Source: Nitrospira lenta (GTDB taxonomy: Bacteria; Nitrospirota; Nitrospiria; Nitrospirales; Nitrospiraceae). Taken from it: DNA of 64,000 nucleotides. The stretch spans positions 1-64,000 of the forward strand of contig CAMDPZ010000003.1 of the NCBI GenBank assembly GCA_945905765.1. The letters run 5' to 3'. This document shows positions 1 to 64,000 of the stretch, piece by piece (position 1 is the stretch's first letter; every line of letters starts with the position of its first letter). The translations under genes were made by a program, and so were the position numbers. The notes under the pieces are model-generated. The model made no database searches. It was not told where the DNA came from and was given only the letters and a program-made list of their open reading frames with translations.

Positions 1-399
1 TTCCGGTTGCCCATTAAGACTGAGCATGATGATGTCATCCAGGGTCAGGATCGACACCAGTTTGCCCGCTTCGTCGATGATCGGTAAACGACGGATGCCA
101 TGATGGCTCATGAGCGCGATGGCTGTGCTGACCTCCTCGTTTCGGGGGATCGTCACAGGCGGGGCCGACATGATGTCCCGTGCCAGCAGGGTTGTGCCAT
201 CCAATCCTGCCGCCATGACCCGAGTGACAAGATCTCGGTCCGTCAGGATTCCGACTGGTTTCCCCTCTTCCATCACGATCGCGTCGCCCACCCCATGCGT
301 CACCATGAGACTGGCCACGTCGCCGACCAAGGCATCCGGCGCGACCGTGTAAACCGTTATCGTCAACCCTTGGTCGTTAATGTTCATGTGTGAATCCAT
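1..399 (-). CDS. CBS-domain pair protein, 3' end cut by window
   Basis: The reverse strand from position 399 stays open to the window edge and reads as two tandem CBS domains. The first covers about residues 13-70 and contains GDAIVMEEGKPVGILTDRDL. The second runs from about residue 80 and contains SHHGIRRLPIIDEAGKLVSI. CBS pairs usually bind adenosyl ligands and regulate a partner; no catalytic domain is seen before the edge. The start is ATG at 399, with a second in-frame ATG at 387, and neither has a strong ribosome-binding site. It is a different gene from the CBS protein at 62354-62746. The C-terminus is missing, so a third domain cannot be excluded. Confidence 0.8.
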   Translation of the reverse strand, partial: MDSHMNINDQGLTITVYTVAPDALVGDVASLMVTHGVGDAIVMEEGKPVGILTDRDLVTRVMAAGLDGTTLLARDIMSAPPVTIPRNEEVSTAIALMSHHGIRRLPIIDEAGKLVSILTLDDIIMLSLNGQPE

Positions 400-452
400 G
401 TTGGAGCGCCTGGCAAGGAGAAGCGGTTAGGCGTTACGTTGCTACAGGGCCT

Positions 453-758
453 CTAGGGCAGGCGCACCCAATTGTAGGTGACGATCTTTCCCGGAGGAAG
501 GTCGAAGGACCGCGTGCCTGACAGCGTGAATGAACTGCCAAATGATACGGTTCGAGGGGCGTCAAGCACTGCCGTTGGTCGCTGATTGTCGATCACGATG
601 ACCTCCGCAAGGGCGGGCTCTGATTGGTTACCAGAGTCGTCGACGACGATGAGCTGAAATCTGTGGCGCCCAGGAGGTAAGGGGGCGGTTGGGGTGACCG
701 TGACTTCAACTGTAGGGGCTTGGGTGCTAATAGGCTGGCCGGGAATGAATGTAGCCAT
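453..758 (-). CDS. Small PKD/Ig-like hypothetical protein (101 aa)
   Basis: Not recognised as a named family. I chose the ATG at 758 because an AAGGAG ribosome-binding site lies six bases upstream; the frame stays open to 947, but that extension has no such signal. The protein has a Pro/Thr-rich start, then RHRFQLIVVDDSGNQSEPA and a segment ending in SFDLPPGKIVTYNWVRLP. The D-SGNQS pattern and the final G-I--YNW strand resemble a PKD or Ig-like beta-sandwich. There is no signal peptide. A structural or surface-binding role is only a guess. Confidence 0.6.
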   Translation of the reverse strand: MATFIPGQPISTQAPTVEVTVTPTAPLPPGRHRFQLIVVDDSGNQSEPALAEVIVIDNQRPTAVLDAPRTVSFGSSFTLSGTRSFDLPPGKIVTYNWVRLP

Positions 759-888
759 AGGGTGCTCCTTTGCGATGGGGCTCCGTATCCGGATGGCACG
801 AGTCGTAAGCCGCTGGATGTGAGTGCTACGATATCCTGCCAGGATTGGCGATTGAAGTCCAAGAGTGTTTTTGTTGATTTTATGACGA

Positions 889-1530
889 TTAGGAGCGGGG
901 CTTCGCGAAGCCATCCATCCGGAGTATCTCCGCGACATTCTGCCCATCTACGAAGACATCGGCGACGAGGCGGTTGTAGACATCTCGCCCATGCGGGACG
1001 ATGTGGACCAGCCCGTTTCGTAGCAATTCTTGCAGCCGCAGCTTGGCGGCCGGTCCGCCCGGCTCGCTCATCTCGGGTGTGTCGATGCCTTTGAGCCTGA
1101 TGCGCTCGGCTCCATAGTGAAAGGTGTCGCCATCGACCACGTAGATTTGCCGTCCGTCGACCGTGCGCTCTGTTCCGCCGAGTCGCGCGAAGGTTTGCCG
1201 CCTGAGCAGCGCTTGGAAGCTTCGGCTAGTGGATCGGCGCAATCCGTTGCGTCTTTTGTGTGGGTGGAGTCCTTTTTCACGGTGAGGCCGGTGGGGATGG
1301 ATGGCGCTTCCTCCTTGCGGGGCCGGCTTCCAGCAGAGATCGCAGGAGGAGCGGGCGGGGGCATTGGGTGACAACGGAGCAGTGGGCAGGGAGGAAGGCT
1401 GTGTTGTGGTTGATTGAGTCAGCCCCTCAGAAGGCAGCGCCCATACGCACGAGAGGGTCCAGAGGATAATGAGCAGATATCTTTTCGAGATTCCGCCACG
1501 GAGGCTGGATATTTGTCGTAAGCATTCCAT
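889..1530 (-). CDS. Secreted thermonuclease-like (SNase) protein
   Basis: The C-terminal 90 residues match the staphylococcal-nuclease fold: IYVVDGDTFHYGAERIRLKG, then IDTPEMSEPGGPAAKLRL, then HGRDVYNRLVADVFVDG. The GDT Asp, the E of TPE and the later Arg fit the usual Ca-binding and catalytic set. Residues 17-40 (KRYLLIILWTLSCVWALP) look like a signal peptide, so the enzyme probably acts on DNA/RNA outside the cytoplasm. The middle (residues 58-120) is unusually Arg/His-rich, while the alternate frame at 1068-1364 reads as an ordinary Ala/Pro/Ser/Lys linker; two compensating frame changes are possible. The start has only a weak ribosome-binding site. Confidence 0.7.
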   Translation of the reverse strand: MECLRQISSLRGGISKRYLLIILWTLSCVWALPSEGLTQSTTTQPSSLPTAPLSPNAPARSSCDLCWKPAPQGGSAIHPHRPHREKGLHPHKRRNGLRRSTSRSFQALLRRQTFARLGGTERTVDGRQIYVVDGDTFHYGAERIRLKGIDTPEMSEPGGPAAKLRLQELLRNGLVHIVPHGRDVYNRLVADVFVDGQNVAEILRMDGFAKPRS

Positions 1531-1646
1531 ACAATGGGCGGAGCAGCAGGGTTCGTGCCAGATTTATTGACAATGAAGAAATTCGCATGCTGAAATGATC
1601 GGCATGTCGGGTGGTAAGACGTGAAGCTCATAGAGGGGGCCGTAAT

Positions 1647-1877
1647 ATGGATATGATGGGACGTGTGGGTTTGATCGAGGTGCCGATCTTGATCGCGCCG
1701 GATCAAAAGGTCTGGATGGATCGGATGATTAAGGAAGGCAAGATTGCCATTCCTCCGGGCGGGACGCTGGAAAAGGGTTCACTCTATTCGATGTTCGTCC
1801 GCATGCTTTTGCATAACGCGATGGAAGAGCAGAAGCGGCAGGAAGTGTTGGATATGGAGGACGAGGACGACGAATAG
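1647..1877 (+). CDS. Small conserved-looking hypothetical protein (76 aa)
   Basis: The start is ATG at 1647, preceded by AGAGGGGG; an upstream in-frame start at 1611 lacks such a site. The sequence begins MDMMGRVGLIEVPILIAPDQ, has a helical middle (KVWMDRMIKEGK) and ends with the acidic tail LDMEDEDDE. No signal peptide or membrane segment is visible. Function is unknown. It stands alone and is followed 3 bp after its stop by a full copy of the 120-bp inverted repeat. Confidence 0.6.
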   Translation: MDMMGRVGLIEVPILIAPDQKVWMDRMIKEGKIAIPPGGTLEKGSLYSMFVRMLLHNAMEEQKRQEVLDMEDEDDE

Positions 1878-1880
1878 CCA

Positions 1881-1999
1881 GGATGCTGAAAACGGCTTCC
1901 TGCGTCGTTCTCGCTTCGCTCAAGCCCTCAACGTACTACGAAAGTACGCCTCGGGCTCTCGCTCGCTGCGGCCTTGCAGGGAAACCGTTTTGAGCATCC
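1881..1999. repeat. 120-bp structured intergenic repeat, copy A
   Basis: The ends are near-perfect inverted repeats: GGATGCTGAAAACGG at the left pairs with CCGTTTTGAGCATCC at the right (14 of 15). The core shares GTTCTCGC, CCTCAACGTA, TACGCCTCGGG and GCTGCGGCCTTG with the other copies. An inner hairpin GTACT-acga-AGTAC lies in the middle. It begins 3 bp after the stop of the 1647-1877 gene. Confidence 0.8.
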
Positions 2000-2017
2000 T
2001 GCAAGCTGTTGCAGCAC

Positions 2018-2113
2018 CCGCCAGCATCATTTTCGCCTTGAAAGCATCCTCAATGTAGCTAGGGGTTTCGTTTCGCTCAAGGGCTCAACGTATGTAACGT
2101 ACGTTGAGCCTTT
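2018..2113. repeat. Degenerate second repeat copy ending in a stem-loop
   Basis: Positions 2018-2060 keep the left-hand repeat words (GCCAGCATC, TTCGCC, GCATCCTCAA-GTAGC) but the right half is lost. It runs into a perfect 11-bp stem, GGCTCAACGTA (2082-2092) against TACGTTGAGCC (2100-2110), followed by TTT. The stem may act as a terminator between the convergent genes at 1877 and 2196. Confidence 0.5.
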
Positions 2114-2154
2114 GGGCTATCTGAGACCTTGCTGTATCTGAGCAATGAAAATTT

Positions 2155-2170
2155 GTATCTCGCGAGATAC
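2155..2170. repeat. 16-bp perfect palindrome
   Basis: GTATCTCGCGAGATAC is its own reverse complement and lies 26 bp beyond the hemL stop. The following bases carry the word CGCTTCACGA, the reverse complement of the word that is repeated at 7489-7515. It probably belongs to the same class of short-period repeat. Confidence 0.5.
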
Positions 2171-2195
2171 GAGAGGCGCTTCACGAACGACGCGA

Positions 2196-3488
2196 CTAGA
2201 GACTCTTGAATGCGGCGTGCGCGGCCTTGATCGTTTTTTCGATGTCGCTGGTTGAGTGAGCGGTCGAGAGAAAGGCTGCTTCGAATTGTGAGGGGGCGAG
2301 GTAGATGCCCTGTTCCAGCATCTTGTGGAAGAACTGCCCGTAGCGCTTCGTGTCCGAGAGTTTCGCGGTATTCCAGTCCACCACTGCGCTTGAGGTAAAG
2401 AAGGCGCCCAGCATCGAACCGACTCTGGTTTGCGTGAGCGGGATGCCGGCTTTCTTGGCCGCCTGACCGATCCCTTCGGCCAGGGCTGCGGATTTTTCCT
2501 CCAGCTTCTTATAGACCCCGCGGACCTTGAGCTGCTTGAGGGTTTCAATGCCGGCGGAGACGGCCAGCGGATTGCCCGACAGGGTTCCCGCCTGGTAGAC
2601 CGGCCCGGAGGGCGCGATCAGGTCCATGATTTCTTTCCGTCCCCCGTAGGCACCGACCGGCAAACCTCCGCCGATGATTTTCCCCAGCACCGTCAGGTCC
2701 GGCGTAATGCCGTAGAGCGTTTGGGCGCCGCCGTAGGTGACGCGGAAGCCGGAGATCACTTCGTCGAAAATCAGGAGGATGCCGTTTTCCGCCGTGAGCC
2801 GGCGGAGCGTCCTGAGGAAGTCCTGCGCCGGCGGCACGACACCCATGTTTCCTGCGATCGGCTCGAGAATGATGCAGGCCAGCGTGTTCCGTTGTTCTTT
2901 GATGATTTGCTGGACCGCCCGGATGTCGTTGTAGGGGACGGTCAAGGTGTGCTTCGCAAAGTCCGCCGGGACTCCGAGCGAGTCGGGAATTCCCAAGGTG
3001 GCCAAGCCGGATCCGGCTTTCGCCAGCAAGTAGTCGCTGTGACCGTGGTAGCAGCCGTCGAATTTGAGAATGTTGTCGCGCTTCGTAAAACCGCGGGCCA
3101 CGCGAATCGCGCTCATGACCGCTTCGGTGCCGGAACTGACCAGCCGGACCTTTTCCATCGAGGGGAAGGCCTGGTTGATCATGCGGGCGAGGGTGACTTC
3201 CAGCTCGGTCGGCGCGCCGTAACTCGTGCCGTTCGCGGCGGCCTTCTTGATGGTGCGGATGATGGCCGGGGCGGCGTGGCCCAAAATCATCGGGCCCCAT
3301 GAGAGGATATAGTCGATGTAGCTGTTCCCGTCGACGTCGTAGAGGCGGGCGCCTTTGGCTCGTTTGATAAATCGCGGCTGGCCTCCGACGGAGCGGAAGG
3401 CGCGCACCGGACTATTCACGCCACCGGGGATTAGCTGCTGCGCGTCGGCGAATAATTTAGCGGAGCGAGTCGTTTTCATAGTTTTCAT
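2196..3488 (-). CDS. hemL: Glutamate-1-semialdehyde 2,1-aminomutase
   Basis: This PLP enzyme converts glutamate-1-semialdehyde to 5-aminolevulinate in the C5 route to heme, siroheme and corrins. The 430-residue length is normal. Seen: LFADAQQLIPGGVNSPVRAF near the N-terminus, the substrate loop SSGTEAVMSAIRVARGFT, the pocket DEVISGFRVTYGGAQ, and the PLP-lysine motif LGKIIGGGLPVGAYGG. The start is taken at ATG 3488 (MKTMKTTRS); the next ATG, at 3479, is equally possible, and neither has a clear ribosome-binding site. It stands alone, with hemB and cobA-hemD of the same pathway 58 kb away in this window. Confidence 0.96.
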   Translation of the reverse strand: MKTMKTTRSAKLFADAQQLIPGGVNSPVRAFRSVGGQPRFIKRAKGARLYDVDGNSYIDYILSWGPMILGHAAPAIIRTIKKAAANGTSYGAPTELEVTLARMINQAFPSMEKVRLVSSGTEAVMSAIRVARGFTKRDNILKFDGCYHGHSDYLLAKAGSGLATLGIPDSLGVPADFAKHTLTVPYNDIRAVQQIIKEQRNTLACIILEPIAGNMGVVPPAQDFLRTLRRLTAENGILLIFDEVISGFRVTYGGAQTLYGITPDLTVLGKIIGGGLPVGAYGGRKEIMDLIAPSGPVYQAGTLSGNPLAVSAGIETLKQLKVRGVYKKLEEKSAALAEGIGQAAKKAGIPLTQTRVGSMLGAFFTSSAVVDWNTAKLSDTKRYGQFFHKMLEQGIYLAPSQFEAAFLSTAHSTSDIEKTIKAAHAAFKSL

Positions 3489-3543
3489 AATGGGGGCGCA
3501 CAGTACCATGCAGCGGGTTGTCGGTCAAGAAACCATAGCGGTA

Positions 3544-3663
3544 GGCTGCTGAAAAAGCCTGCCAGCATCGTTCTCGCCTTGAACGCATCCTCAACGTAGC
3601 CAGGGGCTTCGCCTCCGGTGTGTTCATCGGCTGCGGCCTTGCTGGCAGACTTTTTGAGCAGCC
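3544..3663. repeat. 120-bp structured intergenic repeat, copy B
   Basis: Ends are GGCTGCTGAAAAAG and CTTTTTGAGCAGCC, complementary except for one base, then CTGCCAGC pairing with GCTGGCAG inside. The core words TTCTCGCCTTG, CCTCAACGTAGCC and GGCTGCGGCCTTGCTGG match the other copies. One end lies 3 bp from the stop of the barstar-like gene. Confidence 0.8.
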
Positions 3664-3666
3664 TAT

Positions 3667-4194
3667 TTAGGTTCGCTTTGCGGGAGCTTTAGGTTTGGCC
3701 GGTTCCGCGCTGATCTCGCTCATCTCCCAGCGGGTCCGTTTTGATTTCTCCCGCTCCGATACGGCGAACAGCACGTGAAAGGGCGTTACGCGTTTCGCGC
3801 CCATGCCAGCCTGTCCGCTTCCCCAGGCCTCTCCCGCATCGCTCAAGACCTCCAGAAATGTTTCATACTCGTCTTCGTCGTCTGGCAACAGTTGCGCCGC
3901 ATCGGTGATCAGCAAAATATAGCCCTTGGCCGGCAGCCATTCCAGGTCGGCTAGACATTCTTCCAGGGCGTCCCAGTTATGGCCGAAGTAGTCCGGGAAA
4001 TCCAAGGCGCGGGCAAACTCGTTCAAGAGGCCAGCGGTAGTCTGACACTTGGCTCCCTTGATAATCTTCAACTTATAACCGTCCGGCACAGGTACGAGGG
4101 AGTCGGCTCGCTGTCCGGCTTTCACGACCAGTAAAGAAGACCAGGGAGCTTGGGTCGATTGCAGATAAGCAGGCAAGGTGAGTTTGGGCATCAT
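3667..4194 (-). CDS. Barstar-family ribonuclease inhibitor
   Basis: The signature LNEFARALDFPDYFGHNWDA and the following LEECLADLEWLPAKGYILLI are the barstar helix-2 and core strand, including the Asp/Trp residues that plug a barnase active site. It has 175 residues, about twice classical barstar, with an extra N-terminal segment (about 1-50) and a Lys/Pro/Ala-rich tail (KPKAPAKRT). There is no signal peptide, so it should act in the cytoplasm. Its ATG at 4194 overlaps the stop of the RNase gene (4191-4592) as ATGA, so the two are almost certainly co-translated. Binding to that RNase is inferred from family and context. Confidence 0.85.
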   Translation of the reverse strand: MMPKLTLPAYLQSTQAPWSSLLVVKAGQRADSLVPVPDGYKLKIIKGAKCQTTAGLLNEFARALDFPDYFGHNWDALEECLADLEWLPAKGYILLITDAAQLLPDDEDEYETFLEVLSDAGEAWGSGQAGMGAKRVTPFHVLFAVSEREKSKRTRWEMSEISAEPAKPKAPAKRT

Positions 4195-4592
4195 GGTGTT
4201 GTACTCAATGGAGTGAACGTTCGATAGTGATCGCCGCTGTAGTAGGCCTTGCCCGTGTCCTGTTCGACGACGATCCGTTCCGCATCCCGCGAGCGGCCTC
4301 GTATTTTCGGATTCACATCGTACTCGTGATAGTGGCCCGGGGGAAGGCGATGTTCGCGATTCTGAAACTCACGCCCTCCAATATAGCCTGGCAGGGGGTC
4401 GCCATGCCTGGCCTGGAGTTGCGCCAGGAGGTCTTGCGCCTTTTGAGGCGCGGTTGTTGTGGGAGCGACAGATTCCGCTGCCTCGGCCCGTTCGATGAGC
4501 CAGGTGGCGGAGGGGCCCTTCCATGGCCCAAGGGGAAGCGAGGCCAGGAGGCTCAAGAAGACCAGGAGGCTGACGATCCACCGTCGATTCAT
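4191..4592 (-). CDS. Secreted barnase-like guanyl-preferring ribonuclease
   Basis: The C-terminal 70 residues match the N1/barnase fold: GYIGGREFQNREH, YHEYDVNPKIRGRS, RDAERIVVE and YYSGDHYRTFTPL. The residues aligned with the barnase catalytic set are present: Glu90, Arg106 (with Arg102) and His122. I start at ATG 4592, since residues 1-38 (RRWIVSLLVFLSLLASLPLG) then form a signal peptide; the frame also opens upstream at 4649. Length is 133 aa. The barstar-like gene follows directly with an ATGA overlap, the usual toxin/inhibitor arrangement that protects the producer before export. Confidence 0.85.
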   Translation of the reverse strand: MNRRWIVSLLVFLSLLASLPLGPWKGPSATWLIERAEAAESVAPTTTAPQKAQDLLAQLQARHGDPLPGYIGGREFQNREHRLPPGHYHEYDVNPKIRGRSRDAERIVVEQDTGKAYYSGDHYRTFTPLSTTP

Positions 4593-4810
4593 GACGCGAT
4601 CCTTTGCCGGGCAAGATCCGAGTCGAAGGAGAGTGCACGACCGTAGCATGGGGTTTTCAAACAGGTCAACGTGAGACGAGCAGAGAGGCTTTGCGGCGCC
4701 GGAACCCGTTTGCTAGAATGAGACACGCGATCGTCATCAGGCGCACGAACCGTGAGTTCCACGAGAGTTATGTGCAGTCCGCAGCCTGTCCACTGGTGAT
4801 TTCTTCTTTC

Positions 4811-6271
4811 ATGCGAAAAGCAAAAATTGTATGCACGATCGGTCCGGCCAGCGCCGAACCTTCTATGCTCGAACAGCTGATTACGAGCGGGATGAACGTG
4901 GCTCGGCTCAATTTCTCTCATGGCACGCACGAGTCGCACCGCGCAGCGATTGCCTCGATCCGCGCCGTGGCGGAGCGCCTGCAGCTGCCGGTTGCGATTT
5001 TACAGGATTTGCAGGGGCCTCGAATCAGGGTGGGCGCGCTCGACGGAGATGGAATCGAGGTGCTGGCAACACAGAGCATCAGGCTCGTCGGAGGTCTGTT
5101 GCGGTCGGGCGGGCAGATCGGCAGCCAGGTCGTGGCCCCTTCGAATCTCACGGAGATCCCGGTCGTCTATCCGCAACTGGCGCGCGACGTGCGGCCTGGG
5201 GCTAGAATCTTGATCGACGACGGACTGATCGAATTGCTCGTGACATCGGTGACTGGCGGGGCGGTCGAGTGCCAGGTGAAGACCGGCGGGCGGATCAGGT
5301 CGCACAAGGGGATCAATCTGCCAGGCACCACGATCAGCGCGCCCACGCTGACGGACAAGGACCGGCAGGACATTCGGTTCGGCGTCGCGGAAGGCGTGGA
5401 CTATATGGCCCTTTCGTTCGTGCGGGGACCGGAAGATGTGCAAGCGGCGCGGCGTCTGGTGGCGGAGTGCGGAGGCGATCAGCCGATTATCGCCAAGATC
5501 GAACGGGCTGAAGCCATTGCGTCGCTGGATGCCTTGTTGGAGGAAGCGGATGGGGTCATGATTGCGCGGGGCGATCTGGGCGTGGAGATGGGGCCGGAAG
5601 TCGTACCGATCCTCCAGAAGCGGATCATTACGAAGGCGAATCAGCATCGCCGCTTGGTCATTACGGCCACGCAAATGCTCGAGTCCATGACACAGAATCC
5701 CAGCCCGACCAGGGCGGAAGCGTCCGATGTGGCCAACGCAATTTTTGACGGCACCGATGCCGTTATGCTCTCGGCGGAAACCGCTCGCGGGCAATATCCG
5801 GTCGAATCGGTGCAGGTGATGGACCGGATTGTGCGTGTGGCGGAAGGCGAGACCCTGTTTCTGACCGCTGGCCCGGGCAAACGGTCGTCCGGCCATGAGC
5901 ATCGCGCGATTCCTGAGGCGATGTGCGAAGCAGCCGCATCGGCGGCAGCCGCGACAGAGGCGACGGCGATTGCCACGTTCAGCGAGTCCGGCACAACGGC
6001 CCGGCTCCTCTCGAAGCAACGGCCTGCCGCTCCCATTGTGGCCTTCACTCCGCACGAGCCCGTGCGCCGGAGGATGGCGCTCTATTGGGGCGTGCTGCCC
6101 AGGCTGATGGCCAGAGTCCAGGATCCGGATGAGCGCGTCCGCGCGGTCGAGCAACGATTAATGGAGGAGACGTTGGCAAAAACGGGAGATTGCGTCGTGC
6201 TGTTATCCGGGACTGTGACGGGACAATTGGGAGGTACGAATGCCATGAAGCTCCATAGGATTGTGTCATGA
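4811..6271 (+). CDS. pyk: Pyruvate kinase
   Basis: Transfers phosphate from phosphoenolpyruvate to ADP, the last step of glycolysis. Starting at ATG 4811 gives the canonical N-terminus MRKAKIVCTIGPASAEPSML and 486 residues. Seen: MNVARLNFSHGTHE, DLQGPRIRVG, IIAKIERAEA with the catalytic Lys, IARGDLGVEMGPE, and ITATQMLESMTQNPSPTRAE. The C-terminal domain (about 355-486) is present. The frame continues to 4604, but that part reads as non-protein. It heads a five-gene run linked by ATGA overlaps; 4593-4810 is the divergent promoter region shared with the RNase/inhibitor pair. Confidence 0.97.
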   Translation: MRKAKIVCTIGPASAEPSMLEQLITSGMNVARLNFSHGTHESHRAAIASIRAVAERLQLPVAILQDLQGPRIRVGALDGDGIEVLATQSIRLVGGLLRSGGQIGSQVVAPSNLTEIPVVYPQLARDVRPGARILIDDGLIELLVTSVTGGAVECQVKTGGRIRSHKGINLPGTTISAPTLTDKDRQDIRFGVAEGVDYMALSFVRGPEDVQAARRLVAECGGDQPIIAKIERAEAIASLDALLEEADGVMIARGDLGVEMGPEVVPILQKRIITKANQHRRLVITATQMLESMTQNPSPTRAEASDVANAIFDGTDAVMLSAETARGQYPVESVQVMDRIVRVAEGETLFLTAGPGKRSSGHEHRAIPEAMCEAAASAAAATEATAIATFSESGTTARLLSKQRPAAPIVAFTPHEPVRRRMALYWGVLPRLMARVQDPDERVRAVEQRLMEETLAKTGDCVVLLSGTVTGQLGGTNAMKLHRIVS

Positions 6272-6825
6272 GCCGCCGTCTGTTCGGTCCGCTGGCCGTA
6301 TTGCTGGCTCTGATCGGCTGGCTCTTTGCCGCGAATATCGTGTCGGCGCAGACCGGCTCCCTCGATCATTCTCCAGCCGAGGTGGTGAAACGATATTTGG
6401 GGCTTGATTATAAGGGAGCCAGGCTCGATGTGATGTCGATCGATACGGTCTCTTCTTACACGAATTGGCATGAAGAGCCGACGTGGGGGCAGGTCGTCGT
6501 GATTCGGGGTTTCACGGTGGCGGAGCATTACCGTCAATGGGAGGTGATCGATCAATTCGAACTGATCATCCCGGTCACCTTTCAGGTCCTCGGTTCGGTG
6601 AATCTGGAGACCGCCAGCTTTACCCAGGAGGTGAAGACGGAAGAGGTGCGGGTTCATGTGAAAGCCGTCAACAATCGATGGAGAATTATCGAGCCGATGC
6701 TGCCGCCTCACGTGGGGCAGAAGCGGATGGTGAATGTCGTGCGTGAAGCGTGGATGAAGGAAACCGACCAGGCGAAGCGAGATCTGCTCGATTCGTTGCG
6801 GGACGAGTTGCGAAAGGCCAAATGA
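6268..6825 (+). CDS. Exported hypothetical protein
   Basis: Not recognised. Residues 1-28 (MSRRLFGPLAVLLALIGWLF followed by AANIVSAQ) are a typical signal peptide with an A-Q cleavage site. The mature part has mixed strands and helices (DHSPAEVVKRYLGLDYKGAR; VNNRWRIIEPMLPPHVG) and a charged helical end. The WRI-EP pattern suggests an NTF2-like or DUF4878-type fold, without certainty. It overlaps pyk by ATGA and gph by ATGA, so it is probably made together with them in the envelope. Confidence 0.7.
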   Translation: MSRRLFGPLAVLLALIGWLFAANIVSAQTGSLDHSPAEVVKRYLGLDYKGARLDVMSIDTVSSYTNWHEEPTWGQVVVIRGFTVAEHYRQWEVIDQFELIIPVTFQVLGSVNLETASFTQEVKTEEVRVHVKAVNNRWRIIEPMLPPHVGQKRMVNVVREAWMKETDQAKRDLLDSLRDELRKAK

Positions 6826-7472
6826 TGGGGAAGACGTCGGTTGAGTTGTTGATTTTCGATCTGGACGGGACGTTGATCGAGTCCAAGTGGGATATTGCCG
6901 CGTCGGTGAACCTCACGTTAGCCGAGCTGGGATTGCCGGAGCGGCCATTGGAGGAAATCTTCGGGTTTGTGGGCGACGGAGTGAAGCAACTGTTGCGCTT
7001 GTCGGTCGGCGAGAGCACTCGGGTCACCTACGACGAGATCTTGCGGGTGTTCAGAGGGCAATACCTGGCCCATTGTCTCGATCGCACCACGTTTTATCCA
7101 GGTATCGGAGAAATGTTGACGCATTTTTCCGCCAAACGGAAGGCCGTGGCCACCAATAAAGCGATCGAGTACACGAATGTGATTCTCCAGGGGTTGGGGG
7201 CGGATCATTTTGAGTATGTCGTCGGTGGCGACCATGGATTCGGATTGAAACCGGAGCCTGGCATGCTGTTGCATGTGATGAAAGAATTGAATGTCTCGCC
7301 CGAACGTACCGTCCTCATCGGGGACAGTACCAACGATATCAACGGCGGGCATAACGCCGGGATTCGTGTCTGCGCGGTCGGCTATGGCATGGGGAACCGC
7401 GCCAAGATGGAAGCCTGTCAACCGGACTGGTTTATCGAACGGCCGGAAGAATTAATGGAGCTTTTTATATGA
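6822..7472 (+). CDS. gph: Phosphoglycolate phosphatase-type HAD hydrolase
   Basis: A HAD phosphatase, likely clearing 2-phosphoglycolate. Motif I is LLIFDLDGTLIESKWDI, motif II/III is KAVATNKAIEYTN and the later lysine in FGLKPEP, and motif IV is LIGDSTNDINGGHNAGI. The helical cap lies between motifs I and II (VGDGVKQLLRLSVGE). Starting at ATG 6822 gives 216 residues and an ATGA overlap with the preceding gene. Substrate is inferred from family only; related HADs act on other sugar phosphates. Confidence 0.88.
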   Translation: MMGKTSVELLIFDLDGTLIESKWDIAASVNLTLAELGLPERPLEEIFGFVGDGVKQLLRLSVGESTRVTYDEILRVFRGQYLAHCLDRTTFYPGIGEMLTHFSAKRKAVATNKAIEYTNVILQGLGADHFEYVVGGDHGFGLKPEPGMLLHVMKELNVSPERTVLIGDSTNDINGGHNAGIRVCAVGYGMGNRAKMEACQPDWFIERPEELMELFI

Positions 7473-9136
7473 CGATTCAAGCGTCGTTCGTATCTCGTGA
7501 AGCGTATCTCGTGAAAAGACCGGACGAGGTTCTCGGCGTTCAATCCTTATTCCTTCCTGCGCTTCACGCGTCACGCCTCACGGCTCTGATCGTTGCTATG
7601 GCTCTCAGCCTCAGTTTCGACCTCAATCCGACATTTGCGGCCTCGCCCAGCTTGGCGGATCGTGTGGTGGAACAGAAGCTAGCGAATGGCCTAACCGTAC
7701 TCATGGTCGAGCGGCATCAGACTCCGGTGGTCTCCCTCAACATGACCTTCCGGGTCGGAGGGGTGAACGAGCAGATCGGCCAGACAGGTTTGGCGCACCT
7801 CTATGAACATATGGCCTTCAAGGGTACGAGGACGGTGGGGACGAAGAGTTACGAGAAGGAGCGGCCCCTACTCGAAGAACTGTTTCGCGTGGGAACTGAG
7901 TTGGAACAGCGGCAACGGGACCTCACAAAGAGGAATCAGGAGAAACCGGCTAGCCCAGAAGAACATGGAGTCATTGAGCGCCTCCAGAAACGATTCACGG
8001 AGCTACAGGAACAAGCAGGACAGTTTGTGGCAGGCAATGAGATGGCCTTGCTCTACCAGCGACATGGCGGGGTCGGCCTCAATGCCTCGACCGGCAAGGA
8101 CCTGACCCGCTACATGATCAGTCTCCCGGCCAATCGCCTGCCCCTGTGGGCTGCGCTCGAAGCCGACCGCATGGCCCACCCGGTCCTTCGCGAATTCTAT
8201 AAGGAGCGAGGCGTGGTTATGGAGGAACGGCGGTTGCGGAACGACGACAGCCCCAACGGCCTGTTGTTCGAAACCTTCACCTCGGCCGCCTTTCGCGCTC
8301 ATCAGTACGGCATTCCGACGATTGGCTGGGAGTCGGATATTTTGTCGCTCACGCCGGCCGACACGGAAGCTTTCTTCAAATCCCATTACGGTCCAGACAA
8401 TGCGACGATTGCCATCGTCGGCGATATCAATCCGAAGGAAGTGATGGCCCTGATCGAACAAACTTTCGGCAAGATCCCGGCTGCGCCTCGGCAGCCTCAG
8501 ATCGTGACGGTCGAGCCACCGCAACGGGGGGAGCGCCGCGTGGAAGTGGAGTTTGATGCCGAACCCTCTGTGGCCATCGGGTTCCACAAGCCGGCCTTGG
8601 GCTATCCGGACGACTATGTTTTCGACGTGATCGACGCGGTGCTGACCGAGGGCCTCACCTCCCGGCTCTATGCCAATCTGGTTCGCGACCAACGGATCGC
8701 CGCCTCAGTCAATTCCGATTCGAATTATCCAGGGGTCCGTTCCCCGAACCTGTTCGTGTTCAGCGCTACACCGCTCGCGCCCCATACGACAGCGGAAGTC
8801 GAAGCAGCCATCTATGCCGAGCTCGAACGGCTCAAGACGGAACCAGTCTCCGCCAAGGAGCTGGAAAAGGTGTTGAACAATCTCGACGCAGATTTAGTGC
8901 GGGCGCTCCGGTCCAACGGAGGCCTCGCCTCTCAGTTGGCCCTCTATCAGACGGTGGCCGAAGATTGGCGTTATGCGCTGAAGGCTCGGGATAAAATTGC
9001 GGCTGTCACGCCGGCAGATATCCAGCGGGTGGCGGTTGAATATTTTACAAAAACGAACCGGACTGTGGCGACATTGGTGAAGAAGGCTGGAGAGAAAAAG
9101 GTTGCGACGGCGCCGAAGCAAGAGGTGGCGCGATGA
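7469..9136 (+). CDS. M16 zinc peptidase, catalytic-type subunit
   Basis: An insulinase-family (M16) metallopeptidase of 555 aa. The inverted zinc motif HLYEH lies in TGLAHLYEHMAFKGTRTVG. The segment RGVVMEERRLRNDDSPNGLL supplies the distal Glu region, and a second M16 domain follows (ATIAIVGDINPKEVMALIEQ onward). A signal peptide (SRLTALIVAMALSLSFDL) starts only at about residue 35; the first 35 residues are encoded by short-period repeats (7489-7515), so translation might begin later, for example at the GTG before KRPDE. ATG 7469 has a TGGAG site and overlaps gph by ATGA. It should pair with the next gene in the periplasm. Confidence 0.9.
   Translation: MTIQASFVSREAYLVKRPDEVLGVQSLFLPALHASRLTALIVAMALSLSFDLNPTFAASPSLADRVVEQKLANGLTVLMVERHQTPVVSLNMTFRVGGVNEQIGQTGLAHLYEHMAFKGTRTVGTKSYEKERPLLEELFRVGTELEQRQRDLTKRNQEKPASPEEHGVIERLQKRFTELQEQAGQFVAGNEMALLYQRHGGVGLNASTGKDLTRYMISLPANRLPLWAALEADRMAHPVLREFYKERGVVMEERRLRNDDSPNGLLFETFTSAAFRAHQYGIPTIGWESDILSLTPADTEAFFKSHYGPDNATIAIVGDINPKEVMALIEQTFGKIPAAPRQPQIVTVEPPQRGERRVEVEFDAEPSVAIGFHKPALGYPDDYVFDVIDAVLTEGLTSRLYANLVRDQRIAASVNSDSNYPGVRSPNLFVFSATPLAPHTTAEVEAAIYAELERLKTEPVSAKELEKVLNNLDADLVRALRSNGGLASQLALYQTVAEDWRYALKARDKIAAVTPADIQRVAVEYFTKTNRTVATLVKKAGEKKVATAPKQEVAR
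7489..7515 (+). repeat. Short direct repeat inside the M16 start region
   Basis: The 13-mer CGTATCTCGTGAA occurs twice, at 7489-7501 and 7503-7515. At 7560-7583 the related inverted words CTTCACG, GTCACG and CTCACGG follow. The repeats translate in the M16 frame, so the predicted N-terminus is repeat-derived. Confidence 0.6.
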
Positions 9137-10605
9137 GGAACGTGAAACGGGAAACGAAAAATGTGAAACGATGGAGCTTCGTGCTTTGCGCGATGGTCCT
9201 GGCCCTGACGGCTCAGGTGCTGAGTGCCTGTGCCGAGAATCTGGCGTTGGGCGATCCCAGGCAGATGGCTTTCAAGCCGGTTGAGTTTACTCCGCCAGAG
9301 CCAGATCGCGTGGTGCTGGAGAACGGGGTTATCGTCTATCTGTTAGAGGACCATGAGCTGCCCCTAGTCAGCGTCACTGCCACCATGAAAACGGGAGGCT
9401 GGCTCGATCCGGCCGATAAGGTCGGTCTGGCGTCCCTGACCGGTTCCCTTATGAGGACCGGCGGCGGAGGTGGTCTGTCGGCGGAACGAGTGGATGCAGA
9501 GCTCGAACAGTTCGCCGGGGATGTCGGCATTTCGATTGGCCGTAAATCTGGCTCTGCCTCGCTTGACGTCCTTAGCAAGGATTTGAAGCGGGGGCTCCAG
9601 ATTTTTGCGGGGCTGATCCGAACTCCGGCGTTTGAATTGGCGCGGGTTGAATTGGCCAAGCTTCAGTCTATCGAAGGAATTCGTCGCAGGCAGGATAATC
9701 CTGGCTCGATCGTGAGCCGCGAGTTTGTGAAGCTCCTCTATGGAGCGGCGCACCCGACGGCTCGTGAAAGCAGCGTCGAGTCTATTGCTCGTATCACCAG
9801 CGAGGATCTGGTCGCATTTCACAGGAAGACCATCCAGCCGAACGGCATGATGCTGGGGGTCACAGGAGACTTTGACAAACCCGCGATGGTGGCCTTGTTG
9901 CGCGAAACGTTTGGCGATTGGAAGCCAGGCGAAGTTCCGGCCCTGACGATCGCGGATGCGCCACAGAATCAGACGGGAAAGCCCATCGTCCGGTTCGTGG
10001 ACAAGGATACCTCGCAAACGCATCTTCGCGTCGGTCATCTGTCGATCAAGGAAAGCGATCCTGATTATGTGCCCCTCGCGATTGCGAACGATATTTTAGG
10101 AGGCAGCTCCTTCCGCAGCCGCCTCTTCAACGATGTGCGGACCAAGCGGGGCTTGGCCTACTCGGTCGGTAGCAGATTGAACACAGGAGTGCATGATCAA
10201 GGGGTCTGGCTGATGAGAGCGGAGACGAAACTCCCTTCGACGCAAGAGGTCATTGCCCGGTTCATTGCGAACATGGAGCGGATGAGGACCGAGCTGGTCA
10301 CGGACAGTGAGTTAGCGGAAGCGAAAGAGGCTTATGTGAATTCGTTTGTCTTCTCTTTCGCCAGTTCGTCGGCGATCGTAGGGCGGTTGGTCGAGCTGGA
10401 ACATGACGGTCTTCCCCCTGATTTCCTCCAGCAATTGCGGACGCAAGTCGTCGCCTTGACCAAGGAAGAAATCTTGGTTGCGGCGAAGAAACATTTCAAT
10501 CCGGAGCGATTAACCATCGTTGCAGTTGGGGCAGGGGAGGCTTTGCCGAAGTTGCTGGGGGGATTCGGAGCCGTTCAAGAAATTAAGTTGGCTCCGGAGC
10601 ATTGA
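9133..10605 (+). CDS. M16 peptidase-like protein, non-catalytic subunit
   Basis: An M16 partner protein of 490 aa. It has the family fold (LENGVIVYLLEDHELPLVSV, SLTGSLMRTGGGGGLSAE, LAIANDILGGSSFRSRLFND, KRGLAYSVGSRL) but no HxxEH where the zinc motif should be. This is usual for the second gene of a split M16 pair, which binds substrate next to the catalytic subunit. Residues 14-33 form a signal with the lipobox-like LSAC, so it may be a lipoprotein. The first residues (RNVKRETKNVKR) are encoded by repeated GTGAAACG-like words. ATGA overlap with the upstream M16 gene. Confidence 0.88.
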   Translation: MRNVKRETKNVKRWSFVLCAMVLALTAQVLSACAENLALGDPRQMAFKPVEFTPPEPDRVVLENGVIVYLLEDHELPLVSVTATMKTGGWLDPADKVGLASLTGSLMRTGGGGGLSAERVDAELEQFAGDVGISIGRKSGSASLDVLSKDLKRGLQIFAGLIRTPAFELARVELAKLQSIEGIRRRQDNPGSIVSREFVKLLYGAAHPTARESSVESIARITSEDLVAFHRKTIQPNGMMLGVTGDFDKPAMVALLRETFGDWKPGEVPALTIADAPQNQTGKPIVRFVDKDTSQTHLRVGHLSIKESDPDYVPLAIANDILGGSSFRSRLFNDVRTKRGLAYSVGSRLNTGVHDQGVWLMRAETKLPSTQEVIARFIANMERMRTELVTDSELAEAKEAYVNSFVFSFASSSAIVGRLVELEHDGLPPDFLQQLRTQVVALTKEEILVAAKKHFNPERLTIVAVGAGEALPKLLGGFGAVQEIKLAPEH

Positions 10606-10631
10606 AAAGGGGAGAGAGGTAGCCAGGCCAT

Positions 10632-10675
10632 CCCCTCACAGAGAAAACCCAAGCTCAGGAGCTGTGGGTGAGGGG
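10632..10675. terminator. GC-rich stem-loop after the pyk-M16 run
   Basis: CCCCTCAC (10632-10639) pairs with GTGAGGGG (10668-10675), and inner AGCTC-AG-GAGCT can also pair. It lies 27 bp after the M16 stop. There is no T-run, so Rho-independent termination is uncertain. Confidence 0.4.
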
Positions 10676-10725
10676 GGAGGAAAGAACGGATAGTCCAGTC
10701 GGAGCTGATAGCTGAAAGCTAACCC

Positions 10726-11568
10726 GTGCCCCTTGAAGACAATTTCTGCGACATCATCAAGAAGGCCCGCATCGGGCAGGCTTGGTCCGTGGAGGAGGTG
10801 GCTCGTTTCACTGGTCTTTCAGGAGCTTCTATCACGGCGCTTGAACGGGGTGATCAACCGCGTGACAAGGGTGACGTGCACGCCCTGGCTGCCACGCTCA
10901 AGCTTCGCCCTGTGCCCTTGGAGCAGATTGTGTTTGAGCAGTGGATGCCCCAACCGATTCCCTTGCTCCCGGAGATTGCCACTATCCGTGGCGAGATCAA
11001 CGGCTACGGAGTCAACGGCTACATCGTGCAGGACTCGGGTGAGGCGCTCCTCGTCGATACAGCCTACAACGCTCCTGCTATGATCGCTTGGTTCGAATCC
11101 CATCGAGTCCGGTTGATCGGCATCTGTCTCACTCATGGTCATGCGGACCATGCAGAAGGGATTCAACAACTTCTGGCGCGATGGCCTGTGCCGGTCTATT
11201 TGGGAGCTGAGGATGTCAGTCTGTTATGGTGGAAGCCTTCTGAGGATCGTCTTGTGGCGCCGCAGGATGGTGACGCCATTCCGGTTGGACGTCTCACAGC
11301 CCATTGTCTTGTTACGCCGGGGCATACGCAGGGCGGCATCTGTTATCGGGTGGATTTCGGGCGACAGCTTGTCTGTTTTGTCGGCGACACTCTCTTTGCC
11401 GGATCGATCGGAAAATCCGTCCCACCCAGCCTCTTTCCGATTCATCTGAATTCCGTGAGACAGGGCCTACTGAAACTGCCGCACGATTGTCTCCTCTTGC
11501 CTGGTCATGGTCCTGCCACGACGGTACGAGAAGAGCTCGACCATAATCCCTTCGGTCTAGATCACTGA
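10726..11568 (+). CDS. XRE-type HTH fused to a metallo-beta-lactamase hydrolase
   Basis: Two domains in 280 residues. Residues 5-65 are a Cro/C1-type helix-turn-helix (IIKKARIGQAWSVEEVARFT, GLSGASITALERGD). Residues 85-275 are a glyoxalase-II-like metallo-beta-lactamase fold with the metal motif THGHADHAEG, the later His in VTPGHTQGGICY, the bridging Asp in FVGDTLFAGS, and a final LPGHGPATT. Both metal sites look complete, so hydrolysis of a thioester or similar is plausible. The start is GTG at 10726; the preceding 25 bases are the repeated word AGCTGATAGCTGAAAGCT. The fusion suggests a hydrolase that also binds DNA or uses the HTH for oligomerisation; this is inference. Confidence 0.82.
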   Translation: MPLEDNFCDIIKKARIGQAWSVEEVARFTGLSGASITALERGDQPRDKGDVHALAATLKLRPVPLEQIVFEQWMPQPIPLLPEIATIRGEINGYGVNGYIVQDSGEALLVDTAYNAPAMIAWFESHRVRLIGICLTHGHADHAEGIQQLLARWPVPVYLGAEDVSLLWWKPSEDRLVAPQDGDAIPVGRLTAHCLVTPGHTQGGICYRVDFGRQLVCFVGDTLFAGSIGKSVPPSLFPIHLNSVRQGLLKLPHDCLLLPGHGPATTVREELDHNPFGLDH

Positions 11569-11578
11569 GACAAGCGCT

Positions 11579-12513
11579 ATGAACCTTGATCAACGCCCCG
11601 ACGAGCTGCCGATTATCGTGGAGGAACCGTTCGAGGAGGAGTTCGAGGAGACGCCCTTTTCGAAATGGACCCTGCCTATTTGCCTTTTTGTGGCGACGGT
11701 CTTCACGACTTTGTGGGCCGGGGCCTATCAGGTCTACAACGGACCGATTGGCGGGCCGGGGGACTTTTTGCTGGAGCATCCAGATCTGCTCGGTCGCGGG
11801 GTTCCCTTCGCCTCCACGCTATTACTGATTCTGATGACCATGAGTGCGGGCATTATGTGCTTTCCCGAATCCATCGCGTGCCCGCGTCCTTACCTCTGTT
11901 CATTCCTGGTCCTCCCTATTTCATCGGTACGTTTGGTGCGATCATTCGTCTGCGAGGACCGATCTTGAACCGGCGCGCCCTCTTCGATATCGGCGTGGCC
12001 GGTCCGCTGGCAGGGTTTGTCGTGGCAGTGGTGGCCTTGGTCATAGGGCTGAATCTCTCAACGGTCGTTGATCGGACCGCGACCGTCGGATTACAGTTGG
12101 GCGAGCCGTTACTCTTGCAGCTTATCTCCTGGCTGGTTGTCGGGTCCCTTCCTCCTCAAGCAGACATTGTCTTGCATCCTATCGGGTTCGCCGCCTGGTT
12201 TGGGCTGTTTGTCACGTCGTTGAATCTCATTCCCATCGGCCAACTCGACGGAGGCCATGTGGCCTATGCCCTGTGGGGCTCACGTCAACGGACGTTGGCC
12301 TTTGCCATGGTGCCTTTGTTGATTGTGCTGGGACTCGCTGGCTGGCACGGCTGGCTTCTCTGGGCCTTTATGGCGGGGCTCTGGGGCTTCGGGCATCCGC
12401 CCGTGTGCGACCCTCACGTCCCACTAGGCCGGGGCCGAGTTGTGGTCGGATGGATTGCGCTGGCGGTGTTTGTGGTGACGTTTGCTCCCGTCCCCTTCTC
12501 CTTCCATCAATAG
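11579..12513 (+). pseudogene. Site-2 protease (M50) frameshifted in the HExxH motif
   Basis: The 5' part (11579-11838) encodes an acidic N-terminus and a first membrane helix (SKWTLPICLFVATVFTTLWA). The 3' part, in another frame, encodes GHYVLSRIHRVPASLPLF, PPYFIGTFGAIIRLRG, FDIGVAGPLAGF and the second zinc motif NLIPIGQLDGGHVAYAL, with several membrane helices. The switch falls at 11837-11841: reading ACC then CAT by reusing one C restores HECGH, the catalytic zinc motif. One missing base therefore breaks an otherwise intact rhomboid-like membrane protease. Either the copy is dead or the base is a sequence error; no classical slippery heptamer is seen. It starts 11 bp after the HTH-hydrolase gene. 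Confidence 0.82.
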
Positions 12514-12632
12514 GCTGCTGAAACAGACGCGCCAGCTTCGTTCTCGCATCGTTCAGACCCTCAACGTACCCCTGAGGGTACGCCTCGGGCCTTCACTCGC
12601 TGCGGCCTTGCTGGACGGCCTTTTTGAGCATC
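12513..12632. repeat. 120-bp structured intergenic repeat, copy C
   Basis: Ends GGCTGCTGAAACAG and CTTTTTGAGCATCC pair imperfectly. Inside, the inner hairpin is GTACCC-ctga-GGGTAC, and the words TTCGTTCTCGC, CCTCAACGTAC and GCTGCGGCCTTGCTGGAC are shared. The last base of the M50 stop codon is the first base of the repeat; the other end is 8 bp from the MoaD-like stop. Confidence 0.8.
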
Positions 12633-12640
12633 CTGCTCAG

Positions 12641-12919
12641 TTAAATTGGGATGTCTCTTGTTCCATCATACGACGTCATCCCCTGGTGGGAGAATTTCAC
12701 AATGTCGCCGTCCTTAACCACCGTATCCTCCGAACTCACCTTTTTATTCACCGCAATCATCACTTCCCGGTTGACGAGAAACTGCAGCAACGGACCCATC
12801 CGATCGTAGTTCGATTCGATAAGTTTCCTGACCGTGGTCGGCTCCGCGGCCTCAATCTCGAATTCCGTTTCTCCAACGGCATCGCGAAGCGTCAATCCAA
12901 ACACCAGCACTGTGACCAT
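12641..12919 (-). CDS. MoaD/ThiS-family ubiquitin-like protein
   Basis: 92 residues with the beta-grasp pattern: VTVLVFGLTLRDAVGETEFE, VRKLIESNYDRMGPLLQFLV, then MIAVNKKVSSEDTVVKDGDI and VKFSHQ. This is the sulfur-carrier fold used in molybdopterin and thiamin synthesis. The C-terminus is RDIPI, not the Gly-Gly needed for adenylation, so it may need trimming or may no longer carry sulfur. The immediate neighbours do not belong to either pathway. Start at ATG 12919. Confidence 0.7.
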   Translation of the reverse strand: MVTVLVFGLTLRDAVGETEFEIEAAEPTTVRKLIESNYDRMGPLLQFLVNREVMIAVNKKVSSEDTVVKDGDIVKFSHQGMTSYDGTRDIPI

Positions 12920-12934
12920 GTAATCCTCGTTCCT

Positions 12935-13072
12935 TTACGACACAGAGCAGATAGCAGATGGCTTATGGCCGATAGTACGGACAAGGAAAAATTCGCCCGC
13001 TTGCACCCAACGCAATTTGCCATCGGCTTTTGTTCCCTACCATCTGCCATACGCTATCAGCCATTAGCTCTT
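12935..13072. repeat. Inverted short-period repeat region
   Basis: GAGCAGATAGCAGATGGCTT near 12944 is mirrored by ACCATCTGCCATACGC and TATCAGCCATTAGC at 13036-13070. The whole 138-bp gap between the cytochrome and MoaD-like genes is thus a loose inverted arrangement. I see no gene in it. Confidence 0.45.
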
Positions 13073-13073
13073 T

Positions 13074-13313
13074 TCATCCTTGCCGCGCATGGCAACGGAA
13101 GCAATCCTGCCGTCTGGGATGCCTCTCAGGAAGAGGCTTACTGCCAGCGGGCACATGACATTGCAGACAGTCCTTTTCCACCGTGATCGGCTGATGCACC
13201 GCATCGGCCGGGATCATAGGGTTCCGGTCTTTCGGAGTCGGCAGCAGCGACACCCCGACGATGACGGCCAAGGCAAACAGAACAAAGAGGCCATCGACCT
13301 TGCGCAACTTCAT
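13074..13313 (-). CDS. Membrane-anchored diheme cytochrome c, small
   Basis: 79 residues from ATG 13313. A membrane anchor covers residues 9-25 (LFVLFALAVIVGVSLL), followed by a short periplasmic tail with two heme-binding motifs, CLQCH (49-53) and CFRCH (71-75). His65 in ERHPRR could supply an axial ligand. The start overlaps the stop of the FAD/Fe-S oxidoreductase gene as ATGA. The pairing suggests it takes or passes electrons for that enzyme or the quinone pool; this is inference. Confidence 0.78.
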   Translation of the reverse strand: MKLRKVDGLFVLFALAVIVGVSLLPTPKDRNPMIPADAVHQPITVEKDCLQCHVPAGSKPLPERHPRRQDCFRCHARQG

Positions 13314-16171
13314 GCTATGCCTCCATCCCTCTGTCGGTCCGCTGCTTCGTAGGCTTCCTGAATCATCTGCGCCACGTGTTTCACCTCCGCTGCCCCCTGC
13401 AATCCGGTCTGCAATTGAATCATACAAGCGGGACAACTGGTGGCCACCACCTCTGCTCCGCTCTGTTCAACGGCCTGCCGCTTTCGCTCGACAATGCGCT
13501 GAGACGTTTCGAAATCCTTCACCAGATAGGTCCCGGCTCCGCCGGCGCAACGGTCTGCGTCCGGCATCTCGACATACTCGACGCCCGGCAGCCCTGCCAG
13601 AATCGCACGAGGCTCCTTGGTCACTCCCGCCGCTCGCAGATGGCAGGAGGAATGGTAGGCCACCTTACAGGGCTTGGGCTGGGAACTGGCCATGGCCGGC
13701 TTCACAGGCGATTGTGACACAAACTCCGAAATATGGGTGACCCGTTTGGCCAAGGCCTGGGCCGCTGCCTGCTCCGGCTCACCGGCGAACAAAGTCGGGT
13801 AATCCTTCAGCATCAGGGTACAGGAGGCGCAGCCGGTCACGACCTTCTCGTACCCAGCCATGGAGGCGAGATTGACCCGCGCCCCCTCTTTGGCCAGTTC
13901 ACGATGTCCGTAAGTTTCAATCGGCGTTCCAGAACAACGTTGCATCGGCAGATCCGGCTCGACATCGTGTTTCCTCAACACGGCAATCACCGCATCCCCC
14001 ACCCCATCATCGAAGTAGTTGGCCGCACAGCCATGGAAATAGGCCACCGGAGAGCGAGCCGCTTGTCCTGCCTGAGGAATCAATTCCGGATACCGGTCGC
14101 GGAGATGTCGTGTGGCCAGTCGAGGCAAGGCCAGTTGAGGCGACAAGCGCGCCGTCGCAGCCAGGCCACGCAGGATGGGTCTCGTCAGACGATCGAGCAG
14201 CCGCCGCATCAAAGGCCGGCCCCAGAGAAACTGGCCACGAGCAAGCAACTTCAAGAGCGGCTCAAACAGCCATGCACGCGCGTGGAGGTGAAAAATAAAA
14301 CCGGCCATCTTGTTTGGATGCTCGGCTCGCCGGTCCAGGATGAGTTGCGATACGTCGACTCCGGCGGGACAGGCAGTCCGGCAGGACTTACAATTGAGGC
14401 AGGCTTCCACGACTCGCTTCGAATTGAGATAGCTGTAGTTCTTGTCCGTGACGATCTCGAACCAGCCCCGCGAACTCATATCTTCGGACTGAAAGACATC
14501 GTAGATCGGGCAAACGGAATTACACTTAGCGCAAGTCGCGCAAGGCTTCGACAATCGCACATAATCGATATGATCGGTGAAGGGCCGGTCGCTGATCTTG
14601 ATGCCGGGGTTGAGCATTCCGGCAGGATCGAAGCTCTGCTTTACTTTCACGAACAGGTCGTACAGCTCCTGGCCAAACATCGTCTTCACATATTCAGCCC
14701 GCACCCGGCCATCCCCATGTTCCCCGCAGATCGAGCCGCCGAAGCGGCCTAACACCGTCTGGTGAATTTCGTGATAGGCCTGCACCATCTTCTCGAAGTC
14801 GCCTGAGTCGTTCACATCGAGCAAGGGAATGATATGGGCGTTCCCGTTCCCGATATGGCCAAAGATCGCGACCGGCACATGCTGCCCGACAAAGAATTCT
14901 TCCAGATAGCGGATGAGTTCGCTGATCCGCTCAGCCGGCACCACCACATCATCCACAAAGTTGATGGGCTTCTTCCTGGGATCGAATCGATAGAGCGTGG
15001 GATAGAGGGCCTTGCGAGCCTTCCATAACTGGTCCCGCTGCTCGGGATCGAAGGCAATAACCGGATCGGAAGTGAGGCGATAGCGTCGGCAGATCGTCGT
15101 CATCCGCTCGGCCTGCTCACGGAGGTCGGCCCCCACTCCGTCAGCATCTAACTCGATCAACAGCGTGGCTGCCGCATCCGCCGGAATGCCATGCTTCGCC
15201 CTGCCGATCAGATTGAGCGTGTTGGCATCCATCACTTCCAACGCGCTCGGATGCAACTCCAGCAGCTTCGGCACAGCCTCGCCGACTTCTTCCAACCGGT
15301 GAAAATGGATGAGCGCCGTGAGGGTCGCGGTGGGTTTCTCGACCAGCGTAATCGTGGCTTCGCTAAAAAGACCAAGCGTCCCCTCGCTACCGACGAAGAG
15401 TTTGGGAAGATCGAACCGGCCTTGCGTAAGCCCGTCGGCAAGACCAAAGAGATTGTAGCCGCAGCTATTCTTGCTGACGGTCGGGCGTTTCTGTTCGATC
15501 AAGGTTGCGTGATCTTGCAGGAGCGACCGCAAATCCCGAAGTGGCCGGTTCGCTGTCAGCAAATCGACATAAGCAGGATCGTCGAGCCCGTAGGATTTGG
15601 CATCCAGCCATTCGCCGGACTGCAGACAGACGCGGAGCGCCGCCACATTATCCTTCACGGCACCGTACCGCAGCGTATGGGGGCCGGATGAGTTGTTCGC
15701 CAACATCCCGCCCAGCTTGCACATGTCGCCGCTGGAGGGATCGGGCCCAAACATGAGTCCCTGCCGCCCCAGCTGTTTGTTCAACTCCGCCAGCACGATC
15801 CCAGGCTGCACCCGCGCCCAGCGCTCGTCGCGGTTCAGCTCCAGCACCCGATTCAAGCGCGAGACGTCCAGGATGATCCCGGATCCGATCGCCGAGCCAG
15901 TCAAATTTGTCCCGGCAGCGCGAGGCGTGAGCGGAATGCCTCGCTGCACAGCGTATCGAACCGTGGTGGCGATATCCTCCTCGGACTCGACCAGCACGAC
16001 CGCCTGAGGGGCCATCCGATAGATGCTCGCATCCACCGCATAGGCGGTGAGCGTCGAATAGTCGTCTTTGACCTTGTCTCTACCGAGCGAAGCCCGGAGG
16101 TCGGACGCGATGGCGTGGGAGCGTTCTGGCAGAATGAGAGTTGGTGCAGTCATAATTGAAGGGTCGCTCAT
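13310..16171 (-). CDS. FAD-linked oxidase / Fe-S / CCG-domain fusion (D-2-hydroxyacid dehydrogenase type)
   Basis: A single 953-residue chain combining a GlcD-like FAD domain (VRYAVQRGIPLTPRAAGTNL, then NSSGPHTLRYGAVKDN and VGSEGTLGLFSEATI), the FAD-oxidase C domain (VAIFGHIGNGNAHIIPLLDV), two 4Fe-4S motifs (CATCAKCNSVCP and CLNCKSCRTACP) and two cysteine-rich CCG domains (GCASCTLMLKDYP; ATSCPACMIQLQTG). This is the D-lactate/glycolate dehydrogenase plan. It likely oxidises D-lactate, glycolate or a similar acid and feeds quinone. Start chosen at ATG 16171; ATG 16153 is possible. The divergent neighbour is a D-2-hydroxyacid dehydrogenase, and a diheme cytochrome is translationally coupled downstream. 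Confidence 0.9.
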   Translation of the reverse strand: MSDPSIMTAPTLILPERSHAIASDLRASLGRDKVKDDYSTLTAYAVDASIYRMAPQAVVLVESEEDIATTVRYAVQRGIPLTPRAAGTNLTGSAIGSGIILDVSRLNRVLELNRDERWARVQPGIVLAELNKQLGRQGLMFGPDPSSGDMCKLGGMLANNSSGPHTLRYGAVKDNVAALRVCLQSGEWLDAKSYGLDDPAYVDLLTANRPLRDLRSLLQDHATLIEQKRPTVSKNSCGYNLFGLADGLTQGRFDLPKLFVGSEGTLGLFSEATITLVEKPTATLTALIHFHRLEEVGEAVPKLLELHPSALEVMDANTLNLIGRAKHGIPADAAATLLIELDADGVGADLREQAERMTTICRRYRLTSDPVIAFDPEQRDQLWKARKALYPTLYRFDPRKKPINFVDDVVVPAERISELIRYLEEFFVGQHVPVAIFGHIGNGNAHIIPLLDVNDSGDFEKMVQAYHEIHQTVLGRFGGSICGEHGDGRVRAEYVKTMFGQELYDLFVKVKQSFDPAGMLNPGIKISDRPFTDHIDYVRLSKPCATCAKCNSVCPIYDVFQSEDMSSRGWFEIVTDKNYSYLNSKRVVEACLNCKSCRTACPAGVDVSQLILDRRAEHPNKMAGFIFHLHARAWLFEPLLKLLARGQFLWGRPLMRRLLDRLTRPILRGLAATARLSPQLALPRLATRHLRDRYPELIPQAGQAARSPVAYFHGCAANYFDDGVGDAVIAVLRKHDVEPDLPMQRCSGTPIETYGHRELAKEGARVNLASMAGYEKVVTGCASCTLMLKDYPTLFAGEPEQAAAQALAKRVTHISEFVSQSPVKPAMASSQPKPCKVAYHSSCHLRAAGVTKEPRAILAGLPGVEYVEMPDADRCAGGAGTYLVKDFETSQRIVERKRQAVEQSGAEVVATSCPACMIQLQTGLQGAAEVKHVAQMIQEAYEAADRQRDGGIA

Positions 16172-16264
16172 TCTAGACGGACTCTTGAGAACAGCACAAG
16201 CCTGGTTGTTGCGCATGGCGCAAGCGGCTAAAATGCAATTCGCGAATAGGAGCAGGAACCTCTG

Positions 16265-17221
16265 ATGCGTCCCACTCTGTATATTTCACGACTGCTCCCC
16301 GAACCCGTCATGGCCATCGTGAGGGAGCGGTTTCAACTGGTGCAGGAACCGCTCGATACCCTGCCCTCGCCCTCGGCGTTGCGAGCAGGCCTCGGCCAAG
16401 CCGACGCCGCAATCGTGACCCTGGGCGATCGCATCGACGCGGCAACCATTCAGGCGGCAACCAGGCTGAAGATTCTCGCGAACTATGCTGTCGGCTACAA
16501 CAACATCGATCTCGCTGCCGCACAAGAGCGGGGTCTGATCGTCACCAATACGCCGGACGTCTTGACCGATGCCACGGCAGATCTGACCTGGGCTCTACTC
16601 CTGGCGACGGCGCGCCGCATCGTGGAAGGCGATGCCCTCGTTCGATCCGGCAGATGGACCGGCTGGAGTCCCACGCAGCTCTTGGGAGCGGATGTTTCAG
16701 GCAAGGTACTGGGCATCATCGGCATGGGACGGATCGGACAGGCGGTCGCGCAACGGGCCACGGGATTTCGCATGACGGTGCTCTATCACCAGCGCCATCC
16801 CCTGGACGCAGCCTCTCACCCTCGCGAGTGGGAATACCGATCGTTACACAACCTTCTCGCAGAGTCCGATATCGTGACGATCCATGTGCCCCTCACGCCG
16901 GACACCCGTCATCTCATCGGCGCGCGCGAATTGGGCCTGATGAAACCCACGGCTTTCCTCATCAACACGGCTCGTGGTCCGATCGTCGATGAAGGGGCCT
17001 TGGTCGAGGCCCTCGCGAATCGCACGATTGCCGGAGCCGGCCTCGACGTATATGAAGAGGAGCCGGCGCTTCACCAGACGCTGGCTCGCTTGCAGCAAGT
17101 CGTGCTGCTTCCCCACATCGGCTCCGCCACCCTGCAGGCCAGGGTAAGCATGGGACTAATCTGTGTGGACAATATCCTGGCGATCTTGGACGGACGTCCT
17201 GCCCTGAATCGAATTCACTAG
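16265..17221 (+). CDS. D-2-hydroxyacid dehydrogenase (glyoxylate/hydroxypyruvate reductase type)
   Basis: 318 residues with both domains of the family. Seen: LKILANYAVGYNNIDLAAAQ, the NAD-binding loop LGIIGMGRIGQAVAQRA, the catalytic Arg in LINTARGPIVDEGAL, the Glu in AGLDVYEEEPALH, and the His in VVLLPHIGSAT. It reduces glyoxylate or hydroxypyruvate with NAD(P)H. It is divergent from the FAD-linked oxidase, and with gph nearby could serve glycolate/glyoxylate metabolism. Exact substrate is inferred. Confidence 0.9.
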   Translation: MRPTLYISRLLPEPVMAIVRERFQLVQEPLDTLPSPSALRAGLGQADAAIVTLGDRIDAATIQAATRLKILANYAVGYNNIDLAAAQERGLIVTNTPDVLTDATADLTWALLLATARRIVEGDALVRSGRWTGWSPTQLLGADVSGKVLGIIGMGRIGQAVAQRATGFRMTVLYHQRHPLDAASHPREWEYRSLHNLLAESDIVTIHVPLTPDTRHLIGARELGLMKPTAFLINTARGPIVDEGALVEALANRTIAGAGLDVYEEEPALHQTLARLQQVVLLPHIGSATLQARVSMGLICVDNILAILDGRPALNRIH

Positions 17222-17238
17222 CAGAATGGCTGTTGTGC

Positions 17239-18501
17239 CTACGCTGGACTGGATGAGATCGAGGCTGAGGAAAACAGAGGAGCTCCGGAGAGAGTCGGAG
17301 CAGATGGACCAGCCGCTGCCGTGCCCTGCATAAGGGCCGTCAGCTTCTTCACTGCCAGACTATCAGGCGCCAAGGCGGCAACCTTCTCGAATAGCTCCTG
17401 CGGCAAAGTCGGCATCCCCGGCTCGGGATGGACCAATAAGAGCTCAATCGCCTTCTCATACTGGAGCACCGCGTTGGTCGCATCGCCTCGCGCGTCGTAG
17501 AGTTCTCCATAGAGTTCGCGCATCGCCGCCGACTGCGGTTCGATCGCCAGAAACTCTGCAATCAGCGTTTCAGCTTGCCCATAGTCCTGCGCCCGCAAGG
17601 CCGCCCCTGCCAGGTAGCGATATTCGCCGAGCGCCACCCGAAGATCGCCTCGGTGCAGATGGACCTTCGCCAGCAATTGGCAGACGGCCTGATTCCCCGG
17701 ATCAACGGTCAACAGTTGATGGAGGATGGCCTCAGCTCCGGCAAATTGCTTGGCCTCGATCCGGCGGGTCGCCTCCGCCAACAGATCGACCGGCTCAGAA
17801 CTTCTCGCCTGGCCTCCCGCACGGCCCACTCCCGCCTTCACTGGCTGTTCTGGGGTTGCGTCGGTCTTCTCCACATGCTCAATGAACTGGATCGCCTCAC
17901 TGTTGCCCGGCTCGATGCGCAACACGGCCTGATAGGCCTCCTTGGCCTCCGCATAACCCAGTTGCGCCGACCACTCACGCCCCAACTGCAAATAGACTTT
18001 CAGGGCTTCGTCCGGCATGTTTTCTTGCAGGCACAACTCCGCCACTTGCCGTTGCGCATCCAGATTCGAGGGATCCCGACTGACAATCCTCCGATAGATG
18101 TCCAACGCGCCCTGACTGTTGCCCTCTTTGAGGTAATGGGTTCCGAGAACGAGATAATCTTGCACCGCGCTGTTCAGCAAACCCCGCTCAGCATTGAGGT
18201 CCCCCAGATGCCGGTACACATCGTACTGCGAGGGATCGACCTTCAAGATTTTCTTGAGCGTAGCAATCGCCTTCAACGTGGCCCCTTCCGCACGGAAGGC
18301 GGTGGCGGCCTGCATAAAAGAGGTCACGGCATCCTGCGTCGCATTGCGCTTGAGGTGCAAGTCACCGATCGAATTGAAGATGCTGCCATCGCCAGGCGAT
18401 TCAACCGAAAGCCTCTTCCACTCACTGATGGCTTCGTCGAATTGTCCCCGTGACGCCAGGAGCTGTGCGTTATGCAAAACCTTACTGCGGTCGATCGCCA
18501 A
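17239..18501 (-). CDS. TPR-repeat protein
   Basis: 420 residues of tandem tetratricopeptide repeats (LASRGQFDEAISEWKRLSVE, LGTHYLKEGNSQGALDIYRR, LGYAEAKEAYQAVLRIEPGN and others), ending in a Ser/Ala-rich tail. I start at TTG 18501 because GTGGAGG lies six bases upstream; the frame is open to 18585. TPR arrays bind other proteins; partners are unknown. There is no signal peptide. It converges with the dehydrogenase gene ending at 17221, only 17 bp away. Confidence 0.8.
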   Translation of the reverse strand: MAIDRSKVLHNAQLLASRGQFDEAISEWKRLSVESPGDGSIFNSIGDLHLKRNATQDAVTSFMQAATAFRAEGATLKAIATLKKILKVDPSQYDVYRHLGDLNAERGLLNSAVQDYLVLGTHYLKEGNSQGALDIYRRIVSRDPSNLDAQRQVAELCLQENMPDEALKVYLQLGREWSAQLGYAEAKEAYQAVLRIEPGNSEAIQFIEHVEKTDATPEQPVKAGVGRAGGQARSSEPVDLLAEATRRIEAKQFAGAEAILHQLLTVDPGNQAVCQLLAKVHLHRGDLRVALGEYRYLAGAALRAQDYGQAETLIAEFLAIEPQSAAMRELYGELYDARGDATNAVLQYEKAIELLLVHPEPGMPTLPQELFEKVAALAPDSLAVKKLTALMQGTAAAGPSAPTLSGAPLFSSASISSSPA

Positions 18502-18580
18502 AGTAGACCTCCACACCGTATAAACGCTAACAGTGGCCCTGATTCTTGTCAACGAAATGGGCATACGGTGCAGGCACAAA

Positions 18581-18622
18581 AGCAAAGGCCTGTCCCGCCA
18601 TGTTGCGGGGCAGGCCTTTGCT
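18581..18622 (-). terminator. Intrinsic terminator of the cold-shock gene
   Basis: AGCAAAGGCCTG and CAGGCCTTTGCT form a 12-bp arm with further GC pairs inside (GTCCCGC/GCGGGGC). On the minus strand it is followed by TTTTGT. It lies 24 bp past the cold-shock stop. Confidence 0.8.
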
Positions 18623-18645
18623 GCACAATCGCGCGCGTGGAACCG

Positions 18646-18864
18646 TTAGGAGCCGGCGACGGCAGCCTTCAATACATTCGACGCCTGCGGCCCCTTGGCG
18701 CCTTGCACCACATCGAACTCGACATTCTCGCCCTCTTTCAGCGTCTTAAATCCTTCTCCCTGCAAAGCGGAATAATGCACGAACACATCATCCCCGCTCT
18801 CAAGACGAATAAATCCGAACCCCTTGCGGTCGTTAAACCACTTTACCGTCCCTTTTTCCTTCAC
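18646..18864 (-). CDS. Cold-shock domain protein
   Basis: A 72-residue CspA-type nucleic-acid binding protein: [20 protein letters not shown] carries RNP1 and [10 protein letters not shown] carries RNP2. The start is GTG 18864, with AAAGGAG seven bases upstream; an upstream in-frame ATG at 18891 would add nine residues and separate the gene from its ribosome-binding site. It acts as an RNA chaperone. It has its own terminator and is divergent from lptF. Confidence 0.92.
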
Positions 18865-19168
18865 GAAAATACTCCTTTCCTCAACGGCCACGCCAAGTTA
18901 CGTGGCCGGCTCCTGAACCGGTTGGCGACACAGATGATAAAGAGAAAAAACAGAAAGAAGCGCGGGCTGGACTGACTGGCTCATGGAAGAGACAAAATCG
19001 ATCACGAGACCCATCTTGGTTATAAATCGCGCAGCATGTACCATGGCATTTCAAACCTTGTCAAGCCATTGCTGGGCCAGGGGCACACCAGCCCAGCCGC
19101 GCGCGAGGTGGACAAGCCTCGCCCGGTCGCCTATAGTGTCGCACCGTGCGAGGAGCGGGATTCTTCGA

Positions 19169-20260
19169 ATGTTTTTACGAACGCTGCTAGACCGTTACAT
19201 CTTCTCCGAACTCCTGTCCCCGTTTAGCTTAAGCCTCGGAGCCCTCTGCTTCGTCATGCTCACGCGGGAACTCCTGCGCCTGGTGGAACTGCTGGTCACC
19301 AAGGGCGTCGGGATCGTGGCCGTGCTGCAAGTCTTTGCCCATTTGATGCCCTCATTCCTCGTGTTGACCCTCCCCATCGCCGGGATTATCGCCTCCATTA
19401 CCGCCTTCGGACGGCTATCCTTCGATAAAGAACTAGTGGCGATGCAGGCGGCGGGAATGAGCCTCATGCGATTGACCCGACCCGTGCTGCTCTTTGCCCT
19501 GCTCGTATTCGGACTGACCCTCTGTTTGGCTCAATGGGGGCAACCCTGGAGCTCCATTAACCTCAAGAAGGTGGCGCTGAACCTCCTGAAGGATCAGTTG
19601 GTGCTGGCGCTGGAACGGGGCACATTTAACGAGCCCATCCCCAATCTGACGATCTATGTCCCGGATGGAACGCCAGGGCAGGCCACGACCGGCATCTTCA
19701 TCTCCGATGCGCGCAATGCCGACAATCCCCGCATCATCGTGGCGCAACAGTACGAAGTCCTGATGGACGCCTCCAGCAATCAAGTTGCGCTCCATCTGCA
19801 ACAGGGCGTCATTCACAACCGGCCGAATCAGAGCGATCAATACGAACAGACCGTCTTTACCAGTTACGATCTGAAGCTCTCGCTCAACCAGAGCGGCTAT
19901 GCGGCCACGGAGGAACGGCCTTCCTACCACGCGATTATCGCCCTGCTCACCGAGTCCCAATGGCGCGACCCCTCCGCGCTCCGACGATTGATGGAATACT
20001 ATAAGGATCTGGCCTTCCCCACCGCCTCGCTGGTGTTTTGCCTGCTGGGGGTGCCGGTCGGCATCGTCTCAAAACGGTCCGGACGTATGGGCGGATTTGC
20101 GGTCGGCGTATTAATCGTCGTCATGTACTACATGCTGAACGTCGCCTGCGAATTCCTGGTCACAACGGCGGTCCTGCCGCCCTTTGCCGGAGCCTGGCTG
20201 CCGAACGGCATCTTCACGCTCGCGACCATCGTATCGCTGTACATCATGAATCGCCGGTAA
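19169..20260 (+). CDS. lptF: LPS export ABC transporter permease LptF
   Basis: 363 residues from ATG 19169. It has the YjgP/YjgQ family N-terminus FLRTLLDRYIFSELLSPFSL, a coupling segment with GRLSFDKELVAMQAAGMSLM, a central periplasmic jellyroll (about 130-260) and three C-terminal helices (SLVFCLLGVPVGIVSKRSGR). With LptG and LptB it extracts LPS from the inner membrane. The frame opens upstream to 18983 without protein-like content. The 270-bp gap to the divergent cold-shock gene should hold both promoters. Confidence 0.92.
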   Translation: MFLRTLLDRYIFSELLSPFSLSLGALCFVMLTRELLRLVELLVTKGVGIVAVLQVFAHLMPSFLVLTLPIAGIIASITAFGRLSFDKELVAMQAAGMSLMRLTRPVLLFALLVFGLTLCLAQWGQPWSSINLKKVALNLLKDQLVLALERGTFNEPIPNLTIYVPDGTPGQATTGIFISDARNADNPRIIVAQQYEVLMDASSNQVALHLQQGVIHNRPNQSDQYEQTVFTSYDLKLSLNQSGYAATEERPSYHAIIALLTESQWRDPSALRRLMEYYKDLAFPTASLVFCLLGVPVGIVSKRSGRMGGFAVGVLIVVMYYMLNVACEFLVTTAVLPPFAGAWLPNGIFTLATIVSLYIMNRR

Positions 20261-20264
20261 CTCT

Positions 20265-21356
20265 ATGCCTATTCTCTTTCGCTATCTCCTTCGCGAATAC
20301 AGCAAAATCTTCATGATGTGCTTCAGCGGCCTGATGACGATTTACCTCGTCATCGACTTCTTCGAGAAGGTGCGCCGATTCTTGCGTCACGACGCCAACT
20401 GGCTCGACGTCCTGACCTATTTCCTGCTCAAAACGCCGGCGATTTTCTTCCAGATTGCGCCGTTGGCCATCCTCATGGCCACCCTCCTCACATTTGGGCT
20501 GCTCATGCGCGGCCATGAAATCACGGCCATGCGCAGTTGCGGCATCAGCCTCCCCTGGATCACCGCCCCCTTCATTGCCTTCGCCGCAGGCCTGTCCCTC
20601 GTACTCTTATTATTCAGCTCCACCGTCATTCCTTTAGCCGCCGGCAAGTCCGAAGAAATCAGGACCACGCGCATCGAAAAAAAACCGCAGGCCGCAGCCT
20701 TGGTCCTCCAGCAGCCCTGGATGCGAATCAGCGCCGACAGCCTCATGCAGGTCACCAGCGTCTCCGTCGACGGGAAACGCTTAGGCCAGGTGCACCTCTT
20801 TCAGTTCGATCAGAATTTCCAACTCGTCGATATCGCCGAAGCCAAGGAAGCCCGCTACGATGGGTCAGCCTGGACGCTTTATCAAGGCCAGCACCGGCGG
20901 TTTGCTCAAGACGGAGCCGTCACCATCACAGGATTCCACCGTGAAGCCTTCCCGCTAACCCTCATCCCGGACGACTTCACCGTCTGGCTCACCGGCGATT
21001 CTGAATTGATGACGTTCCACGATATCCGCGCCTATACCAGTCGGCGACACCAGGAAGGCACCCAAACCTCGCGCTTCCAAACGGACTATTACAGCCGCAT
21101 CGCCTTTCCCTTCGTCACGGTGATCATGGTCCTGGTCGGCATTGCGCTGAGCCTGCGCCGGAGCGGCGCCCGAGGAGGCAGCATGGCAGTAGGCATCGGA
21201 CAGGCGCTCGCCGTCGGTTTCTGTTACTGGACGACCCATTCCATCGCCATCGCGCTCGGCCGCGGCGGAGTCTTAACGCCTCTGCTCGCAGGCTGGATGG
21301 CCAATCTCCTCTTCATGAGCTTTGGGCTCTATCTCATGCTCAAGGTACGGTATTAG
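20265..21356 (+). CDS. lptG: LPS export ABC transporter permease LptG
   Basis: Second YjgP/YjgQ permease, 363 residues: ILFRYLLREYSKIFMMCFSG at the N-terminus, RGHEITAMRSCGISLPWI as the coupling region, the jellyroll domain (PWMRISADSLMQVTSVSVDG) and C-terminal helices (FPFVTVIMVLVGIALSLR). It starts 4 bp after lptF, so the two are co-transcribed. It forms the heterodimeric channel with LptF at the inner membrane. Confidence 0.92.
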   Translation: MPILFRYLLREYSKIFMMCFSGLMTIYLVIDFFEKVRRFLRHDANWLDVLTYFLLKTPAIFFQIAPLAILMATLLTFGLLMRGHEITAMRSCGISLPWITAPFIAFAAGLSLVLLLFSSTVIPLAAGKSEEIRTTRIEKKPQAAALVLQQPWMRISADSLMQVTSVSVDGKRLGQVHLFQFDQNFQLVDIAEAKEARYDGSAWTLYQGQHRRFAQDGAVTITGFHREAFPLTLIPDDFTVWLTGDSELMTFHDIRAYTSRRHQEGTQTSRFQTDYYSRIAFPFVTVIMVLVGIALSLRRSGARGGSMAVGIGQALAVGFCYWTTHSIAIALGRGGVLTPLLAGWMANLLFMSFGLYLMLKVRY

Positions 21357-21363
21357 AATGAGA

Positions 21364-21407
21364 CAGGCTGAAGGCTGAAGTATTCGGACTCCGAGCTTCA
21401 GCCTGCC
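21364..21407. terminator. Hairpin between lptG and the ketoacyl synthase gene
   Basis: GGCTGAAG (21373-21380) pairs with CTTCAGCC (21396-21403), and the loop carries CGGACTCCG. The word AGGCTGAAGGCTGAAG is a short tandem repeat of the kind seen at other gene borders. There is no T-run, so it may only attenuate or stabilise. Confidence 0.45.
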
Positions 21408-21489
21408 TCACCTAATCCCACGGCGGTTGACTGCTCCCGGCGCTTCCGGTAAGTAAAGACAGGATCGTTACGAAAAGGATTTCACAAAC

Positions 21490-22746
21490 ATGCGGGCACG
21501 GGTCGTCGTCACAGGGCTGGGAGTGGTCTCTCCGATCGGCATCGGGATTAGTGAATTCTGGAAAGCCGCCCTCGCCGGCCAATCCGGCATCTCGGCCATT
21601 ACCTCGTTCGCTCCCTTTGCCATGGACGGGTACCGCTCCAAGGTGGCAGGCCAGGTGCGCGATTTTTCGGTCGAACGGTTTCTCGACAGTGCCCACGGCG
21701 AACGAGTCGATCGCTACGCCCAGTTCGCCCTGGTCTCCACGAAAGAAGCGCTGGCCGACTCGGGCCTCCAGATGGCGAAGGAAGACCCCCACCGGGTCGG
21801 AGTCATCGTAGGAGCCGGCATGGGTGGCATGGTCATGGGCGAACGTGAAGTCACGCAGCTCTATGAGCAGCAGAAACCCCATCGCGTCCATCCGAATTTC
21901 ATTCCCACCATCACGCTTAACTCCGCCTCCGGCATCATCGCGATGGCCTACGGGGCCAAGGGGCCCAATCTGACCATCTCGACCGCCTGCTCCTCCAGCG
22001 CCCATGCGCTCGGGCAAGCGCTCCACTGCATTCGCGAAGGCCGCGCCGATGTCGTGATTGTCGTAGGAGCCGACGCCAGCATCACCCCCCTCGTCTTTGC
22101 AGGATTTTGTTCCCTGCGCGCCCTCTCCTCCAAGTTCAACGATCAACCGGAAAAGGCCTCGCGCCCGTTCGAGCGGTCGCGCGACGGCTTCGTCATGGGA
22201 GAAGGGGCCGGCACCCTCATCTTGGAATCGGCTTCCCATGCCAAGAAACGCAAGGCCCGAATCTATGCAGAAGTGGCAGGCTACGCCGCCACCAGCGAGG
22301 CCTATCACATGGTCATCCCGCGCGAGGATGGGCTGGAAGTCGCGCACACGATGAAGCTGGCGCTTGCGGATGCAGGACTGACCCCGTCACAGGTGGATTA
22401 CATCAATGCCCATGCCACCTCGACGACGATCGGCGATGCAGTCGAAGCCAAGGCGATCCGACTGCTCTTTAAATCGCGCGCCGACAAGATCGCCATCAGC
22501 GCCACCAAGTCTCTGATCGGCCATACCCTGGGCGCAGCCGGAGCCATCGGAGGCATCGCTTCGGTGCTGGCCCTCCAGACTGGCCAGATCCATCCGACGG
22601 CCAATTACGAGGATCCGGACCCGGCCTGCGCCCTGGCAGGGCTCTCCCGCTCAGCACAGGAACGCCGCGTGAAAGTCGCCCTGCTGAACGCCTTTGGATT
22701 TGGCAGCAACAACGCCGCTGTGGTATTGAAACAAGCAACCACGTAA
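21490..22746 (+). CDS. Beta-ketoacyl-ACP synthase (FabF-type)
   Basis: 418 residues with the full condensing-enzyme triad: Cys167 in TISTACSSSAHALG, His308 in YINAHATSTTIGDAVE and His345 in KSLIGHTLGAAGAIG. It extends acyl-ACP by Claisen condensation. An AAGGA site precedes ATG 21490. It sits between the LPS export genes and a dedicated ACP plus LpxD, so it may make the 3-hydroxyacyl or secondary chains of lipid A rather than bulk fatty acid; this is inference from context. Confidence 0.9.
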   Translation: MRARVVVTGLGVVSPIGIGISEFWKAALAGQSGISAITSFAPFAMDGYRSKVAGQVRDFSVERFLDSAHGERVDRYAQFALVSTKEALADSGLQMAKEDPHRVGVIVGAGMGGMVMGEREVTQLYEQQKPHRVHPNFIPTITLNSASGIIAMAYGAKGPNLTISTACSSSAHALGQALHCIREGRADVVIVVGADASITPLVFAGFCSLRALSSKFNDQPEKASRPFERSRDGFVMGEGAGTLILESASHAKKRKARIYAEVAGYAATSEAYHMVIPREDGLEVAHTMKLALADAGLTPSQVDYINAHATSTTIGDAVEAKAIRLLFKSRADKIAISATKSLIGHTLGAAGAIGGIASVLALQTGQIHPTANYEDPDPACALAGLSRSAQERRVKVALLNAFGFGSNNAAVVLKQATT

Positions 22747-22769
22747 CGAACTAACGAGAGAATCCATCG

Positions 22770-23084
22770 ATGGCAACAGATCCCACCATATCCCTGAAGA
22801 TCCGCACCTCCTTGGGCGACTACCTCAAACAAGATCCCGCGACGATACTGGTCACCCATCATCTGCGCGACGACTTAGGGCTCGACTCGATGGCGGTCAT
22901 CGAATTGCTCTATCGCATCGAGGAAGCCTTCGATCTCCAGATCCCGGACCAGGATCTGGTGGGACTGACGACGGTCGGCCATGTCGTGAACTATGTTGAA
23001 AAACGGTTGGGGAAAACTGCCGCTGCAGCCCCGACGAAAAAACCAGCGACGCCTAAAAAACCGACGAGCAAACAGAAGCCCTAA
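22770..23084 (+). CDS. Acyl carrier protein with basic tail
   Basis: 104 residues. The phosphopantetheine motif is DDLGLDSMAVIELLYRIEEA with Ser40, followed by helix III (TVGHVVNYVEKRLG). The last 25 residues are Lys/Pro/Ala/Thr-rich (TKKPATPKKPTSKQKP), an addition not found in ordinary ACPs of about 78 aa. It is located between the ketoacyl synthase and LpxD (3-bp gap to lpxD), so it probably carries acyl chains for lipid A. The basic tail may help membrane or partner contact. Confidence 0.88.
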   Translation: MATDPTISLKIRTSLGDYLKQDPATILVTHHLRDDLGLDSMAVIELLYRIEEAFDLQIPDQDLVGLTTVGHVVNYVEKRLGKTAAAAPTKKPATPKKPTSKQKP

Positions 23085-23087
23085 CCC

Positions 23088-24176
23088 ATGGCCACTCGTC
23101 CACGCAGCCCCATTACCCTGGCACAGATCCACAGCATCGTCGGAGGAGAACTGGTCGGCTCGCCACAAGCCAGCGTCACCAGTCTGGCTGGCTTTGAAGA
23201 AGCAGGCCCGAACGATCTGACCTTCATCACAGGGGATCGGATGCTCAAGACGAGCGGACCGAGCAGAGCCGGCATACTCCTCGCACACCGACGCCTGACC
23301 GAGCTTCCCAATCCTCACATCGTCGTGGCTAATCCAGGCTTAGCTTTTGCGCAGACTGCCACCGCCTTCTTCTGCCCGGTCGCGCCTCCGCGCGGCATCG
23401 ATCAGAGGGTGGTCCGTGGCCAGGACACAGAGATCGGCTTAGATGTCTCGATCTGGCCGGGAGTGACTCTGGGAGACCGGGTGACCATCGGCGCGCGCGT
23501 GATTCTCTATCCCGGCGTGTTCATCGGCAACGATACGACCATCGGAGACGATACCCTCCTCTATCCCAACGTCGTCGTCAGGGAAGGCTGCACCATCGGC
23601 GCTCGTGTCATCGTGCATAGTGGCACGGTCATCGGAAGCGACGGATTCGGCTATGTGCAAGATCAAGGACGGCATTACAAGATTCCCCAACTTGGCGGGG
23701 TTACAATTGAAGACGATGTCGAGCTCGGCGCGAATGTGACGGTCGATCGCGCCACATTGGGCCAGACAATCATCCAGCAAGGCACCAAGGTCGACAACCT
23801 GGTCCAAATCGCCCATAACGTCACGATCGGCGCCCATTCCATCATCGTCTCGCAGGTCGGGATCGCCGGCAGCACTCGCGTGGGCCATCACGTCATGATC
23901 GGGGGACAGGCAGGACTGGCGGATCACCTCGTGATCGGCGATCAAGTCATGATTGCCGCGCGCGCCGGCGTCAATCGCAATCTCGAACCGAACCAAATCG
24001 TTTCGGGAGCTCCCGTCATGCCCCATGAAGTCTGGATCAAGGCTCAGGCCGTGATTCCACGGCTTCCTGAGCTCCGACAGACCGTGCGTGTATTGGAAGA
24101 AAAGATGAAGCAGTTGGAAGCCAGCCCCAAAGCGCCTCGCGCCTCGAAGACGAAACCGAAGAAGCGGACCAGATAG
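23088..24176 (+). CDS. lpxD: UDP-3-O-(3-hydroxyacyl)glucosamine N-acyltransferase
   Basis: 362 residues. The N-terminal uridine-binding domain (1-100) contains FEEAGPNDLTFITGDRM. It is followed by the left-handed beta-helix of hexapeptide repeats (IGLDVSIWPGVTLGDRVTIG and so on), the catalytic His in LVQIAHNVTIGAHS, and GSDGFGYVQDQGRHYKIPQL. A C-terminal helix (LRQTVRVLEEKMKQLE) and Lys-rich tail end the chain. It adds the amide-linked acyl chain of lipid A from the ACP. Confidence 0.93.
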   Translation: MATRPRSPITLAQIHSIVGGELVGSPQASVTSLAGFEEAGPNDLTFITGDRMLKTSGPSRAGILLAHRRLTELPNPHIVVANPGLAFAQTATAFFCPVAPPRGIDQRVVRGQDTEIGLDVSIWPGVTLGDRVTIGARVILYPGVFIGNDTTIGDDTLLYPNVVVREGCTIGARVIVHSGTVIGSDGFGYVQDQGRHYKIPQLGGVTIEDDVELGANVTVDRATLGQTIIQQGTKVDNLVQIAHNVTIGAHSIIVSQVGIAGSTRVGHHVMIGGQAGLADHLVIGDQVMIAARAGVNRNLEPNQIVSGAPVMPHEVWIKAQAVIPRLPELRQTVRVLEEKMKQLEASPKAPRASKTKPKKRTR

Positions 24177-24194
24177 CAAAGAGATCTGCGGCCC

Positions 24195-24716
24195 CTACCC
24201 GATAATCCCTCGCCAGCCGAACAGCTTCGCCCAGTAGAACCCGGCCCAGGGCATCAAAACAGCAGGGACAGGATCAAGATCGCCCTGCATCATGGCGAAA
24301 GCCCCGGCGCCGAAAATCAACGATGCTCCGGCAAGCGTCATCAGCGGAACGAATCGCCGCCCCGCATGAGCGATGGTCGGCACCTCCGGTTCAAGCTTGG
24401 CTTTCTTGTTATGCCGAGTAACCGCGCTTCGCATGCGAGCGGCATAGACCTCGGGAAAATTCGCCAGCAGATAACGGTGATAGCGGGTCTGCCCCCACCC
24501 GCACAACGCGCCGACCACGATCAAACCTGAACTGGCCAAAAACGTCACCCAAGTATAGGTATGGTTCGCCAGCAGCTGATAGCCCAGCGATCCCACTCCG
24601 CCGACCATACAGACCAGCCCGACCACTCCGGCCGGCATGAGGATATAGGACCGGACATAGAAACGAGCCTGTTCCTCAATCTTTTCCGGTCGCAACATTG
24701 TCACAAGTTTTGGCAT
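24195..24716 (-). CDS. Four-helix membrane protein of unknown function
   Basis: 173 residues with hydrophobic stretches at about 28-50, 58-76, 121-140 and 148-165. Between the pairs is a basic loop (YAARMRSAVTRHNKKAKLEP). It starts MPKLVTMLRPEKIEEQARFY. I do not recognise the family. It is convergent with lpxD (18 bp). Confidence 0.65.
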   Translation of the reverse strand: MPKLVTMLRPEKIEEQARFYVRSYILMPAGVVGLVCMVGGVGSLGYQLLANHTYTWVTFLASSGLIVVGALCGWGQTRYHRYLLANFPEVYAARMRSAVTRHNKKAKLEPEVPTIAHAGRRFVPLMTLAGASLIFGAGAFAMMQGDLDPVPAVLMPWAGFYWAKLFGWRGIIG

Positions 24717-25313
24717 CGACGTTCTCCCACCCCATGAGGCTGCAAGCTGTCATCCTTCTCGATGAAGGAAGGCAACAAACCGCGGCATCATACCATCCTT
24801 CTCTCGCTTGTTACATGGACATGAAGTGGCAAAGAAGCCTCTTCTGCCTCACCCGATTGAAGCGAACGCGCCATCTCCAGGCCCAGACGCGAAATTGTGG
24901 ATGACCGGCGCTAAACAGTAGGTAGCATAACCGGTTTTTCCATGAGACGCCATCCCCAGCTGACTCCATCGCCTACAGACAGGCCTCTGCACGAAAATAC
25001 CGCTCCCTGACTGAGGATTTTCCATCATCACCCTGAAAATCTGCGTAAAAAAAGGCGACAAGAACTGACGCCATGAGCCCCCCTCATGTCTATGTCCACA
25101 AAATATGTGCACGGCTTGGGGATAACCATGTGGATGAGTCGCCAACTGCCTACCACACGACAGAGCCTTGCAGATTGCCCAATCAGTAGGCAGTGCAACC
25201 TGTGAGATTTCAGCAAGATGTGATGGCAGACAAAAAACGATCTTCAGAAAAAGAGCGCGAATGACTCTCGCGAAAGAAAATTATTTTAATTGAACGTACA
25301 GAACTGGACAGAC
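24717..25313. other. 600-bp gap without a recognised gene
   Basis: Lower in GC than its surroundings. It holds the promoter region of the membrane protein at 24195-24716 and one possible 33-codon reading frame on the minus strand, 25074 to 24973, that begins ATG after AGGGGGG and reads MASVLVAFFYADFQGDDG; this is weak. I found no stable RNA or repeat. Confidence 0.4.
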
Positions 25314-26405
25314 TTATCGCTTATTTTTCAGGCTGGCACCGAGGGCTGCCAGCAACTGTCGATTTTCTTTCGCAGTCTTGATGGCAAGACGAATCATCTG
25401 GCTGGTCAGGCCTGGCAGGGTCGAACAATCGCGGACCAGTAGCCTCTCAGCAGCCAGCCGATCCGTCACCTCGCCAGCGCTCGTCGTCGCAGGCAACTCG
25501 ATCAGCACAAAATTCGCCGCTGATGGGTAGACCCTCAGCCCGGACAGGGAACGAAGCCCCTGCATGAATCGTGACCGCTCACCCTTCATGAAAGTGCGGC
25601 TTTTGGTCGCATAGGCCTGGTCCTGCAACACCGCCAAGGAGACCTCCTGCGCCAGTGTGTTGACCGACCAGGGAGGCTGACGATCTTTCAGCCGCGCAAC
25701 GACCTGACTCGCGCCAACCAGATAACCGATTCGCAACCCCGGCATGGCATAGAACTTTGTCAGACTGCGCAGGACGATCAGACGAGGATATTCGCTCACC
25801 AGCGAGACCACCGACTGAGCCGGACAATAGTCGATGAAGGCCTCGTCCACGATCAGCCAGCCCTGCTGCCGTTCAGTGGCCTCAGCCAGCTCGCGCAGAG
25901 CCTGCCGCTCCAGCACCTGACCGGTCGGATTGTTGGGGTTACACAAAAAGAGGGCATCGAATTTCGACCGTGGGGCCGAGAACCTTCGCAGCAAGTCTTT
26001 CACGGGAGGGAGAAACCGTTCCTCCCGCCTGGCATGCAGATACTGGAACGAACTCCCTGCATCGGTCAAGGCGCTCGCATATTCCTCAAACGTGGGACCA
26101 GCAATGAGCGCCGACTTGATCCCCAGCGCGCGGGGCAGCAGATGGATCAGCTCCGTCGAGCCGTTGCCGACGAGGATCATGTCAGAATCGACGTCGCACT
26201 GTTGCGCCAATTCCTGTCGAAGCTGCCAGCAGTCCGGGTCCGGATAATGGACGATCTGCTTGAGCGCCGTGCGAATGGCACGAAGCCCTGCTGCCGGGAA
26301 GCCCAATGGATTGATGCTGGCGCTAAAGTCCACGATCCGATCGACGGGAACCCGTTGCTCCCGCGCGACCTTGTAGACATTCCCTCCGTGAATCGGCTGT
26401 GTCAT
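25314..26405 (-). CDS. cobD: Threonine-phosphate decarboxylase (CobD/CobC type)
   Basis: A PLP enzyme of the histidinol-phosphate aminotransferase fold that makes aminopropanol phosphate for the cobalamin linker. The N-terminus HGGNVYKVAREQ and DFSASINPLGFP are diagnostic for CobD rather than HisC. Also seen: LVGNGSTELIHLLPRA, CNPNNPTGQV, the Asp in LIVDEAFIDYCP, and the PLP Lys in RSLTKFYAMPGLRIGY. It is 363 aa from ATG 26405, which overlaps the cbiB stop by ATGA. It is the last gene of the B12 run. Confidence 0.9.
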   Translation of the reverse strand: MTQPIHGGNVYKVAREQRVPVDRIVDFSASINPLGFPAAGLRAIRTALKQIVHYPDPDCWQLRQELAQQCDVDSDMILVGNGSTELIHLLPRALGIKSALIAGPTFEEYASALTDAGSSFQYLHARREERFLPPVKDLLRRFSAPRSKFDALFLCNPNNPTGQVLERQALRELAEATERQQGWLIVDEAFIDYCPAQSVVSLVSEYPRLIVLRSLTKFYAMPGLRIGYLVGASQVVARLKDRQPPWSVNTLAQEVSLAVLQDQAYATKSRTFMKGERSRFMQGLRSLSGLRVYPSAANFVLIELPATTSAGEVTDRLAAERLLVRDCSTLPGLTSQMIRLAIKTAKENRQLLAALGASLKNKR

Positions 26406-27364
26406 TCCCTCACCATCAACAGCCACCCCACGCCCCACAAGACGCCCAGTAGACTGGCCCACAACATAAGCCGGAGTGCTCGACCGATATGCTCACTCGT
26501 CAGGGGTTGATCCGGATCGCCAAGACAAGGCCGTTCAACAAGCAGGCCGTCATAACGATTGCTCCCGCCCAACTGCACGCCGAGCGCGCCGGCCATCGCT
26601 GCCTCCGGATGGCCGCTGTTCGGGCTGGGATGGGCTCCCCCGTCCCGCAAGAGGATCTGCCAGGCCCTCTGCATGGCAGGCCAGGATCGAGCCACAATTC
26701 CCTCTGACAAGACCAACAAGAGCGCGGTAATGCGAGCCGGAATAAAATTCACCACGTCATCCAATCGGGCCGACGCCCAGCCGAACCACCGGTATCGCTC
26801 GTCCATATGGCCGATCATCGAATCCAATGTGCTGATCGCCTTATAGGCCAGGGCCAAGGGCGCGCCCCCTATCACCAGATAGAAGAGGGGCGCAATGATT
26901 CCGTCCGCCGTGCTTTCCGCAATCGTTTCCACCGAGGCTCGCACGATATCGGCTTCAGCCATCTCCCCCGTATCGCGTCCGACAATCTTCGCGAGGGAGG
27001 CTCTCGCTTCCGTCAACGAGGAGGTGTGAAGCGCCCTCTGTACGGAGCGGATATGGTCGATCAGATCGCGGACCGCAAGCGTGGTCCAAGCCAGCAGCAC
27101 CGTGGCCACACTGCCCCATAACGCATCGATCGAACCGGCAAACTGGATGAGTCCCGTGCCAGCTACATAGGCCGCACTTGGCAACCCGACGGCCAGCAGC
27201 AGGCCGGCCATCCGTTGCTTGGCGGGAGACAGGAGGAGCTGATGGACGCACCGGTCACACCAAGTGATGATAAATCCCATCCAACGCACCGGATGGGGAA
27301 ACCAGCGGGGATCTCCCACAGCCGCGTCCAAGGCACAGGCCAATGCCAATTCGCCTCCGGTCAT
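26402..27364 (-). CDS. cbiB: Adenosylcobinamide-phosphate synthase
   Basis: 320-residue membrane protein of the CbiB/CobD family, joining aminopropanol (phosphate) to adenosylcobyric acid. Seen: LDAAVGDPRWFPHPVRWMG, the conserved loop ETIAESTADGIIAPLFYLVI, AYKAISTLDSMIGHMDERYR, and GGSNRYDGLLVERPCLGDPD. Overlaps: its ATG region meets the cobS stop (27361), and its stop overlaps the decarboxylase gene. Confidence 0.93.
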   Translation of the reverse strand: MTGGELALACALDAAVGDPRWFPHPVRWMGFIITWCDRCVHQLLLSPAKQRMAGLLLAVGLPSAAYVAGTGLIQFAGSIDALWGSVATVLLAWTTLAVRDLIDHIRSVQRALHTSSLTEARASLAKIVGRDTGEMAEADIVRASVETIAESTADGIIAPLFYLVIGGAPLALAYKAISTLDSMIGHMDERYRWFGWASARLDDVVNFIPARITALLLVLSEGIVARSWPAMQRAWQILLRDGGAHPSPNSGHPEAAMAGALGVQLGGSNRYDGLLVERPCLGDPDQPLTSEHIGRALRLMLWASLLGVLWGVGWLLMVRE

Positions 27365-28113
27365 CGAAATAGCACCAGGGGCACGATCAGGATAAAGAGG
27401 ATCTCTGCCATTTCGTTCGTCGCACCCAACAAATCACCGGTAACGCCGCCGAACATCCGGTGAAACCACACGGTCGAAAGCCGGACGAGAACCGTGCCGA
27501 CAAGGAGGCAACCCAAGGCTAACCAGGGGCCCAACAAGAAAGATAAAATCAATCCTGCCGTGAGGGTTGCTACCGTGAGATGTCGCCAGGATAAATGGGC
27601 GAGAAACGATTGAGCCAATCCTCCCTCCGCCCTGGCATAGGTCACATGGAAGGATCCCATGACCATGGCCCAGCGGCCGACCACCGGCATGCCAAGCAGC
27701 AAGGCAAGATGCTCGTCGATCGGCATGTCATTGAGCCCGGCATAGCGGAGACCGAGCGAAAGAAAGAGCCCAGTCGCACCGATCGCCCCGATTCGTCCAT
27801 CCTTCATAATCGCCAGACGAGCCTGTGGAGTTCGCCCTCCGGCCAACCCGTCCACCATATCGGCTAAGCCGTCCTGATGGAGCCCGCGCGTGATGCCAAT
27901 GAGGAGCAGCATCAAGAGCAGACTCGTGACTTCTGCAGAAAAAATCTGCGCCAGAAACAGATCCGCCGTGACTAACAACAGGCCAAGAAGACAGCCCACA
28001 AAGGGATACCAACTCATGGAGGCAGCCAACTCCTCAGGCTTGGCATCATGCGTCGAACGGCTAAGAGGAACAGCAGTGAGAAACTGCCAAGCAAAAATAA
28101 ATGAACGTGCCAT
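27361..28113 (-). CDS. cobS: Adenosylcobinamide-GDP ribazoletransferase
   Basis: 250-residue integral membrane enzyme that joins adenosyl-GDP-cobinamide to alpha-ribazole. Seen: FLTAVPLS at the N-terminus, the metal-binding GITRGLHQDGLADMVDGLAG and DGRIGAIGATGLFLSLGLRY, with many membrane helices. Start taken at the ATG before ARSFIFAWQFL; the frame remains open to 28185, but that extension is a low-complexity inverted repeat. The stop overlaps the cbiB start. Confidence 0.9.
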   Translation of the reverse strand: MARSFIFAWQFLTAVPLSRSTHDAKPEELAASMSWYPFVGCLLGLLLVTADLFLAQIFSAEVTSLLLMLLLIGITRGLHQDGLADMVDGLAGGRTPQARLAIMKDGRIGAIGATGLFLSLGLRYAGLNDMPIDEHLALLLGMPVVGRWAMVMGSFHVTYARAEGGLAQSFLAHLSWRHLTVATLTAGLILSFLLGPWLALGCLLVGTVLVRLSTVWFHRMFGGVTGDLLGATNEMAEILFILIVPLVLFR

Positions 28114-28114
28114 G

Positions 28115-28205
28115 ACAAATGGGGTAGCGGGATACGGGGGTAACGGGATAGAAGACGCGTGCGCGTCTATCCCTCTGCCCCTCATCCCTTTATCCCCTTA
28201 CCCCC
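28115..28205. repeat. Inverted low-complexity repeat between cobT and cobS
   Basis: GGGATAGA-aga-CGCG faces CGCG-TCTATCCC near 28145-28172, flanked by imperfect runs of GGGGTA-type words on one side and TATCCCC/TACCCCC words on the other. It could form a hairpin in the operon mRNA and hide the cobS start. Confidence 0.45.
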
Positions 28206-29258
28206 TTCCGTTCGTTCCGACACCCCGGCCTCGTCGAACGTAGCCATCTCCGTGAGAATCTTGATTGCGGCAAAGACCAGACTTATCCCAAGACAAGCGC
28301 CGGTGCCTTCCCCTAAACGAAGGTCCAAATCGAATAGAGGCTTCAACCCAAGATGCTCCAATATCGCCTGATGACCTCGCTCGACCGACCGATGGGACGC
28401 AATCAGATAGTCTTTGCAGCGAGGTTGCAGACCCACGGCAATCAAAGCGGCCGCGCCTGCGATAAATCCGTCCAGCACGACCGGAATGCGAGCCGCTGCT
28501 GCGCCCAACATCAAGCCAGTCAACCCGGCGATTTCCAGCCCTCCCACCTTGGCGAGCACCTGCATCGCGTCCGCCTGATTGAGCCGATGGAGAGCGAGCG
28601 CCCGTTGAATCACCTCGATCTTATGAGCATGACTGGTATCGTCGATCCCGGTCCCTCGTCCTGTCACCTCGAAAACCGGACGACCCGTCATCACCGCGGC
28701 GATCGCCGAACTGGCGGTGGTGTTGCCGATCCCCATCTCCCCTGTCCCGATCAGGCCGATCCCCTGTTGCGCGGCTTCCCTGGCCAGCTCGATCCCGACT
28801 TGCAGCGCCTGCTCCGCCTGCGCGGGACTCATGGCAGGCTCCACCAGCAGATTGTTCGTGCCGGGCATGACCTTCTTATGGATCAGTCCGGGAGCCGCGT
28901 CGAAGTCGAAATTCACCCCGATATCCACGACGCGAACCTCGATGCCGGCATGACGAGCCAGCACATTGACTGCGGCACCCCCACGCAAAAAGTTCAGGAC
29001 CATCTGAGGCGTCACGGCGGAGGGATAAGCGCTTACCCCTTCGGCCGTCACTCCATGATCGGCCGCGAAGGTAAAGACGGCTCCGCGCGGAAGCTGAGGT
29101 TTCAGCTCCCCTGTAATCATGACGTAGCGCGCCGCCAGTTCTTCGAGCCGGCCCAGACTGCCGACCGGCTTCGTCAATCGATCGAGCCTCGCCTGCGCCT
29201 GTACCAACAGACGAGGGTCGGTCGGCTGAATCCGGTCGATGGTTTCACGCAACAACAT
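28182..29258 (-). CDS. cobT: Nicotinate-nucleotide-dimethylbenzimidazole phosphoribosyltransferase
   Basis: 358 residues. It makes alpha-ribazole phosphate, the lower ligand of B12. Seen: LDRLTKPVGSLGRLEELAAR, TFAADHGVTAEGVSAYPSAV, RGGAAVNVLARHAGIEVRVV, GEMGIGNTTASSAI, GRGTGIDDTSHAHK, and the terminal TFDEAGVS with the catalytic Glu. The final GGKGIKG is encoded within the simple repeat that fills the cobT-cobS gap. Confidence 0.94.
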   Translation of the reverse strand: MLLRETIDRIQPTDPRLLVQAQARLDRLTKPVGSLGRLEELAARYVMITGELKPQLPRGAVFTFAADHGVTAEGVSAYPSAVTPQMVLNFLRGGAAVNVLARHAGIEVRVVDIGVNFDFDAAPGLIHKKVMPGTNNLLVEPAMSPAQAEQALQVGIELAREAAQQGIGLIGTGEMGIGNTTASSAIAAVMTGRPVFEVTGRGTGIDDTSHAHKIEVIQRALALHRLNQADAMQVLAKVGGLEIAGLTGLMLGAAAARIPVVLDGFIAGAAALIAVGLQPRCKDYLIASHRSVERGHQAILEHLGLKPLFDLDLRLGEGTGACLGISLVFAAIKILTEMATFDEAGVSERTEGGKGIKG

Positions 29259-29272
29259 CCTCGAAACCCCTC

Positions 29273-29809
29273 CTACTTCAATCGCAGCGGAAGGCCGCTG
29301 ACCGTCAGGTAGACTTCATCTGCTTCTGCCGCCACCTGTTGATTGACCCGTCCTGCCAGATCGCGAAAGGCCCTGACATTTTTCGTCGCGGGCACAAGCC
29401 CCAGACCCAATTCGTTGCTCACGATCACGACGCGAGCCTTCGTCTGCCTGATCGCCTGCAGCAAATCATCTGTCGCCTGAGACACGGCTACATCGTTCAA
29501 CTTCCGCCCCTTTAAATTATTCAACCACAACGTGAGACAATCAAGCACAATCGTTTGATAACTATTACAATTATCACTGAACCAATCGGCGAGACCAGCC
29601 GGCACTTCTGCCGTTTGCCAGTCAGATGCACGAGTGGCTTGATGCCGCTCGATCCGCACTTGCATCTCTCGGTCCAATGCCTGACCAGTCGCCACGAAGG
29701 CTCTCGGTCCCGCCTCCCCCGCCAGATCGAGCGCCACCTGGCTCTTGCCTGACGCAGCGCCTCCCAACACCAGAATGAGCTTCGACCGTCCCTTGCGTGC
29801 CTTCTTCAT
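29273..29809 (-). CDS. cobU: Adenosylcobinamide kinase / guanylyltransferase
   Basis: 178 residues. The P-loop is LILVLGGAASGKSQVALDLA. FVATGQALDREMQVRIERHQ holds the guanylylated His region (R-x-x-RHQ), LDCLTLWLNNL and VIVSNELGLGLVPATKNVRA complete the family pattern. It phosphorylates adenosylcobinamide and transfers GMP ahead of CobS. Between the PduO-type ATR (4-bp gap) and cobT (14-bp gap). Confidence 0.94.
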   Translation of the reverse strand: MKKARKGRSKLILVLGGAASGKSQVALDLAGEAGPRAFVATGQALDREMQVRIERHQATRASDWQTAEVPAGLADWFSDNCNSYQTIVLDCLTLWLNNLKGRKLNDVAVSQATDDLLQAIRQTKARVVIVSNELGLGLVPATKNVRAFRDLAGRVNQQVAAEADEVYLTVSGLPLRLK

Positions 29810-29813
29810 CGGG

Positions 29814-30410
29814 TCATCTCGCCGCCTTCTTCACATCACGCTGCCAGAGAAACTCAGGCTCCCCCTGTGTCTTAGCTGCCCATCTAGCCAGAACGAACAG
29901 GGCGTCGCTCAGCCGATTCACGAACTTGATAGAGACCACATCGACCAGCTCTTCCCGCGAGAGCTGCACACAGAGCCGTTCCGCCCTGCGGCAGACCGTT
30001 CGCGCCTGATGCAAAAAGGCCGAAACCCTTCCCCCGCCAGGGAGGATGAATTCTTTAAGCGGAGGCAGATCTTTCTGGCAACGATCGATCATCTTCTCCA
30101 ACTTCGTCACATCTTTCCCCGTCACCTGCGGCATGTTCTTGAATGCTTGCCCGGGAACCGTCGCAAGGATCCCCCCGAGATCGAACAATTTATTCTGAAT
30201 CCAGAGGAGATCCTCGTCCAGCTGTTCAACCTGGATAGGATTACAGGCCACCTCGCCATTCATCGCCCGCACCACCCCGACTACCGCATTCAACTCATCC
30301 AGAGTCCCATAGGCCTCGACTCGAAGACTATCCTTCCAAACCTGCTGCCCGCCGGCCAAACGTGTCTTACCCGCGTCACCGGTCCTGGTATACACTTTTG
30401 TAATGCGCAT
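29814..30410 (-). CDS. PduO-type cob(I)alamin adenosyltransferase
   Basis: 198 residues: VYTRTGDAGKTRLAGGQ (ATP-binding), RVEAYGTLDELNAVVGVVRA, then FILPGGGRVSAFLHQARTVC with the Arg of ATP binding, and FVNRLSDALFVLARWAA. It attaches the adenosyl group to cobalt. A second, unrelated adenosyltransferase (CobO type) lies just upstream at 30634-31230, an apparent redundancy. Confidence 0.94.
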   Translation of the reverse strand: MRITKVYTRTGDAGKTRLAGGQQVWKDSLRVEAYGTLDELNAVVGVVRAMNGEVACNPIQVEQLDEDLLWIQNKLFDLGGILATVPGQAFKNMPQVTGKDVTKLEKMIDRCQKDLPPLKEFILPGGGRVSAFLHQARTVCRRAERLCVQLSREELVDVVSIKFVNRLSDALFVLARWAAKTQGEPEFLWQRDVKKAAR

Positions 30411-30422
30411 GGTTCTGACTCC

Positions 30423-30629
30423 CTATTCCGCAGAGGGGGCAACGGAAGACCCCAGTTCACCAGAAACCACCTGCTTCAAACAGGCAGGACAAAGGCAATC
30501 CTCGAAGCGAGCTGTAATCCAATCCAAATGTTGATCGGTCACACCCATCTGTCCGCACCAGCAGCCGTACTGCCCGCATTCAAAGGTCTGGCTGCATTGC
30601 TCGCACGTTTTGGTGACCGGTCCTCTCAT
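30423..30629 (-). CDS. Cysteine-rich CWC-family protein
   Basis: 68 residues matching the cysteine-rich CWC pattern: CEQCSQTFECGQYGCWCGQM, then EDCLCPACLKQVV. Eight cysteines suggest one or two metal (likely zinc) sites. It lies between two adenosyltransferase genes with gaps of 12 and 4 bp, inside the B12 operon. Role unknown; possibly metal or corrinoid handling, but nothing in the sequence proves that. Confidence 0.8.
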   Translation of the reverse strand: MRGPVTKTCEQCSQTFECGQYGCWCGQMGVTDQHLDWITARFEDCLCPACLKQVVSGELGSSVAPSAE

Positions 30630-30633
30630 CCTG

Positions 30634-31230
30634 CTAAAATTCCACTCCTGGCTGCGCCTTGATTCCCTTCCGGAAGGGATGCTTCACCTGCTTCATCTCC
30701 GTCACCAAATCGGCCTCCTCGATCAAGGCTTCTGTTGCGCCGCGCCCCGTGATGACCACATGTTGCATGGGAGGCCTAGCCCGAAGAGCCGGCAACACAT
30801 CTTCGAGTCTGACATAATCGTACTTCAGGGCGATATTGAATTCATCGAGGATTACCATTGCATAGGAGGAATCGCGCAGGAACCCGCAGGCCTCAGCCCA
30901 GGCCTGCTGGGCGCACTGCGCATCCCGCTCACGGTCTTGCGTTTCCCAGGTATAGCCCTCGCCCATGCGCAAAAAAGTCACCCGGTCACCGAAGGATTTG
31001 AGCGCCCGCTCCTCCGCCGTATCGATCGCCCCCTTGATGAACTGCACCACCGCCACCTTTAAGCCGTGGCCGATGCAGCGCAGCGCCATCCCCAACGCGG
31101 CGGTCGTCTTCCCCTTACCGGCGCCAGTATAGACAATCAAGAGACCTCGCTCTTCTTGCGCCGCGTCGATGCGCCGATCCACCGACGCCTTCAACCGCTC
31201 CATCTTCGCCTTATGGTCGTCCTGTTCCAT
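30634..31230 (-). CDS. cobO: CobO/BtuR-type cob(I)yrinic acid a,c-diamide adenosyltransferase
   Basis: P-loop IVYTGAGKGKTTAALGMALR, then VAVVQFIKG, AWAEACGFLRDSSYAMVILD, EFNIALKYDYVRLEDVLPAL and VITGRGATEALIEEADLVTE. This is the classic CobA/CobO fold. ATG 31230 follows GGAG; a GTG at 31233 is equally near. It is the first enzyme gene after btuB, and acts on imported or made corrinoids. Confidence 0.93.
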   Translation of the reverse strand: MEQDDHKAKMERLKASVDRRIDAAQEERGLLIVYTGAGKGKTTAALGMALRCIGHGLKVAVVQFIKGAIDTAEERALKSFGDRVTFLRMGEGYTWETQDRERDAQCAQQAWAEACGFLRDSSYAMVILDEFNIALKYDYVRLEDVLPALRARPPMQHVVITGRGATEALIEEADLVTEMKQVKHPFRKGIKAQPGVEF

Positions 31231-31282
31231 CACTACATATCTCCTGGATCACCGACAAGCCTGGAACCCCTATGCAACCCTG

Positions 31283-33292
31283 TTATTTCGCATCGTAATT
31301 CATCCTCAGCCCGGCAAAGATGGACCGTCCCATGGTGCCGTAGAACATGAGTTCTTCATATTTCTCATCGAAGATATTCTCGGCTCGAACGTAAGTCTGA
31401 ATACGGCTGGTGACATCGTAGGTCGCGGAGAGATTCCAGACATCGAACGCCCGCATCTGCTGCCGGTTATTAACGTCGTCGAATCGAGACCCGACGTATC
31501 GCCCTTCCAGGTTGACCCGGACCGGATCAATCGGCTGATAACTGACGATCAGGCTCCATTGATCCACCGGCGTCCGAGGCGCGCGGTTGCCCGGCTGCTG
31601 CGAAAGATTTCGTGTCAGCGTATTCGTATATTGGGCTTGCACATCCAGGCTCTTCACCAAGGGAAGGTCTCTCACCACGGCATACTTCACACTCGCCTCC
31701 CACCCCTTGGTCACAACCGTACCGATATTTTGCGCGCAGGAATTAACAGTCACGCCAGTGACCCCGCATACGTCTACAGTCTGCTGAGCGACAATCATGT
31801 CACGAAAGCGATTCCAAAAATATCCCCCGCTCAGGGTCACACGATTGTTGAATAGATACTGGTCTACCCCGATATCCATGCTTTGGCTTCGCTCCGGCTT
31901 GAGATTCGGATTGCCAAATCCCTGAGTAGGGGAAAAGAGCTGATTGATGGTTGGCGCGCGAAAGCCTGTGGCATAGCTGCTCCGGATCTTGGTGCCGGTT
32001 TCTTGATGGAGATAACCGCCCGTTGTGCGATAGGTCGTCGCGCTCCCGAACACATTGTACTCATCCTGCCTCACCCCGGCAGTCCCAAAAACCCGGTCCC
32101 ACAAGTTAAGTTGGGCCTGGGCAAATCCGGCATGGCTCGTGACCATGCGATTATTGATGGTCGTCGCGCCGGTACGCATGTCGAAATTCTCGCCTTGCTG
32201 GTCGCGGAACTGATAGCCGCCACTCAGCAACAATGGTTTACTGACCTGGAAATTATGTTGCCATTCAATCCGATTCGCCAACGTATTAATCCGTGAAGGA
32301 TTAGACGTCGGCCTTGAGACCGCGCCAGTGCTAACGTTCCGCCGAGTCGTTCCCGGCTCAAAGTCGAGCACCTCAGTTTGTCGAGACAGGGTCAAGTCCT
32401 GATTCCACCAGGCCGTAATCGGTTGTTTATACGAAGCGCTATACACGAACTGCTGGCTATTATTAAAGGACCCCAGCACGTCAAACCCCGGCGAAGACCC
32501 ATTATCAAGATTCACCCTGCCTTGCAAAAGACGAAAATTCAGATCGAGCCGTCCATCGTGTGGCAAGGCGACGCCAACCCTCGTCGAGGCTTGCCAATTA
32601 TGAAAGCCGTCTCTTTCTGATGCCCCTCGTCGATAGTTGACGGTGGAAAAACCGGTATAGTCCCAACGAGAGAGGGCCGCGCTGACATCGAAAGGTCCCT
32701 TTTTGCCTAAAACCTGGCCCCCTTCTCGAACGGATGAGAAGGATCCGTACTCGGAGAACGCGCTGACCGATGGAGCACCGGTGCCCTTCTTCGTCGTGAT
32801 ATTGATCACGCCCCCCATCGCGTCAGCCCCCCACAACATGCTCTGGGCGCCGCGGAGGATCTCGATGCGTTCGATATTGTCGGTCGTGAGATTGGCGAAG
32901 TTGAAAACGCCAGACGTTGCACTGTTCATAACCGCACCGTCGATGAGCACCAGGACTTGATCGGCGTTACTACCCCGGATCCGCACCGTCGCGTTCGTGC
33001 CAGGCCCTCCATTCGAGAATACGGTAAGCCCCTGACTGAGCCGAAGCGCATCCACCACCGTCCTGATTTGCCGGCGCTTCAGATCTTCTTCGGTAATGAC
33101 CTCGACCGCACTCGTTACCTGACTGACTGGCACCGGCGTCTTCGTAGCCGAGACGACCACCTCCCTGGTTTCAATCACTGGTTCCGCTTCGGCCGGCTCT
33201 TCAGCCAATACGGGCGACAACCATGCAGCGGGACTGAAAAGGACTGTCACCGCAGAGAACAGGACATATCGAGACCAACGACCAGACGACAT
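31283..33292 (-). CDS. btuB: TonB-dependent vitamin B12 receptor
   Basis: 669 residues from ATG 33292, which has GGGAGG eight bases upstream. Signal peptide 1-31, then the TonB-box-like VIETREVVVSATKTP, a plug domain (SAVEVITEEDLKRRQIRTVV; LVLIDGAVMNSATSGVFNFA; IERIEILRGAQSMLWGADAM), and a long beta-barrel ending with YEELMFYGTMGRSIFAGLRM. The BtuB assignment rests on the cobalamin riboswitch immediately upstream and the cob genes downstream. The frame upstream to 33451 is riboswitch RNA, not protein. Confidence 0.93.
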   Translation of the reverse strand: MSSGRWSRYVLFSAVTVLFSPAAWLSPVLAEEPAEAEPVIETREVVVSATKTPVPVSQVTSAVEVITEEDLKRRQIRTVVDALRLSQGLTVFSNGGPGTNATVRIRGSNADQVLVLIDGAVMNSATSGVFNFANLTTDNIERIEILRGAQSMLWGADAMGGVINITTKKGTGAPSVSAFSEYGSFSSVREGGQVLGKKGPFDVSAALSRWDYTGFSTVNYRRGASERDGFHNWQASTRVGVALPHDGRLDLNFRLLQGRVNLDNGSSPGFDVLGSFNNSQQFVYSASYKQPITAWWNQDLTLSRQTEVLDFEPGTTRRNVSTGAVSRPTSNPSRINTLANRIEWQHNFQVSKPLLLSGGYQFRDQQGENFDMRTGATTINNRMVTSHAGFAQAQLNLWDRVFGTAGVRQDEYNVFGSATTYRTTGGYLHQETGTKIRSSYATGFRAPTINQLFSPTQGFGNPNLKPERSQSMDIGVDQYLFNNRVTLSGGYFWNRFRDMIVAQQTVDVCGVTGVTVNSCAQNIGTVVTKGWEASVKYAVVRDLPLVKSLDVQAQYTNTLTRNLSQQPGNRAPRTPVDQWSLIVSYQPIDPVRVNLEGRYVGSRFDDVNNRQQMRAFDVWNLSATYDVTSRIQTYVRAENIFDEKYEELMFYGTMGRSIFAGLRMNYDAK

Positions 33293-33334
33293 GCAAAAAC
33301 CTCCCTTTGACTCGAAGGGCTGTGTAGAAACATC

Positions 33335-33575
33335 GGTCAGCTGGGTTTCCTGACTTGCGGATCGTCGTTCCCCTGCGCCTTCCCATCTCACTGTGATGAG
33401 TGATGTGTGAAGAGTGATCGGTTCGAAATAGGCTGACCTACTCCCACCCATGACTCATCACTGATCACTCATCACCGTCTCGAGACAGTGGCTCTATGCA
33501 GGATCACTCCCCGCTTACAGTGGCGGCACCGTGATGGCTTTACACCATCTTCCCCGTCGCTGATGATGACTTTCT
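33335..33575 (-). promoter_or_regulatory. Cobalamin riboswitch upstream of btuB
   Basis: On the minus strand, in order: GACGGGGAAGATGGTGTAAA, GTGCCGCCACTGTAAGCGGG, GAGCCACTG, GGGAAGGCGCAGGGGA and GATCCGCAAGTCAGGAAACC, the conserved blocks of the class-I cobalamin aptamer. A large extra arm (about 33395-33480) made of GTGATGAGTGAT and ATCACTCATCAC words is inserted between the GCCACTG and GGGAAGGCGC blocks. Between aptamer and btuB, CCCTT and AAGGG can pair next to GGGAGG, which would hide the ribosome-binding site, so translational control is likely. Confidence 0.93.
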
Positions 33576-33644
33576 GGGCACTCCTCCTGATTGAACCGAC
33601 CGCGCCCTGACAAAACACGGGAGGACCGGGCATAATCCTTCCTG

Positions 33645-34556
33645 CTACAAACGATCTCCGAGATTCTTCGTGGCCCGATACTGCGGCAAGGTGACCCTGG
33701 GCACGCCCGATTCCGGATGACGATCGATCAAGACGTCACAGCCATAGACGGCTTTCAACACTTCCACATCGATCACGTCATGCGGCGTACCGAGGCGGAA
33801 GAGGGCTCCGGCCTTCAGCATCAGAATGCGATCACAGTATTGGCTCGCCAAATTCAGGTCGTGGGAGACGAGCACCACGGTCAGGCCCCGCTCTTCTTTC
33901 AGCCGGCGCACAATCGCGCAGATTTCCATCTGGTGCTGGAGATCCAGAAACGCGGTGGGCTCATCCAGCAAAAGGACCTGGGGCGCTTGCGCCAAGGCCC
34001 TGGCAATCATGCAGCGCTGGCGTTCACCGCCCGAAAGATCCATCACCGAGCGGCCAGCCAGATGAGTGAGATCCGTATATTGCAAGGCCTGTTCGGCAAT
34101 CGACAGATCCTCGGCGCTTTCCCAGCCAAAACCCGCGCTCCAGGTCGCGCCCTGATGATGCGGAAACCGGCCCATCAGGACCGTTTCCATCACGGTAAAG
34201 GAAAAGACCTGGGGGCTCTCTTGCGGCACAAAGGCAACGGTCCTGGCCACCTCCACTTGCGGCATCGCCCAAAGATCGCGCTCGAACAGGGCCATGGCGC
34301 CATCGTGCGGCCGCAAGACCTTCGCCAACAGTTTGAGGAGCGACGTCTTTCCCGATCCGTTCGGGCCCACGATGCCAAGAATCTCTCCGGCCTGAATATC
34401 AAAGGTCACTCCGTCGAGCACCCAATTGGCGGCGCCCCGACTGAGCGGATGGTAGCGAAATCGCAGAGACCGCACCTCATAGGCTCTGCGTGGGGCACCG
34501 GCGCCTGGCCCGGCTTGATCGATCATCAAATCTTCGTTCTTTGGAAACTGGCTCAT
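33645..34556 (-). CDS. btuD: Vitamin B12 ABC transporter ATP-binding protein
   Basis: 303 residues. Walker A GIVGPNGSGKTSLLKLLAK, Q-loop AFVPQESPQVFSFTVME, signature MDLSGGERQRCMIARALAQA, Walker B VLLLDEPTAFLDLQHQ and the H-switch VVLVSHDLNLAS. FepC/BtuD type. The ATG at 34556 overlaps the btuC stop (ATGA). The B12 substrate is inferred from the riboswitch and neighbours; the family also moves siderophores. Confidence 0.9.
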   Translation of the reverse strand: MSQFPKNEDLMIDQAGPGAGAPRRAYEVRSLRFRYHPLSRGAANWVLDGVTFDIQAGEILGIVGPNGSGKTSLLKLLAKVLRPHDGAMALFERDLWAMPQVEVARTVAFVPQESPQVFSFTVMETVLMGRFPHHQGATWSAGFGWESAEDLSIAEQALQYTDLTHLAGRSVMDLSGGERQRCMIARALAQAPQVLLLDEPTAFLDLQHQMEICAIVRRLKEERGLTVVLVSHDLNLASQYCDRILMLKAGALFRLGTPHDVIDVEVLKAVYGCDVLIDRHPESGVPRVTLPQYRATKNLGDRL

Positions 34557-35695
34557 GCGAACCGATCCTTCCGCCACACCAGGAGGTAGATGAAGAAGGG
34601 GCCGCCTGCCAGCGCCGTGATGATGCCGACCGGGATCTCCGCCGGACTCAGCAACGTGCGGGCCAAGGTGTCGGCAACCATCAAATACATTCCCCCGACA
34701 AGCGCCGACGCAGGCAGGAGCAACCGGTGATCCGCTCCGAGCATCAGCCGAACCGCATGGGGAATCACCATGCCGACGAAGCCGATCATCCCGCTCACCG
34801 ACACGACCGCCCCGGTGATCAGGGCAGAGAGGAGATAGACCTGCCGTTTGACCCGCTCCGTCTCGATCCCCAAGGACCGCGCGGACTCCTCACCCAAGGT
34901 CAACACGTTTAACTTCCGTGCCTGCTTAAGCAGAAGGAACAGCCCGCCCAGCAGATAACAGGTCAGAATGGCTAAGGCCGGATAGGACGGCGCGGTCAAG
35001 GTCCCCATCAGCCAGGTCATCGTGCCGGCAGAGCGATTCGGCTCCATGATCGAAGTGATGAACATGATCAAGGCCGAAAAAATCGAATTCAGGATCACCC
35101 CTGCGAGCAGGAGGCTGTGAATCGGCAACCGTCCATAGGAGACCGCCATCCGATAGACAACCACGAGAGACAGGAGCCCTCCGGCAAATCCGCAGAGCGG
35201 CAAGACCGACAGAGCTAGAAACGTCGAGCCGATCCCCAGCAGAATCGCCAGGGCCACGCCAAGGGCCGCCCCGCTCGACACGCCGAGCACATAGGGGTCA
35301 GCCAAGGGATTGCGCAACAGGGCTTGCAGCACGACGCCGACAGAGGCCAAACAGGCGCCAACGAGAAGCCCCAACAAGAGACGCGGCAATCGCACTTGCA
35401 TGAGGATCACGCCGGTCGTCCCCACCTGTTCACTATCGACCGACCCTTCGCGCAGGACGTGACTCACAATATCGATCACCTGACCCAGCCCGATCCATTG
35501 CGACCCGAACTGCAAACAGATTAAAACCCCGATGGTGGACAGCAGCGCAAGCGGCGCCATCACAGAGCTCCAGCGCCTGGCGGTCAGCACGGCGCCGCTC
35601 AACGGGGGAGAGGTAATTGGATACTTCAGAACGGTCGATTGTTTGGAGGGGAAGGCAGATTGCGGCGGATCGCTGGTGGCCTTCATGTCAGTCAC
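34553..35695 (-). CDS. btuC: Vitamin B12 ABC transporter permease
   Basis: 380 residues of the FecCD family with about nine or ten membrane helices: RLPRLLLGLLVGACLASVGV, LRNPLADPYVLGVSSGAALG, WLMGTLTAPSYPALAIL, and the coupling segment LTLGEESARSLGIETERVKR. The first 40 residues before the helix are an unusual hydrophilic extension (SDPPQSAFPSKQSTVLKYP). Both ends overlap neighbours by ATGA. Confidence 0.9.
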   Translation of the reverse strand: MTDMKATSDPPQSAFPSKQSTVLKYPITSPPLSGAVLTARRWSSVMAPLALLSTIGVLICLQFGSQWIGLGQVIDIVSHVLREGSVDSEQVGTTGVILMQVRLPRLLLGLLVGACLASVGVVLQALLRNPLADPYVLGVSSGAALGVALAILLGIGSTFLALSVLPLCGFAGGLLSLVVVYRMAVSYGRLPIHSLLLAGVILNSIFSALIMFITSIMEPNRSAGTMTWLMGTLTAPSYPALAILTCYLLGGLFLLLKQARKLNVLTLGEESARSLGIETERVKRQVYLLSALITGAVVSVSGMIGFVGMVIPHAVRLMLGADHRLLLPASALVGGMYLMVADTLARTLLSPAEIPVGIITALAGGPFFIYLLVWRKDRFA

Positions 35696-36696
35696 GGCGC
35701 GACGCTCGCCGCGAAGGCTTCAGGATGGAGAATGATCGCCAGCCGTTCCAACCCCTCGACGATCCGAGGCCCAGGACGGTTCAGAATATCGGAAGGGATC
35801 TGATGGAGCCGTCCCCGTTTCACCGCCGAGAGCGACGGCCATTGCTGCCAGAGCTGTTGATCGCCCGATGGCACTCCATCGGCCTTCCCAACGGGAAAGA
35901 CGATGATCTCGGGATCTTCCTTCAGGACCACTTCCATGTTGAGGCGTGGATAGGGCACGGAAGCCTGGCCCGCAATGTTGACGCCTCCCGCAAGCCCGAT
36001 CACGTGATGGATGAAGCTTCCAGGACCGACGGTAATCAGCGGCTGACTGTTGAGCACGTAGAGCAGGCGGACCCGCGGCAAGCCCTCCGTTTTGCTTCGG
36101 ATCGCCGCGATCCGTTCCTTCATCGCCTTCGCCACCGCGTCGGCCGAGGCAGAGCGATTTGCCATGCGTCCGATCAACTGAATGCGACTGGGAATCTCCT
36201 CGAACGACTCCGGGTCGACGATGAAGGTCGGAATTTTCAATTGCTCCAGCTTCACCAGAAGGTCGGCCCGGAGAAAGGAGCGAGGCGCCAAGACTAAATC
36301 CGGTTGCAACGAAACGATGACTTCAATGTTCGGATGGGTGTAGCCGACCTTAGGCTTCTGCTTGGCTTCCGGCGGATAGTCGCAAAACTCGGTGACGCCG
36401 ACGATCTGCGGCTCTAATCCGATGGCAAAAAGAATTTCCGTAATACTGGGCGCGAGGGAGACGATCCGCGTGGGTGCCTTCGCCAAATACAATTTACGGC
36501 CGAGATCGTCGACGAACGTCCGCGGGGTGATATTCGCCATGAAAGGCATCCCGGTCAGAATGCCTTGCTGTCGACGTGCCATGTTCGATCCCTCATCACC
36601 GGCAAAAACAGCGCCAACGTTCAACCACAGAAGACACAGAAAAACCCCGAATACCCAATTGCGCTCCCCGGCACGTTCAACACAGCTTTTCAGCAA
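35692..36696 (-). CDS. btuF: Vitamin B12-binding periplasmic protein
   Basis: A cobalamin/hemin-type solute-binding protein: RIVSLAPSITEILFAIGLEP, VGVTEFCDYPPEAKQKPKVG, VSLQPDLVLAPRSFLRADLL, GGVNIAGQASVPYPRLNMEV and RPGPRIVEGLERLAIILHPE. The signal peptide core is WVFGVFLCLLWLNVGAVFAG. No ATG precedes it: I take TTG 36696, but TTG 36786 is also in frame. The sequence between them is a copy of the 120-bp repeat, so the original start may have been replaced. The stop overlaps btuC by ATGA. Confidence 0.87.
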   Translation of the reverse strand: MLKSCVERAGERNWVFGVFLCLLWLNVGAVFAGDEGSNMARRQQGILTGMPFMANITPRTFVDDLGRKLYLAKAPTRIVSLAPSITEILFAIGLEPQIVGVTEFCDYPPEAKQKPKVGYTHPNIEVIVSLQPDLVLAPRSFLRADLLVKLEQLKIPTFIVDPESFEEIPSRIQLIGRMANRSASADAVAKAMKERIAAIRSKTEGLPRVRLLYVLNSQPLITVGPGSFIHHVIGLAGGVNIAGQASVPYPRLNMEVVLKEDPEIIVFPVGKADGVPSGDQQLWQQWPSLSAVKRGRLHQIPSDILNRPGPRIVEGLERLAIILHPEAFAASVAP

Positions 36697-36792
36697 GGCC
36701 GCAGCACGCGAACCGCCGAGACGTACTCGCTCCCGTACGTCGCAGGCGTTGCGCGAAGCGAGAACAAAGCGTGAAACCGTTTTCAACGTGCT
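36672..36792. repeat. 120-bp structured repeat, copy E, at the btuF start
   Basis: Ends GCACGTTCAACAC and GTTTTCAACGTGC are inverted; the inside, read on the minus strand, has TTGTTCTCGCTTCG, a GTAC-n8-GTAC inner hairpin, and GTGCTGCGGCCTTGCTGAAA. It covers the 5' end of the btuF frame and supplies both candidate TTG start codons. It is the only full copy at a gene start. Confidence 0.75.
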
Positions 36793-36797
36793 GGAAA

Positions 36798-36835
36798 TAA
36801 AAAATCCCCAAGGCCGTGGTAAGACCCTGAGGATT
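36798..36835 (-). terminator. Riboswitch-controlled intrinsic terminator
   Basis: On the minus strand AATCCTCAGGG pairs with CCTTGGGGATT, followed by TTTTTTAT. It lies just after the cobalamin aptamer and before btuF, as expected for transcriptional control by B12. Confidence 0.85.
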
Positions 36836-36895
36836 GCACCCGCAACTCATCCTCGCCAATTCCCCAGCCCACGAGGGAATCTCGGTCAACGATCC

Positions 36896-37132
36896 TGGGA
36901 GGTCTTCTGGCTCATGGTTCACTCTACTCCCCGCGCCTTCCCAGGATTGCGTGATGAGTGATGCGTTAGGGGTGATGGGTACAAGGCAGCTACGTAGCCG
37001 CGCGCGACTCATCACTCGTCACTCATCACCGATCACTGCATCCCAGTGGCATCTACGGGTTTCGTCCCCATTTACAGCGGCGGGACCGCGAGGGACTTGC
37101 ACCCTCTTCCCTGACCCAGGAATCACAATGTG
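36896..37132 (-). promoter_or_regulatory. Cobalamin riboswitch upstream of btuF
   Basis: Minus-strand blocks: AGGGAAGAGGGTGCAAGTCC, GGTCCCGCCGCTGTAAATGG, GATGCCACTGG, TGGGAAGGCGCGGGGAG and GAGCCAGAAGACC. A long arm again separates the GCCACTG and GGGAAGGCGC blocks (about 36955-37035), made of GTGATGAGTGA and ATCACTCATCAC words, as in the btuB riboswitch. The terminator at 36798-36835 completes a transcriptional switch. Confidence 0.93.
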
Positions 37133-37184
37133 CAGGCACTCTAGGAGAGGAGGGAAAAGTTGTCAAGATCAATAATGAACAGCC

Positions 37185-37442
37185 CTAACGGCGGTAGTGC
37201 AGCTTCAGCACAAGAATCGCCCCCGTCAATAGCAGCGTCACGGCATTGGTCAAAATGATCGGCCAGGCCTGGAGGACCAATCCATAGAGAAACCAGAGAC
37301 AGACACCGGCTGAGAAGATGGCCAGCATGCCCATTGAGACATCACCGGCAGACTTCGACGTCCAGGTCTTCTGCAACTGGGGCCAAAAGGCGCAGGTGGT
37401 CAATGTCCCTGCCGCAAACCCTAATAGATCGATTCCCGTCAT
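37185..37442 (-). CDS. SemiSWEET-type transporter
   Basis: 85 residues with three membrane helices and the PQ motif: [20 protein letters not shown] and [40 protein letters not shown]. SemiSWEETs are half-size sugar carriers that dimerise. Substrate unknown. It is upstream of the B12 riboswitch and divergent from rpmB. Confidence 0.88.
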
Positions 37443-37577
37443 TATCCATCACCCTTTCCTGCTGTCGCCCCCTTGGTCGCCAACCAACCATCAAACCTGC
37501 TTGTCAAAACCGATGGCCCTGTGGTACATTTTCCCTTCGCAATCTTCTATCGATTCGACCAGATGAAGGAGTGTACC

Positions 37578-37769
37578 GTGGCCTTTACATGTGATCTCTG
37601 CAGCAAACGCCGCCAATCCGGCAATAACATCAGTCACGCCAATAACAAGACCAAGCGGATTTTCAAACCGAATCTCCAACCAGTCCGGGCTCTAATCGAT
37701 GGGCAGCCGAAGCGTATCAGGGTCTGCACCCGTTGCTTGCGCAGCGGCAAAGTCGAAAAAGCCGTTTAG
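37578..37769 (+). CDS. rpmB: Ribosomal protein bL28
   Basis: 63 residues: [40 protein letters not shown] and [18 protein letters not shown]. The two CxxC pairs make this a zinc-binding (C+) form. The start is GTG 37578 with AAGGAG eight bases upstream; the open frame from 37473 is not used. A full repeat copy begins 2 bp after the stop. Confidence 0.95.
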
Positions 37770-37771
37770 TC

Positions 37772-37893
37772 GCCTGTCCCAAAAGTCCGCCAGCTTCGTT
37801 CTCGCCTCGACAGCATCCTCAACGTAGCCTAAAGGCTACGCCTCCGGTGCCGTCATCGGCTGCGGCCTTGCTGGACAGCCTTTTGAAACAGGC
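37772..37893. repeat. 120-bp structured intergenic repeat, copy D
   Basis: The ends differ from the other copies yet still pair: GCCTGTCCCAAAAG against CTTTTGAAACAGGC. The inner hairpin is GTAGCC-taaa-GGCTAC. Shared words: TTCGTTCTCGCC, CATCCTCAACGTA, TACGCCTCCGG and GGCTGCGGCCTTGCTGGAC. It begins 2 bp after the rpmB stop, between convergent genes. Confidence 0.8.
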
Positions 37894-37954
37894 TCCAGAT
37901 TCACCCGAACTACCTCAGATTTTACCCAACCCAATATTTTTTGGTCGGCCTCTG

Positions 37955-38269
37955 CTACGGGGCCGACCAGATGACCCGCCCGTTCTGATCAGATAGCTTC
38001 ACGGCAAATCGGTCGTCGGGAGACAGAGCCAGCTTCCGACTCCCATCACGACTCGTCAGCACCAGACCCACCTCCCCATTTTGATCGAGTCCCAATCCGG
38101 CTCGCGCCTTGCCATTCGCATCCAACAACAGAAACTCTTCGGCATTCACCCCATTGGCCTTCTGCGCCCCCACGAGCGCCGGAGCCAGCCACCACCCGCT
38201 GACGGCTCCGCCCATGAGGCTTCCAATGAACGTCACAACGATCAGAAATCCAAACTGTTTTCGGCTCAC
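37955..38269 (-). CDS. Membrane-anchored hypothetical protein
   Basis: 104 residues from GTG 38269, which follows AAAGGA by six bases. One membrane helix (FLIVVTFIGSLMGGAVSGWW), then a soluble domain with repeated FLLLDANGKARAGLGLDQNG, VGLVLTSRDGSRKLALSP and FAVKLSDQNGRVIWSAP strands, like short beta-repeats seen in other anchored proteins. Function not recognised. Confidence 0.65.
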   Translation of the reverse strand: MSRKQFGFLIVVTFIGSLMGGAVSGWWLAPALVGAQKANGVNAEEFLLLDANGKARAGLGLDQNGEVGLVLTSRDGSRKLALSPDDRFAVKLSDQNGRVIWSAP

Positions 38270-38340
38270 AATAGATCCTTTCTGCGACACACAGGCTATC
38301 GCCCGTGATCGCCCGCGTCATGACTCAACCGCATAAGGTA

Positions 38341-38380
38341 CAAAAAAAAGGACTTGAAAGCGCATGCCTCTCAAGTCCTT
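38341..38380 (-). terminator. Intrinsic terminator, probably the original one of tRNA-Gly
   Basis: On the minus strand AAGGACTTGA and TCAAGTCCTT form a 10-bp stem followed by TTTTTTTTG. It lies 26 bp beyond the displaced tRNA-Gly 3' fragment at 38406-38453 in the direction of tRNA transcription. The inserted element now separates it from the tRNA gene by 7.6 kb. Confidence 0.75.
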
Positions 38381-38405
38381 CACCTCGTACGTGTGACGTC
38401 TGTGT

Positions 38406-38453
38406 TTGGAGCGGGCGAGGGGATTTGAACCCCTGACAACTTGCTTGGGAAGC
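38406..38453. repeat. Left attachment site (attL), tRNA-Gly 3' fragment
   Basis: 48 bases identical to 45976-46023. They cover the encoded CCA, acceptor 3' strand, T-arm and anticodon arm up to the CCC anticodon region of tRNA-Gly; beyond it the sequence no longer forms a tRNA. Confidence 0.92.
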
Positions 38454-38613
38454 GCATTAGGTAATTTTCCCATGTGATACGCTACGACACAGTAGACCAC
38501 ATCATACACCGGCAGGCTCACGCCCATCAAGGGTTTGGGCCTGCGGTTGTGTCCTGCCGTTGCTTCCCCTCCCCTCCTGTGCTATCCCCTCATCGTGACT
38601 CTTTTCGGACCGG

Positions 38614-38634
38614 AACCGTGACTGGAACCGTGAC
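38614..38634 (+). other. Possible integrase arm-type sites, left
   Basis: AACCGTGAC occurs at 38614-38622 and again at 38626-38634. The 17-mer AACCGTGACNGGAACCG here also occurs near the right end at 45908-45924. Its place 160 bp inside attL fits an arm-binding site, but binding is not shown. The rest of 38454-38785 has no gene that I can support. Confidence 0.45.
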
Positions 38635-38785
38635 GCGTATGGTCTTCGCCATCAGGTGGTTATCCCCGTGCAGGACGTAGCATGCCTTCCAGACCAATAT
38701 GCAGCGGCAGTGCCCTTGCGATAGTCCTGCCCCACCCAAATTGGGCTTTCCTTCATCCCAACAGTAGAACGCTGCCGGAGGGGCT

Positions 38786-39478
38786 ATGACCACGAAGAAG
38801 AAAATTTTGGATAGTGAAATTGCCACAAGATTTAATATAGGCGATGAAGAATTTAACCCGTTTTCCTTAGAGGGACTGCCAGCCGAAGCGTGGAAAGGTT
38901 TTTGTGTTGTCGCGTGGATGCGATTAGAGCGCAGCAATCCCCGTTGGGCTGAAATAATACTTGATGAGTTTGGGGAGTTCGAGTGGACATGGTGCTCAAA
39001 GGCATTTAGTAAGAAGTACGGCGGAGGTGACGTTGGCGAGAAATGGATGAGGGAAGCATTCCAACACATGCTCCGGACGAAGCCGAAGAAAGGACAGAAA
39101 TCTCTCGATAGGCCTAGGCACCTTTTACAGTACTACACTCAATTCTTGCGTGACATCTCCAGACTCAGGGAAGACAATCCTGGACTTAGGAGTAAGCCGG
39201 GCCATGTGAGAAAAACGTTTTGGAAGGAGAAACTACAAGGCCTTCTCAATCGACATCCATACCATGATGAGACCCGCACGCATGCTCGGGTGACCGCTGA
39301 AATGATTGAAACAGCATGCTCAGCACCTCCTTCCGAAATAGCGTTGGACATGCTCAAACATCTCTACGGCATTAGCCCATCTCGACTGAAGAAAATTATC
39401 TTTCCGAAGCTCAGAACCAGCCCCCTTTCCCCCCTCGAATTATGGCGCGAAAAAATCTTTAAGTCTAACCGCAAGTAG
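38786..39478 (+). CDS. Hypothetical element protein (230 aa)
   Basis: Start ATG 38786 with CGGAGGGG upstream. Mixed helical content rich in Lys, Trp and Arg (CVVAWMRLERSNPRWAEIIL; CSKAFSKKYGGGDVGEKWMR; LDMLKHLYGISPSRLKKIIF). Lower GC than the host flanks, which suggests recent transfer. No family recognised, no signal peptide. It is the first gene from the left end; a DNA-binding or defence role is possible but unsupported. Confidence 0.6.
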   Translation: MTTKKKILDSEIATRFNIGDEEFNPFSLEGLPAEAWKGFCVVAWMRLERSNPRWAEIILDEFGEFEWTWCSKAFSKKYGGGDVGEKWMREAFQHMLRTKPKKGQKSLDRPRHLLQYYTQFLRDISRLREDNPGLRSKPGHVRKTFWKEKLQGLLNRHPYHDETRTHARVTAEMIETACSAPPSEIALDMLKHLYGISPSRLKKIIFPKLRTSPLSPLELWREKIFKSNRK

Positions 39479-39596
39479 CTCTCCCAGTTCCACCCATAAC
39501 GGGTCTATGGGTGGAATTGCAGATTTCATATTCCCTGTTACTTTCCATGCTCCAGCACACTGCATTGTGCAGCGTGGAACACGGGGAGGTATGACG

Positions 39597-39809
39597 ATGA
39601 GCGATCAGTGCCTTGTGAGTGTCGATGAAGCAGCACGACAGCTAGGAATGGCAAAGTCGAGCCTGTATCGAATGGCAGTGCTGAATCTGATTCCGTCTTA
39701 CAAAGTCGGGCAGAAGAAGCGCGGAGTAAGGTTTTCGATGCCTGAAGTCCTGGCGGCGCTACGGCGACCACTAGCTGACGAGTTGACGCAGCAGGCTGTG
39801 ACGAAATGA
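39597..39809 (+). CDS. AlpA/excisionase-like helix-turn-helix protein
   Basis: 70 residues from ATG 39597, with GGGAGGT seven bases upstream. The sequence LVSVDEAARQLGMAKSSLYR, MAVLNLIPSYKVGQKKRGVR, FSMPEVLAAL matches the MerR-like HTH_17 fold of excisionases and AlpA regulators. It probably directs excision or controls the element's genes. Its stop overlaps the start of the replication gene by ATGA. Confidence 0.8.
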   Translation: MSDQCLVSVDEAARQLGMAKSSLYRMAVLNLIPSYKVGQKKRGVRFSMPEVLAALRRPLADELTQQAVTK

Positions 39810-41656
39810 CAGGAACCCGACTGGAGGCCTTCCGCCAGGCAGCGGAGAGGGACGCGCTGGCATTGCCGGAGAACATTGTGCCGGGTCGAATCGTTCGATT
39901 CCCTGGTATCGGAAAATCTCACGGCAACAAATCCGGCTGGGCCTGGATATCGGAGGACGGACAAGGCGGTGCCTATGGCGATTGGGCCAGCGGGCTGTCG
40001 GAGACCTGGTACGCACAACACGATCACGCCATGACGGCAGCAGAGCGGGCCGCACACACGCGGCGAGTTGCTGAACTCCGGCGTATTCGCGAAGAGGAAG
40101 AAGCCAAGCAGCATGCGGAAGCCGCACAGAGGGCACAAGCGATCTTGGACGCGGCGCCAGCGGCACCGGCAGACCATCCCTACCTCACGAAAAAGCAGAT
40201 CCAACCTCACGGCCTGCGAGTCGATAACGAGAATCGTCTGATCGTGCCGGTGATGATCGGCGGCATCCTATGCAGCCTGCAATTCATCTCTCCAGATCCA
40301 GACGTCCCGAAGAAGTTCCTTCCTGGGGGGCAGGTCAAAGGCGGCTCCTGCCTTATCGGTGATCTGACCGAGGCCGATACCATTCTTGTATCCGAAGGCT
40401 TTGCGACCGGCGCGAGCTTGCACGAGGCCACTGGCCTTCCGGTCGTGGTGGCCTTTTCTGCGAACATCTTGACACTCGTAGCCGAACAACTGCGGCGACA
40501 GTATCCGACGGCCATGATCGTTCTATGCGGTGACAACGATCTGACCGGCACCGGGCAGCAAGCGGCCCAGAAGGCAGCGGAGGCGATCGGCGGCTTGACA
40601 TGCCTTCCCGAAACGGAGGGCCACGACTTTAACGATCTGCACACAAGGCAAGGCCTCGATGCCGTGAAAATGGCGATTGAGGGGGCAATAAAAAAGGCAC
40701 AGGAGAATCAGGCGATGATAGATGTAGACGAGGCTCCCCAGAAGGTGGCGCGCGATCTCTCGACGGCACTAGTCAGTTACACCGACCTCCTCTCGCTCGA
40801 AATTCCCGAACGCCCCCGCTACCTGCCGTGGCTCCCGGAGGGTGGCAACGTCATGGCCTATGGCCCTCGCGGCGTCGGCAAGACGTTCTTTCAACTGGCG
40901 ATTGCGACAAGTCTCACGACAGGCAAACCCCTCTGGAAGTGGGACTGTACCAAGCCCGTAGGGGTCCTCTATGTCGATGGCGAGATGCAGCTCGATGAGC
41001 TGAGGCAGCGGACTACGGCCTTGATGGAGACGCCTCCAATTGCGCCGTTGGAGTTTCTTACCGGGCAACTCGTCTATCAACGATGCGGCGGTAAGGACCT
41101 CATCTTGACCTCAGACGCCATGCGGCAAGAGGTGGTCAAGATCCTCGATGCTCGTCCTGAAATTCGCGTGATGATCCTCGACAATATCTCCTGTCTGTTC
41201 AGTGGGATTAACGAAGATTCAAAACAGGATTGGGAACCGATCAATGCCTGGCTGATTCGCCTACGGCACCGGGGGCTGGCGACCATCCTTGTCCACCATG
41301 CGGGGAAAGGCGGGCAGCAACGAGGAACCAGCGGACGAGAAGATTCATTAGATACGGTGATTCAACTGGCGAAGCCAACGGGCGGCGATGCGCGGGAAGG
41401 GTGTCACTTTGAATTAAGCTTCACCAAATGCCGAAGTGTCACGGGCGATGACGTAGGGCCGCTCGATGTGCGCCTCAATACCGTCAATGACCGGCTGCAA
41501 TGGTCCTGGGTACCAATGGAGGTGTCCACCTTAGATAAAGCCCGCAAGCTCGTCGCTGAAGGGGTGAATGGGCCTACCGAATTGAGCGAGGAATTAGGGA
41601 TCAATAAAGGCTATGCCTCACGGATCTTAAAGAAGCTCAGAGCGGAGGTTGCATGA
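39806..41656 (+). CDS. Toprim and RecA-like (RepA-type) replication protein
   Basis: 616 residues. N-terminal region (1-60) has GWAWISEDGQGGAYGDWASG, common in Toprim primase-helicases. Toprim domain about 185-290: TILVSEGFATGASLHEATGL and MIVLCGDNDLTGTG. RecA-like ATPase from about 340: MAYGPRGVGKTFFQLAIATS (Walker A), VLYVDGEMQLDEL, RVMILDNISCLFSGI (Walker B) and ILVHHAGKGGQQRGTSGRED, as in RepA/RSF1010-type hexameric helicases. A C-terminal winged helix (GPTELSEELGINKGYASRIL) ends the chain. It likely starts or drives replication of the excised element, next to the iteron cluster. Confidence 0.85.
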   Translation: MTGTRLEAFRQAAERDALALPENIVPGRIVRFPGIGKSHGNKSGWAWISEDGQGGAYGDWASGLSETWYAQHDHAMTAAERAAHTRRVAELRRIREEEEAKQHAEAAQRAQAILDAAPAAPADHPYLTKKQIQPHGLRVDNENRLIVPVMIGGILCSLQFISPDPDVPKKFLPGGQVKGGSCLIGDLTEADTILVSEGFATGASLHEATGLPVVVAFSANILTLVAEQLRRQYPTAMIVLCGDNDLTGTGQQAAQKAAEAIGGLTCLPETEGHDFNDLHTRQGLDAVKMAIEGAIKKAQENQAMIDVDEAPQKVARDLSTALVSYTDLLSLEIPERPRYLPWLPEGGNVMAYGPRGVGKTFFQLAIATSLTTGKPLWKWDCTKPVGVLYVDGEMQLDELRQRTTALMETPPIAPLEFLTGQLVYQRCGGKDLILTSDAMRQEVVKILDARPEIRVMILDNISCLFSGINEDSKQDWEPINAWLIRLRHRGLATILVHHAGKGGQQRGTSGREDSLDTVIQLAKPTGGDAREGCHFELSFTKCRSVTGDDVGPLDVRLNTVNDRLQWSWVPMEVSTLDKARKLVAEGVNGPTELSEELGINKGYASRILKKLRAEVA

Positions 41657-41846
41657 TTGGGTTGCCTGGGGGTTGCCTGCAAAGTTGCCGGTGCATCCAA
41701 AAGGTTGCCTGTTTCCCGTGTGCAGAATCTCACAAAGAATTTAGGCAACATTCGGAGAAACCATGTGCCAACACTGGAGTTGCAGGGTTGCTAACCGTGG
41801 CAACATTTCCAGGCCAGGCAACATTGAGTTGCCTAGAGAGTTGCCA
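41648..41846. repeat. Iteron-like GTTGCCT cluster, possible replication origin
   Basis: GTTGCCT occurs at 41661, 41672, 41704 and 41828 on the plus strand and at 41743 and 41816 on the minus strand. Near-matches GTTGCCG 41684, GTTGCCA 41840, GTTGCAG 41779, GTTGCTA 41787 and inverted TGGCAAC 41798 lie between them. A 7-mer of this kind is expected far less than once in 200 bp. It begins at the stop of the replication gene. Confidence 0.7.
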
Positions 41847-41864
41847 GCCAAAAGGGGGCGCACG

Positions 41865-42197
41865 ATGAGCTCGACCGCGGTAGGACATTGCCCAAACTGT
41901 GCCGCGATGATTAATCGCCACTGGCAGGAGTGCCTCGTCTGTCACACCAGCATCGCGCATACGACCGAGACAGGATGCACCGGCCTGGGCGGCTCCCCCT
42001 CCACGATTCAACACGGCTCCCTGATCGCCTGGACGCGAGCAGGGCAGGTGCAGGTCGGTACGGTGGATTTTATCTATGTCGATGCGGAGGGGGCGACGTG
42101 GGCCTTCACCGTTGGGAAGGACTGGTCGGCGCTCAATACCAAGTTCGTGCGGTTAGCGACGAATGAGGATTTGACGGACCAGGCTTCGACGCCGTAA
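41865..42197 (+). CDS. Zinc-ribbon hypothetical protein
   Basis: 110 residues from ATG 41865 with AAGGGGG upstream. A zinc ribbon (HCPNCAAMINRHWQECLVCH) is followed by a small beta-rich domain (SLIAWTRAGQVQVGTVDFIY; WAFTVGKDWSALNTKFVRLA). It follows the iteron cluster; a role in replication control is only suggested by position. Confidence 0.65.
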   Translation: MSSTAVGHCPNCAAMINRHWQECLVCHTSIAHTTETGCTGLGGSPSTIQHGSLIAWTRAGQVQVGTVDFIYVDAEGATWAFTVGKDWSALNTKFVRLATNEDLTDQASTP

Positions 42198-42612
42198 AGA
42201 AGGTGAGGGGCTGGGTACGATAACGTCCGGCATATCCTCTCAGCGGGTTATGGACCAGCCAAGAGAGCTAAGCCCGTGTGGCCCTCCTGACCTCTCGCAC
42301 CCCCTGTGGTCTGTCTAGTCCCCTCGCCTGGTGAGTCCGGGAGGTGCGTAGAGGGAGCTGTGCAGGGTGAAATCGTGAGAGGGCGTGGGTGACAGGTCGC
42401 GTACCCTCGCCGCTCATCATTACCGCCCTTACCGTGTTCCCCTCATGCCGAGGCATACCCAGGCCTCTCGATCCCACTCCCGCATACGACCTGAGATGCC
42501 TACGTTGCCGTAGGGACGCTCAAGTCTCTATCTTGTCACCGTACCCGTTCGGTGCTTGCGCCCTCATCGCACCCCGCCTACAATGAACCTTCAATTTCCC
42601 TGCGAGGCCCCT
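42198..42612 (+). other. 415-bp gap, no gene seen
   Basis: Contains short open frames without ribosome-binding sites or protein-like composition. It should hold the promoter of the lipoprotein gene at 42613. I see no clear hairpin or repeat. Confidence 0.35.
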
Positions 42613-43317
42613 ATGTACTGCCGTGCTCCCTTCCAAAGTCTACTATTCTGTTTTCTAATTCTCTCTCTTGTGGGGTGCGACCAGAATTCTCAACGGGAGG
42701 CACGCGAACTTCCAAAAGAGGGTCGGAAGGAAGCCGCGAAGGAGTTGGAAGAACGGAGAAATCAGGTGTTCATGGAATTCGAGAAAAAGTATAACGCAGA
42801 TGGCAGTTGGCAAGGGTCATTCAAGCGCAATCCCGTATGGACTATGGAAGTGCAGGATCGGCTGATTCCACCAGACGGACGCCCTATTCTATCAAGTGGG
42901 TCATTGTATGATGTGACGCGCAAGGGTGATGAGTACAGGCTTCACTTTCGGAAAGGGTATTTGCAAGGGACTCTTGAGAAATATAGATTGGGCGTTGTTG
43001 ATATAGATTTTGTCTTCAATTGTAGCTTGCCCGAAGACAAGAGAGCTGAAGCGAAGAGCTTTGGTGATCAAATCACTGCACGTACCATCGGGACGCTTCA
43101 CGACGACTATGTCTTTGTGGCCAAGATAAAAGCGGTAGAGCGACGCGACAAACTAATCGGAAAGGTCGCGGTTGATAATTTCCCGCACTTTATTGCCACG
43201 GGGGAATGCCTGGCGGTGAAATATATCGGTGAGAGCCAAAACGCCTCATCGAAGAGTTCCGTGCTCCATCGCCCAGGTGAGACCCCCGAGCAGTACCTCA
43301 ACCGAATAAACCATTGA
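42613..43317 (+). CDS. Element-encoded lipoprotein (hypothetical)
   Basis: 234 residues from ATG 42613. Signal peptide with lipobox LVGC (SLLFCFLILSLVGCDQN), then a charged helix (REARELPKEGRKEAAKELEE) and a beta-rich domain (MEVQDRLIPPDGRPILSSGS; YRLGVVDIDFVFNCSLPED; RTIGTLHDDYVFVAKIKAVE). It should be anchored in the envelope. Unknown family. Surface cargo of this kind on a satellite-sized element may affect phage entry or host envelope; inference. Confidence 0.68.
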   Translation: MYCRAPFQSLLFCFLILSLVGCDQNSQREARELPKEGRKEAAKELEERRNQVFMEFEKKYNADGSWQGSFKRNPVWTMEVQDRLIPPDGRPILSSGSLYDVTRKGDEYRLHFRKGYLQGTLEKYRLGVVDIDFVFNCSLPEDKRAEAKSFGDQITARTIGTLHDDYVFVAKIKAVERRDKLIGKVAVDNFPHFIATGECLAVKYIGESQNASSKSSVLHRPGETPEQYLNRINH

Positions 43318-43644
43318 ATTGGGAGGCAGACAGTTCGGGGTGGAGTTTCTGCAAGTGCCGGATGAGGAGCGAGTCCGCTTACAATAGTATCTATCGAAGT
43401 TTCCCGCGTCACAGAATTAGATGTGGGCATGGAACCCCACAAGGCCGACACGCCACCCCTAAGCATGACCGCACCACTCCCCCCACTCCCTCAACCTTGA
43501 CACCTTCCCACGGATAGCCTAGCTTTGCGGCGAAACGGCTGGCGACGGCGTATCAACCCTCTCACAATCCGACTAGTCTACCTGGGCATATTCCGTGGTT
43601 AGGCTAAATAATTTGCAGATCTGAGAAATATCAAAGGGGAAGAA
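43318..43644 (+). other. 327-bp gap, no gene seen
   Basis: Between the two lipoprotein genes. It becomes AT-rich near 43590-43630, where the promoter of the second lipoprotein is likely. No structured repeat is seen. Confidence 0.35.
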
Positions 43645-44031
43645 ATGAGCAAATTGATCACGTGTATTGCCGGTATGGCTTTGCTGCTCTTGGTCGGTTG
43701 TGCCCAACGGCACTATTTAAAAAGTAACTTGAATCAGATTGCGCTTGGCCAAACCAAAGGAACCGTCTTGTCAAAGTTTCCTGGGGAGCGGTCTGTATGG
43801 GGCGGGGGTGCCCCTGGCATGGAGATACGTGCCGCACACCGCTCCAGCACCGGTAAGCTGCTGGAGGTTGGCGAAGTGTGGCTCACGGACGGAGTAACAC
43901 CCACGGTTTTGCATTGGTTCATGTTTGAGGACGGAATCCTCGTGCAGTGGGGGCGTCCCGAAGACTGGAACAAAGCCGCAGCGCGGTACGACATTATCGT
44001 TAATCCATCGCCCGGCGTTCCCCAAAACTAA
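43645..44031 (+). CDS. Small lipoprotein (hypothetical)
   Basis: 128 residues, with AAAGGGGAAG ahead of ATG 43645. Lipobox LVGC follows a short signal (KLITCIAGMALLLLVGCAQR). The rest is NLNQIALGQTKGTVLSKFPG, then VGEVWLTDGVTPTVLHWFMF, EDGILVQWGRPEDWN. The G-T-x-x-x-V-L-x-x-F-P start resembles SmpA/OmlA-type folds, weakly. Envelope-anchored, role unknown. It is followed by about 300 bp (44032-44336) with C-rich runs and no supported gene. Confidence 0.68.
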   Translation: MSKLITCIAGMALLLLVGCAQRHYLKSNLNQIALGQTKGTVLSKFPGERSVWGGGAPGMEIRAAHRSSTGKLLEVGEVWLTDGVTPTVLHWFMFEDGILVQWGRPEDWNKAAARYDIIVNPSPGVPQN

Positions 44032-44336
44032 CAGTGGACTTGGCAGATTGATACGAACATTTCGTCTCGACGCGCACGAAAGGGCCAAGTTTTAGAAATC
44101 CCCCAAAACTCGTGCGCCGGGTGAAGGTCTAGACGCACATCTCGCCTTGCCTGTTTTTCCCCCTCCCCCCCCATGTTATTTTTGCCGGAGGTGACGAGCG
44201 CGTAAGCGAGGTCACGGTTCTATCCACAGTTCTGAATCTGACACAGCCACACTCCCTCATCATGCGGGAGTGGCGAGACACAGCACTAGCAGCAAGGCGT
44301 AGACGGTTGGGCGGACAGTCTGCGACCTCAGCATGA

Positions 44337-44534
44337 TCACTTCCCCTTCGGCAGACTCAAGGTAATCCCCTTACGCTCCAATTCCTTCAGGTGAGTTTCG
44401 AGCACAGTCAGGATGTAGTCTTTCATCGGGGTCCGGTGAAGGGATGCGGCGACTTTCAACTTCTCAGCCACGTCAAGGGGAAGGTCGCGGAGGAGGAAAT
44501 CGCGGGTGGTCTGATTCGTTTTCGGCTTCGTCAT
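44337..44534 (-). CDS. Small ribbon-helix-helix-like protein
   Basis: 65 residues from ATG 44534: RDFLLRDLPLDVAEKLKVAA, LHRTPMKDYILTVLETHLKE. The strand RDFLLRDLP followed by two helices matches Arc/FitA-type ribbon-helix-helix DNA-binding proteins. Divergent from the second small regulator at 44628, with a palindromic promoter between them. Confidence 0.68.
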   Translation of the reverse strand: MTKPKTNQTTRDFLLRDLPLDVAEKLKVAASLHRTPMKDYILTVLETHLKELERKGITLSLPKGK

Positions 44535-44561
44535 AGGCCGGGAGTGTAGCAGAGCGTCCAC

Positions 44562-44612
44562 TTGACATCAAATGATATATAGGCATATCATGATATCATA
44601 TAGTATCAATGA
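44562..44612 (+). promoter_or_regulatory. Promoter with overlapping palindromic operator
   Basis: TTGACA (44562-44567) and TATCAT (44586-44591), 18 bp apart, look like a sigma-70 promoter towards the integrase. The words ATGATAT (44572, 44590) and ATATCAT (44585, 44593) alternate across it, forming the palindrome ATATCATGATAT at 44585-44596 over the -10 box. This is a likely operator for the small flanking regulators. Confidence 0.6.
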
Positions 44613-44627
44613 GAGGAGGTGACGGGG

Positions 44628-44783
44628 ATGAAGATGATTCGGTTATTGATCCAAGTGCCGGAGCCGGTCAAGGCGAGGTTGGACGGCTTGCGAGAGCAGG
44701 GCACCACGGCCAGCGGGTTTATTCGGTACTTGCTGGAGGAACATTTTAAGCAGGCCCCCGTGATGGGCCGGAAAGGACGGTGA
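44628..44783 (+). CDS. Small ribbon-helix-helix-like protein upstream of integrase
   Basis: 51 residues from ATG 44628 with a strong AGGAGGTGA site: MKMIRLLIQVPEPVKARLDG, LREQGTTASGFIRYLLEEHF, ending GRKGR. The strand LLIQVPEPVKARLDGLR and the two-helix remainder are the ribbon-helix-helix plan. Only 3 bp separate it from the integrase gene, so it is co-transcribed and may repress or modulate integrase. Confidence 0.7.
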   Translation: MKMIRLLIQVPEPVKARLDGLREQGTTASGFIRYLLEEHFKQAPVMGRKGR

Positions 44784-44786
44784 GCG

Positions 44787-45998
44787 ATGGCGCGAGCAGG
44801 AAGAAAGGATCGGGGCTTGCTGGCGAGGAAAGATTCGACCGGCAAGACGGTATGGCATGTGCGGCTCTATCACGACGGGAAGGAACGGCGGTTCGGGGCT
44901 TTCAATAACAAGACGGAAGCCCGAGACTTTTACGAGAAGGCGAAACAGGAACAGAAGCAAGGGCGCTTCTTTCCCGAACGCTATCGGCACGGCGGGAGAG
45001 AGGCCGCTGCGGCGGTGATTGCGAGCTATCTGCTGACCCTCCCGACCAGTGGCAAGACGCCTTCGACCATCGCCGTGGAGAAGTACTATGGGCAATGGTG
45101 GACTGATCGCCTGATTGGGAAGGCCCTGCACGCCGTGACCCCTGCCCTGCTTGACCAGGCGATGGCAGACTTGAGCACGGCAAAGAAAACCCCTCAAACC
45201 ATCCTGCATTACATGAAGTTTCTCCGGCATGTATTCCGATGGGCCATCGGGAGAGGGGTGATTGAGAAAAGCCCCTTTGCCAGCGTGAAGCTCCCCACGG
45301 TGCGAGCGGGGAAAACACGATTCCTCTCGATTGAGGAGGAGGCGCAGCTGTGCAAGGCGGTAGGTCAACCCTATGACCGTTGGATTCGGCTGGCGATTCT
45401 CACGGGCATGAGAAAGTCTGAGCAGTTTGGCTTGCGATGGGCCGACATTGACCTCGAACGGGGCTTGATTACCCTCCCCCACACCAAGTCGGGAACCGTC
45501 CAATATGTGCACCTGACAGAAGAAGCCAAGGCGATCCTGGGCGGCCTCATCGCTGGCAATACGTCGGTCTGGGTGTTTCCGAGTGAGAACCCCGACACAC
45601 ACCTGGACCATCATAACTTCTACTATCGGGTCTATCAGCCCGCCATTGTGACCGCGAAGCTCCCTGGCGTGACCTGGCACACCTTGCGTCATACGTTCGC
45701 CTCACGGCTTGCGATGAACGGCCAAGCCCCTAGCACCATCGCGGCCTTGCTACGGCACAGTGGAACGGACTTAGTGGCGCGGTATGCCCACCTCAGCCCT
45801 ACCCACCTGCAAGGGGCGCTGGAGGGAGTCTCAGGGTTTGGGAAGGGAACGATCAAGAAGACGCAGATCGTGACGGAATCGAGGGGCGAGGAGGAGAATT
45901 CAAACCCAACCGTGACGGGAACCGGAACCGAGCAGGAGAGGCCGCACGATGAAGAGACACAAGCGGTTGAAAGTATTGGAGCGGGCGAGGGGATTTGA
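44787..45998 (+). CDS. Tyrosine-recombinase integrase
   Basis: 403 residues. N-terminal arm-binding region (DSTGKTVWHVRLYHDGKERR), core-binding domain (about 75-175, KTPSTIAVEKYYGQWWTDRL), and catalytic domain with the Arg in LTGMRKSEQFGLRWADIDL, HTLRHTFASRL, the later His/Trp-position pair in LLRHSGTDLVARYAHLS and the Tyr in ARYAHLS. It catalyses insertion at tRNA-Gly. Its last codons and stop lie inside the right attachment core (45976-46023), so the protein end is written by the tRNA sequence; after excision the reading frame end would depend on the joined attP. Confidence 0.94.
   Translation: MARAGRKDRGLLARKDSTGKTVWHVRLYHDGKERRFGAFNNKTEARDFYEKAKQEQKQGRFFPERYRHGGREAAAAVIASYLLTLPTSGKTPSTIAVEKYYGQWWTDRLIGKALHAVTPALLDQAMADLSTAKKTPQTILHYMKFLRHVFRWAIGRGVIEKSPFASVKLPTVRAGKTRFLSIEEEAQLCKAVGQPYDRWIRLAILTGMRKSEQFGLRWADIDLERGLITLPHTKSGTVQYVHLTEEAKAILGGLIAGNTSVWVFPSENPDTHLDHHNFYYRVYQPAIVTAKLPGVTWHTLRHTFASRLAMNGQAPSTIAALLRHSGTDLVARYAHLSPTHLQGALEGVSGFGKGTIKKTQIVTESRGEEENSNPTVTGTGTEQERPHDEETQAVESIGAGEGI
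45908..45924 (+). other. Possible integrase arm-type site, right
   Basis: AACCGTGACGGGAACCG, which differs by one base from 38614-38630. It lies within the integrase C-terminal codons, 52 bp inside the right attachment core. Confidence 0.4.
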
Positions 45999-46023
45999 AC
46001 CCCTGACAACTTGCTTGGGAAGC
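45976..46023. repeat. Right attachment site (attR), within tRNA-Gly
   Basis: 48 bases identical to 38406-38453. Here they are part of the complete tRNA-Gly, so this is the junction where integration preserved the tRNA. Confidence 0.92.
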
Positions 46024-46051
46024 AAGGACTCTACCACTGAGCTACGCCCGC
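45977..46051 (-). tRNA. tRNA-Gly(CCC)
   Basis: 75 bases with encoded CCA. The acceptor stem is GCGGGCG/CGCCCGC with discriminator T, the D-arm includes GCTCAGTGGTAGAG, the anticodon stem CTTGC/GCAAG holds the loop TTCCCAA (anticodon CCC), and the T-arm is AGGGGTTCAAATCCCCT. The 3' half doubles as the attachment core of the element. Downstream, the element replaces the original terminator. Confidence 0.95.
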
Positions 46052-46104
46052 TCACTGAACCGAATCCTACGACGGGCCTCTAGGCCAAGTCAAGAAACTC
46101 TTGG

Positions 46105-47319
46105 TCACGAGCCCGGCAATTCAACTAACGCAAACTTTCGCCGACCGATCTTCAAGCGATACACCCTCCCAGTCACGATCGATACGACCGCCGTGGCATC
46201 GCCCTGTTTCAGCTCATCGACTTCTAACCCACCCTGAATAATCAGCCGCCGGGCCTCGCTCTTACTCGGCACCAGCCCCGTCTTGGCTACCAAATCGACC
46301 AGACTGATCGTCTGACCCTCTCGCAGATCTGCCTGAGTCAAGGTCAAACGGACATCCGGCTCCGCGGGAAACTCTCGCTCGGAAAACTTCTGCTGAAAGG
46401 CCGCCTTCGCCTGCTGGCCCGCTTCCGCCCCGTGATACCTCGCCACGATCAGGGCCGCGAGCGCTTGCTTCGCCTCCATCGGATGCGCGGCCTTCACGCC
46501 AGCTAAATCCTCCGTCGTCAGCAGCTCATAGTACCGGAGCATCAACAGATCGCTGATCGACATGAGCTTCCCGAACATTTCGTTCGGACTGTCTTCCAGC
46601 GCGATATAGTTCCCGACGCTCTTGCTCATCTTCTTCACGCCGTCCGTCCCCTCGAGCAACGGCATCGTGATCACCACTTGCGGTTCCTGACCATAGTCCC
46701 GTTGCAGCTCACGCCCCATCAACAGATTGAATTTCTGGTCGGTGCCGCCCAGCTCGACATCGGACTTGAGCGCCACGGAATCGTAGCCCTGCACAAGGGG
46801 ATACATGAACTCATGGATACTGATTGGCTTTTGCTCATGGTACCGCTTGTGAAAATCGTCCCGTTCGAGCATCCGCGCGACACTGCTATGAGCGCTCAGA
46901 TGGATCAACCCCTCCGCCGTCATCGTGCTCATCCAGCGGCTATTGAATTCCACCAGGGTCTTGGCCGGATCGAGGATCTTGAAGATCTGCCGTTCGTAGG
47001 TCTTGGCATTCTCCAAAACTTTTTCCTTCGACAGGGCGACGCGTGTTTCCGACTGGCCGGTCGGATCGCCAATCATGCCGGTAAAATCGCCGATCAAGAA
47101 GATCACTTGATGGCCCAGCTCCTGAAAGTGTTTGAGCTTGTGAATCAAGACCGTATGGCCCAGATGCAGATCCGGCGCAGTCGGATCGAAACCGGCCTTC
47201 ACGCGCAGCGGCCGGTTCTCCTTCAAGGACCTGGTCAGCTTCGACTCAAGTTCGGCCCGTTGAATGACCTCCACGACTCCACGGAGGATCAGATCGAGTT
47301 GACGGGAGAGTTCACTCAT
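46105..47319 (-). CDS. tyrS: Tyrosyl-tRNA synthetase
   Basis: 404 residues, class Ic synthetase. HLGH (residues 52-55, the HIGH motif) in [36 protein letters not shown] for tyrosine/ATP, KMSKS in [12 protein letters not shown], and a C-terminal S4-like domain ([20 protein letters not shown]). The S4-type end places it in the TyrZ-like group. Its start overlaps the comEA-like gene stop by ATGA. Confidence 0.96.
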
Positions 47320-47789
47320 GTCGTCTTCTTCCCCTTCGCGATAGAACTGCCATCCGGCGTCACCGTAACCAGTGGACGAATCCGCTCAAACTTCTTTTTG
47401 CCGATCCCTTTGACCTCTCGCAATTCATCGAGCGCATGAAAGGCCCCCACCGATTGCCGATACTCCATAATCCGTTCAGCCAACTTCGGGCCGATCCCAG
47501 GCAACGCGTCAAAATCCTGCTCCGTCGCCCGATTCAAATCGAGGAGGCCATCGTGAGATCGTTTCGGAACAATAGGAAGCGACGGCGCTGGCAACGAAGC
47601 GGCAGGGGCTGGACTCACCGCCGCAACCTGTCCAGGGTCCGGCCCCCTCTCAACTTTCACCCCTTCAGACGATGAGGCTTCACGCTCGTATATTCGGTCG
47701 AATGAGGTTGGCAAGGTCCAGCCAATCCAGAAAACGACTCCCAGGGTCACAACAAACATGCCAAGCTTCATGAAGAGAGAGTAGAGCAT
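47316..47789 (-). CDS. ComEA-type helix-hairpin-helix protein
   Basis: 157 residues from ATG 47789. Membrane anchor ([20 protein letters not shown]), a Pro/Ala/Ser linker ([17 protein letters not shown]), then two HhH motifs, [20 protein letters not shown] and [20 protein letters not shown]. Family members bind DNA during natural transformation; ComEC is also in this window at 51572-54112. The frame extends to 47819, but that part is encoded by a short-period repeat. Start is uncertain between 47789 and 47771. Confidence 0.82.
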
Positions 47790-47796
47790 AGTCGTC

Positions 47797-47887
47797 ACGG
47801 TGAACGTCGAACGTCGCATCCAAAGTCAAACGTCGAACGTCTCAAGTCAAAAGTCCGACGACTTGATGACCTGATGACTTGATGACT
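47797..47887. repeat. Short-period degenerate repeats
   Basis: AACGTCGAACGTC occurs twice (near 47803 and 47828) and TTGATGAC three times just before the lpd stop, separated by AAGTCAAA words. It fills the lpd-comEA gap and reads into the N-terminal extension of the comEA-like frame. Confidence 0.55.
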
Positions 47888-49312
47888 TTAAGACCTCTTG
47901 CTTCTGATTTGATGAATCGCTTTCCCCTCGACGTCTTCCGCCGCTTCCATCAGGCCCTCTGACAATGTCGGATGGGCATGGATCATCTCCGCCATTTGCG
48001 TCACCGTCGCGCCGACCTGCATCGCCAAGGCCGCTTCATGCACCAGGTCGGCTGAGTGAGCTCCGATGATATGGACACCCAGGATTTTCCCGCCAGGCGA
48101 CTCGGCAATGACTTTGAACAGGCCCGTCGTGTCCCCCGTCGCTTGCGCCTTCCCCAAGCCTGCATAGCGAAAACGCCCTACCGTAACTGAGCTGTCTGGG
48201 TTCTGCCCGGCAGCCTGGGCTCGCTCTCGGGCCTGCTGTTCCGTGATACCCACACGACCGATCTCAGGCAGGGTAAAGATTCCTGCAGGGATGACGTCGT
48301 AACGGACCTGCGCCTCATGCCCCATAATATTCTCGACCGCCACCTTGCCCTGAGCCGAGGCCACATGCGCCAACATGACCTTGCCAACCACGTCACCGAT
48401 CGCATAGATCCCTGGCACGGTAGTTTCCATCCGCTCATTGACGAGGATCTCCCCCCGCCTGCCCGTCTGTACCCCCACCGGCTCCAGCCCGAGTCCTGCG
48501 CTATTCAATCCGCGACCCACGGACACCAACAGCTTCTCAGCCGTAACCTGCGTGCCATCTTTGAGATGAGCGGCGATACCAGTCGGTGATCGGTCAAATT
48601 TCTCAACACTGTTCCCGGTCAACACCGTCACGCCGCGCTTCTTCAGCTCCCGCTCCATCGTCGAGGAAATATCCTCATCCTCCAAGGGGAGCACGCGCGG
48701 CAGCAATTCAACAATCGTGACCTCCGTCCCCAGCCCACTGTAGAGCGCCGCGAACTCGCAGCCTTCGACTCCCCCCCCGACGATCAAGAGGCTAACAGGA
48801 ATCCGATCGAGCTCCAGAAGATGTTGGCTGGTGAGGACCTGCTGCCCGTCGATGGGAAACTGCGGCAGATTCGGCCAGGACGACCCGGTAGCAATCACGA
48901 TCGCGTCAGCCTGAATGTCCCGCGTCGCGCCATCGGCTGAAGTCACCGTGACCGTCTGCCGATCCCGCAACGATCCGCGCCCCTGCACCTGTTCGATGTT
49001 CCAAGTCTTGAACAGGGTCGCAATGCCCTTCACGAGCATCGCGACGACCTTGTTCTTTCTGGCGACCATCTTGGCGAGATCGTACGTGACCGGCCCTTGG
49101 ACGAGCAGCCCCATGTCTTCTGATTTTTTGACCTTGTCGCCGAGCTCGACAACCGAGAGGAGGGCCTTACTGGGGATGCAGCCCCAATTCAAACAGACGC
49201 CACCCAACGCATGGGACTCGATGACGGTGACGCGGGCGCCCAGTTGGGCCGCCCGAATCGCCGCGACATACCCACCAGGTCCCGCGCCGACAATGGCGAT
49301 GTGTTTAGACAT
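47888..49312 (-). CDS. lpd: Dihydrolipoamide dehydrogenase (E3)
   Basis: 474 residues. FAD loop IAIVGAGPGGYVAAIRAAQL, redox disulfide GGVCLNWGCIPSKALL, NAD site LLIVGGGVEGCEFAALYSGL, and the C-terminal interface His in MIHAHPTLSEGLMEAAED. It reoxidises lipoyl groups of GcvH or 2-oxoacid dehydrogenase complexes. gcvH lies 9 bp upstream, so they are probably co-transcribed. Confidence 0.95.
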   Translation of the reverse strand: MSKHIAIVGAGPGGYVAAIRAAQLGARVTVIESHALGGVCLNWGCIPSKALLSVVELGDKVKKSEDMGLLVQGPVTYDLAKMVARKNKVVAMLVKGIATLFKTWNIEQVQGRGSLRDRQTVTVTSADGATRDIQADAIVIATGSSWPNLPQFPIDGQQVLTSQHLLELDRIPVSLLIVGGGVEGCEFAALYSGLGTEVTIVELLPRVLPLEDEDISSTMERELKKRGVTVLTGNSVEKFDRSPTGIAAHLKDGTQVTAEKLLVSVGRGLNSAGLGLEPVGVQTGRRGEILVNERMETTVPGIYAIGDVVGKVMLAHVASAQGKVAVENIMGHEAQVRYDVIPAGIFTLPEIGRVGITEQQARERAQAAGQNPDSSVTVGRFRYAGLGKAQATGDTTGLFKVIAESPGGKILGVHIIGAHSADLVHEAALAMQVGATVTQMAEMIHAHPTLSEGLMEAAEDVEGKAIHQIRSKRS

Positions 49313-49321
49313 GGGAGCGAA

Positions 49322-49708
49322 TCAATGCTTTTGTGTGGAGAGAAAGTCCTCGTACTGCGCTGCCGTCATCAGCTGCTCGACTTCACCGGCATTGGAGAGA
49401 TCGATCGTCACCATCCAGCCCTTGCCGTAGGGATCGGAGTTCACCACCTCCGGATGATCTTTCAAATCGGCATTGATCTTCACGATCGTACCGCTCACGG
49501 GCGTGTAGATCGTGGAGGTGGTCTTGGTCGATTCGACCTCACCGATCTGCTGCCCCGCCTTGACGACAGCGCCTGGCTTCGGCATGTCGATAAAGACGAT
49601 GTCGCCCAACGCATCCTGGGCGAAATGACTGATGCCGACCGTCGCCTGCTGGCCGCTCACGCGCACCCATTCATGCTCTTGGTGGTACCGGAGATCTTTC
49701 GGAATCAT
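49322..49708 (-). CDS. gcvH: Glycine cleavage system H protein
   Basis: 128 residues from ATG 49708, with AAGGAG five bases upstream. HEWVRVSGQQATVGISHFAQ, then the lipoylation site in IGEVESTKTTSTIYTPVSG, and DPYGKGWMVTIDL. The lipoyl lysine is in the normal place. The shuttle carries aminomethyl groups; the T and P proteins are not in this window. Next to lpd, its reoxidising partner. Confidence 0.94.
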   Translation of the reverse strand: MIPKDLRYHQEHEWVRVSGQQATVGISHFAQDALGDIVFIDMPKPGAVVKAGQQIGEVESTKTTSTIYTPVSGTIVKINADLKDHPEVVNSDPYGKGWMVTIDLSNAGEVEQLMTAAQYEDFLSTQKH

Positions 49709-49772
49709 GCACACTCCTTATGAAGAAGACCCTGGTCACGAGACGCAGTCGCTCACGCCGATCGGCAGATGC

Positions 49773-50192
49773 CTATCCGACGATTTCCATCGAGGGAAAG
49801 AAATAGGCGATCTCGAACTGGGCGGTCTCCGGAGAATCGGACCCATGCACCGCGTTGAACTCGATGTTCGCCCCATGCGCCTTGCGGATCGTGCCCGCTT
49901 CCGCCTTGGCCGGATCGGTCGCGCCCATCAGCTCACGGTTCTTCTTGATCGCGTTGTCGCCTTGCAGGACCAGCACCACGACCGGACCGGACGACATGAA
50001 CGTGCAGAGGCTATCGAAGAATGGACGGGCCTTATGCACGGAGTAAAATCCCTCGGCGGTGGATTTCGAAAACTGCATCATGCGCATGGCCACCGGCTTC
50101 AACCCGGCTTTTTCGTAGCTGGCAATAATGTCGCCAATCGCGTTCTTTTTGACTGCATCCGGCTTGATAATCGCTAATGTTCGTTCACTCAT
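49773..50192 (-). CDS. ndk: Nucleoside-diphosphate kinase
   Basis: 139 residues: [60 protein letters not shown] and the catalytic His116 in [16 protein letters not shown]. It equilibrates NTP pools by transferring phosphate through that histidine. Stands alone, 63 bp from gcvH. Confidence 0.96.
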
Positions 50193-50368
50193 CGCTTGAA
50201 CTCTTCCTCCACGCTAATGATAGAAAATGTCGAAATTGACCGGCCCATTATAAGGAGGGGCTGCCAGCCTTGCAAGGGAGCGCAGCCTCAGGCGGCTGCG
50301 GAAAAACTCGCCTCATACAGGAAATAGCGCAAACGTATTCCGAATGGTGCGGGGGCCGAATAACCTCA

Positions 50369-50487
50369 GGATGCTCAAAAAGTCTGTCAGCAAGGCCGCA
50401 GGCGAGTCGAAACCGGAGGCGTGCCCTCGGGGTACGTTGAGGATTTCGACGAGCCGAGCACGCCGCTGGCGGACTTTTTCAGCATCC
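50369..50487. repeat. 120-bp structured intergenic repeat, copy F
   Basis: Ends GGATGCTCAAAAAG and CTTTTTCAGCATCC are complementary apart from one base. Inside: GTCAGCAAGGCCGCAG, GCGTGCCCTCGGGGTACG and TTGAGGATTTCGACGAG, i.e. the family sequence in reverse orientation. It stops 2 bp from the mtnA stop codon. Confidence 0.8.
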
Positions 50488-50489
50488 TG

Positions 50490-51521
50490 TTAGGAAGAGA
50501 ATTGCGCCGCCAGATCTTGGGGGCGAAACACGCCCCGTTCGGTGATGATGCCGGTGATCAATTCAGCCGGCGTCACGTCGAAGGCTGGATTGTAGACCGC
50601 GACTCCGGCTGGAGCGATCGCGTGGCTGCCGTGGATGGTCGTGACCTCTAACGGGTTCCGCTCTTCGATCGGAATCTCCGCTCCTGTTTTCGTCTTCAAA
50701 TCGATCGTGGAATAGGGAGCCGCCACGTAAAAGGGAATCCCGTGAGCCTTCGCCAGCACGGCAACCGAATAGGTCCCGATTTTATTCGCCACATCCCCGT
50801 TGGCGGCGATCCGGTCAGCTCCCACGACACAGAGTTGAATCTTCCCCTGTCTCATGAGCGCGCCAGCCATATTGTCCGTGATGAGCGTCACGGGAATCTT
50901 GTCCTGCATCAACTCCCAGGCCGTGAGCCTCGCTCCCTGCAGCACCGGTCTGGTCTCATCTGCGATAACCTGAATCTTCTTCCCCTGCTCCCAAGCTGCG
51001 CGAATCACGCCGAGCGCCGTGCCGTAACCAGCCGTCGCCAATGCGCCGGCATTGCAATGGGTCAGGACTGTTTGGCCGCTGGCAATAAGCTTCGCGCCGT
51101 GCTGCCCCATCGCCTTGCAAAGCGCGATGTCCTCATCCAGGATCCGTTGCGACTCCTCCACGAGCAGCCGCTTAATGTCCGATACAGGCCGTTCCCGTAA
51201 TTCCGATAACTTTCGCTTCATCCGCTCTATCGCCCAGAAGAGATTGACGGCGGTCGGCCTGGTCGCAGCCAGGCAGTCGCAGATCTCAAGCATCGCATTC
51301 ATAAATTCATCGTAAGATACTGCTTTAATTGATTGCGCGCCGAGCGCCACGCCCATCGCTGCAGTCACGCCAATCGCAGGCGCCCCGCGAACAACCAGCT
51401 CCTTGATCGCCCGAGCCACCGTCAGATAGTCCCGGCAATCCAGGAACACAACCTTCCCAGGAAGCTGACTTTGATCGAGCAATCGAACTGCTCCGTCTTT
51501 CCATTCAACAGTAGGAACCAT
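50490..51521 (-). CDS. mtnA: S-methyl-5-thioribose-1-phosphate isomerase
   Basis: 343 residues from ATG 51521, after which [17 protein letters not shown] is the usual start; the open frame upstream to 51629 is not protein-like. Seen: [20 protein letters not shown], the catalytic Cys in [20 protein letters not shown], and the Asp in [20 protein letters not shown]. Methionine salvage (or a related eIF2B-like sugar isomerase). No other mtn gene is nearby. Confidence 0.94.
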
Positions 51522-51571
51522 AGAAGAATCTTGTAGCGGGAACTGCGACGCAGTGCAAGGGGCTAATACTT

Positions 51572-54112
51572 TTAAAAATCGTGCCACTGCTGCCACAGCC
51601 TGATCCAATTCGCCCTCTCGCAAGCCCAAAGGCAGGAGGTTCTATTCGTCGGTTGCAGCAACCATTCTTTCGTTCGATGGACTTCGAGCGCCTTGCCAGA
51701 GACTCCTCCGGCAAACCACACTCCCCCATCGCGGTCGGTTCGCAACGTGGCAATCCCTTCCGCCTCGTATACATCGAGCACGGCCTGAGCCGGGTGCCTG
51801 TAGGGATTATGCCGCCCGGCTGAAAAGACCGCATAGGTCGGATGCACCGATGCCAGCCAATCGCGGTTCAACGAACTGACCGCTCCATGATGCGGCGCCT
51901 TCAGGACTTCGACCGTATCGTGAGGCGTCGCTCGCATCATCCTCGCCAAGCCATCCCGCTCGACATCCGCAGCAAAGAGGATCACATGGTGACCACACGT
52001 AAGCCTCGTCACCACCGAACGATTGTTCAGACCATGTCCACTCCCGTGACGATCACGAATCGACGCACCAACAGACTCATCCGCCGGAGGATTGAGGACC
52101 ATCATCCGGCAGGGACCGGACGAGAGGATCCCCTGCCCCTCTCTCGCCACCTGCTCGGATAATCCTCGATCGGCCAATGACTGCTGCAGCCGCTGATAGA
52201 ACAGCTCCTCCCTGGGCTCACCCAGTCCCCAATAGTTTTTCACAGTAAAATGACGGACCACCCAGGCCAGGCCTCCGACATGATCCAGTTGCGGATGCGT
52301 ACCGATCACCTGGTCGATGGTACGGATGCCTCTGTTCCAGAGAAAGGGGGCCACCACTCCGCGACCCATGTCGAATCGTTCATAGGTCGCCCCTCCGTCG
52401 ATCAACAGGACCTGACCATCAGGCAGTTCAACAACCGCACTATCCCCTTGGCCGACATCCAGAAACGTGACGCGGAAATGCTCTCCATCGGGAAACATCC
52501 TGGGAGACCAAGCCCACCAGAGCAAGACCGCGACCAATCCGGCTCCTGCAACCAACCGAAGCCCCACACGACCCACTCGCAGCCATATCAATCCGAGGCA
52601 GACATAGAACAGCCCCATGGTGAGTGCCGAAGGGGCCGCGACATGCCATTCCCCTCCCGGCAAGGTCGAGAGCAGACGGACCGACGCCACAAAATGCTCA
52701 AGCAACCACTGATTCCATGACGCCAATGGCAGCAGGCTTGCCCCTGTCATAATCTGCCAGACTCCGGCCGCCAGTCCGATCGGAACCAGCAAAACTCCCA
52801 TCGCAGGGACGGCCACCACATTGGTGAACAGACCGAGCCAGGGCAATTGATTGAAATAGTGAGCCACCAACGGGAGGGTCACCATTGTCACGACCCCGCT
52901 CATGAGTACCGAGTCTCTCCCCCACCCGGCACATGTTTTCAGGAGCGACGGCTCGCTCGGAAACTTTTCCACATCAGCAGCAGTCCTCCAGGCCAGCCAC
53001 CCGGCAATGGCAAGGACTGACAGAAACGAAAGCTGGAAGGAGATATCGAACAGGGCTTGAGGATCGTGCAAGAGAATCACCAACGCAGCGGCCGAGAGAG
53101 CATGGAACAGACGCCGCTCCTGGCCGAGCCAGATCGCCATCAGCCCTACAGCCACCATCAGCAACGAGCGCATCGTCGCCAATTCCGCCCCGGCCAGGCA
53201 GGCATAGCCAGTGACCGGCACAATCGTACAGGCAACAGCGATGCGAGTCGGCGTAATCCTCCTGGACAAGAACAGCAGCCAATCGGCTGGCAGCAGAATC
53301 ATCATCCATCTGACCACCGCAAAGATGAGCAGCGCGACGAGGCCCAAGTGGCTTCCTGAAATGGACAGGAGATGGACCGTTCCCGTCACCATGAATTGAT
53401 CGCGCAGGTCCTGATCGAGATATCCGCGATCGCCGAGAATGATGCCCAGATAAAGCCCCAGCGCCGGCTGAGCAATACTTTGTATCGCGGCGAGACGGAT
53501 GCTGCTCCGCCAGCGATCAACTTGATTCCAGATCGCCCACCAGACATGCGCACGACCGGACTCAAGCAACTGCACCGCTTCGGCCCCTGTCACCGTGGCG
53601 ACTGAGTCAATTCCTTGCCGCTCAAGATAGGCCGCATAGTCGAATCCGCCTGGATTCAACGACCCGCTCGGACGGCGCAAGGGCGCCAGAAAGCGGACCA
53701 CATCGCCCTGAAAAAATATTCGCTGAGGGGTCCGCCAAGTCAGTCGAACCAATCTGGCAACTCCCGGCGATGCGGAAGGGTCATCCGGTCTGACAATCAT
53801 GACCAGCCGATCAGGCGCCAGCTGCACCGGCGCGACGATGCGGCCAGTCATCTCGATTGCCCGATCAGATGGCGGATCGGCCAGCGTGCTATGGCCTGGC
53901 AGACTGACGGCCAGAGCCCAATAGACCACTCCCGCCAGGAGCGTCCCGTAAAGCCACGAGGCCTGACGGAGGGACAATCGATCAACTTGTTCAAGGAAGA
54001 CAGCACCGATAGCCGTGAGGAAGAGCAGGAAGAACGAGGACAGGGGGAAATAGGGAATCTGCGATCCGACGAAAAGCCCGGAGATAAAGGCAATAGTCAG
54101 GGACGGCAGCAT
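51572..54112 (-). CDS. comEC: ComEC/Rec2 DNA-internalisation protein
   Basis: 846 residues: N-terminal helices and OB-type DUF4131 region (about 20-200), the competence domain ([36 protein letters not shown]), then a metallo-beta-lactamase domain with [35 protein letters not shown] and [13 protein letters not shown]. It forms the inner-membrane channel for single-stranded DNA in transformation. With a comEA-like gene also present, part of the uptake machinery is encoded here; no pilus genes are seen. Confidence 0.92.
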
Positions 54113-54142
54113 AGGCCTCCCTCAAGAGGATGCTACTGAAGC

Positions 54143-55492
54143 TTACTCGATATGGGCCTTAACGACCTCGACCAGTCGATTGGCCACGTCGCGAATCTGG
54201 TCATCGCGCTCCCCTTCAACCATCACCCTTAAAAGAGGCTCGGTTCCGGAGTACCGCACCAAAACACGTCCGCTGCCATTGAGGCGCTGTTCACTGTCAC
54301 GAATGGCTTGTTGCAGAGCTGGGACCGTATCGAGGTCCGGCTTCTTCGCCACCTTCACATTGAGCAAGACTTGCGGGACTGCCGTCATGGCCTGGGCCAA
54401 GTCCAACAGGGATTTATCCGTCCGTTTCATCAGCGACAACACTTGGAGCGCCGAGAGTAGCCCGTCACCGGTCGTATTGTGATCCAGGAAGATGAAATGA
54501 CCCGACTGTTCCCCCCCGAAGTTATACCCGTCAGCCGACATCCGTTCGAGCAAATATCGGTCACCGACGGCAGTCCGCACCAGCGTGATGCCGGCCTTCG
54601 TCATGGCGCGTTCCAGCCCGAAGTTGCTCATGACGGTCCCCACCACCGTCTGCTTGGCCAACTGTCCCTGCCGATGCAGATCCAGCGCCAGCATCGCCAT
54701 GATAGGATCTCCGTCCAGGACTCGTCCCTGTTCGCAGACGAAGATCGCGCGATCGGCATCCCCGTCCAGCGCCACACCGAGATGGGCCCCCCGCTCACGC
54801 ACCGCCTGTTGCAGCAATTCAGGGTGAACCGCCCCGCAGCCGGCATTGATATTCATCCCGTTCGGCTTATCGCCGATCACCTCGACCGTCGCCCCGAGCT
54901 CGCGCAGGACTTTCGGCGCGACTTTGTAGGCTGCGCCATTGGCGCAATCGACTACGACCTTGAGTCCCTTGAAATCCATGGTCTTCGGCAGAGACCGTTT
55001 GACGAACTCGATATAGCGCCCCTCGGCATCGTCGATGCGATAGGCCTTGCCGATGGCATCGGCCGTGGGCCTCAGGTGGGCAATCCCGTTCGAGACGATG
55101 AGTTCCTCGATGCGCTGCTCCATCTCATCGGGCAGCTTGAACCCGTCGTTGGAGAAAAACTTGATGCCGTTATCCTGATAAGGATTATGTGAGGCCGAAA
55201 TCATCACCCCCGCATCGGCCCGGAGGCTTCTGGTCAAAAATGCAATCGCCGGAGTCGGCATCGGACCGACCAGCAACACATCCACGCCCATCGAACAGAT
55301 TCCGGAGGTCAAGGCCGACTCCAACATATAGCCGGAGATGCGGGTATCCTTGCCGATCACGATCTGGTGTCGTCCGGCCCGGCGCATAAACAGATGCGCA
55401 GCGGCCCGTCCCAACTGCATCGCCATTTCACTGGTCATCGGATCGAGATTGGCAACCCCGCGAACCCCGTCCGTGCCGAACAATTTACGCAT
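54143..55492 (-). CDS. glmM: Phosphoglucosamine mutase
   Basis: 449 residues: [20 protein letters not shown], the phosphoserine loop [19 protein letters not shown], metal site [20 protein letters not shown], sugar-binding [20 protein letters not shown] and phosphate-binding [16 protein letters not shown]. It makes glucosamine-1-phosphate for peptidoglycan and LPS. Its start overlaps the folP end by 8 bp, the common folP-glmM pair. Confidence 0.96.
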
Positions 55493-56369
55493 GTTGTGCT
55501 TTCATGGGTCGGGCCGTCGCTTGACTGATTGCCATTGTCACCTGCATCACTTCTCGCATCGCGCGCACATCGTGCACGCGAAGGATTCCGGCGCCCCGCT
55601 CGACCGCCATCGCCACCGCCGCCGCCGTCGCCCACTGCCGCTCCTGCACCGGCCGGTCCACCAGCTGTCCGAGAAACGCCTTGCGCGAGACCCCCACCAG
55701 CAAGGGACAACCCAACCCTGCAAACCGGTCCAGTTGCGCTAAGAGCGTCAGGTTATGTTCGAGCAGCTTACCAAATCCGATGCCCGGATCAAGCACGATT
55801 TGTGTTTGCACCAGGCCGCGCGACAGGGCGAAACGGATTCGCTCTTCGAAAAATACGGAGACCTCGCCCACCACATCCTCGTAGGAGGGTTGCTGCTGCA
55901 TCGTGCGCGGCGTCCCGCTCATATGCATCAGGACGATCCCGGCTCCCATACGGACGATGACCTCCACCATCGCGGAATCGCCTCGCAAGGCCGTGACATC
56001 GTTCACCAGCACCGCTCCCGCGTCGAGAGCCGCCTGTGCCACCGAGGCTTTCGAGGTATCGATGGAAATCGGAACCCGGACGGCTTTGGCCACTGCGGCC
56101 ACGACGGGAATCGCGCGACGACGTTCTTCCGCCTCCTCGACAGGATCCGCGCCGGGACGAGTCGACTCTGCGCCGATGTCCAAAAGATCCGCCCCTTCCT
56201 CCACCAGGCGAAGGGCATGGGCCACAGCGGCGTCAGGGTCCAGGTAACGGCCACCGTCAGAAAATGAATCGGGCGTGACGTTCACCACGCCCATCATGAG
56301 CGGTCGGCCAGGAAACTCGATCAGCCGATCCGTGGCCCGTCTCGTCAATGTTGTGTAATCTACCAGCAA
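55485..56369 (-). CDS. folP: Dihydropteroate synthase
   Basis: 294 residues: [60 protein letters not shown] and [20 protein letters not shown], with the SRK motif in [12 protein letters not shown]. It joins the pterin and p-aminobenzoate in folate synthesis. Overlaps glmM by 8 bp. Confidence 0.95.
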
Positions 56370-56389
56370 AGGACGGCGCCTCCCTGCAG

Positions 56390-56425
56390 CAGGATACTGA
56401 AAATCCGCCAGCGGCCTTCTCGTCT
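56390..56425. repeat. Left end of a degenerate repeat copy
   Basis: AGGATACTGAAAATCCGCCA, then GCGGCCTTCTCGTC, matches the left end of the 120-bp family (GGATGCTGAAAA, CGCCAGC, TTCTCGTC). The rest is missing. Confidence 0.5.
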
Positions 56426-56445
56426 ATGGCAACTCGGCTGTACTG

Positions 56446-56471
56446 CCGGGACGCCCAGACAGGCGTCCCGG
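56446..56471. terminator. Perfect 10-bp stem-loop after ftsH
   Basis: CCGGGACGCC (56446-56455) pairs with GGCGTCCCGG (56462-56471), loop CAGACA. It lies 14 bp past the ftsH stop and ahead of folP. There is no T-run, so it may end transcription with help or protect the 3' end. Confidence 0.6.
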
Positions 56472-56485
56472 ATCAGTGCATGCAA

Positions 56486-58297
56486 TTAGGCAGGAACTGT
56501 TTGAGATGTGGATTGCAAAATAATCTGGTCGATATCAGCTGAATCCAGCACTTCTTTTTCCAGGAGCGCTTCCGCCAAGCCCTTCAAGCTGGCCATGTGC
56601 TCCGTGAGCAGGCGCTTCGCCCGCTCATAGTTTTCCGTCACCAGCCGTTTGACTTCCTGGTCGATTTCCAACGCGATTTGCTCGCTGAAATCGCGCCGGC
56701 TCCCCATCTCTCTCCCAAGAAACACTTCTTCTTCTTTTTTGCCGAACGTCAGAGGACCCAACTTTTCGCTCATGCCCCATTCGCAAACCATCTTCCGCGC
56801 GAGATCCGTGGCCCGTTCGAGATCGTTCCCCGCTCCGGTTGTCATGTGCTTCAAGACCAGCTCTTCCGCCACACGCCCGCCCATGAGGATGGCCAGGTTG
56901 TTGTACAAGAACTCCTTCGAGTAGTTGTGCCGGTCATCGGTGGGAAGCTGCATCGTCACGCCCAAGGCGCGGCCGCGAGGAATGATCGTGACTTTATGGA
57001 CCGGGTCCGTTCCAGGAATCAGCTTGGCAATCAACGCATGGCCTGCTTCATGATAGGCCGTCGTCCGCTTCTCATCGTCGCTCAAGATTAAACTCTTGCG
57101 CTCGGCCCCCATCAAGACTTTGTCTTTGGCCATCTCGAAGTCGACAACTTCCACTTCTTTTTTGTTCTGTCTCGCAGCCCAGAGGGCCGCTTCGTTGACC
57201 AGGTTCTCCAGATCGGCTCCGGAGAAGCCTGGCGTGCCTCGCGCAATTTTCTCCAACTCCACATCCGTGGCGATCGGCACCTTCTTCGTATGGACCTTGA
57301 GAATTTCCGTCCGCCCCCGCAAGTCCGGTCGATTGACGACGACTTGCCGGTCGAAACGCCCAGGTCTGAGCAGGGCTGGATCGAGGACGTCAGGCCGATT
57401 GGTCGCCGCGACCAGGATCACGCCTTCTGTCGTATCGAATCCATCCATCTCGACGAGCAATTGATTCAGCGTCTGTTCGCGCTCGTCATTCCCTCCGCCC
57501 AATCCTGCGCCGCGAAGTCGGCCGACTGCATCGATTTCATCGATGAAAATGATGCAGGGCGCATGCTTTTTCCCCTGCTCGAAGAGATCGCGCACACGGG
57601 AAGCGCCGACGCCGACAAACATTTCCACAAAGTCCGATCCGCTGATACTGAAGAACGGCACGCTGGCTTCACCGGCAATGGCCTTAGCCAAAAGAGTCTT
57701 GCCGGTCCCGGGAGGTCCGACGATCAAGACGCCCTTGGGAATGCGGCCACCCAGCTTTTGGAACTTGCGAGGGTCCCGGAGAAACTCGATGATCTCCAGC
57801 ACTTCTTCTTTCGCTTCATCGACGCCTGCCACGTCGGAGAACATCACTTTTTTGCGGTCCTCCGTCAACATGCGGGCGCGGCTCTTCCCGAATGAGAGGG
57901 CCTTATTGCCCCCCATCTGCATTTGCCGCATCAGGAAAAACCACAGGCCCAGGAAGAGCACAAAGGGCCCCCAGGTCACTAAGAAAGTAATGTACCAAGG
58001 GCTCTCGTCCGGTGGCTTGGCTTCGATCTGAACACCACGCTCCCGCAAGACCTTCACCAATTCAGGATACTCCACCGAATAGGTCCTGATACGGGTCTTG
58101 TCTTTCAGCACGGCGCTGATGTGGCTGGATTTGATAATGACCCGTTCAACCTCGCCCTTGTCGAGCTTGGCCATAAACTCGCTGAAAATCACATCTTCTT
58201 CAGGCGCATGGGTCGGCACACTGAACAGGTTGAACAGTAAAATCATGAAGAGGCCGACGACGACCCAGAAAAGCAGATTCTTTGCCCTGGAATTCAT
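56486..58297 (-). CDS. ftsH: ATP-dependent zinc metalloprotease FtsH
   Basis: 603 residues. Two membrane helices frame a periplasmic domain (N-terminal [18 protein letters not shown] and [18 protein letters not shown]). AAA ATPase with [34 protein letters not shown] and the SRH ([20 protein letters not shown]), then the zinc protease motif [14 protein letters not shown]. It degrades misfolded membrane proteins and can control LpxC. Between hpt and folP. Confidence 0.97.
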
Positions 58298-58394
58298 CCA
58301 GATCTCCTTGTGGATTGACGCTTAAATGAGGAAAACCACGCAGTTCCGTGATGCTACCACAGCCCATTCCTACTGACAACCGTGGGGCACGAAC

Positions 58395-58934
58395 CTATTC
58401 TTGGTCCTCTGCCACATCCAGGACAGCCAGATAAGGCAGGTTACGATACTTCTGTTGATAGTCGAGTCCGTACCCGACCACATACTTGTTCGGAATTCTA
58501 AATCCCTCGTAATCGATGGTCACGTCGATCGTCCGTCGTTCCGGCTTGCTTAAGAGGGTGCAGACCTTAATCGACTTGGGCTTCTTTTTCCCCAAGGCCT
58601 TGACCAAATATTGGACTGTCAACCCTGAGTCGACGATGTCTTCCACCAGCAAGACATCTTTACCTTTGATCTCCTCGGTCAGCTCGGTCACCATCTTGAC
58701 CTTGCCGGATGTTTTTGCCCGGGACCCGTAACTCGTCACCATGAGAAAATCCACACGGATGGGAATTCTGATCGCGCGGGCCAGATCGGCATAGAAGGCA
58801 TAGGCCCCCTTCAGCACCCCGACCAACACCAGATCCTTCCCCATATAATCGGTCGTGATCTGTTTGCCCAGCTCTCGAATCCGCGCACGCATTTCTTCCT
58901 GCGTCACGATCGGTCGACCGAAAATTCGCTCCAT
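58395..58934 (-). CDS. hpt: Hypoxanthine phosphoribosyltransferase
   Basis: 179 residues. PRPP-binding VLLVEDIVDSGLTVQYLVKA, VGVLKGAYAFYADLARAIRI, and the base loop DYEGFRIPNKYVVGYGLDY. It makes IMP/GMP from bases. The tilS-hpt-ftsH order is a widespread arrangement, present here with 6 bp to tilS. Confidence 0.94.
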   Translation of the reverse strand: MERIFGRPIVTQEEMRARIRELGKQITTDYMGKDLVLVGVLKGAYAFYADLARAIRIPIRVDFLMVTSYGSRAKTSGKVKMVTELTEEIKGKDVLLVEDIVDSGLTVQYLVKALGKKKPKSIKVCTLLSKPERRTIDVTIDYEGFRIPNKYVVGYGLDYQQKYRNLPYLAVLDVAEDQE

Positions 58935-58940
58935 GCTCCC

Positions 58941-60422
58941 CTACTCCTTCTCTGAAACCCTGTGATTCACCGACACCACTAGACAGTTCGCCGTCTCACT
59001 GCGAACGGCGAATCGTTCATCCTGTCTCATGCCCACCACCCACAGAATCCCTTCCGGGGCCACCAACAAGGGAAGCGCCTCACGCCGCTGGCGAGGGACC
59101 TTCCGGTCGGTAAAGAAATCTTGTAACTTTTTGCTGTTCCCCTTCATTCCCTGAGGAACGAATCGATCGCCGGCTCGCCAGGACCGAACCACCAAGGGCT
59201 CCGAACAACGGTCGGCGTCGAATACAGCCCGATGCGCAGACGGAGCCGCGCCTCCCTGCTCCGCCTCGCGACGAGCCATACGTTGTACCTGAATTTGTTG
59301 ATTCGTTCCAGCCCAATAGACCGTTGAAGGCACGGACAGACGCAGGCTCTCGCTCTGTCCATGCCCGGAACCGGTTGCATCCTTGCAAGCCCCACTCAGG
59401 GGGCAGAATCGCACTGAGTCCTGCTCCAGAACCACGAAGACCTGCTTCAACGAGAGCTGAGCCCCGCTCTTTCCCTTCAGAAAAACCTGACGGACTGACT
59501 CCACCAGGCGAAGGCTGCTGGCTCGACCCTCTTCGTCGTAGGTCCGTAAAATGGCCCGAACGAGACGCCGTTGCAGGGCAACCGGCAATTCAATGAAGGC
59601 CTGGCGCTCGACTTGCTGCTCGCCTCCGGAAGCCCGGCTCACGAACCTGCGCACCAGGTCACTCGTCACCTGCTCCAGATATCGCTCGTCCTCGCGCAAG
59701 ACATCCGCCTGCCTCTGCAACAGACGAACGGCAGCCGGCGCCAACTTCATAACGACAGGCAGGAGTTCCCGCCTAATCCGATTGCGATGGTACAGCGGTT
59801 TCTCGTTACTCGAATCCCGGCGATAGCTCAACCCTTCCTGATCCAAATAGGCCAGCACTTCCTCGCGGGTGGAGGATAGGAGCGGACGAATGACCCGGTC
59901 TTTTCGCACATAGGGCATCCCGGCCAACCCGGCCATGCCGGCCCCTCGCAACATCCACATGAGCACTGTTTCCGCCTGGTCATTGGCGGTATGACCGACC
60001 ACAATCCGGTCTGCCTCCACTTCATGAGCCAGTTGCCTCATAAAGGCATAACGCGCCTCGCGGGCCATGGCTTGAAGCGAGGAGCGCTGCCTCCGTTTGA
60101 CGAGCAGAGGCCGATGGATGACCAGAGGCAGGTGCCGTTCCTGACAAAAATCGCGAACAAAGGACTCGTCTCCGTCTGACTCCGCTCCCCGCAATCCATA
60201 GTTGCAATGGACGACCGTCAGGGTGAGCCGCCAGGACTGAACTAAGCGATGGAGGAGCGACAGCAGGGCCATCGAATCTGGCCCGCCTGACACTGCCACG
60301 AGCAAATGCTGGCCCGGGACGAACAGCTCATGCTGCCGCACCGTTCGAATAAGCTGGGCCAACAGGGCCGGTCGTGCGGTCGATCTGGAGGACGGCCCCG
60401 CCATAGGCGTCTCAACTGGCAT
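58941..60422 (-). CDS. tilS: tRNA(Ile)-lysidine synthase
   Basis: 493 residues. PP-loop LLVAVSGGPDSMALLSLLHR, VVHCNYGLRGAESDGDESFV, VVGHTANDQAETVLMWMLRG and the YRRDSSNEKPLYHRNRIRRE motif. C-terminal TilS_C domain with RSWRAGDRFVPQGMKGNSKK and LQDFFTDRKVPRQRREALPL. It converts the wobble cytidine of tRNA-Ile(CAU) to lysidine. Two bases separate its start from the ribF stop. Confidence 0.95.
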   Translation of the reverse strand: MPVETPMAGPSSRSTARPALLAQLIRTVRQHELFVPGQHLLVAVSGGPDSMALLSLLHRLVQSWRLTLTVVHCNYGLRGAESDGDESFVRDFCQERHLPLVIHRPLLVKRRQRSSLQAMAREARYAFMRQLAHEVEADRIVVGHTANDQAETVLMWMLRGAGMAGLAGMPYVRKDRVIRPLLSSTREEVLAYLDQEGLSYRRDSSNEKPLYHRNRIRRELLPVVMKLAPAAVRLLQRQADVLREDERYLEQVTSDLVRRFVSRASGGEQQVERQAFIELPVALQRRLVRAILRTYDEEGRASSLRLVESVRQVFLKGKSGAQLSLKQVFVVLEQDSVRFCPLSGACKDATGSGHGQSESLRLSVPSTVYWAGTNQQIQVQRMARREAEQGGAAPSAHRAVFDADRCSEPLVVRSWRAGDRFVPQGMKGNSKKLQDFFTDRKVPRQRREALPLLVAPEGILWVVGMRQDERFAVRSETANCLVVSVNHRVSEKE

Positions 60423-60424
60423 GG

Positions 60425-61378
60425 TTACGGAACTCCCTGCGGAATATTGCGCAAGCTGACACGAGCCTGTTCCACATCACGGGCAATTTGCTTCGACAAC
60501 TCCTCGGCAGAGGCAAAGGTATGGTCGCCCCGCACCCGCGACACAAACTGCACGGTAATCTCCTGGCCATAGAGATCGCAGGAATGATCCAGGAGGTTCA
60601 CCTCGATCAGCCGCTCGCCCGCGCCAAAGGTCGGTCTGGTCCCGATGTAGGCAATGGCATCATAGATCTCCATTCCATGCGCCGCCCGCGCGGCATACAC
60701 TCCATCGGGCGGCACGACACGCTCGGCCGGGATACGCAGATTGGCCGTGGGCCAGCCCAACGCCTGGCCTTGTTGCATCCCGTGCACCACGGGACCTCTG
60801 ATGCCGTAGGCTCGTCCAAGCAACGTAGCAGCCCGATCGACCTGCCCTGCCTGAATGAGCTGGCGAATTCTGGTCGAACTCACCACGTCCCCCTCGATCA
60901 TCACAGGCGTCACGGGATGCACGAGAAAATCGTATTGGCCGCCAAGACGCACCAGGTCATCGATATGGCCTGCCCGCCCCTTCCCAAAGGCAAAGTGATT
61001 GCCCACGAACAGTTCAGCCAGGGTGAGAGAGCGATGCAGAATCTCTGAGGCAAATTGCTCCGGGCTCATCGCCGCGAAGGTGGGAGTAAAGTCCAAGAAC
61101 ACCACTTCATCGATCCCCGCCGCTTCGAAATGCGCCAGCTTTTCCTCGGGACTGGTCAGAAAACGAAGATCGACATGAGGCGCAAGAATTTTGACAGGAT
61201 GAGGCTCGAAGGTCAGCACCAACGCGGTTCCCTGCGCCTTCCTGGCCGTCTCGACCACCGTCTGCAACAGCGCTCGGTGGCCCAGGTGGTGGCCATCGAA
61301 GTTGCCGATCGTGGCGACCGGATAGGCCCGAGGAGCACGTTCGCCGGACAGTCCACGCGTAACTTTCAGCATGGTCAT
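60425..61378 (-). CDS. ribF: Bifunctional riboflavin kinase / FAD synthetase
   Basis: 317 residues. Nucleotidyltransferase domain: ATIGNFDGHHLGHRALLQTV, LFVGNHFAFGKGRAGHIDDL, SSTRIRQLIQAGQVDRAATL. Kinase domain: GRAYGIRGPVVHGMQQGQAL, GWPTANLRIPAERVVPPDGV, YIGTRPTFGAGERLIEV. It makes FMN and FAD. The start codon shares one base with the hemB stop. Confidence 0.95.
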   Translation of the reverse strand: MTMLKVTRGLSGERAPRAYPVATIGNFDGHHLGHRALLQTVVETARKAQGTALVLTFEPHPVKILAPHVDLRFLTSPEEKLAHFEAAGIDEVVFLDFTPTFAAMSPEQFASEILHRSLTLAELFVGNHFAFGKGRAGHIDDLVRLGGQYDFLVHPVTPVMIEGDVVSSTRIRQLIQAGQVDRAATLLGRAYGIRGPVVHGMQQGQALGWPTANLRIPAERVVPPDGVYAARAAHGMEIYDAIAYIGTRPTFGAGERLIEVNLLDHSCDLYGQEITVQFVSRVRGDHTFASAEELSKQIARDVEQARVSLRNIPQGVP

Positions 61379-62349
61379 CAGTGGAGAAGACGCGCAGCGT
61401 CTTTGGCAAAGTAGGTCAAAATGAGATCCGCGCCGGCCCGCTTAATCGAGAGCAGCGATTCCATCATGGCGCGCGACTCATCGAGCCAGCCGGCCTTGGC
61501 GGCCGCCTTGATCATGCTGTATTCCCCGCTCACCTGATAGGCCGCCACTGGCAGCAGGATCTGCTCTCGGGCCGCGGCAATAATATCGAGGTAGGGCAGC
61601 GCCGGCTTCACCATGATGATGTCGGCCCCCTCTTCGACATCGAGGGCGATCTCACGAAGCGCTTCCCGGCGGTTGGCCGGATCCATTTGATAGGATTGCC
61701 GGTCGCCGAATTGCGGGCTAGAAAAGGCCGCATCACGAAAGGGGGCATAAAAGCAGGAAGCGAATTTGGCGGCATAGGCCATGATCGGCAGCTCGGTAAA
61801 CCCCGCCTGATCCAATTCCGATCTGATCGCTGCGACCCGCCCATCCATCATATCGGACGGGGCCACCATATCGGCCCCGGCCTGCGCATGGGTCAGGGCC
61901 ATGGCACGAAGACAGTCCAACGTTTCATCGTTGAGGATGCGTCCATCCTTCACGACCCCGCAATGGCCATGGTCGGTGTATTCGTCGATGCAGACATCGG
62001 TCACGACCATCAGGCCCGGCGCATGATCCTTCACCGCCTTGACGGCCCGCTGCACGATGCCGTTCGGATCGTAGCCGGAACTCCCCTTCGCATCTTTCCG
62101 GTCAGGAATCCCGAACAGGATGATGCCGGGAATCCCCAAGGCCGCAATCTCGCCCGCCTCCTTCACCAAGAGATCGACCGAAAGCCGGAACTGGCCCGGC
62201 ATCGACACAATCTCCTCCCGCCTATTCCGCCCTTCGACAACGAACAGCGGGTAAATGAAGTCGGCGGGGGATAGGCTCGTCTCCCGCACCATACGGCGAA
62301 AGCCCTCATGCTGCCGCAACCGCCTCAGACGCTGAATTGGAAAAGCCAT
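61378..62349 (-). CDS. hemB: Delta-aminolevulinic acid dehydratase
   Basis: 323 residues. Two active-site lysines in [18 protein letters not shown] and [33 protein letters not shown] has a partial metal ligand set (C-D/H-H-C). It condenses two ALA to porphobilinogen, after hemL and before cobA-hemD. ribF follows in one operon, and a CBS protein precedes it by 4 bp. Confidence 0.96.
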
Positions 62350-62353
62350 CGAA

Positions 62354-62746
62354 TTACTTCCTCGGAAGATTCGTTAAGAACACCACGAGATCGCGGACGG
62401 AAATCATGCCGACCAACTTGCCGTCCTTCGTGACGCCGAGATGCCGAAGATGGGTTTGCGCCATCAAATCGTTGGCATCCAAGAGGGTCTTGTTCTCCTC
62501 GATTGTCAAGATCGGAGCCGACATGATCTGCTCGACCGTCGTCTTGTGGGTGTCCACTCCAGCCGCCACCACCCGCCGCACCATATCGGTGTCGGTCAGG
62601 ATGCCGATGACTTCCTTCCCATTCGTCACGAAGAGGCTGCCGATCCCGCGATCCCGCATGATCCGCGCCGCCGTCTGAGCATCCGTATCCCGCTCAACCG
62701 TAATGAATTTCTCTCTCGGAACCATGAACGACTTCACTGCAACCAT
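62354..62746 (-). CDS. CBS-domain pair protein
   Basis: 130 residues, essentially two CBS domains: [40 protein letters not shown], then [40 protein letters not shown]. No catalytic domain. CBS pairs bind adenosyl nucleotides and tune a partner. Only 4 bp from hemB; its target is unknown. Distinct from the protein at 1-399. Confidence 0.88.
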
Positions 62747-62793
62747 GAGATCTCCTCCTTACTAATCAGTCCGTCACCACCGTCTGCTCTGAC

Positions 62794-64000
62794 CTATCCA
62801 TGAGTCGGAACGGCCACACGCGCCCCTTCACTGAAATGCTTCACAATGGCGTCGGCCAATGCCGGTACGGTATTTTCTGTCGGCATGATCGTGACCGTCA
62901 ACCCATATTCCTCTGCCGTGCGAGCTGTAATCGGCCCGATGCAGGCGATCACGGCTTGCCCCACGAGCCTTTTGACCGCTTCTGGCCCGCCGAAGAGCTC
63001 CACAAAATTTCGCACCGTAGAGGAACTCGTAAACGTGAGTGCCGCGATCCGGCCATCCTGAAGCTGTTGCGTCAGCGACACGACATCCACGGCCGGCACG
63101 ATCGTGCGATAGACCGGAATGACATCGACGACTGCTCCCAGCTCACGCAACTGCTCCGGCAAGATTTCGCGCGCCACTTCCGCGCGAGGAATTAAAATGC
63201 GATTGCCTCGAATTCCCACCTGGGCCAAGGCCGCGATCACCCCTTCGGCTTGGAATTCTGCCGGCACGAGATCCGCCGTCAACCCGTGGGTCTTCAGCTC
63301 CTGCGCCGTACGCGGCCCGATGGCACAGAGACGAAGGTTCGCCAAGGCCCGCGCATCTTTCCCTGCCGCCTCGAGCCGGTCCATGAAAGGCCCCACCCCA
63401 TTCACGCTCGTGAAGATCAGCCATTGATAAGTCCCAAGACGAATGATCGCGTCATCGATCGCCTGCCAGCTGGCAGGCGGCACGATCTGAATAGTCGGCA
63501 CTTCGACCGGCTCCGCTCCAGAGGCGGCCAGCAGCTGGGCAAACTCCTTCGCCTGCTCCTGAGCCCTGGTGAGCACGATCCGCTTGCCGAAGAGCGGCTT
63601 GACCTCAAACCAATTCAGCTGCCCTCGCAATCGCACGACCTCGCCCACCACGATCACCGTCGGAGGTTCAAGCTGCGCGGCTTCGGTTTTATCCACAATA
63701 TCAGCCAGGGTCCCCACAATGGTCTGTTGATCGGCTTTAGTCCCCCAACGGATCGCCGCCACCGGCTGATCGGACGCACGCCCTTCCGCCAACAAGTGGG
63801 CCACGATCGACGAGAGATTCTTCATGCCCATCATGAACACGAGGGTTCCGGACACATTCGCCAACTTCGGCCATTCCAGCAATGTCGCAGGCTTGGTCGG
63901 ATCTTCGTGGCCGGTCACAAATGTGACCGTGGAGGCCAAGGTGCGGTGGGTCACAGGAATGCCGGCATAGGCAGGCACGGCAACGGCCGCCGTCACGCCG
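62794..64000 (-). CDS. Uroporphyrinogen-III C-methyltransferase/synthase fusion, 5' end cut by window
   Basis: The frame reaches the window edge, so the N-terminus is missing. First about 140 residues: the C-terminal part of a CobA/SUMT methyltransferase (AAVAVPAYAGIPVTHRTLAS, TGTLVFMMGMKNLSSIVAHLL-like helix, MIWRWGTKADQQ-like segment seen as AAIRWGTKADQQTIVGTL). From about residue 145: a HemD domain (GKRIVLTRAQEQAKEFAQLL, WLIFTSVNGVGPFMDRLEAA, LTFTSSSTVRNFVELFGG, VIACIGPITARTAEEYGL). Fusion of uroporphyrinogen-III synthase and methylase leads to siroheme and corrins; hemB lies downstream. Confidence 0.92.
   Translation of the reverse strand, partial: GVTAAVAVPAYAGIPVTHRTLASTVTFVTGHEDPTKPATLLEWPKLANVSGTLVFMMGMKNLSSIVAHLLAEGRASDQPVAAIRWGTKADQQTIVGTLADIVDKTEAAQLEPPTVIVVGEVVRLRGQLNWFEVKPLFGKRIVLTRAQEQAKEFAQLLAASGAEPVEVPTIQIVPPASWQAIDDAIIRLGTYQWLIFTSVNGVGPFMDRLEAAGKDARALANLRLCAIGPRTAQELKTHGLTADLVPAEFQAEGVIAALAQVGIRGNRILIPRAEVAREILPEQLRELGAVVDVIPVYRTIVPAVDVVSLTQQLQDGRIAALTFTSSSTVRNFVELFGGPEAVKRLVGQAVIACIGPITARTAEEYGLTVTIMPTENTVPALADAIVKHFSEGARVAVPTHG

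What the first reader, a model, noticed from the sequence alone, without database searches (positions are those of the whole stretch)
1881..1999. Family of 120-bp structured repeats with compensatory changes
Six full copies (1881-1999, 3544-3663, 12513-12632, 36672-36792, 37772-37893, 50369-50487), all 119-122 bp, share inverted ends and a core. The inner hairpin differs between copies but stays paired: GTACT/AGTAC, GTACCC/GGGTAC, GTAGCC/GGCTAC. The outer ends also change together (GGATGCT..., GGCTGCT..., GCCTGTC...). Such covariation points to selection on a fold, in RNA or DNA, and not only on sequence. I do not recognise it as a described family.
Basis: seen in the sequence. Interest (0 to 1): 0.72.

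Follow-up and report, generated by a model that had tools for sequence, protein, structure and literature searches.

The report
Mobile hairpin repeat at gene ends
This is a ~120-base folded DNA repeat present in about 100 copies in this Nitrospira-type genome, probably spread by IS5-type transposases that land on the sequence of stop codons, with a strongly preserved hairpin core that also turns up in unrelated phyla and whose job is still unknown.

Summary
All six copies are real (two on the minus strand); the genome holds ~101. Covariation is strong: 35 of 40 pairs change on both sides (shuffled 21±1.7; slid 14-19). No Rfam family matches. The repeat is nearly universal in the family, and its core recurs in Methylomirabilota/Rokubacteria, an Olavius delta endosymbiont and a Gemmatimonadetes bin with unrelated outer stems.

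Its left end CAGG(A/C)TGCTGAAAAA sits exactly on a YTAR tetranucleotide (41/101 copies, 0.24 expected), so it often abuts a stop codon (34 copies exactly 2 nt behind one). A 205-bp subset has a distal right end identical to that of local IS5-family elements, some with matching YTAR flanks; a relative shows an empty CTAG site. Elements stay at orthologous sites while their cores swap as blocks.

Unresolved: the right end of the short form, which folded molecule is selected, and the core's function. Verdict: new variant of a known kind (MITE / palindromic intergenic repeat).

The parts
1881..1999 (+). Copy 1 (119 bp), 3 nt behind the TAG stop codon (1875-1877) of a 77-aa-class small ORF
   Evidence: model R1 124.8 bits; ORF end
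2017..2133 (+). Decayed partial copy directly downstream of copy 1
   Evidence: BLAST 67 bits at 2017-2070; R1 32.3 bits at 2057-2133
3544..3663 (+). Copy 2 (120 bp); its 3' side lies 3 nt from the TAA stop of a minus-strand gene (3667-4194)
   Evidence: R1 110.9 bits; shared with relative G077
12513..12632 (+). Copy 3 (120 bp), overlapping the TAG stop of the gene ending at 12513; orthologous copies in most species of the genus examined
   Evidence: R1 120.1 bits; orthologous site comparison
36672..36792 (-). Copy 4 (121 bp), most diverged of the six, downstream of a cobalamin riboswitch on the same strand
   Evidence: R1 85.7 bits; riboswitch
37772..37893 (+). Copy 5 (122 bp), type D core; YTAR-type TTAG at 37766-37769
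   Evidence: R1 105.1 bits; flank sequence
50369..50487 (-). Copy 6 (119 bp), 2 nt behind the TAA stop (part of YTAR = CTAA, 50490-50493) of the minus-strand gene 50490-51629
   Evidence: R1 112.5 bits
50292..50309 (-). Distal right end of copy 6 (long form): GAGTTTTTCCGCAGCCGC, followed by CTGA
   Evidence: 2 mismatches to the IS5-type end

Best explanation
The repeat is a miniature, non-autonomous transposon family (MITE-like) built around a conserved hairpin core. Shown: ~101 copies; a left end CAGG(A/C)TGCTGAAAAAG placed precisely on YTAR; a 205-bp subset with a second end identical to that of IS5-family elements in the same bacterial family, some members with YTAR on both sides; an empty CTAG site in a relative; presence/absence differences between related species. 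Inferred: IS5-type (DUF772/DDE) transposases act on these ends and insert them at YTAR. Stop codons TAG and TAA preceded by C or T are YTAR sites where insertion leaves the protein intact, so copies accumulate directly behind stop codons. The ~70-nt core keeps its secondary structure by selection on the folded element, helped by gene conversion between copies. My best guess for the core's effect after insertion is a strong hairpin at the 3' end of the host mRNA (termination, stability or translation) that makes sense-oriented insertions tolerable or useful; that last step is not shown.
For: YTAR before CAGG in 41/101 copies at exactly one offset, 0.24 expected. Nine copies with a distal right end and 0 control matches; flanks CTAG/CTAG (L023) and CTAA/CTAA (L037). 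L025: TTAG...CTAG around the element, a single CTAG in the empty site of G077. IS5-family ISs in genus and family with ends CAGGCTG[C/T][G/T]GA[A/C]AAAC and CTAG/CTAG or TTAG/TTAG flanks, transposases over the NF033581 cut-off, 18/18 identity to the long-form right end. 22 of 37 sites shared with G077, the rest empty or different. Structure. Core exchange at fixed outer arms.
Against: About 90% of copies lack a recognisable right end or a YTAR at the right edge. The left end matches the IS ends at only 15-16 of 18 bases. No IS5-type transposase was found in the own draft genome or in G077, and hardly any DDE_Tnp_1 in the Methylomirabilota/Rokubacteria and Olavius genomes, where the outer stems differ. 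MITE identity does not by itself explain a core conserved across phyla. Movement was inferred from comparison, not watched.
Confidence: 0.7

Rival explanations
1. A host-maintained 3'-UTR RNA element (bidirectional terminator, mRNA 3'-end stabiliser or translation brake) kept at gene ends by selection; mobility is old or incidental.
For: Exact stop-codon abutment in 34 copies, sense-only 44 against antisense-only 16 (p=4e-4), long retention at the copy-3 site across the genus, replacement there by a different palindrome in three species, a GC stem next to CTTTTT, about 2-fold more stop sites than YTAR availability predicts (p=0.04). E. coli REPs within 15 nt of a stop codon are reported to affect translation (cited in PMC12306157).
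Against: YTAR explains most of the stop-codon position, including copies not at a called stop. The reduced relative G296 lost or truncated many copies without a replacement hairpin. A.C cells exceed G.T cells in 26 of 31 pairs, suggesting tolerance on the strand opposite the mRNA. The T run is paired within the stem and the simple terminator scan did not flag copies 1-3.
Confidence: 0.25
2. Covariation without selection: arm-to-arm correction of DNA palindromes and gene conversion between copies keep the arms complementary.
For: Block exchange of cores between copies is visible; shuffles do not model it, and cells count sequences, not events.
Against: Invariant unpaired motifs (CGTTCTCG, TCAA/CCTC, CTGCGGCCTT) persist across phyla with unrelated outer stems; arm correction would not keep unpaired loops. 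P2 covaries across phyla, 8/8 pairs.
Confidence: 0.15
3. REP/REPIN-type element mobilised by a Y1 (RAYT) transposase.
For: Palindromic, intergenic, high copy, conserved TAG at the foot of the hairpin, as GTAG in REPs (PMC3733652).
Against: No PF01797 match in the own genome, G077, G153, G315, G161 and other copy-rich genomes; YTAR duplications are not expected of Y1 enzymes.
Confidence: 0.03
4. attC-like recombination sites of an integron-type system.
For: Size, imperfect palindrome, position directly behind stop codons, several contigs with copies in one orientation.
Against: No RYYYAAC/GTTRRRY core sites in the flank logos; copies follow diverse scattered genes, not cassette arrays; sequence more conserved than is usual for attC (general knowledge).
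Confidence: 0.02

Closest known systems
MITEs derived from IS5-family insertion sequences (YTAR target)
   Same: Short, non-coding, high copy, IS5-type ends, YTAR on the left in 41 copies and on both sides in some long-form copies.
   Different: Most of the length is a conserved, covarying hairpin core found across phyla with other outer stems; most copies lack a recognised right end.
REP / REPIN elements
   Same: Palindromic repeats at gene 3' ends with a TAG-type tag beside the hairpin.
   Different: Single 120-nt hairpin with an internal conserved core; no Y1 transposase in copy-rich genomes; YTAR flanks.
ERIC (126-127 bp intergenic repeat of enterobacteria) and NEMIS/Correia elements (from general knowledge, not compared here)
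   Same: Similar size, imperfect palindrome, intergenic, ~100 copies, transcribed with neighbours in known cases.
   Different: No sequence comparison was made; here the position is fixed on YTAR/stop codons and the core crosses phyla.
attC sites of integrons
   Same: Structure-conserved hairpins behind stop codons.
   Different: No core recombination sites, no cassette arrays, strong sequence conservation.

Membership tests
MITE | Short, non-coding, many dispersed copies | tested here: met
   ~101 copies of ~120 bp
MITE | Terminal inverted repeats shared with an autonomous element | tested here: met
   Long form: right end 18/18 identical to IS5-family ends, left end 15-16/18. The short form has a palindromic outer stem, its true right end is unknown
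MITE | Target-site duplication on both sides | tested here: inconclusive
   Clear for L023 (CTAG/CTAG), L037 (CTAA/CTAA) and L025 against its empty site; absent at the right edge of most short forms
MITE | Presence/absence polymorphism with empty sites | tested here: met
   L025 and L100 against G077; L036, L010 and L003 absent in both G077 and G296
MITE | Mobilised in trans by the partner transposase | not testable with these tools
   Needs a transposition assay
IS5 family (for the partner elements) | Transposase of the family | tested here: met
   L431 and L424 over the NF033581 cut-off; L438 just below it (127 of 140), better on IS1182 but below that cut-off too
IS5 family (for the partner elements) | 4-bp YTAR target duplication | tested here: met
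   CTAG/CTAG or TTAG/TTAG in L424, L430-L432, L438, L441, L484, L486, L496
REP/REPIN | Associated Y1 transposase (RAYT) | tested here: not met
   No PF01797 match in own genome or several copy-rich relatives
attC site | R'' RYYYAAC and R' GTTRRRY core sites | tested here: not met
   Flank logos show YYTAGCA and TGCnGG
Described RNA family (Rfam 15) | Match at or above the curated score | tested here: not met
   No match at gathering score or at E up to 1
Intrinsic terminator | GC hairpin followed by an unpaired T run | tested here: inconclusive
   GC stem then TTTTT is present, but the T run is itself paired in the outer stem; the simple scan did not flag copies 1-3

The most novel reading that the evidence does not exclude
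The ~70-nt core is a distinct, widely spread structured nucleic-acid element (RNA or folded DNA) that spreads between phyla independently of its outer stem, borrows whatever terminal repeats the host's transposons offer, and is selected at stop codons in sense orientation because it does something to the mRNA end or to translation termination.
Probability: 0.22. Interest if true: 0.8.

Novelty: new variant of a known kind. Interest (0 to 1): 0.52.

Why it matters
The copy-rich genomes include the nitrite oxidiser Candidatus Nitrospira defluvii (complete genome, 116 matches), and I found no description of the repeat. It decorates the 3' ends of dozens of genes, so it bears on annotation, transcript-end mapping and possibly expression in an important group of bacteria. 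It gives a clear case in which a transposon's target motif (YTAR) coincides with stop codons, so insertions leave proteins whole. The cross-phylum core with exchangeable ends is a concrete target for testing whether mobile repeats carry a selected structured module.

Tried and rejected
REP/REPIN with a Y1 transposase: rejected, PF01797 is absent in copy-rich genomes. attC sites: considered because of size and stop-codon abutment, rejected on flank logos and context. Known RNA family: no Rfam match at gathering score or at E up to 1. Phage or plasmid carriage: no match. Stop-codon recoding (PYLIS/SECIS-like): considered because of TAG plus hairpin, rejected because TAA and TGA also occur there and the stop is the native gene end in relatives. 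TAG as purely a stop-codon signal: rejected, YTAR also precedes copies that are not at a called stop. Literature searches for the sequence and for Nitrospira palindromic repeats or MITEs gave no description; one paper lists counts for N. moscoviensis palindromes.

Full report
OBSERVATION. The six copies are present at the given coordinates; the fourth and sixth lie on the minus strand. A BLAST of one copy against the whole genome gave 40 matches. A covariance model (R1; 119 positions, 40 pairs) found about 101 full-length copies in 2.33 Mb.

STRUCTURE. Each copy is one long hairpin. P1 is an outer stem of ~21 pairs with a conserved G.G mismatch. J1 is an internal loop with near-invariant CGTTCTCG on the left and CTGCGGCCTT on the right. 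A short P1b follows. P2 is highly variable (types such as GTTCAGACCC, TCGAAATCC/CCGGTTTCGA, CGAAGAGGC/GCCTCTTCG, GAACGCATCC/CGGTGCGTTC). A near-invariant internal loop TCAA/CCTC leads to P3, CGTA(nnn)/(nnn)TACG. On 105 distinct rows 35 of 40 pairs have changes on both sides (shuffled 21.0±1.7), 443 cells have double changes (shuffled 107±10) and 90% of cells are paired; slid registers reach only 31-43% paired. That alignment leans towards the model it was fitted to, but the independent MAFFT alignment A3 gives the same picture (88.8% paired; 31 of 40 pairs). Single copies fold with z-scores of about -5 to -10.

DISTRIBUTION. In a sample of 296 genomes of the phylum, 132 have matches: nearly all genomes of the family and most of the order, fading further out. 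A scan of named genomes places it in Nitrospira, including Ca. N. defluvii (116 matches), and in Rokubacteria/Methylomirabilota (29, 10 and 4 matches per genome), the Olavius Delta 4 endosymbiont (35) and a Gemmatimonadetes bin (4). In those the outer stem is wholly different while the core is kept. Core pairing covaries strongly across them: P2 8/8 pairs with double changes, score 0.549 against 0.144±0.022 shuffled. Bins can be contaminated; the Gemmatimonadetes case is the weakest.

STOP CODONS. Sixty-eight of 101 copies have a coding frame (my own codon-score caller) ending on their 5' side on the same strand; in 34 the stop codon ends exactly two bases before the hairpin (TAG 24, TAA 8, TGA 2). 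This departs from stop usage in the window. Antisense gene ends on the other side show no peak. Sense-only against antisense-only is 44:16, p=4e-4. In relatives that lack an intact element the stop codon is at the same place, so it is the gene's own.

YTAR AND IS5. The four bases before CAGG are YTAR in 41 of 101 copies (0.24 expected), at that offset only, including 14 copies that are not at a called stop. Nine copies carry, ending 75-79 bases downstream of the hairpin, a second end close to GAGTTTTTCCGCAGCCTG (0 control matches). Their flanks include CTAG/CTAG and CTAA/CTAA. For L025 the 90%-identical relative G077 has a single CTAG and no element. IS5-family elements in the genus and family have ends such as CAGGCTGCGGAAAAAC or CAGGCTGTTGACAAAC with CTAG/CTAG or TTAG/TTAG flanks. 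Two of three tested proteins score 278.9 and 249 bits against NF033581 (IS5 family, cut-off 140). The long-form right end is identical to one of these IS ends over 18 bases. Hence the reading: a MITE-like family using IS5-type ends and the YTAR target; stop codons Y-TAG and Y-TAA are harmless YTAR sites. In the window, YTAR stop sites number 14 and other non-coding YTAR sites 61, so the share of copies at stops (34 of 101) is about twice what availability predicts (p=0.04). A mild extra preference or selection remains.

DYNAMICS. Of 37 sites comparable with G077, 22 are shared, 9 are short or empty there and 6 hold other sequence. At shared sites the interior sometimes differs in type while the outer arms are the same (L099: type B here, type D in G077). 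At the copy-3 site 16 species carry alignable elements, many with the same outer arms and different cores. Three species carry another palindromic repeat at that same place. This indicates block exchange of cores among copies plus gain and loss.

WHAT IS NOT SETTLED. The right end of the short form (flank consensus TGCnGG..., no YTAR). The molecule under selection: A.C cells exceed G.T cells in 26 of 31 pairs that differ, suggesting wobble tolerance on the strand opposite the mRNA, whereas the sense bias suggests the mRNA; a DNA cruciform would involve both. No autonomous partner was found in the own draft genome, and almost no DDE_Tnp_1 in the other-phylum genomes tested. The role of the core is unknown; a 3'-end hairpin effect is my best guess, not a result.

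NOVELTY. Nothing matching was found in Rfam or in searches of the open literature. ISfinder and subscription literature could not be searched. I rate it a new variant of a known kind.

Noticed in passing
window 33322-33615 and 36880-37135 (minus strand): Two cobalamin riboswitches each carry a ~92-nt palindromic TGATGAGTGATG-type insert in the same aptamer loop: another palindromic repeat family parked inside riboswitches.
   Followed up: partly
window 38406-46051: A perfect 48-bp direct repeat of a tRNA 3' end bounds a ~7.6-kb integrative element with a tyrosine integrase (44787-45998 +) and a Toprim/AAA primase-helicase-like protein (39806-41656 +).
   Followed up: partly
L081, L090, L091 (copy-3 orthologous site): A different ~130-bp palindromic repeat (GCGTGACGCGCGAGA... 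type) sits at the same place behind the same gene's stop codon in three species.
   Followed up: no
L077, L079, L087, L092: A further inverted repeat (TTCTCACCCGCCCA...TGGGCGGGTGAGAA) is nested inside copies of the element.
   Followed up: no
L105 site in G077 (segment C7/C13/C3/C4 set) and L006 site in G296: Another structured repeat (GGGATGGCC...CCTCGTTGGACGCGCGCAG) lies inside remnants of the element.
   Followed up: no
L015 and L118: Two near-identical gene ends (nadA-like by eye), each followed by the element, with downstream flanks 96% identical: a duplicated segment.
   Followed up: no
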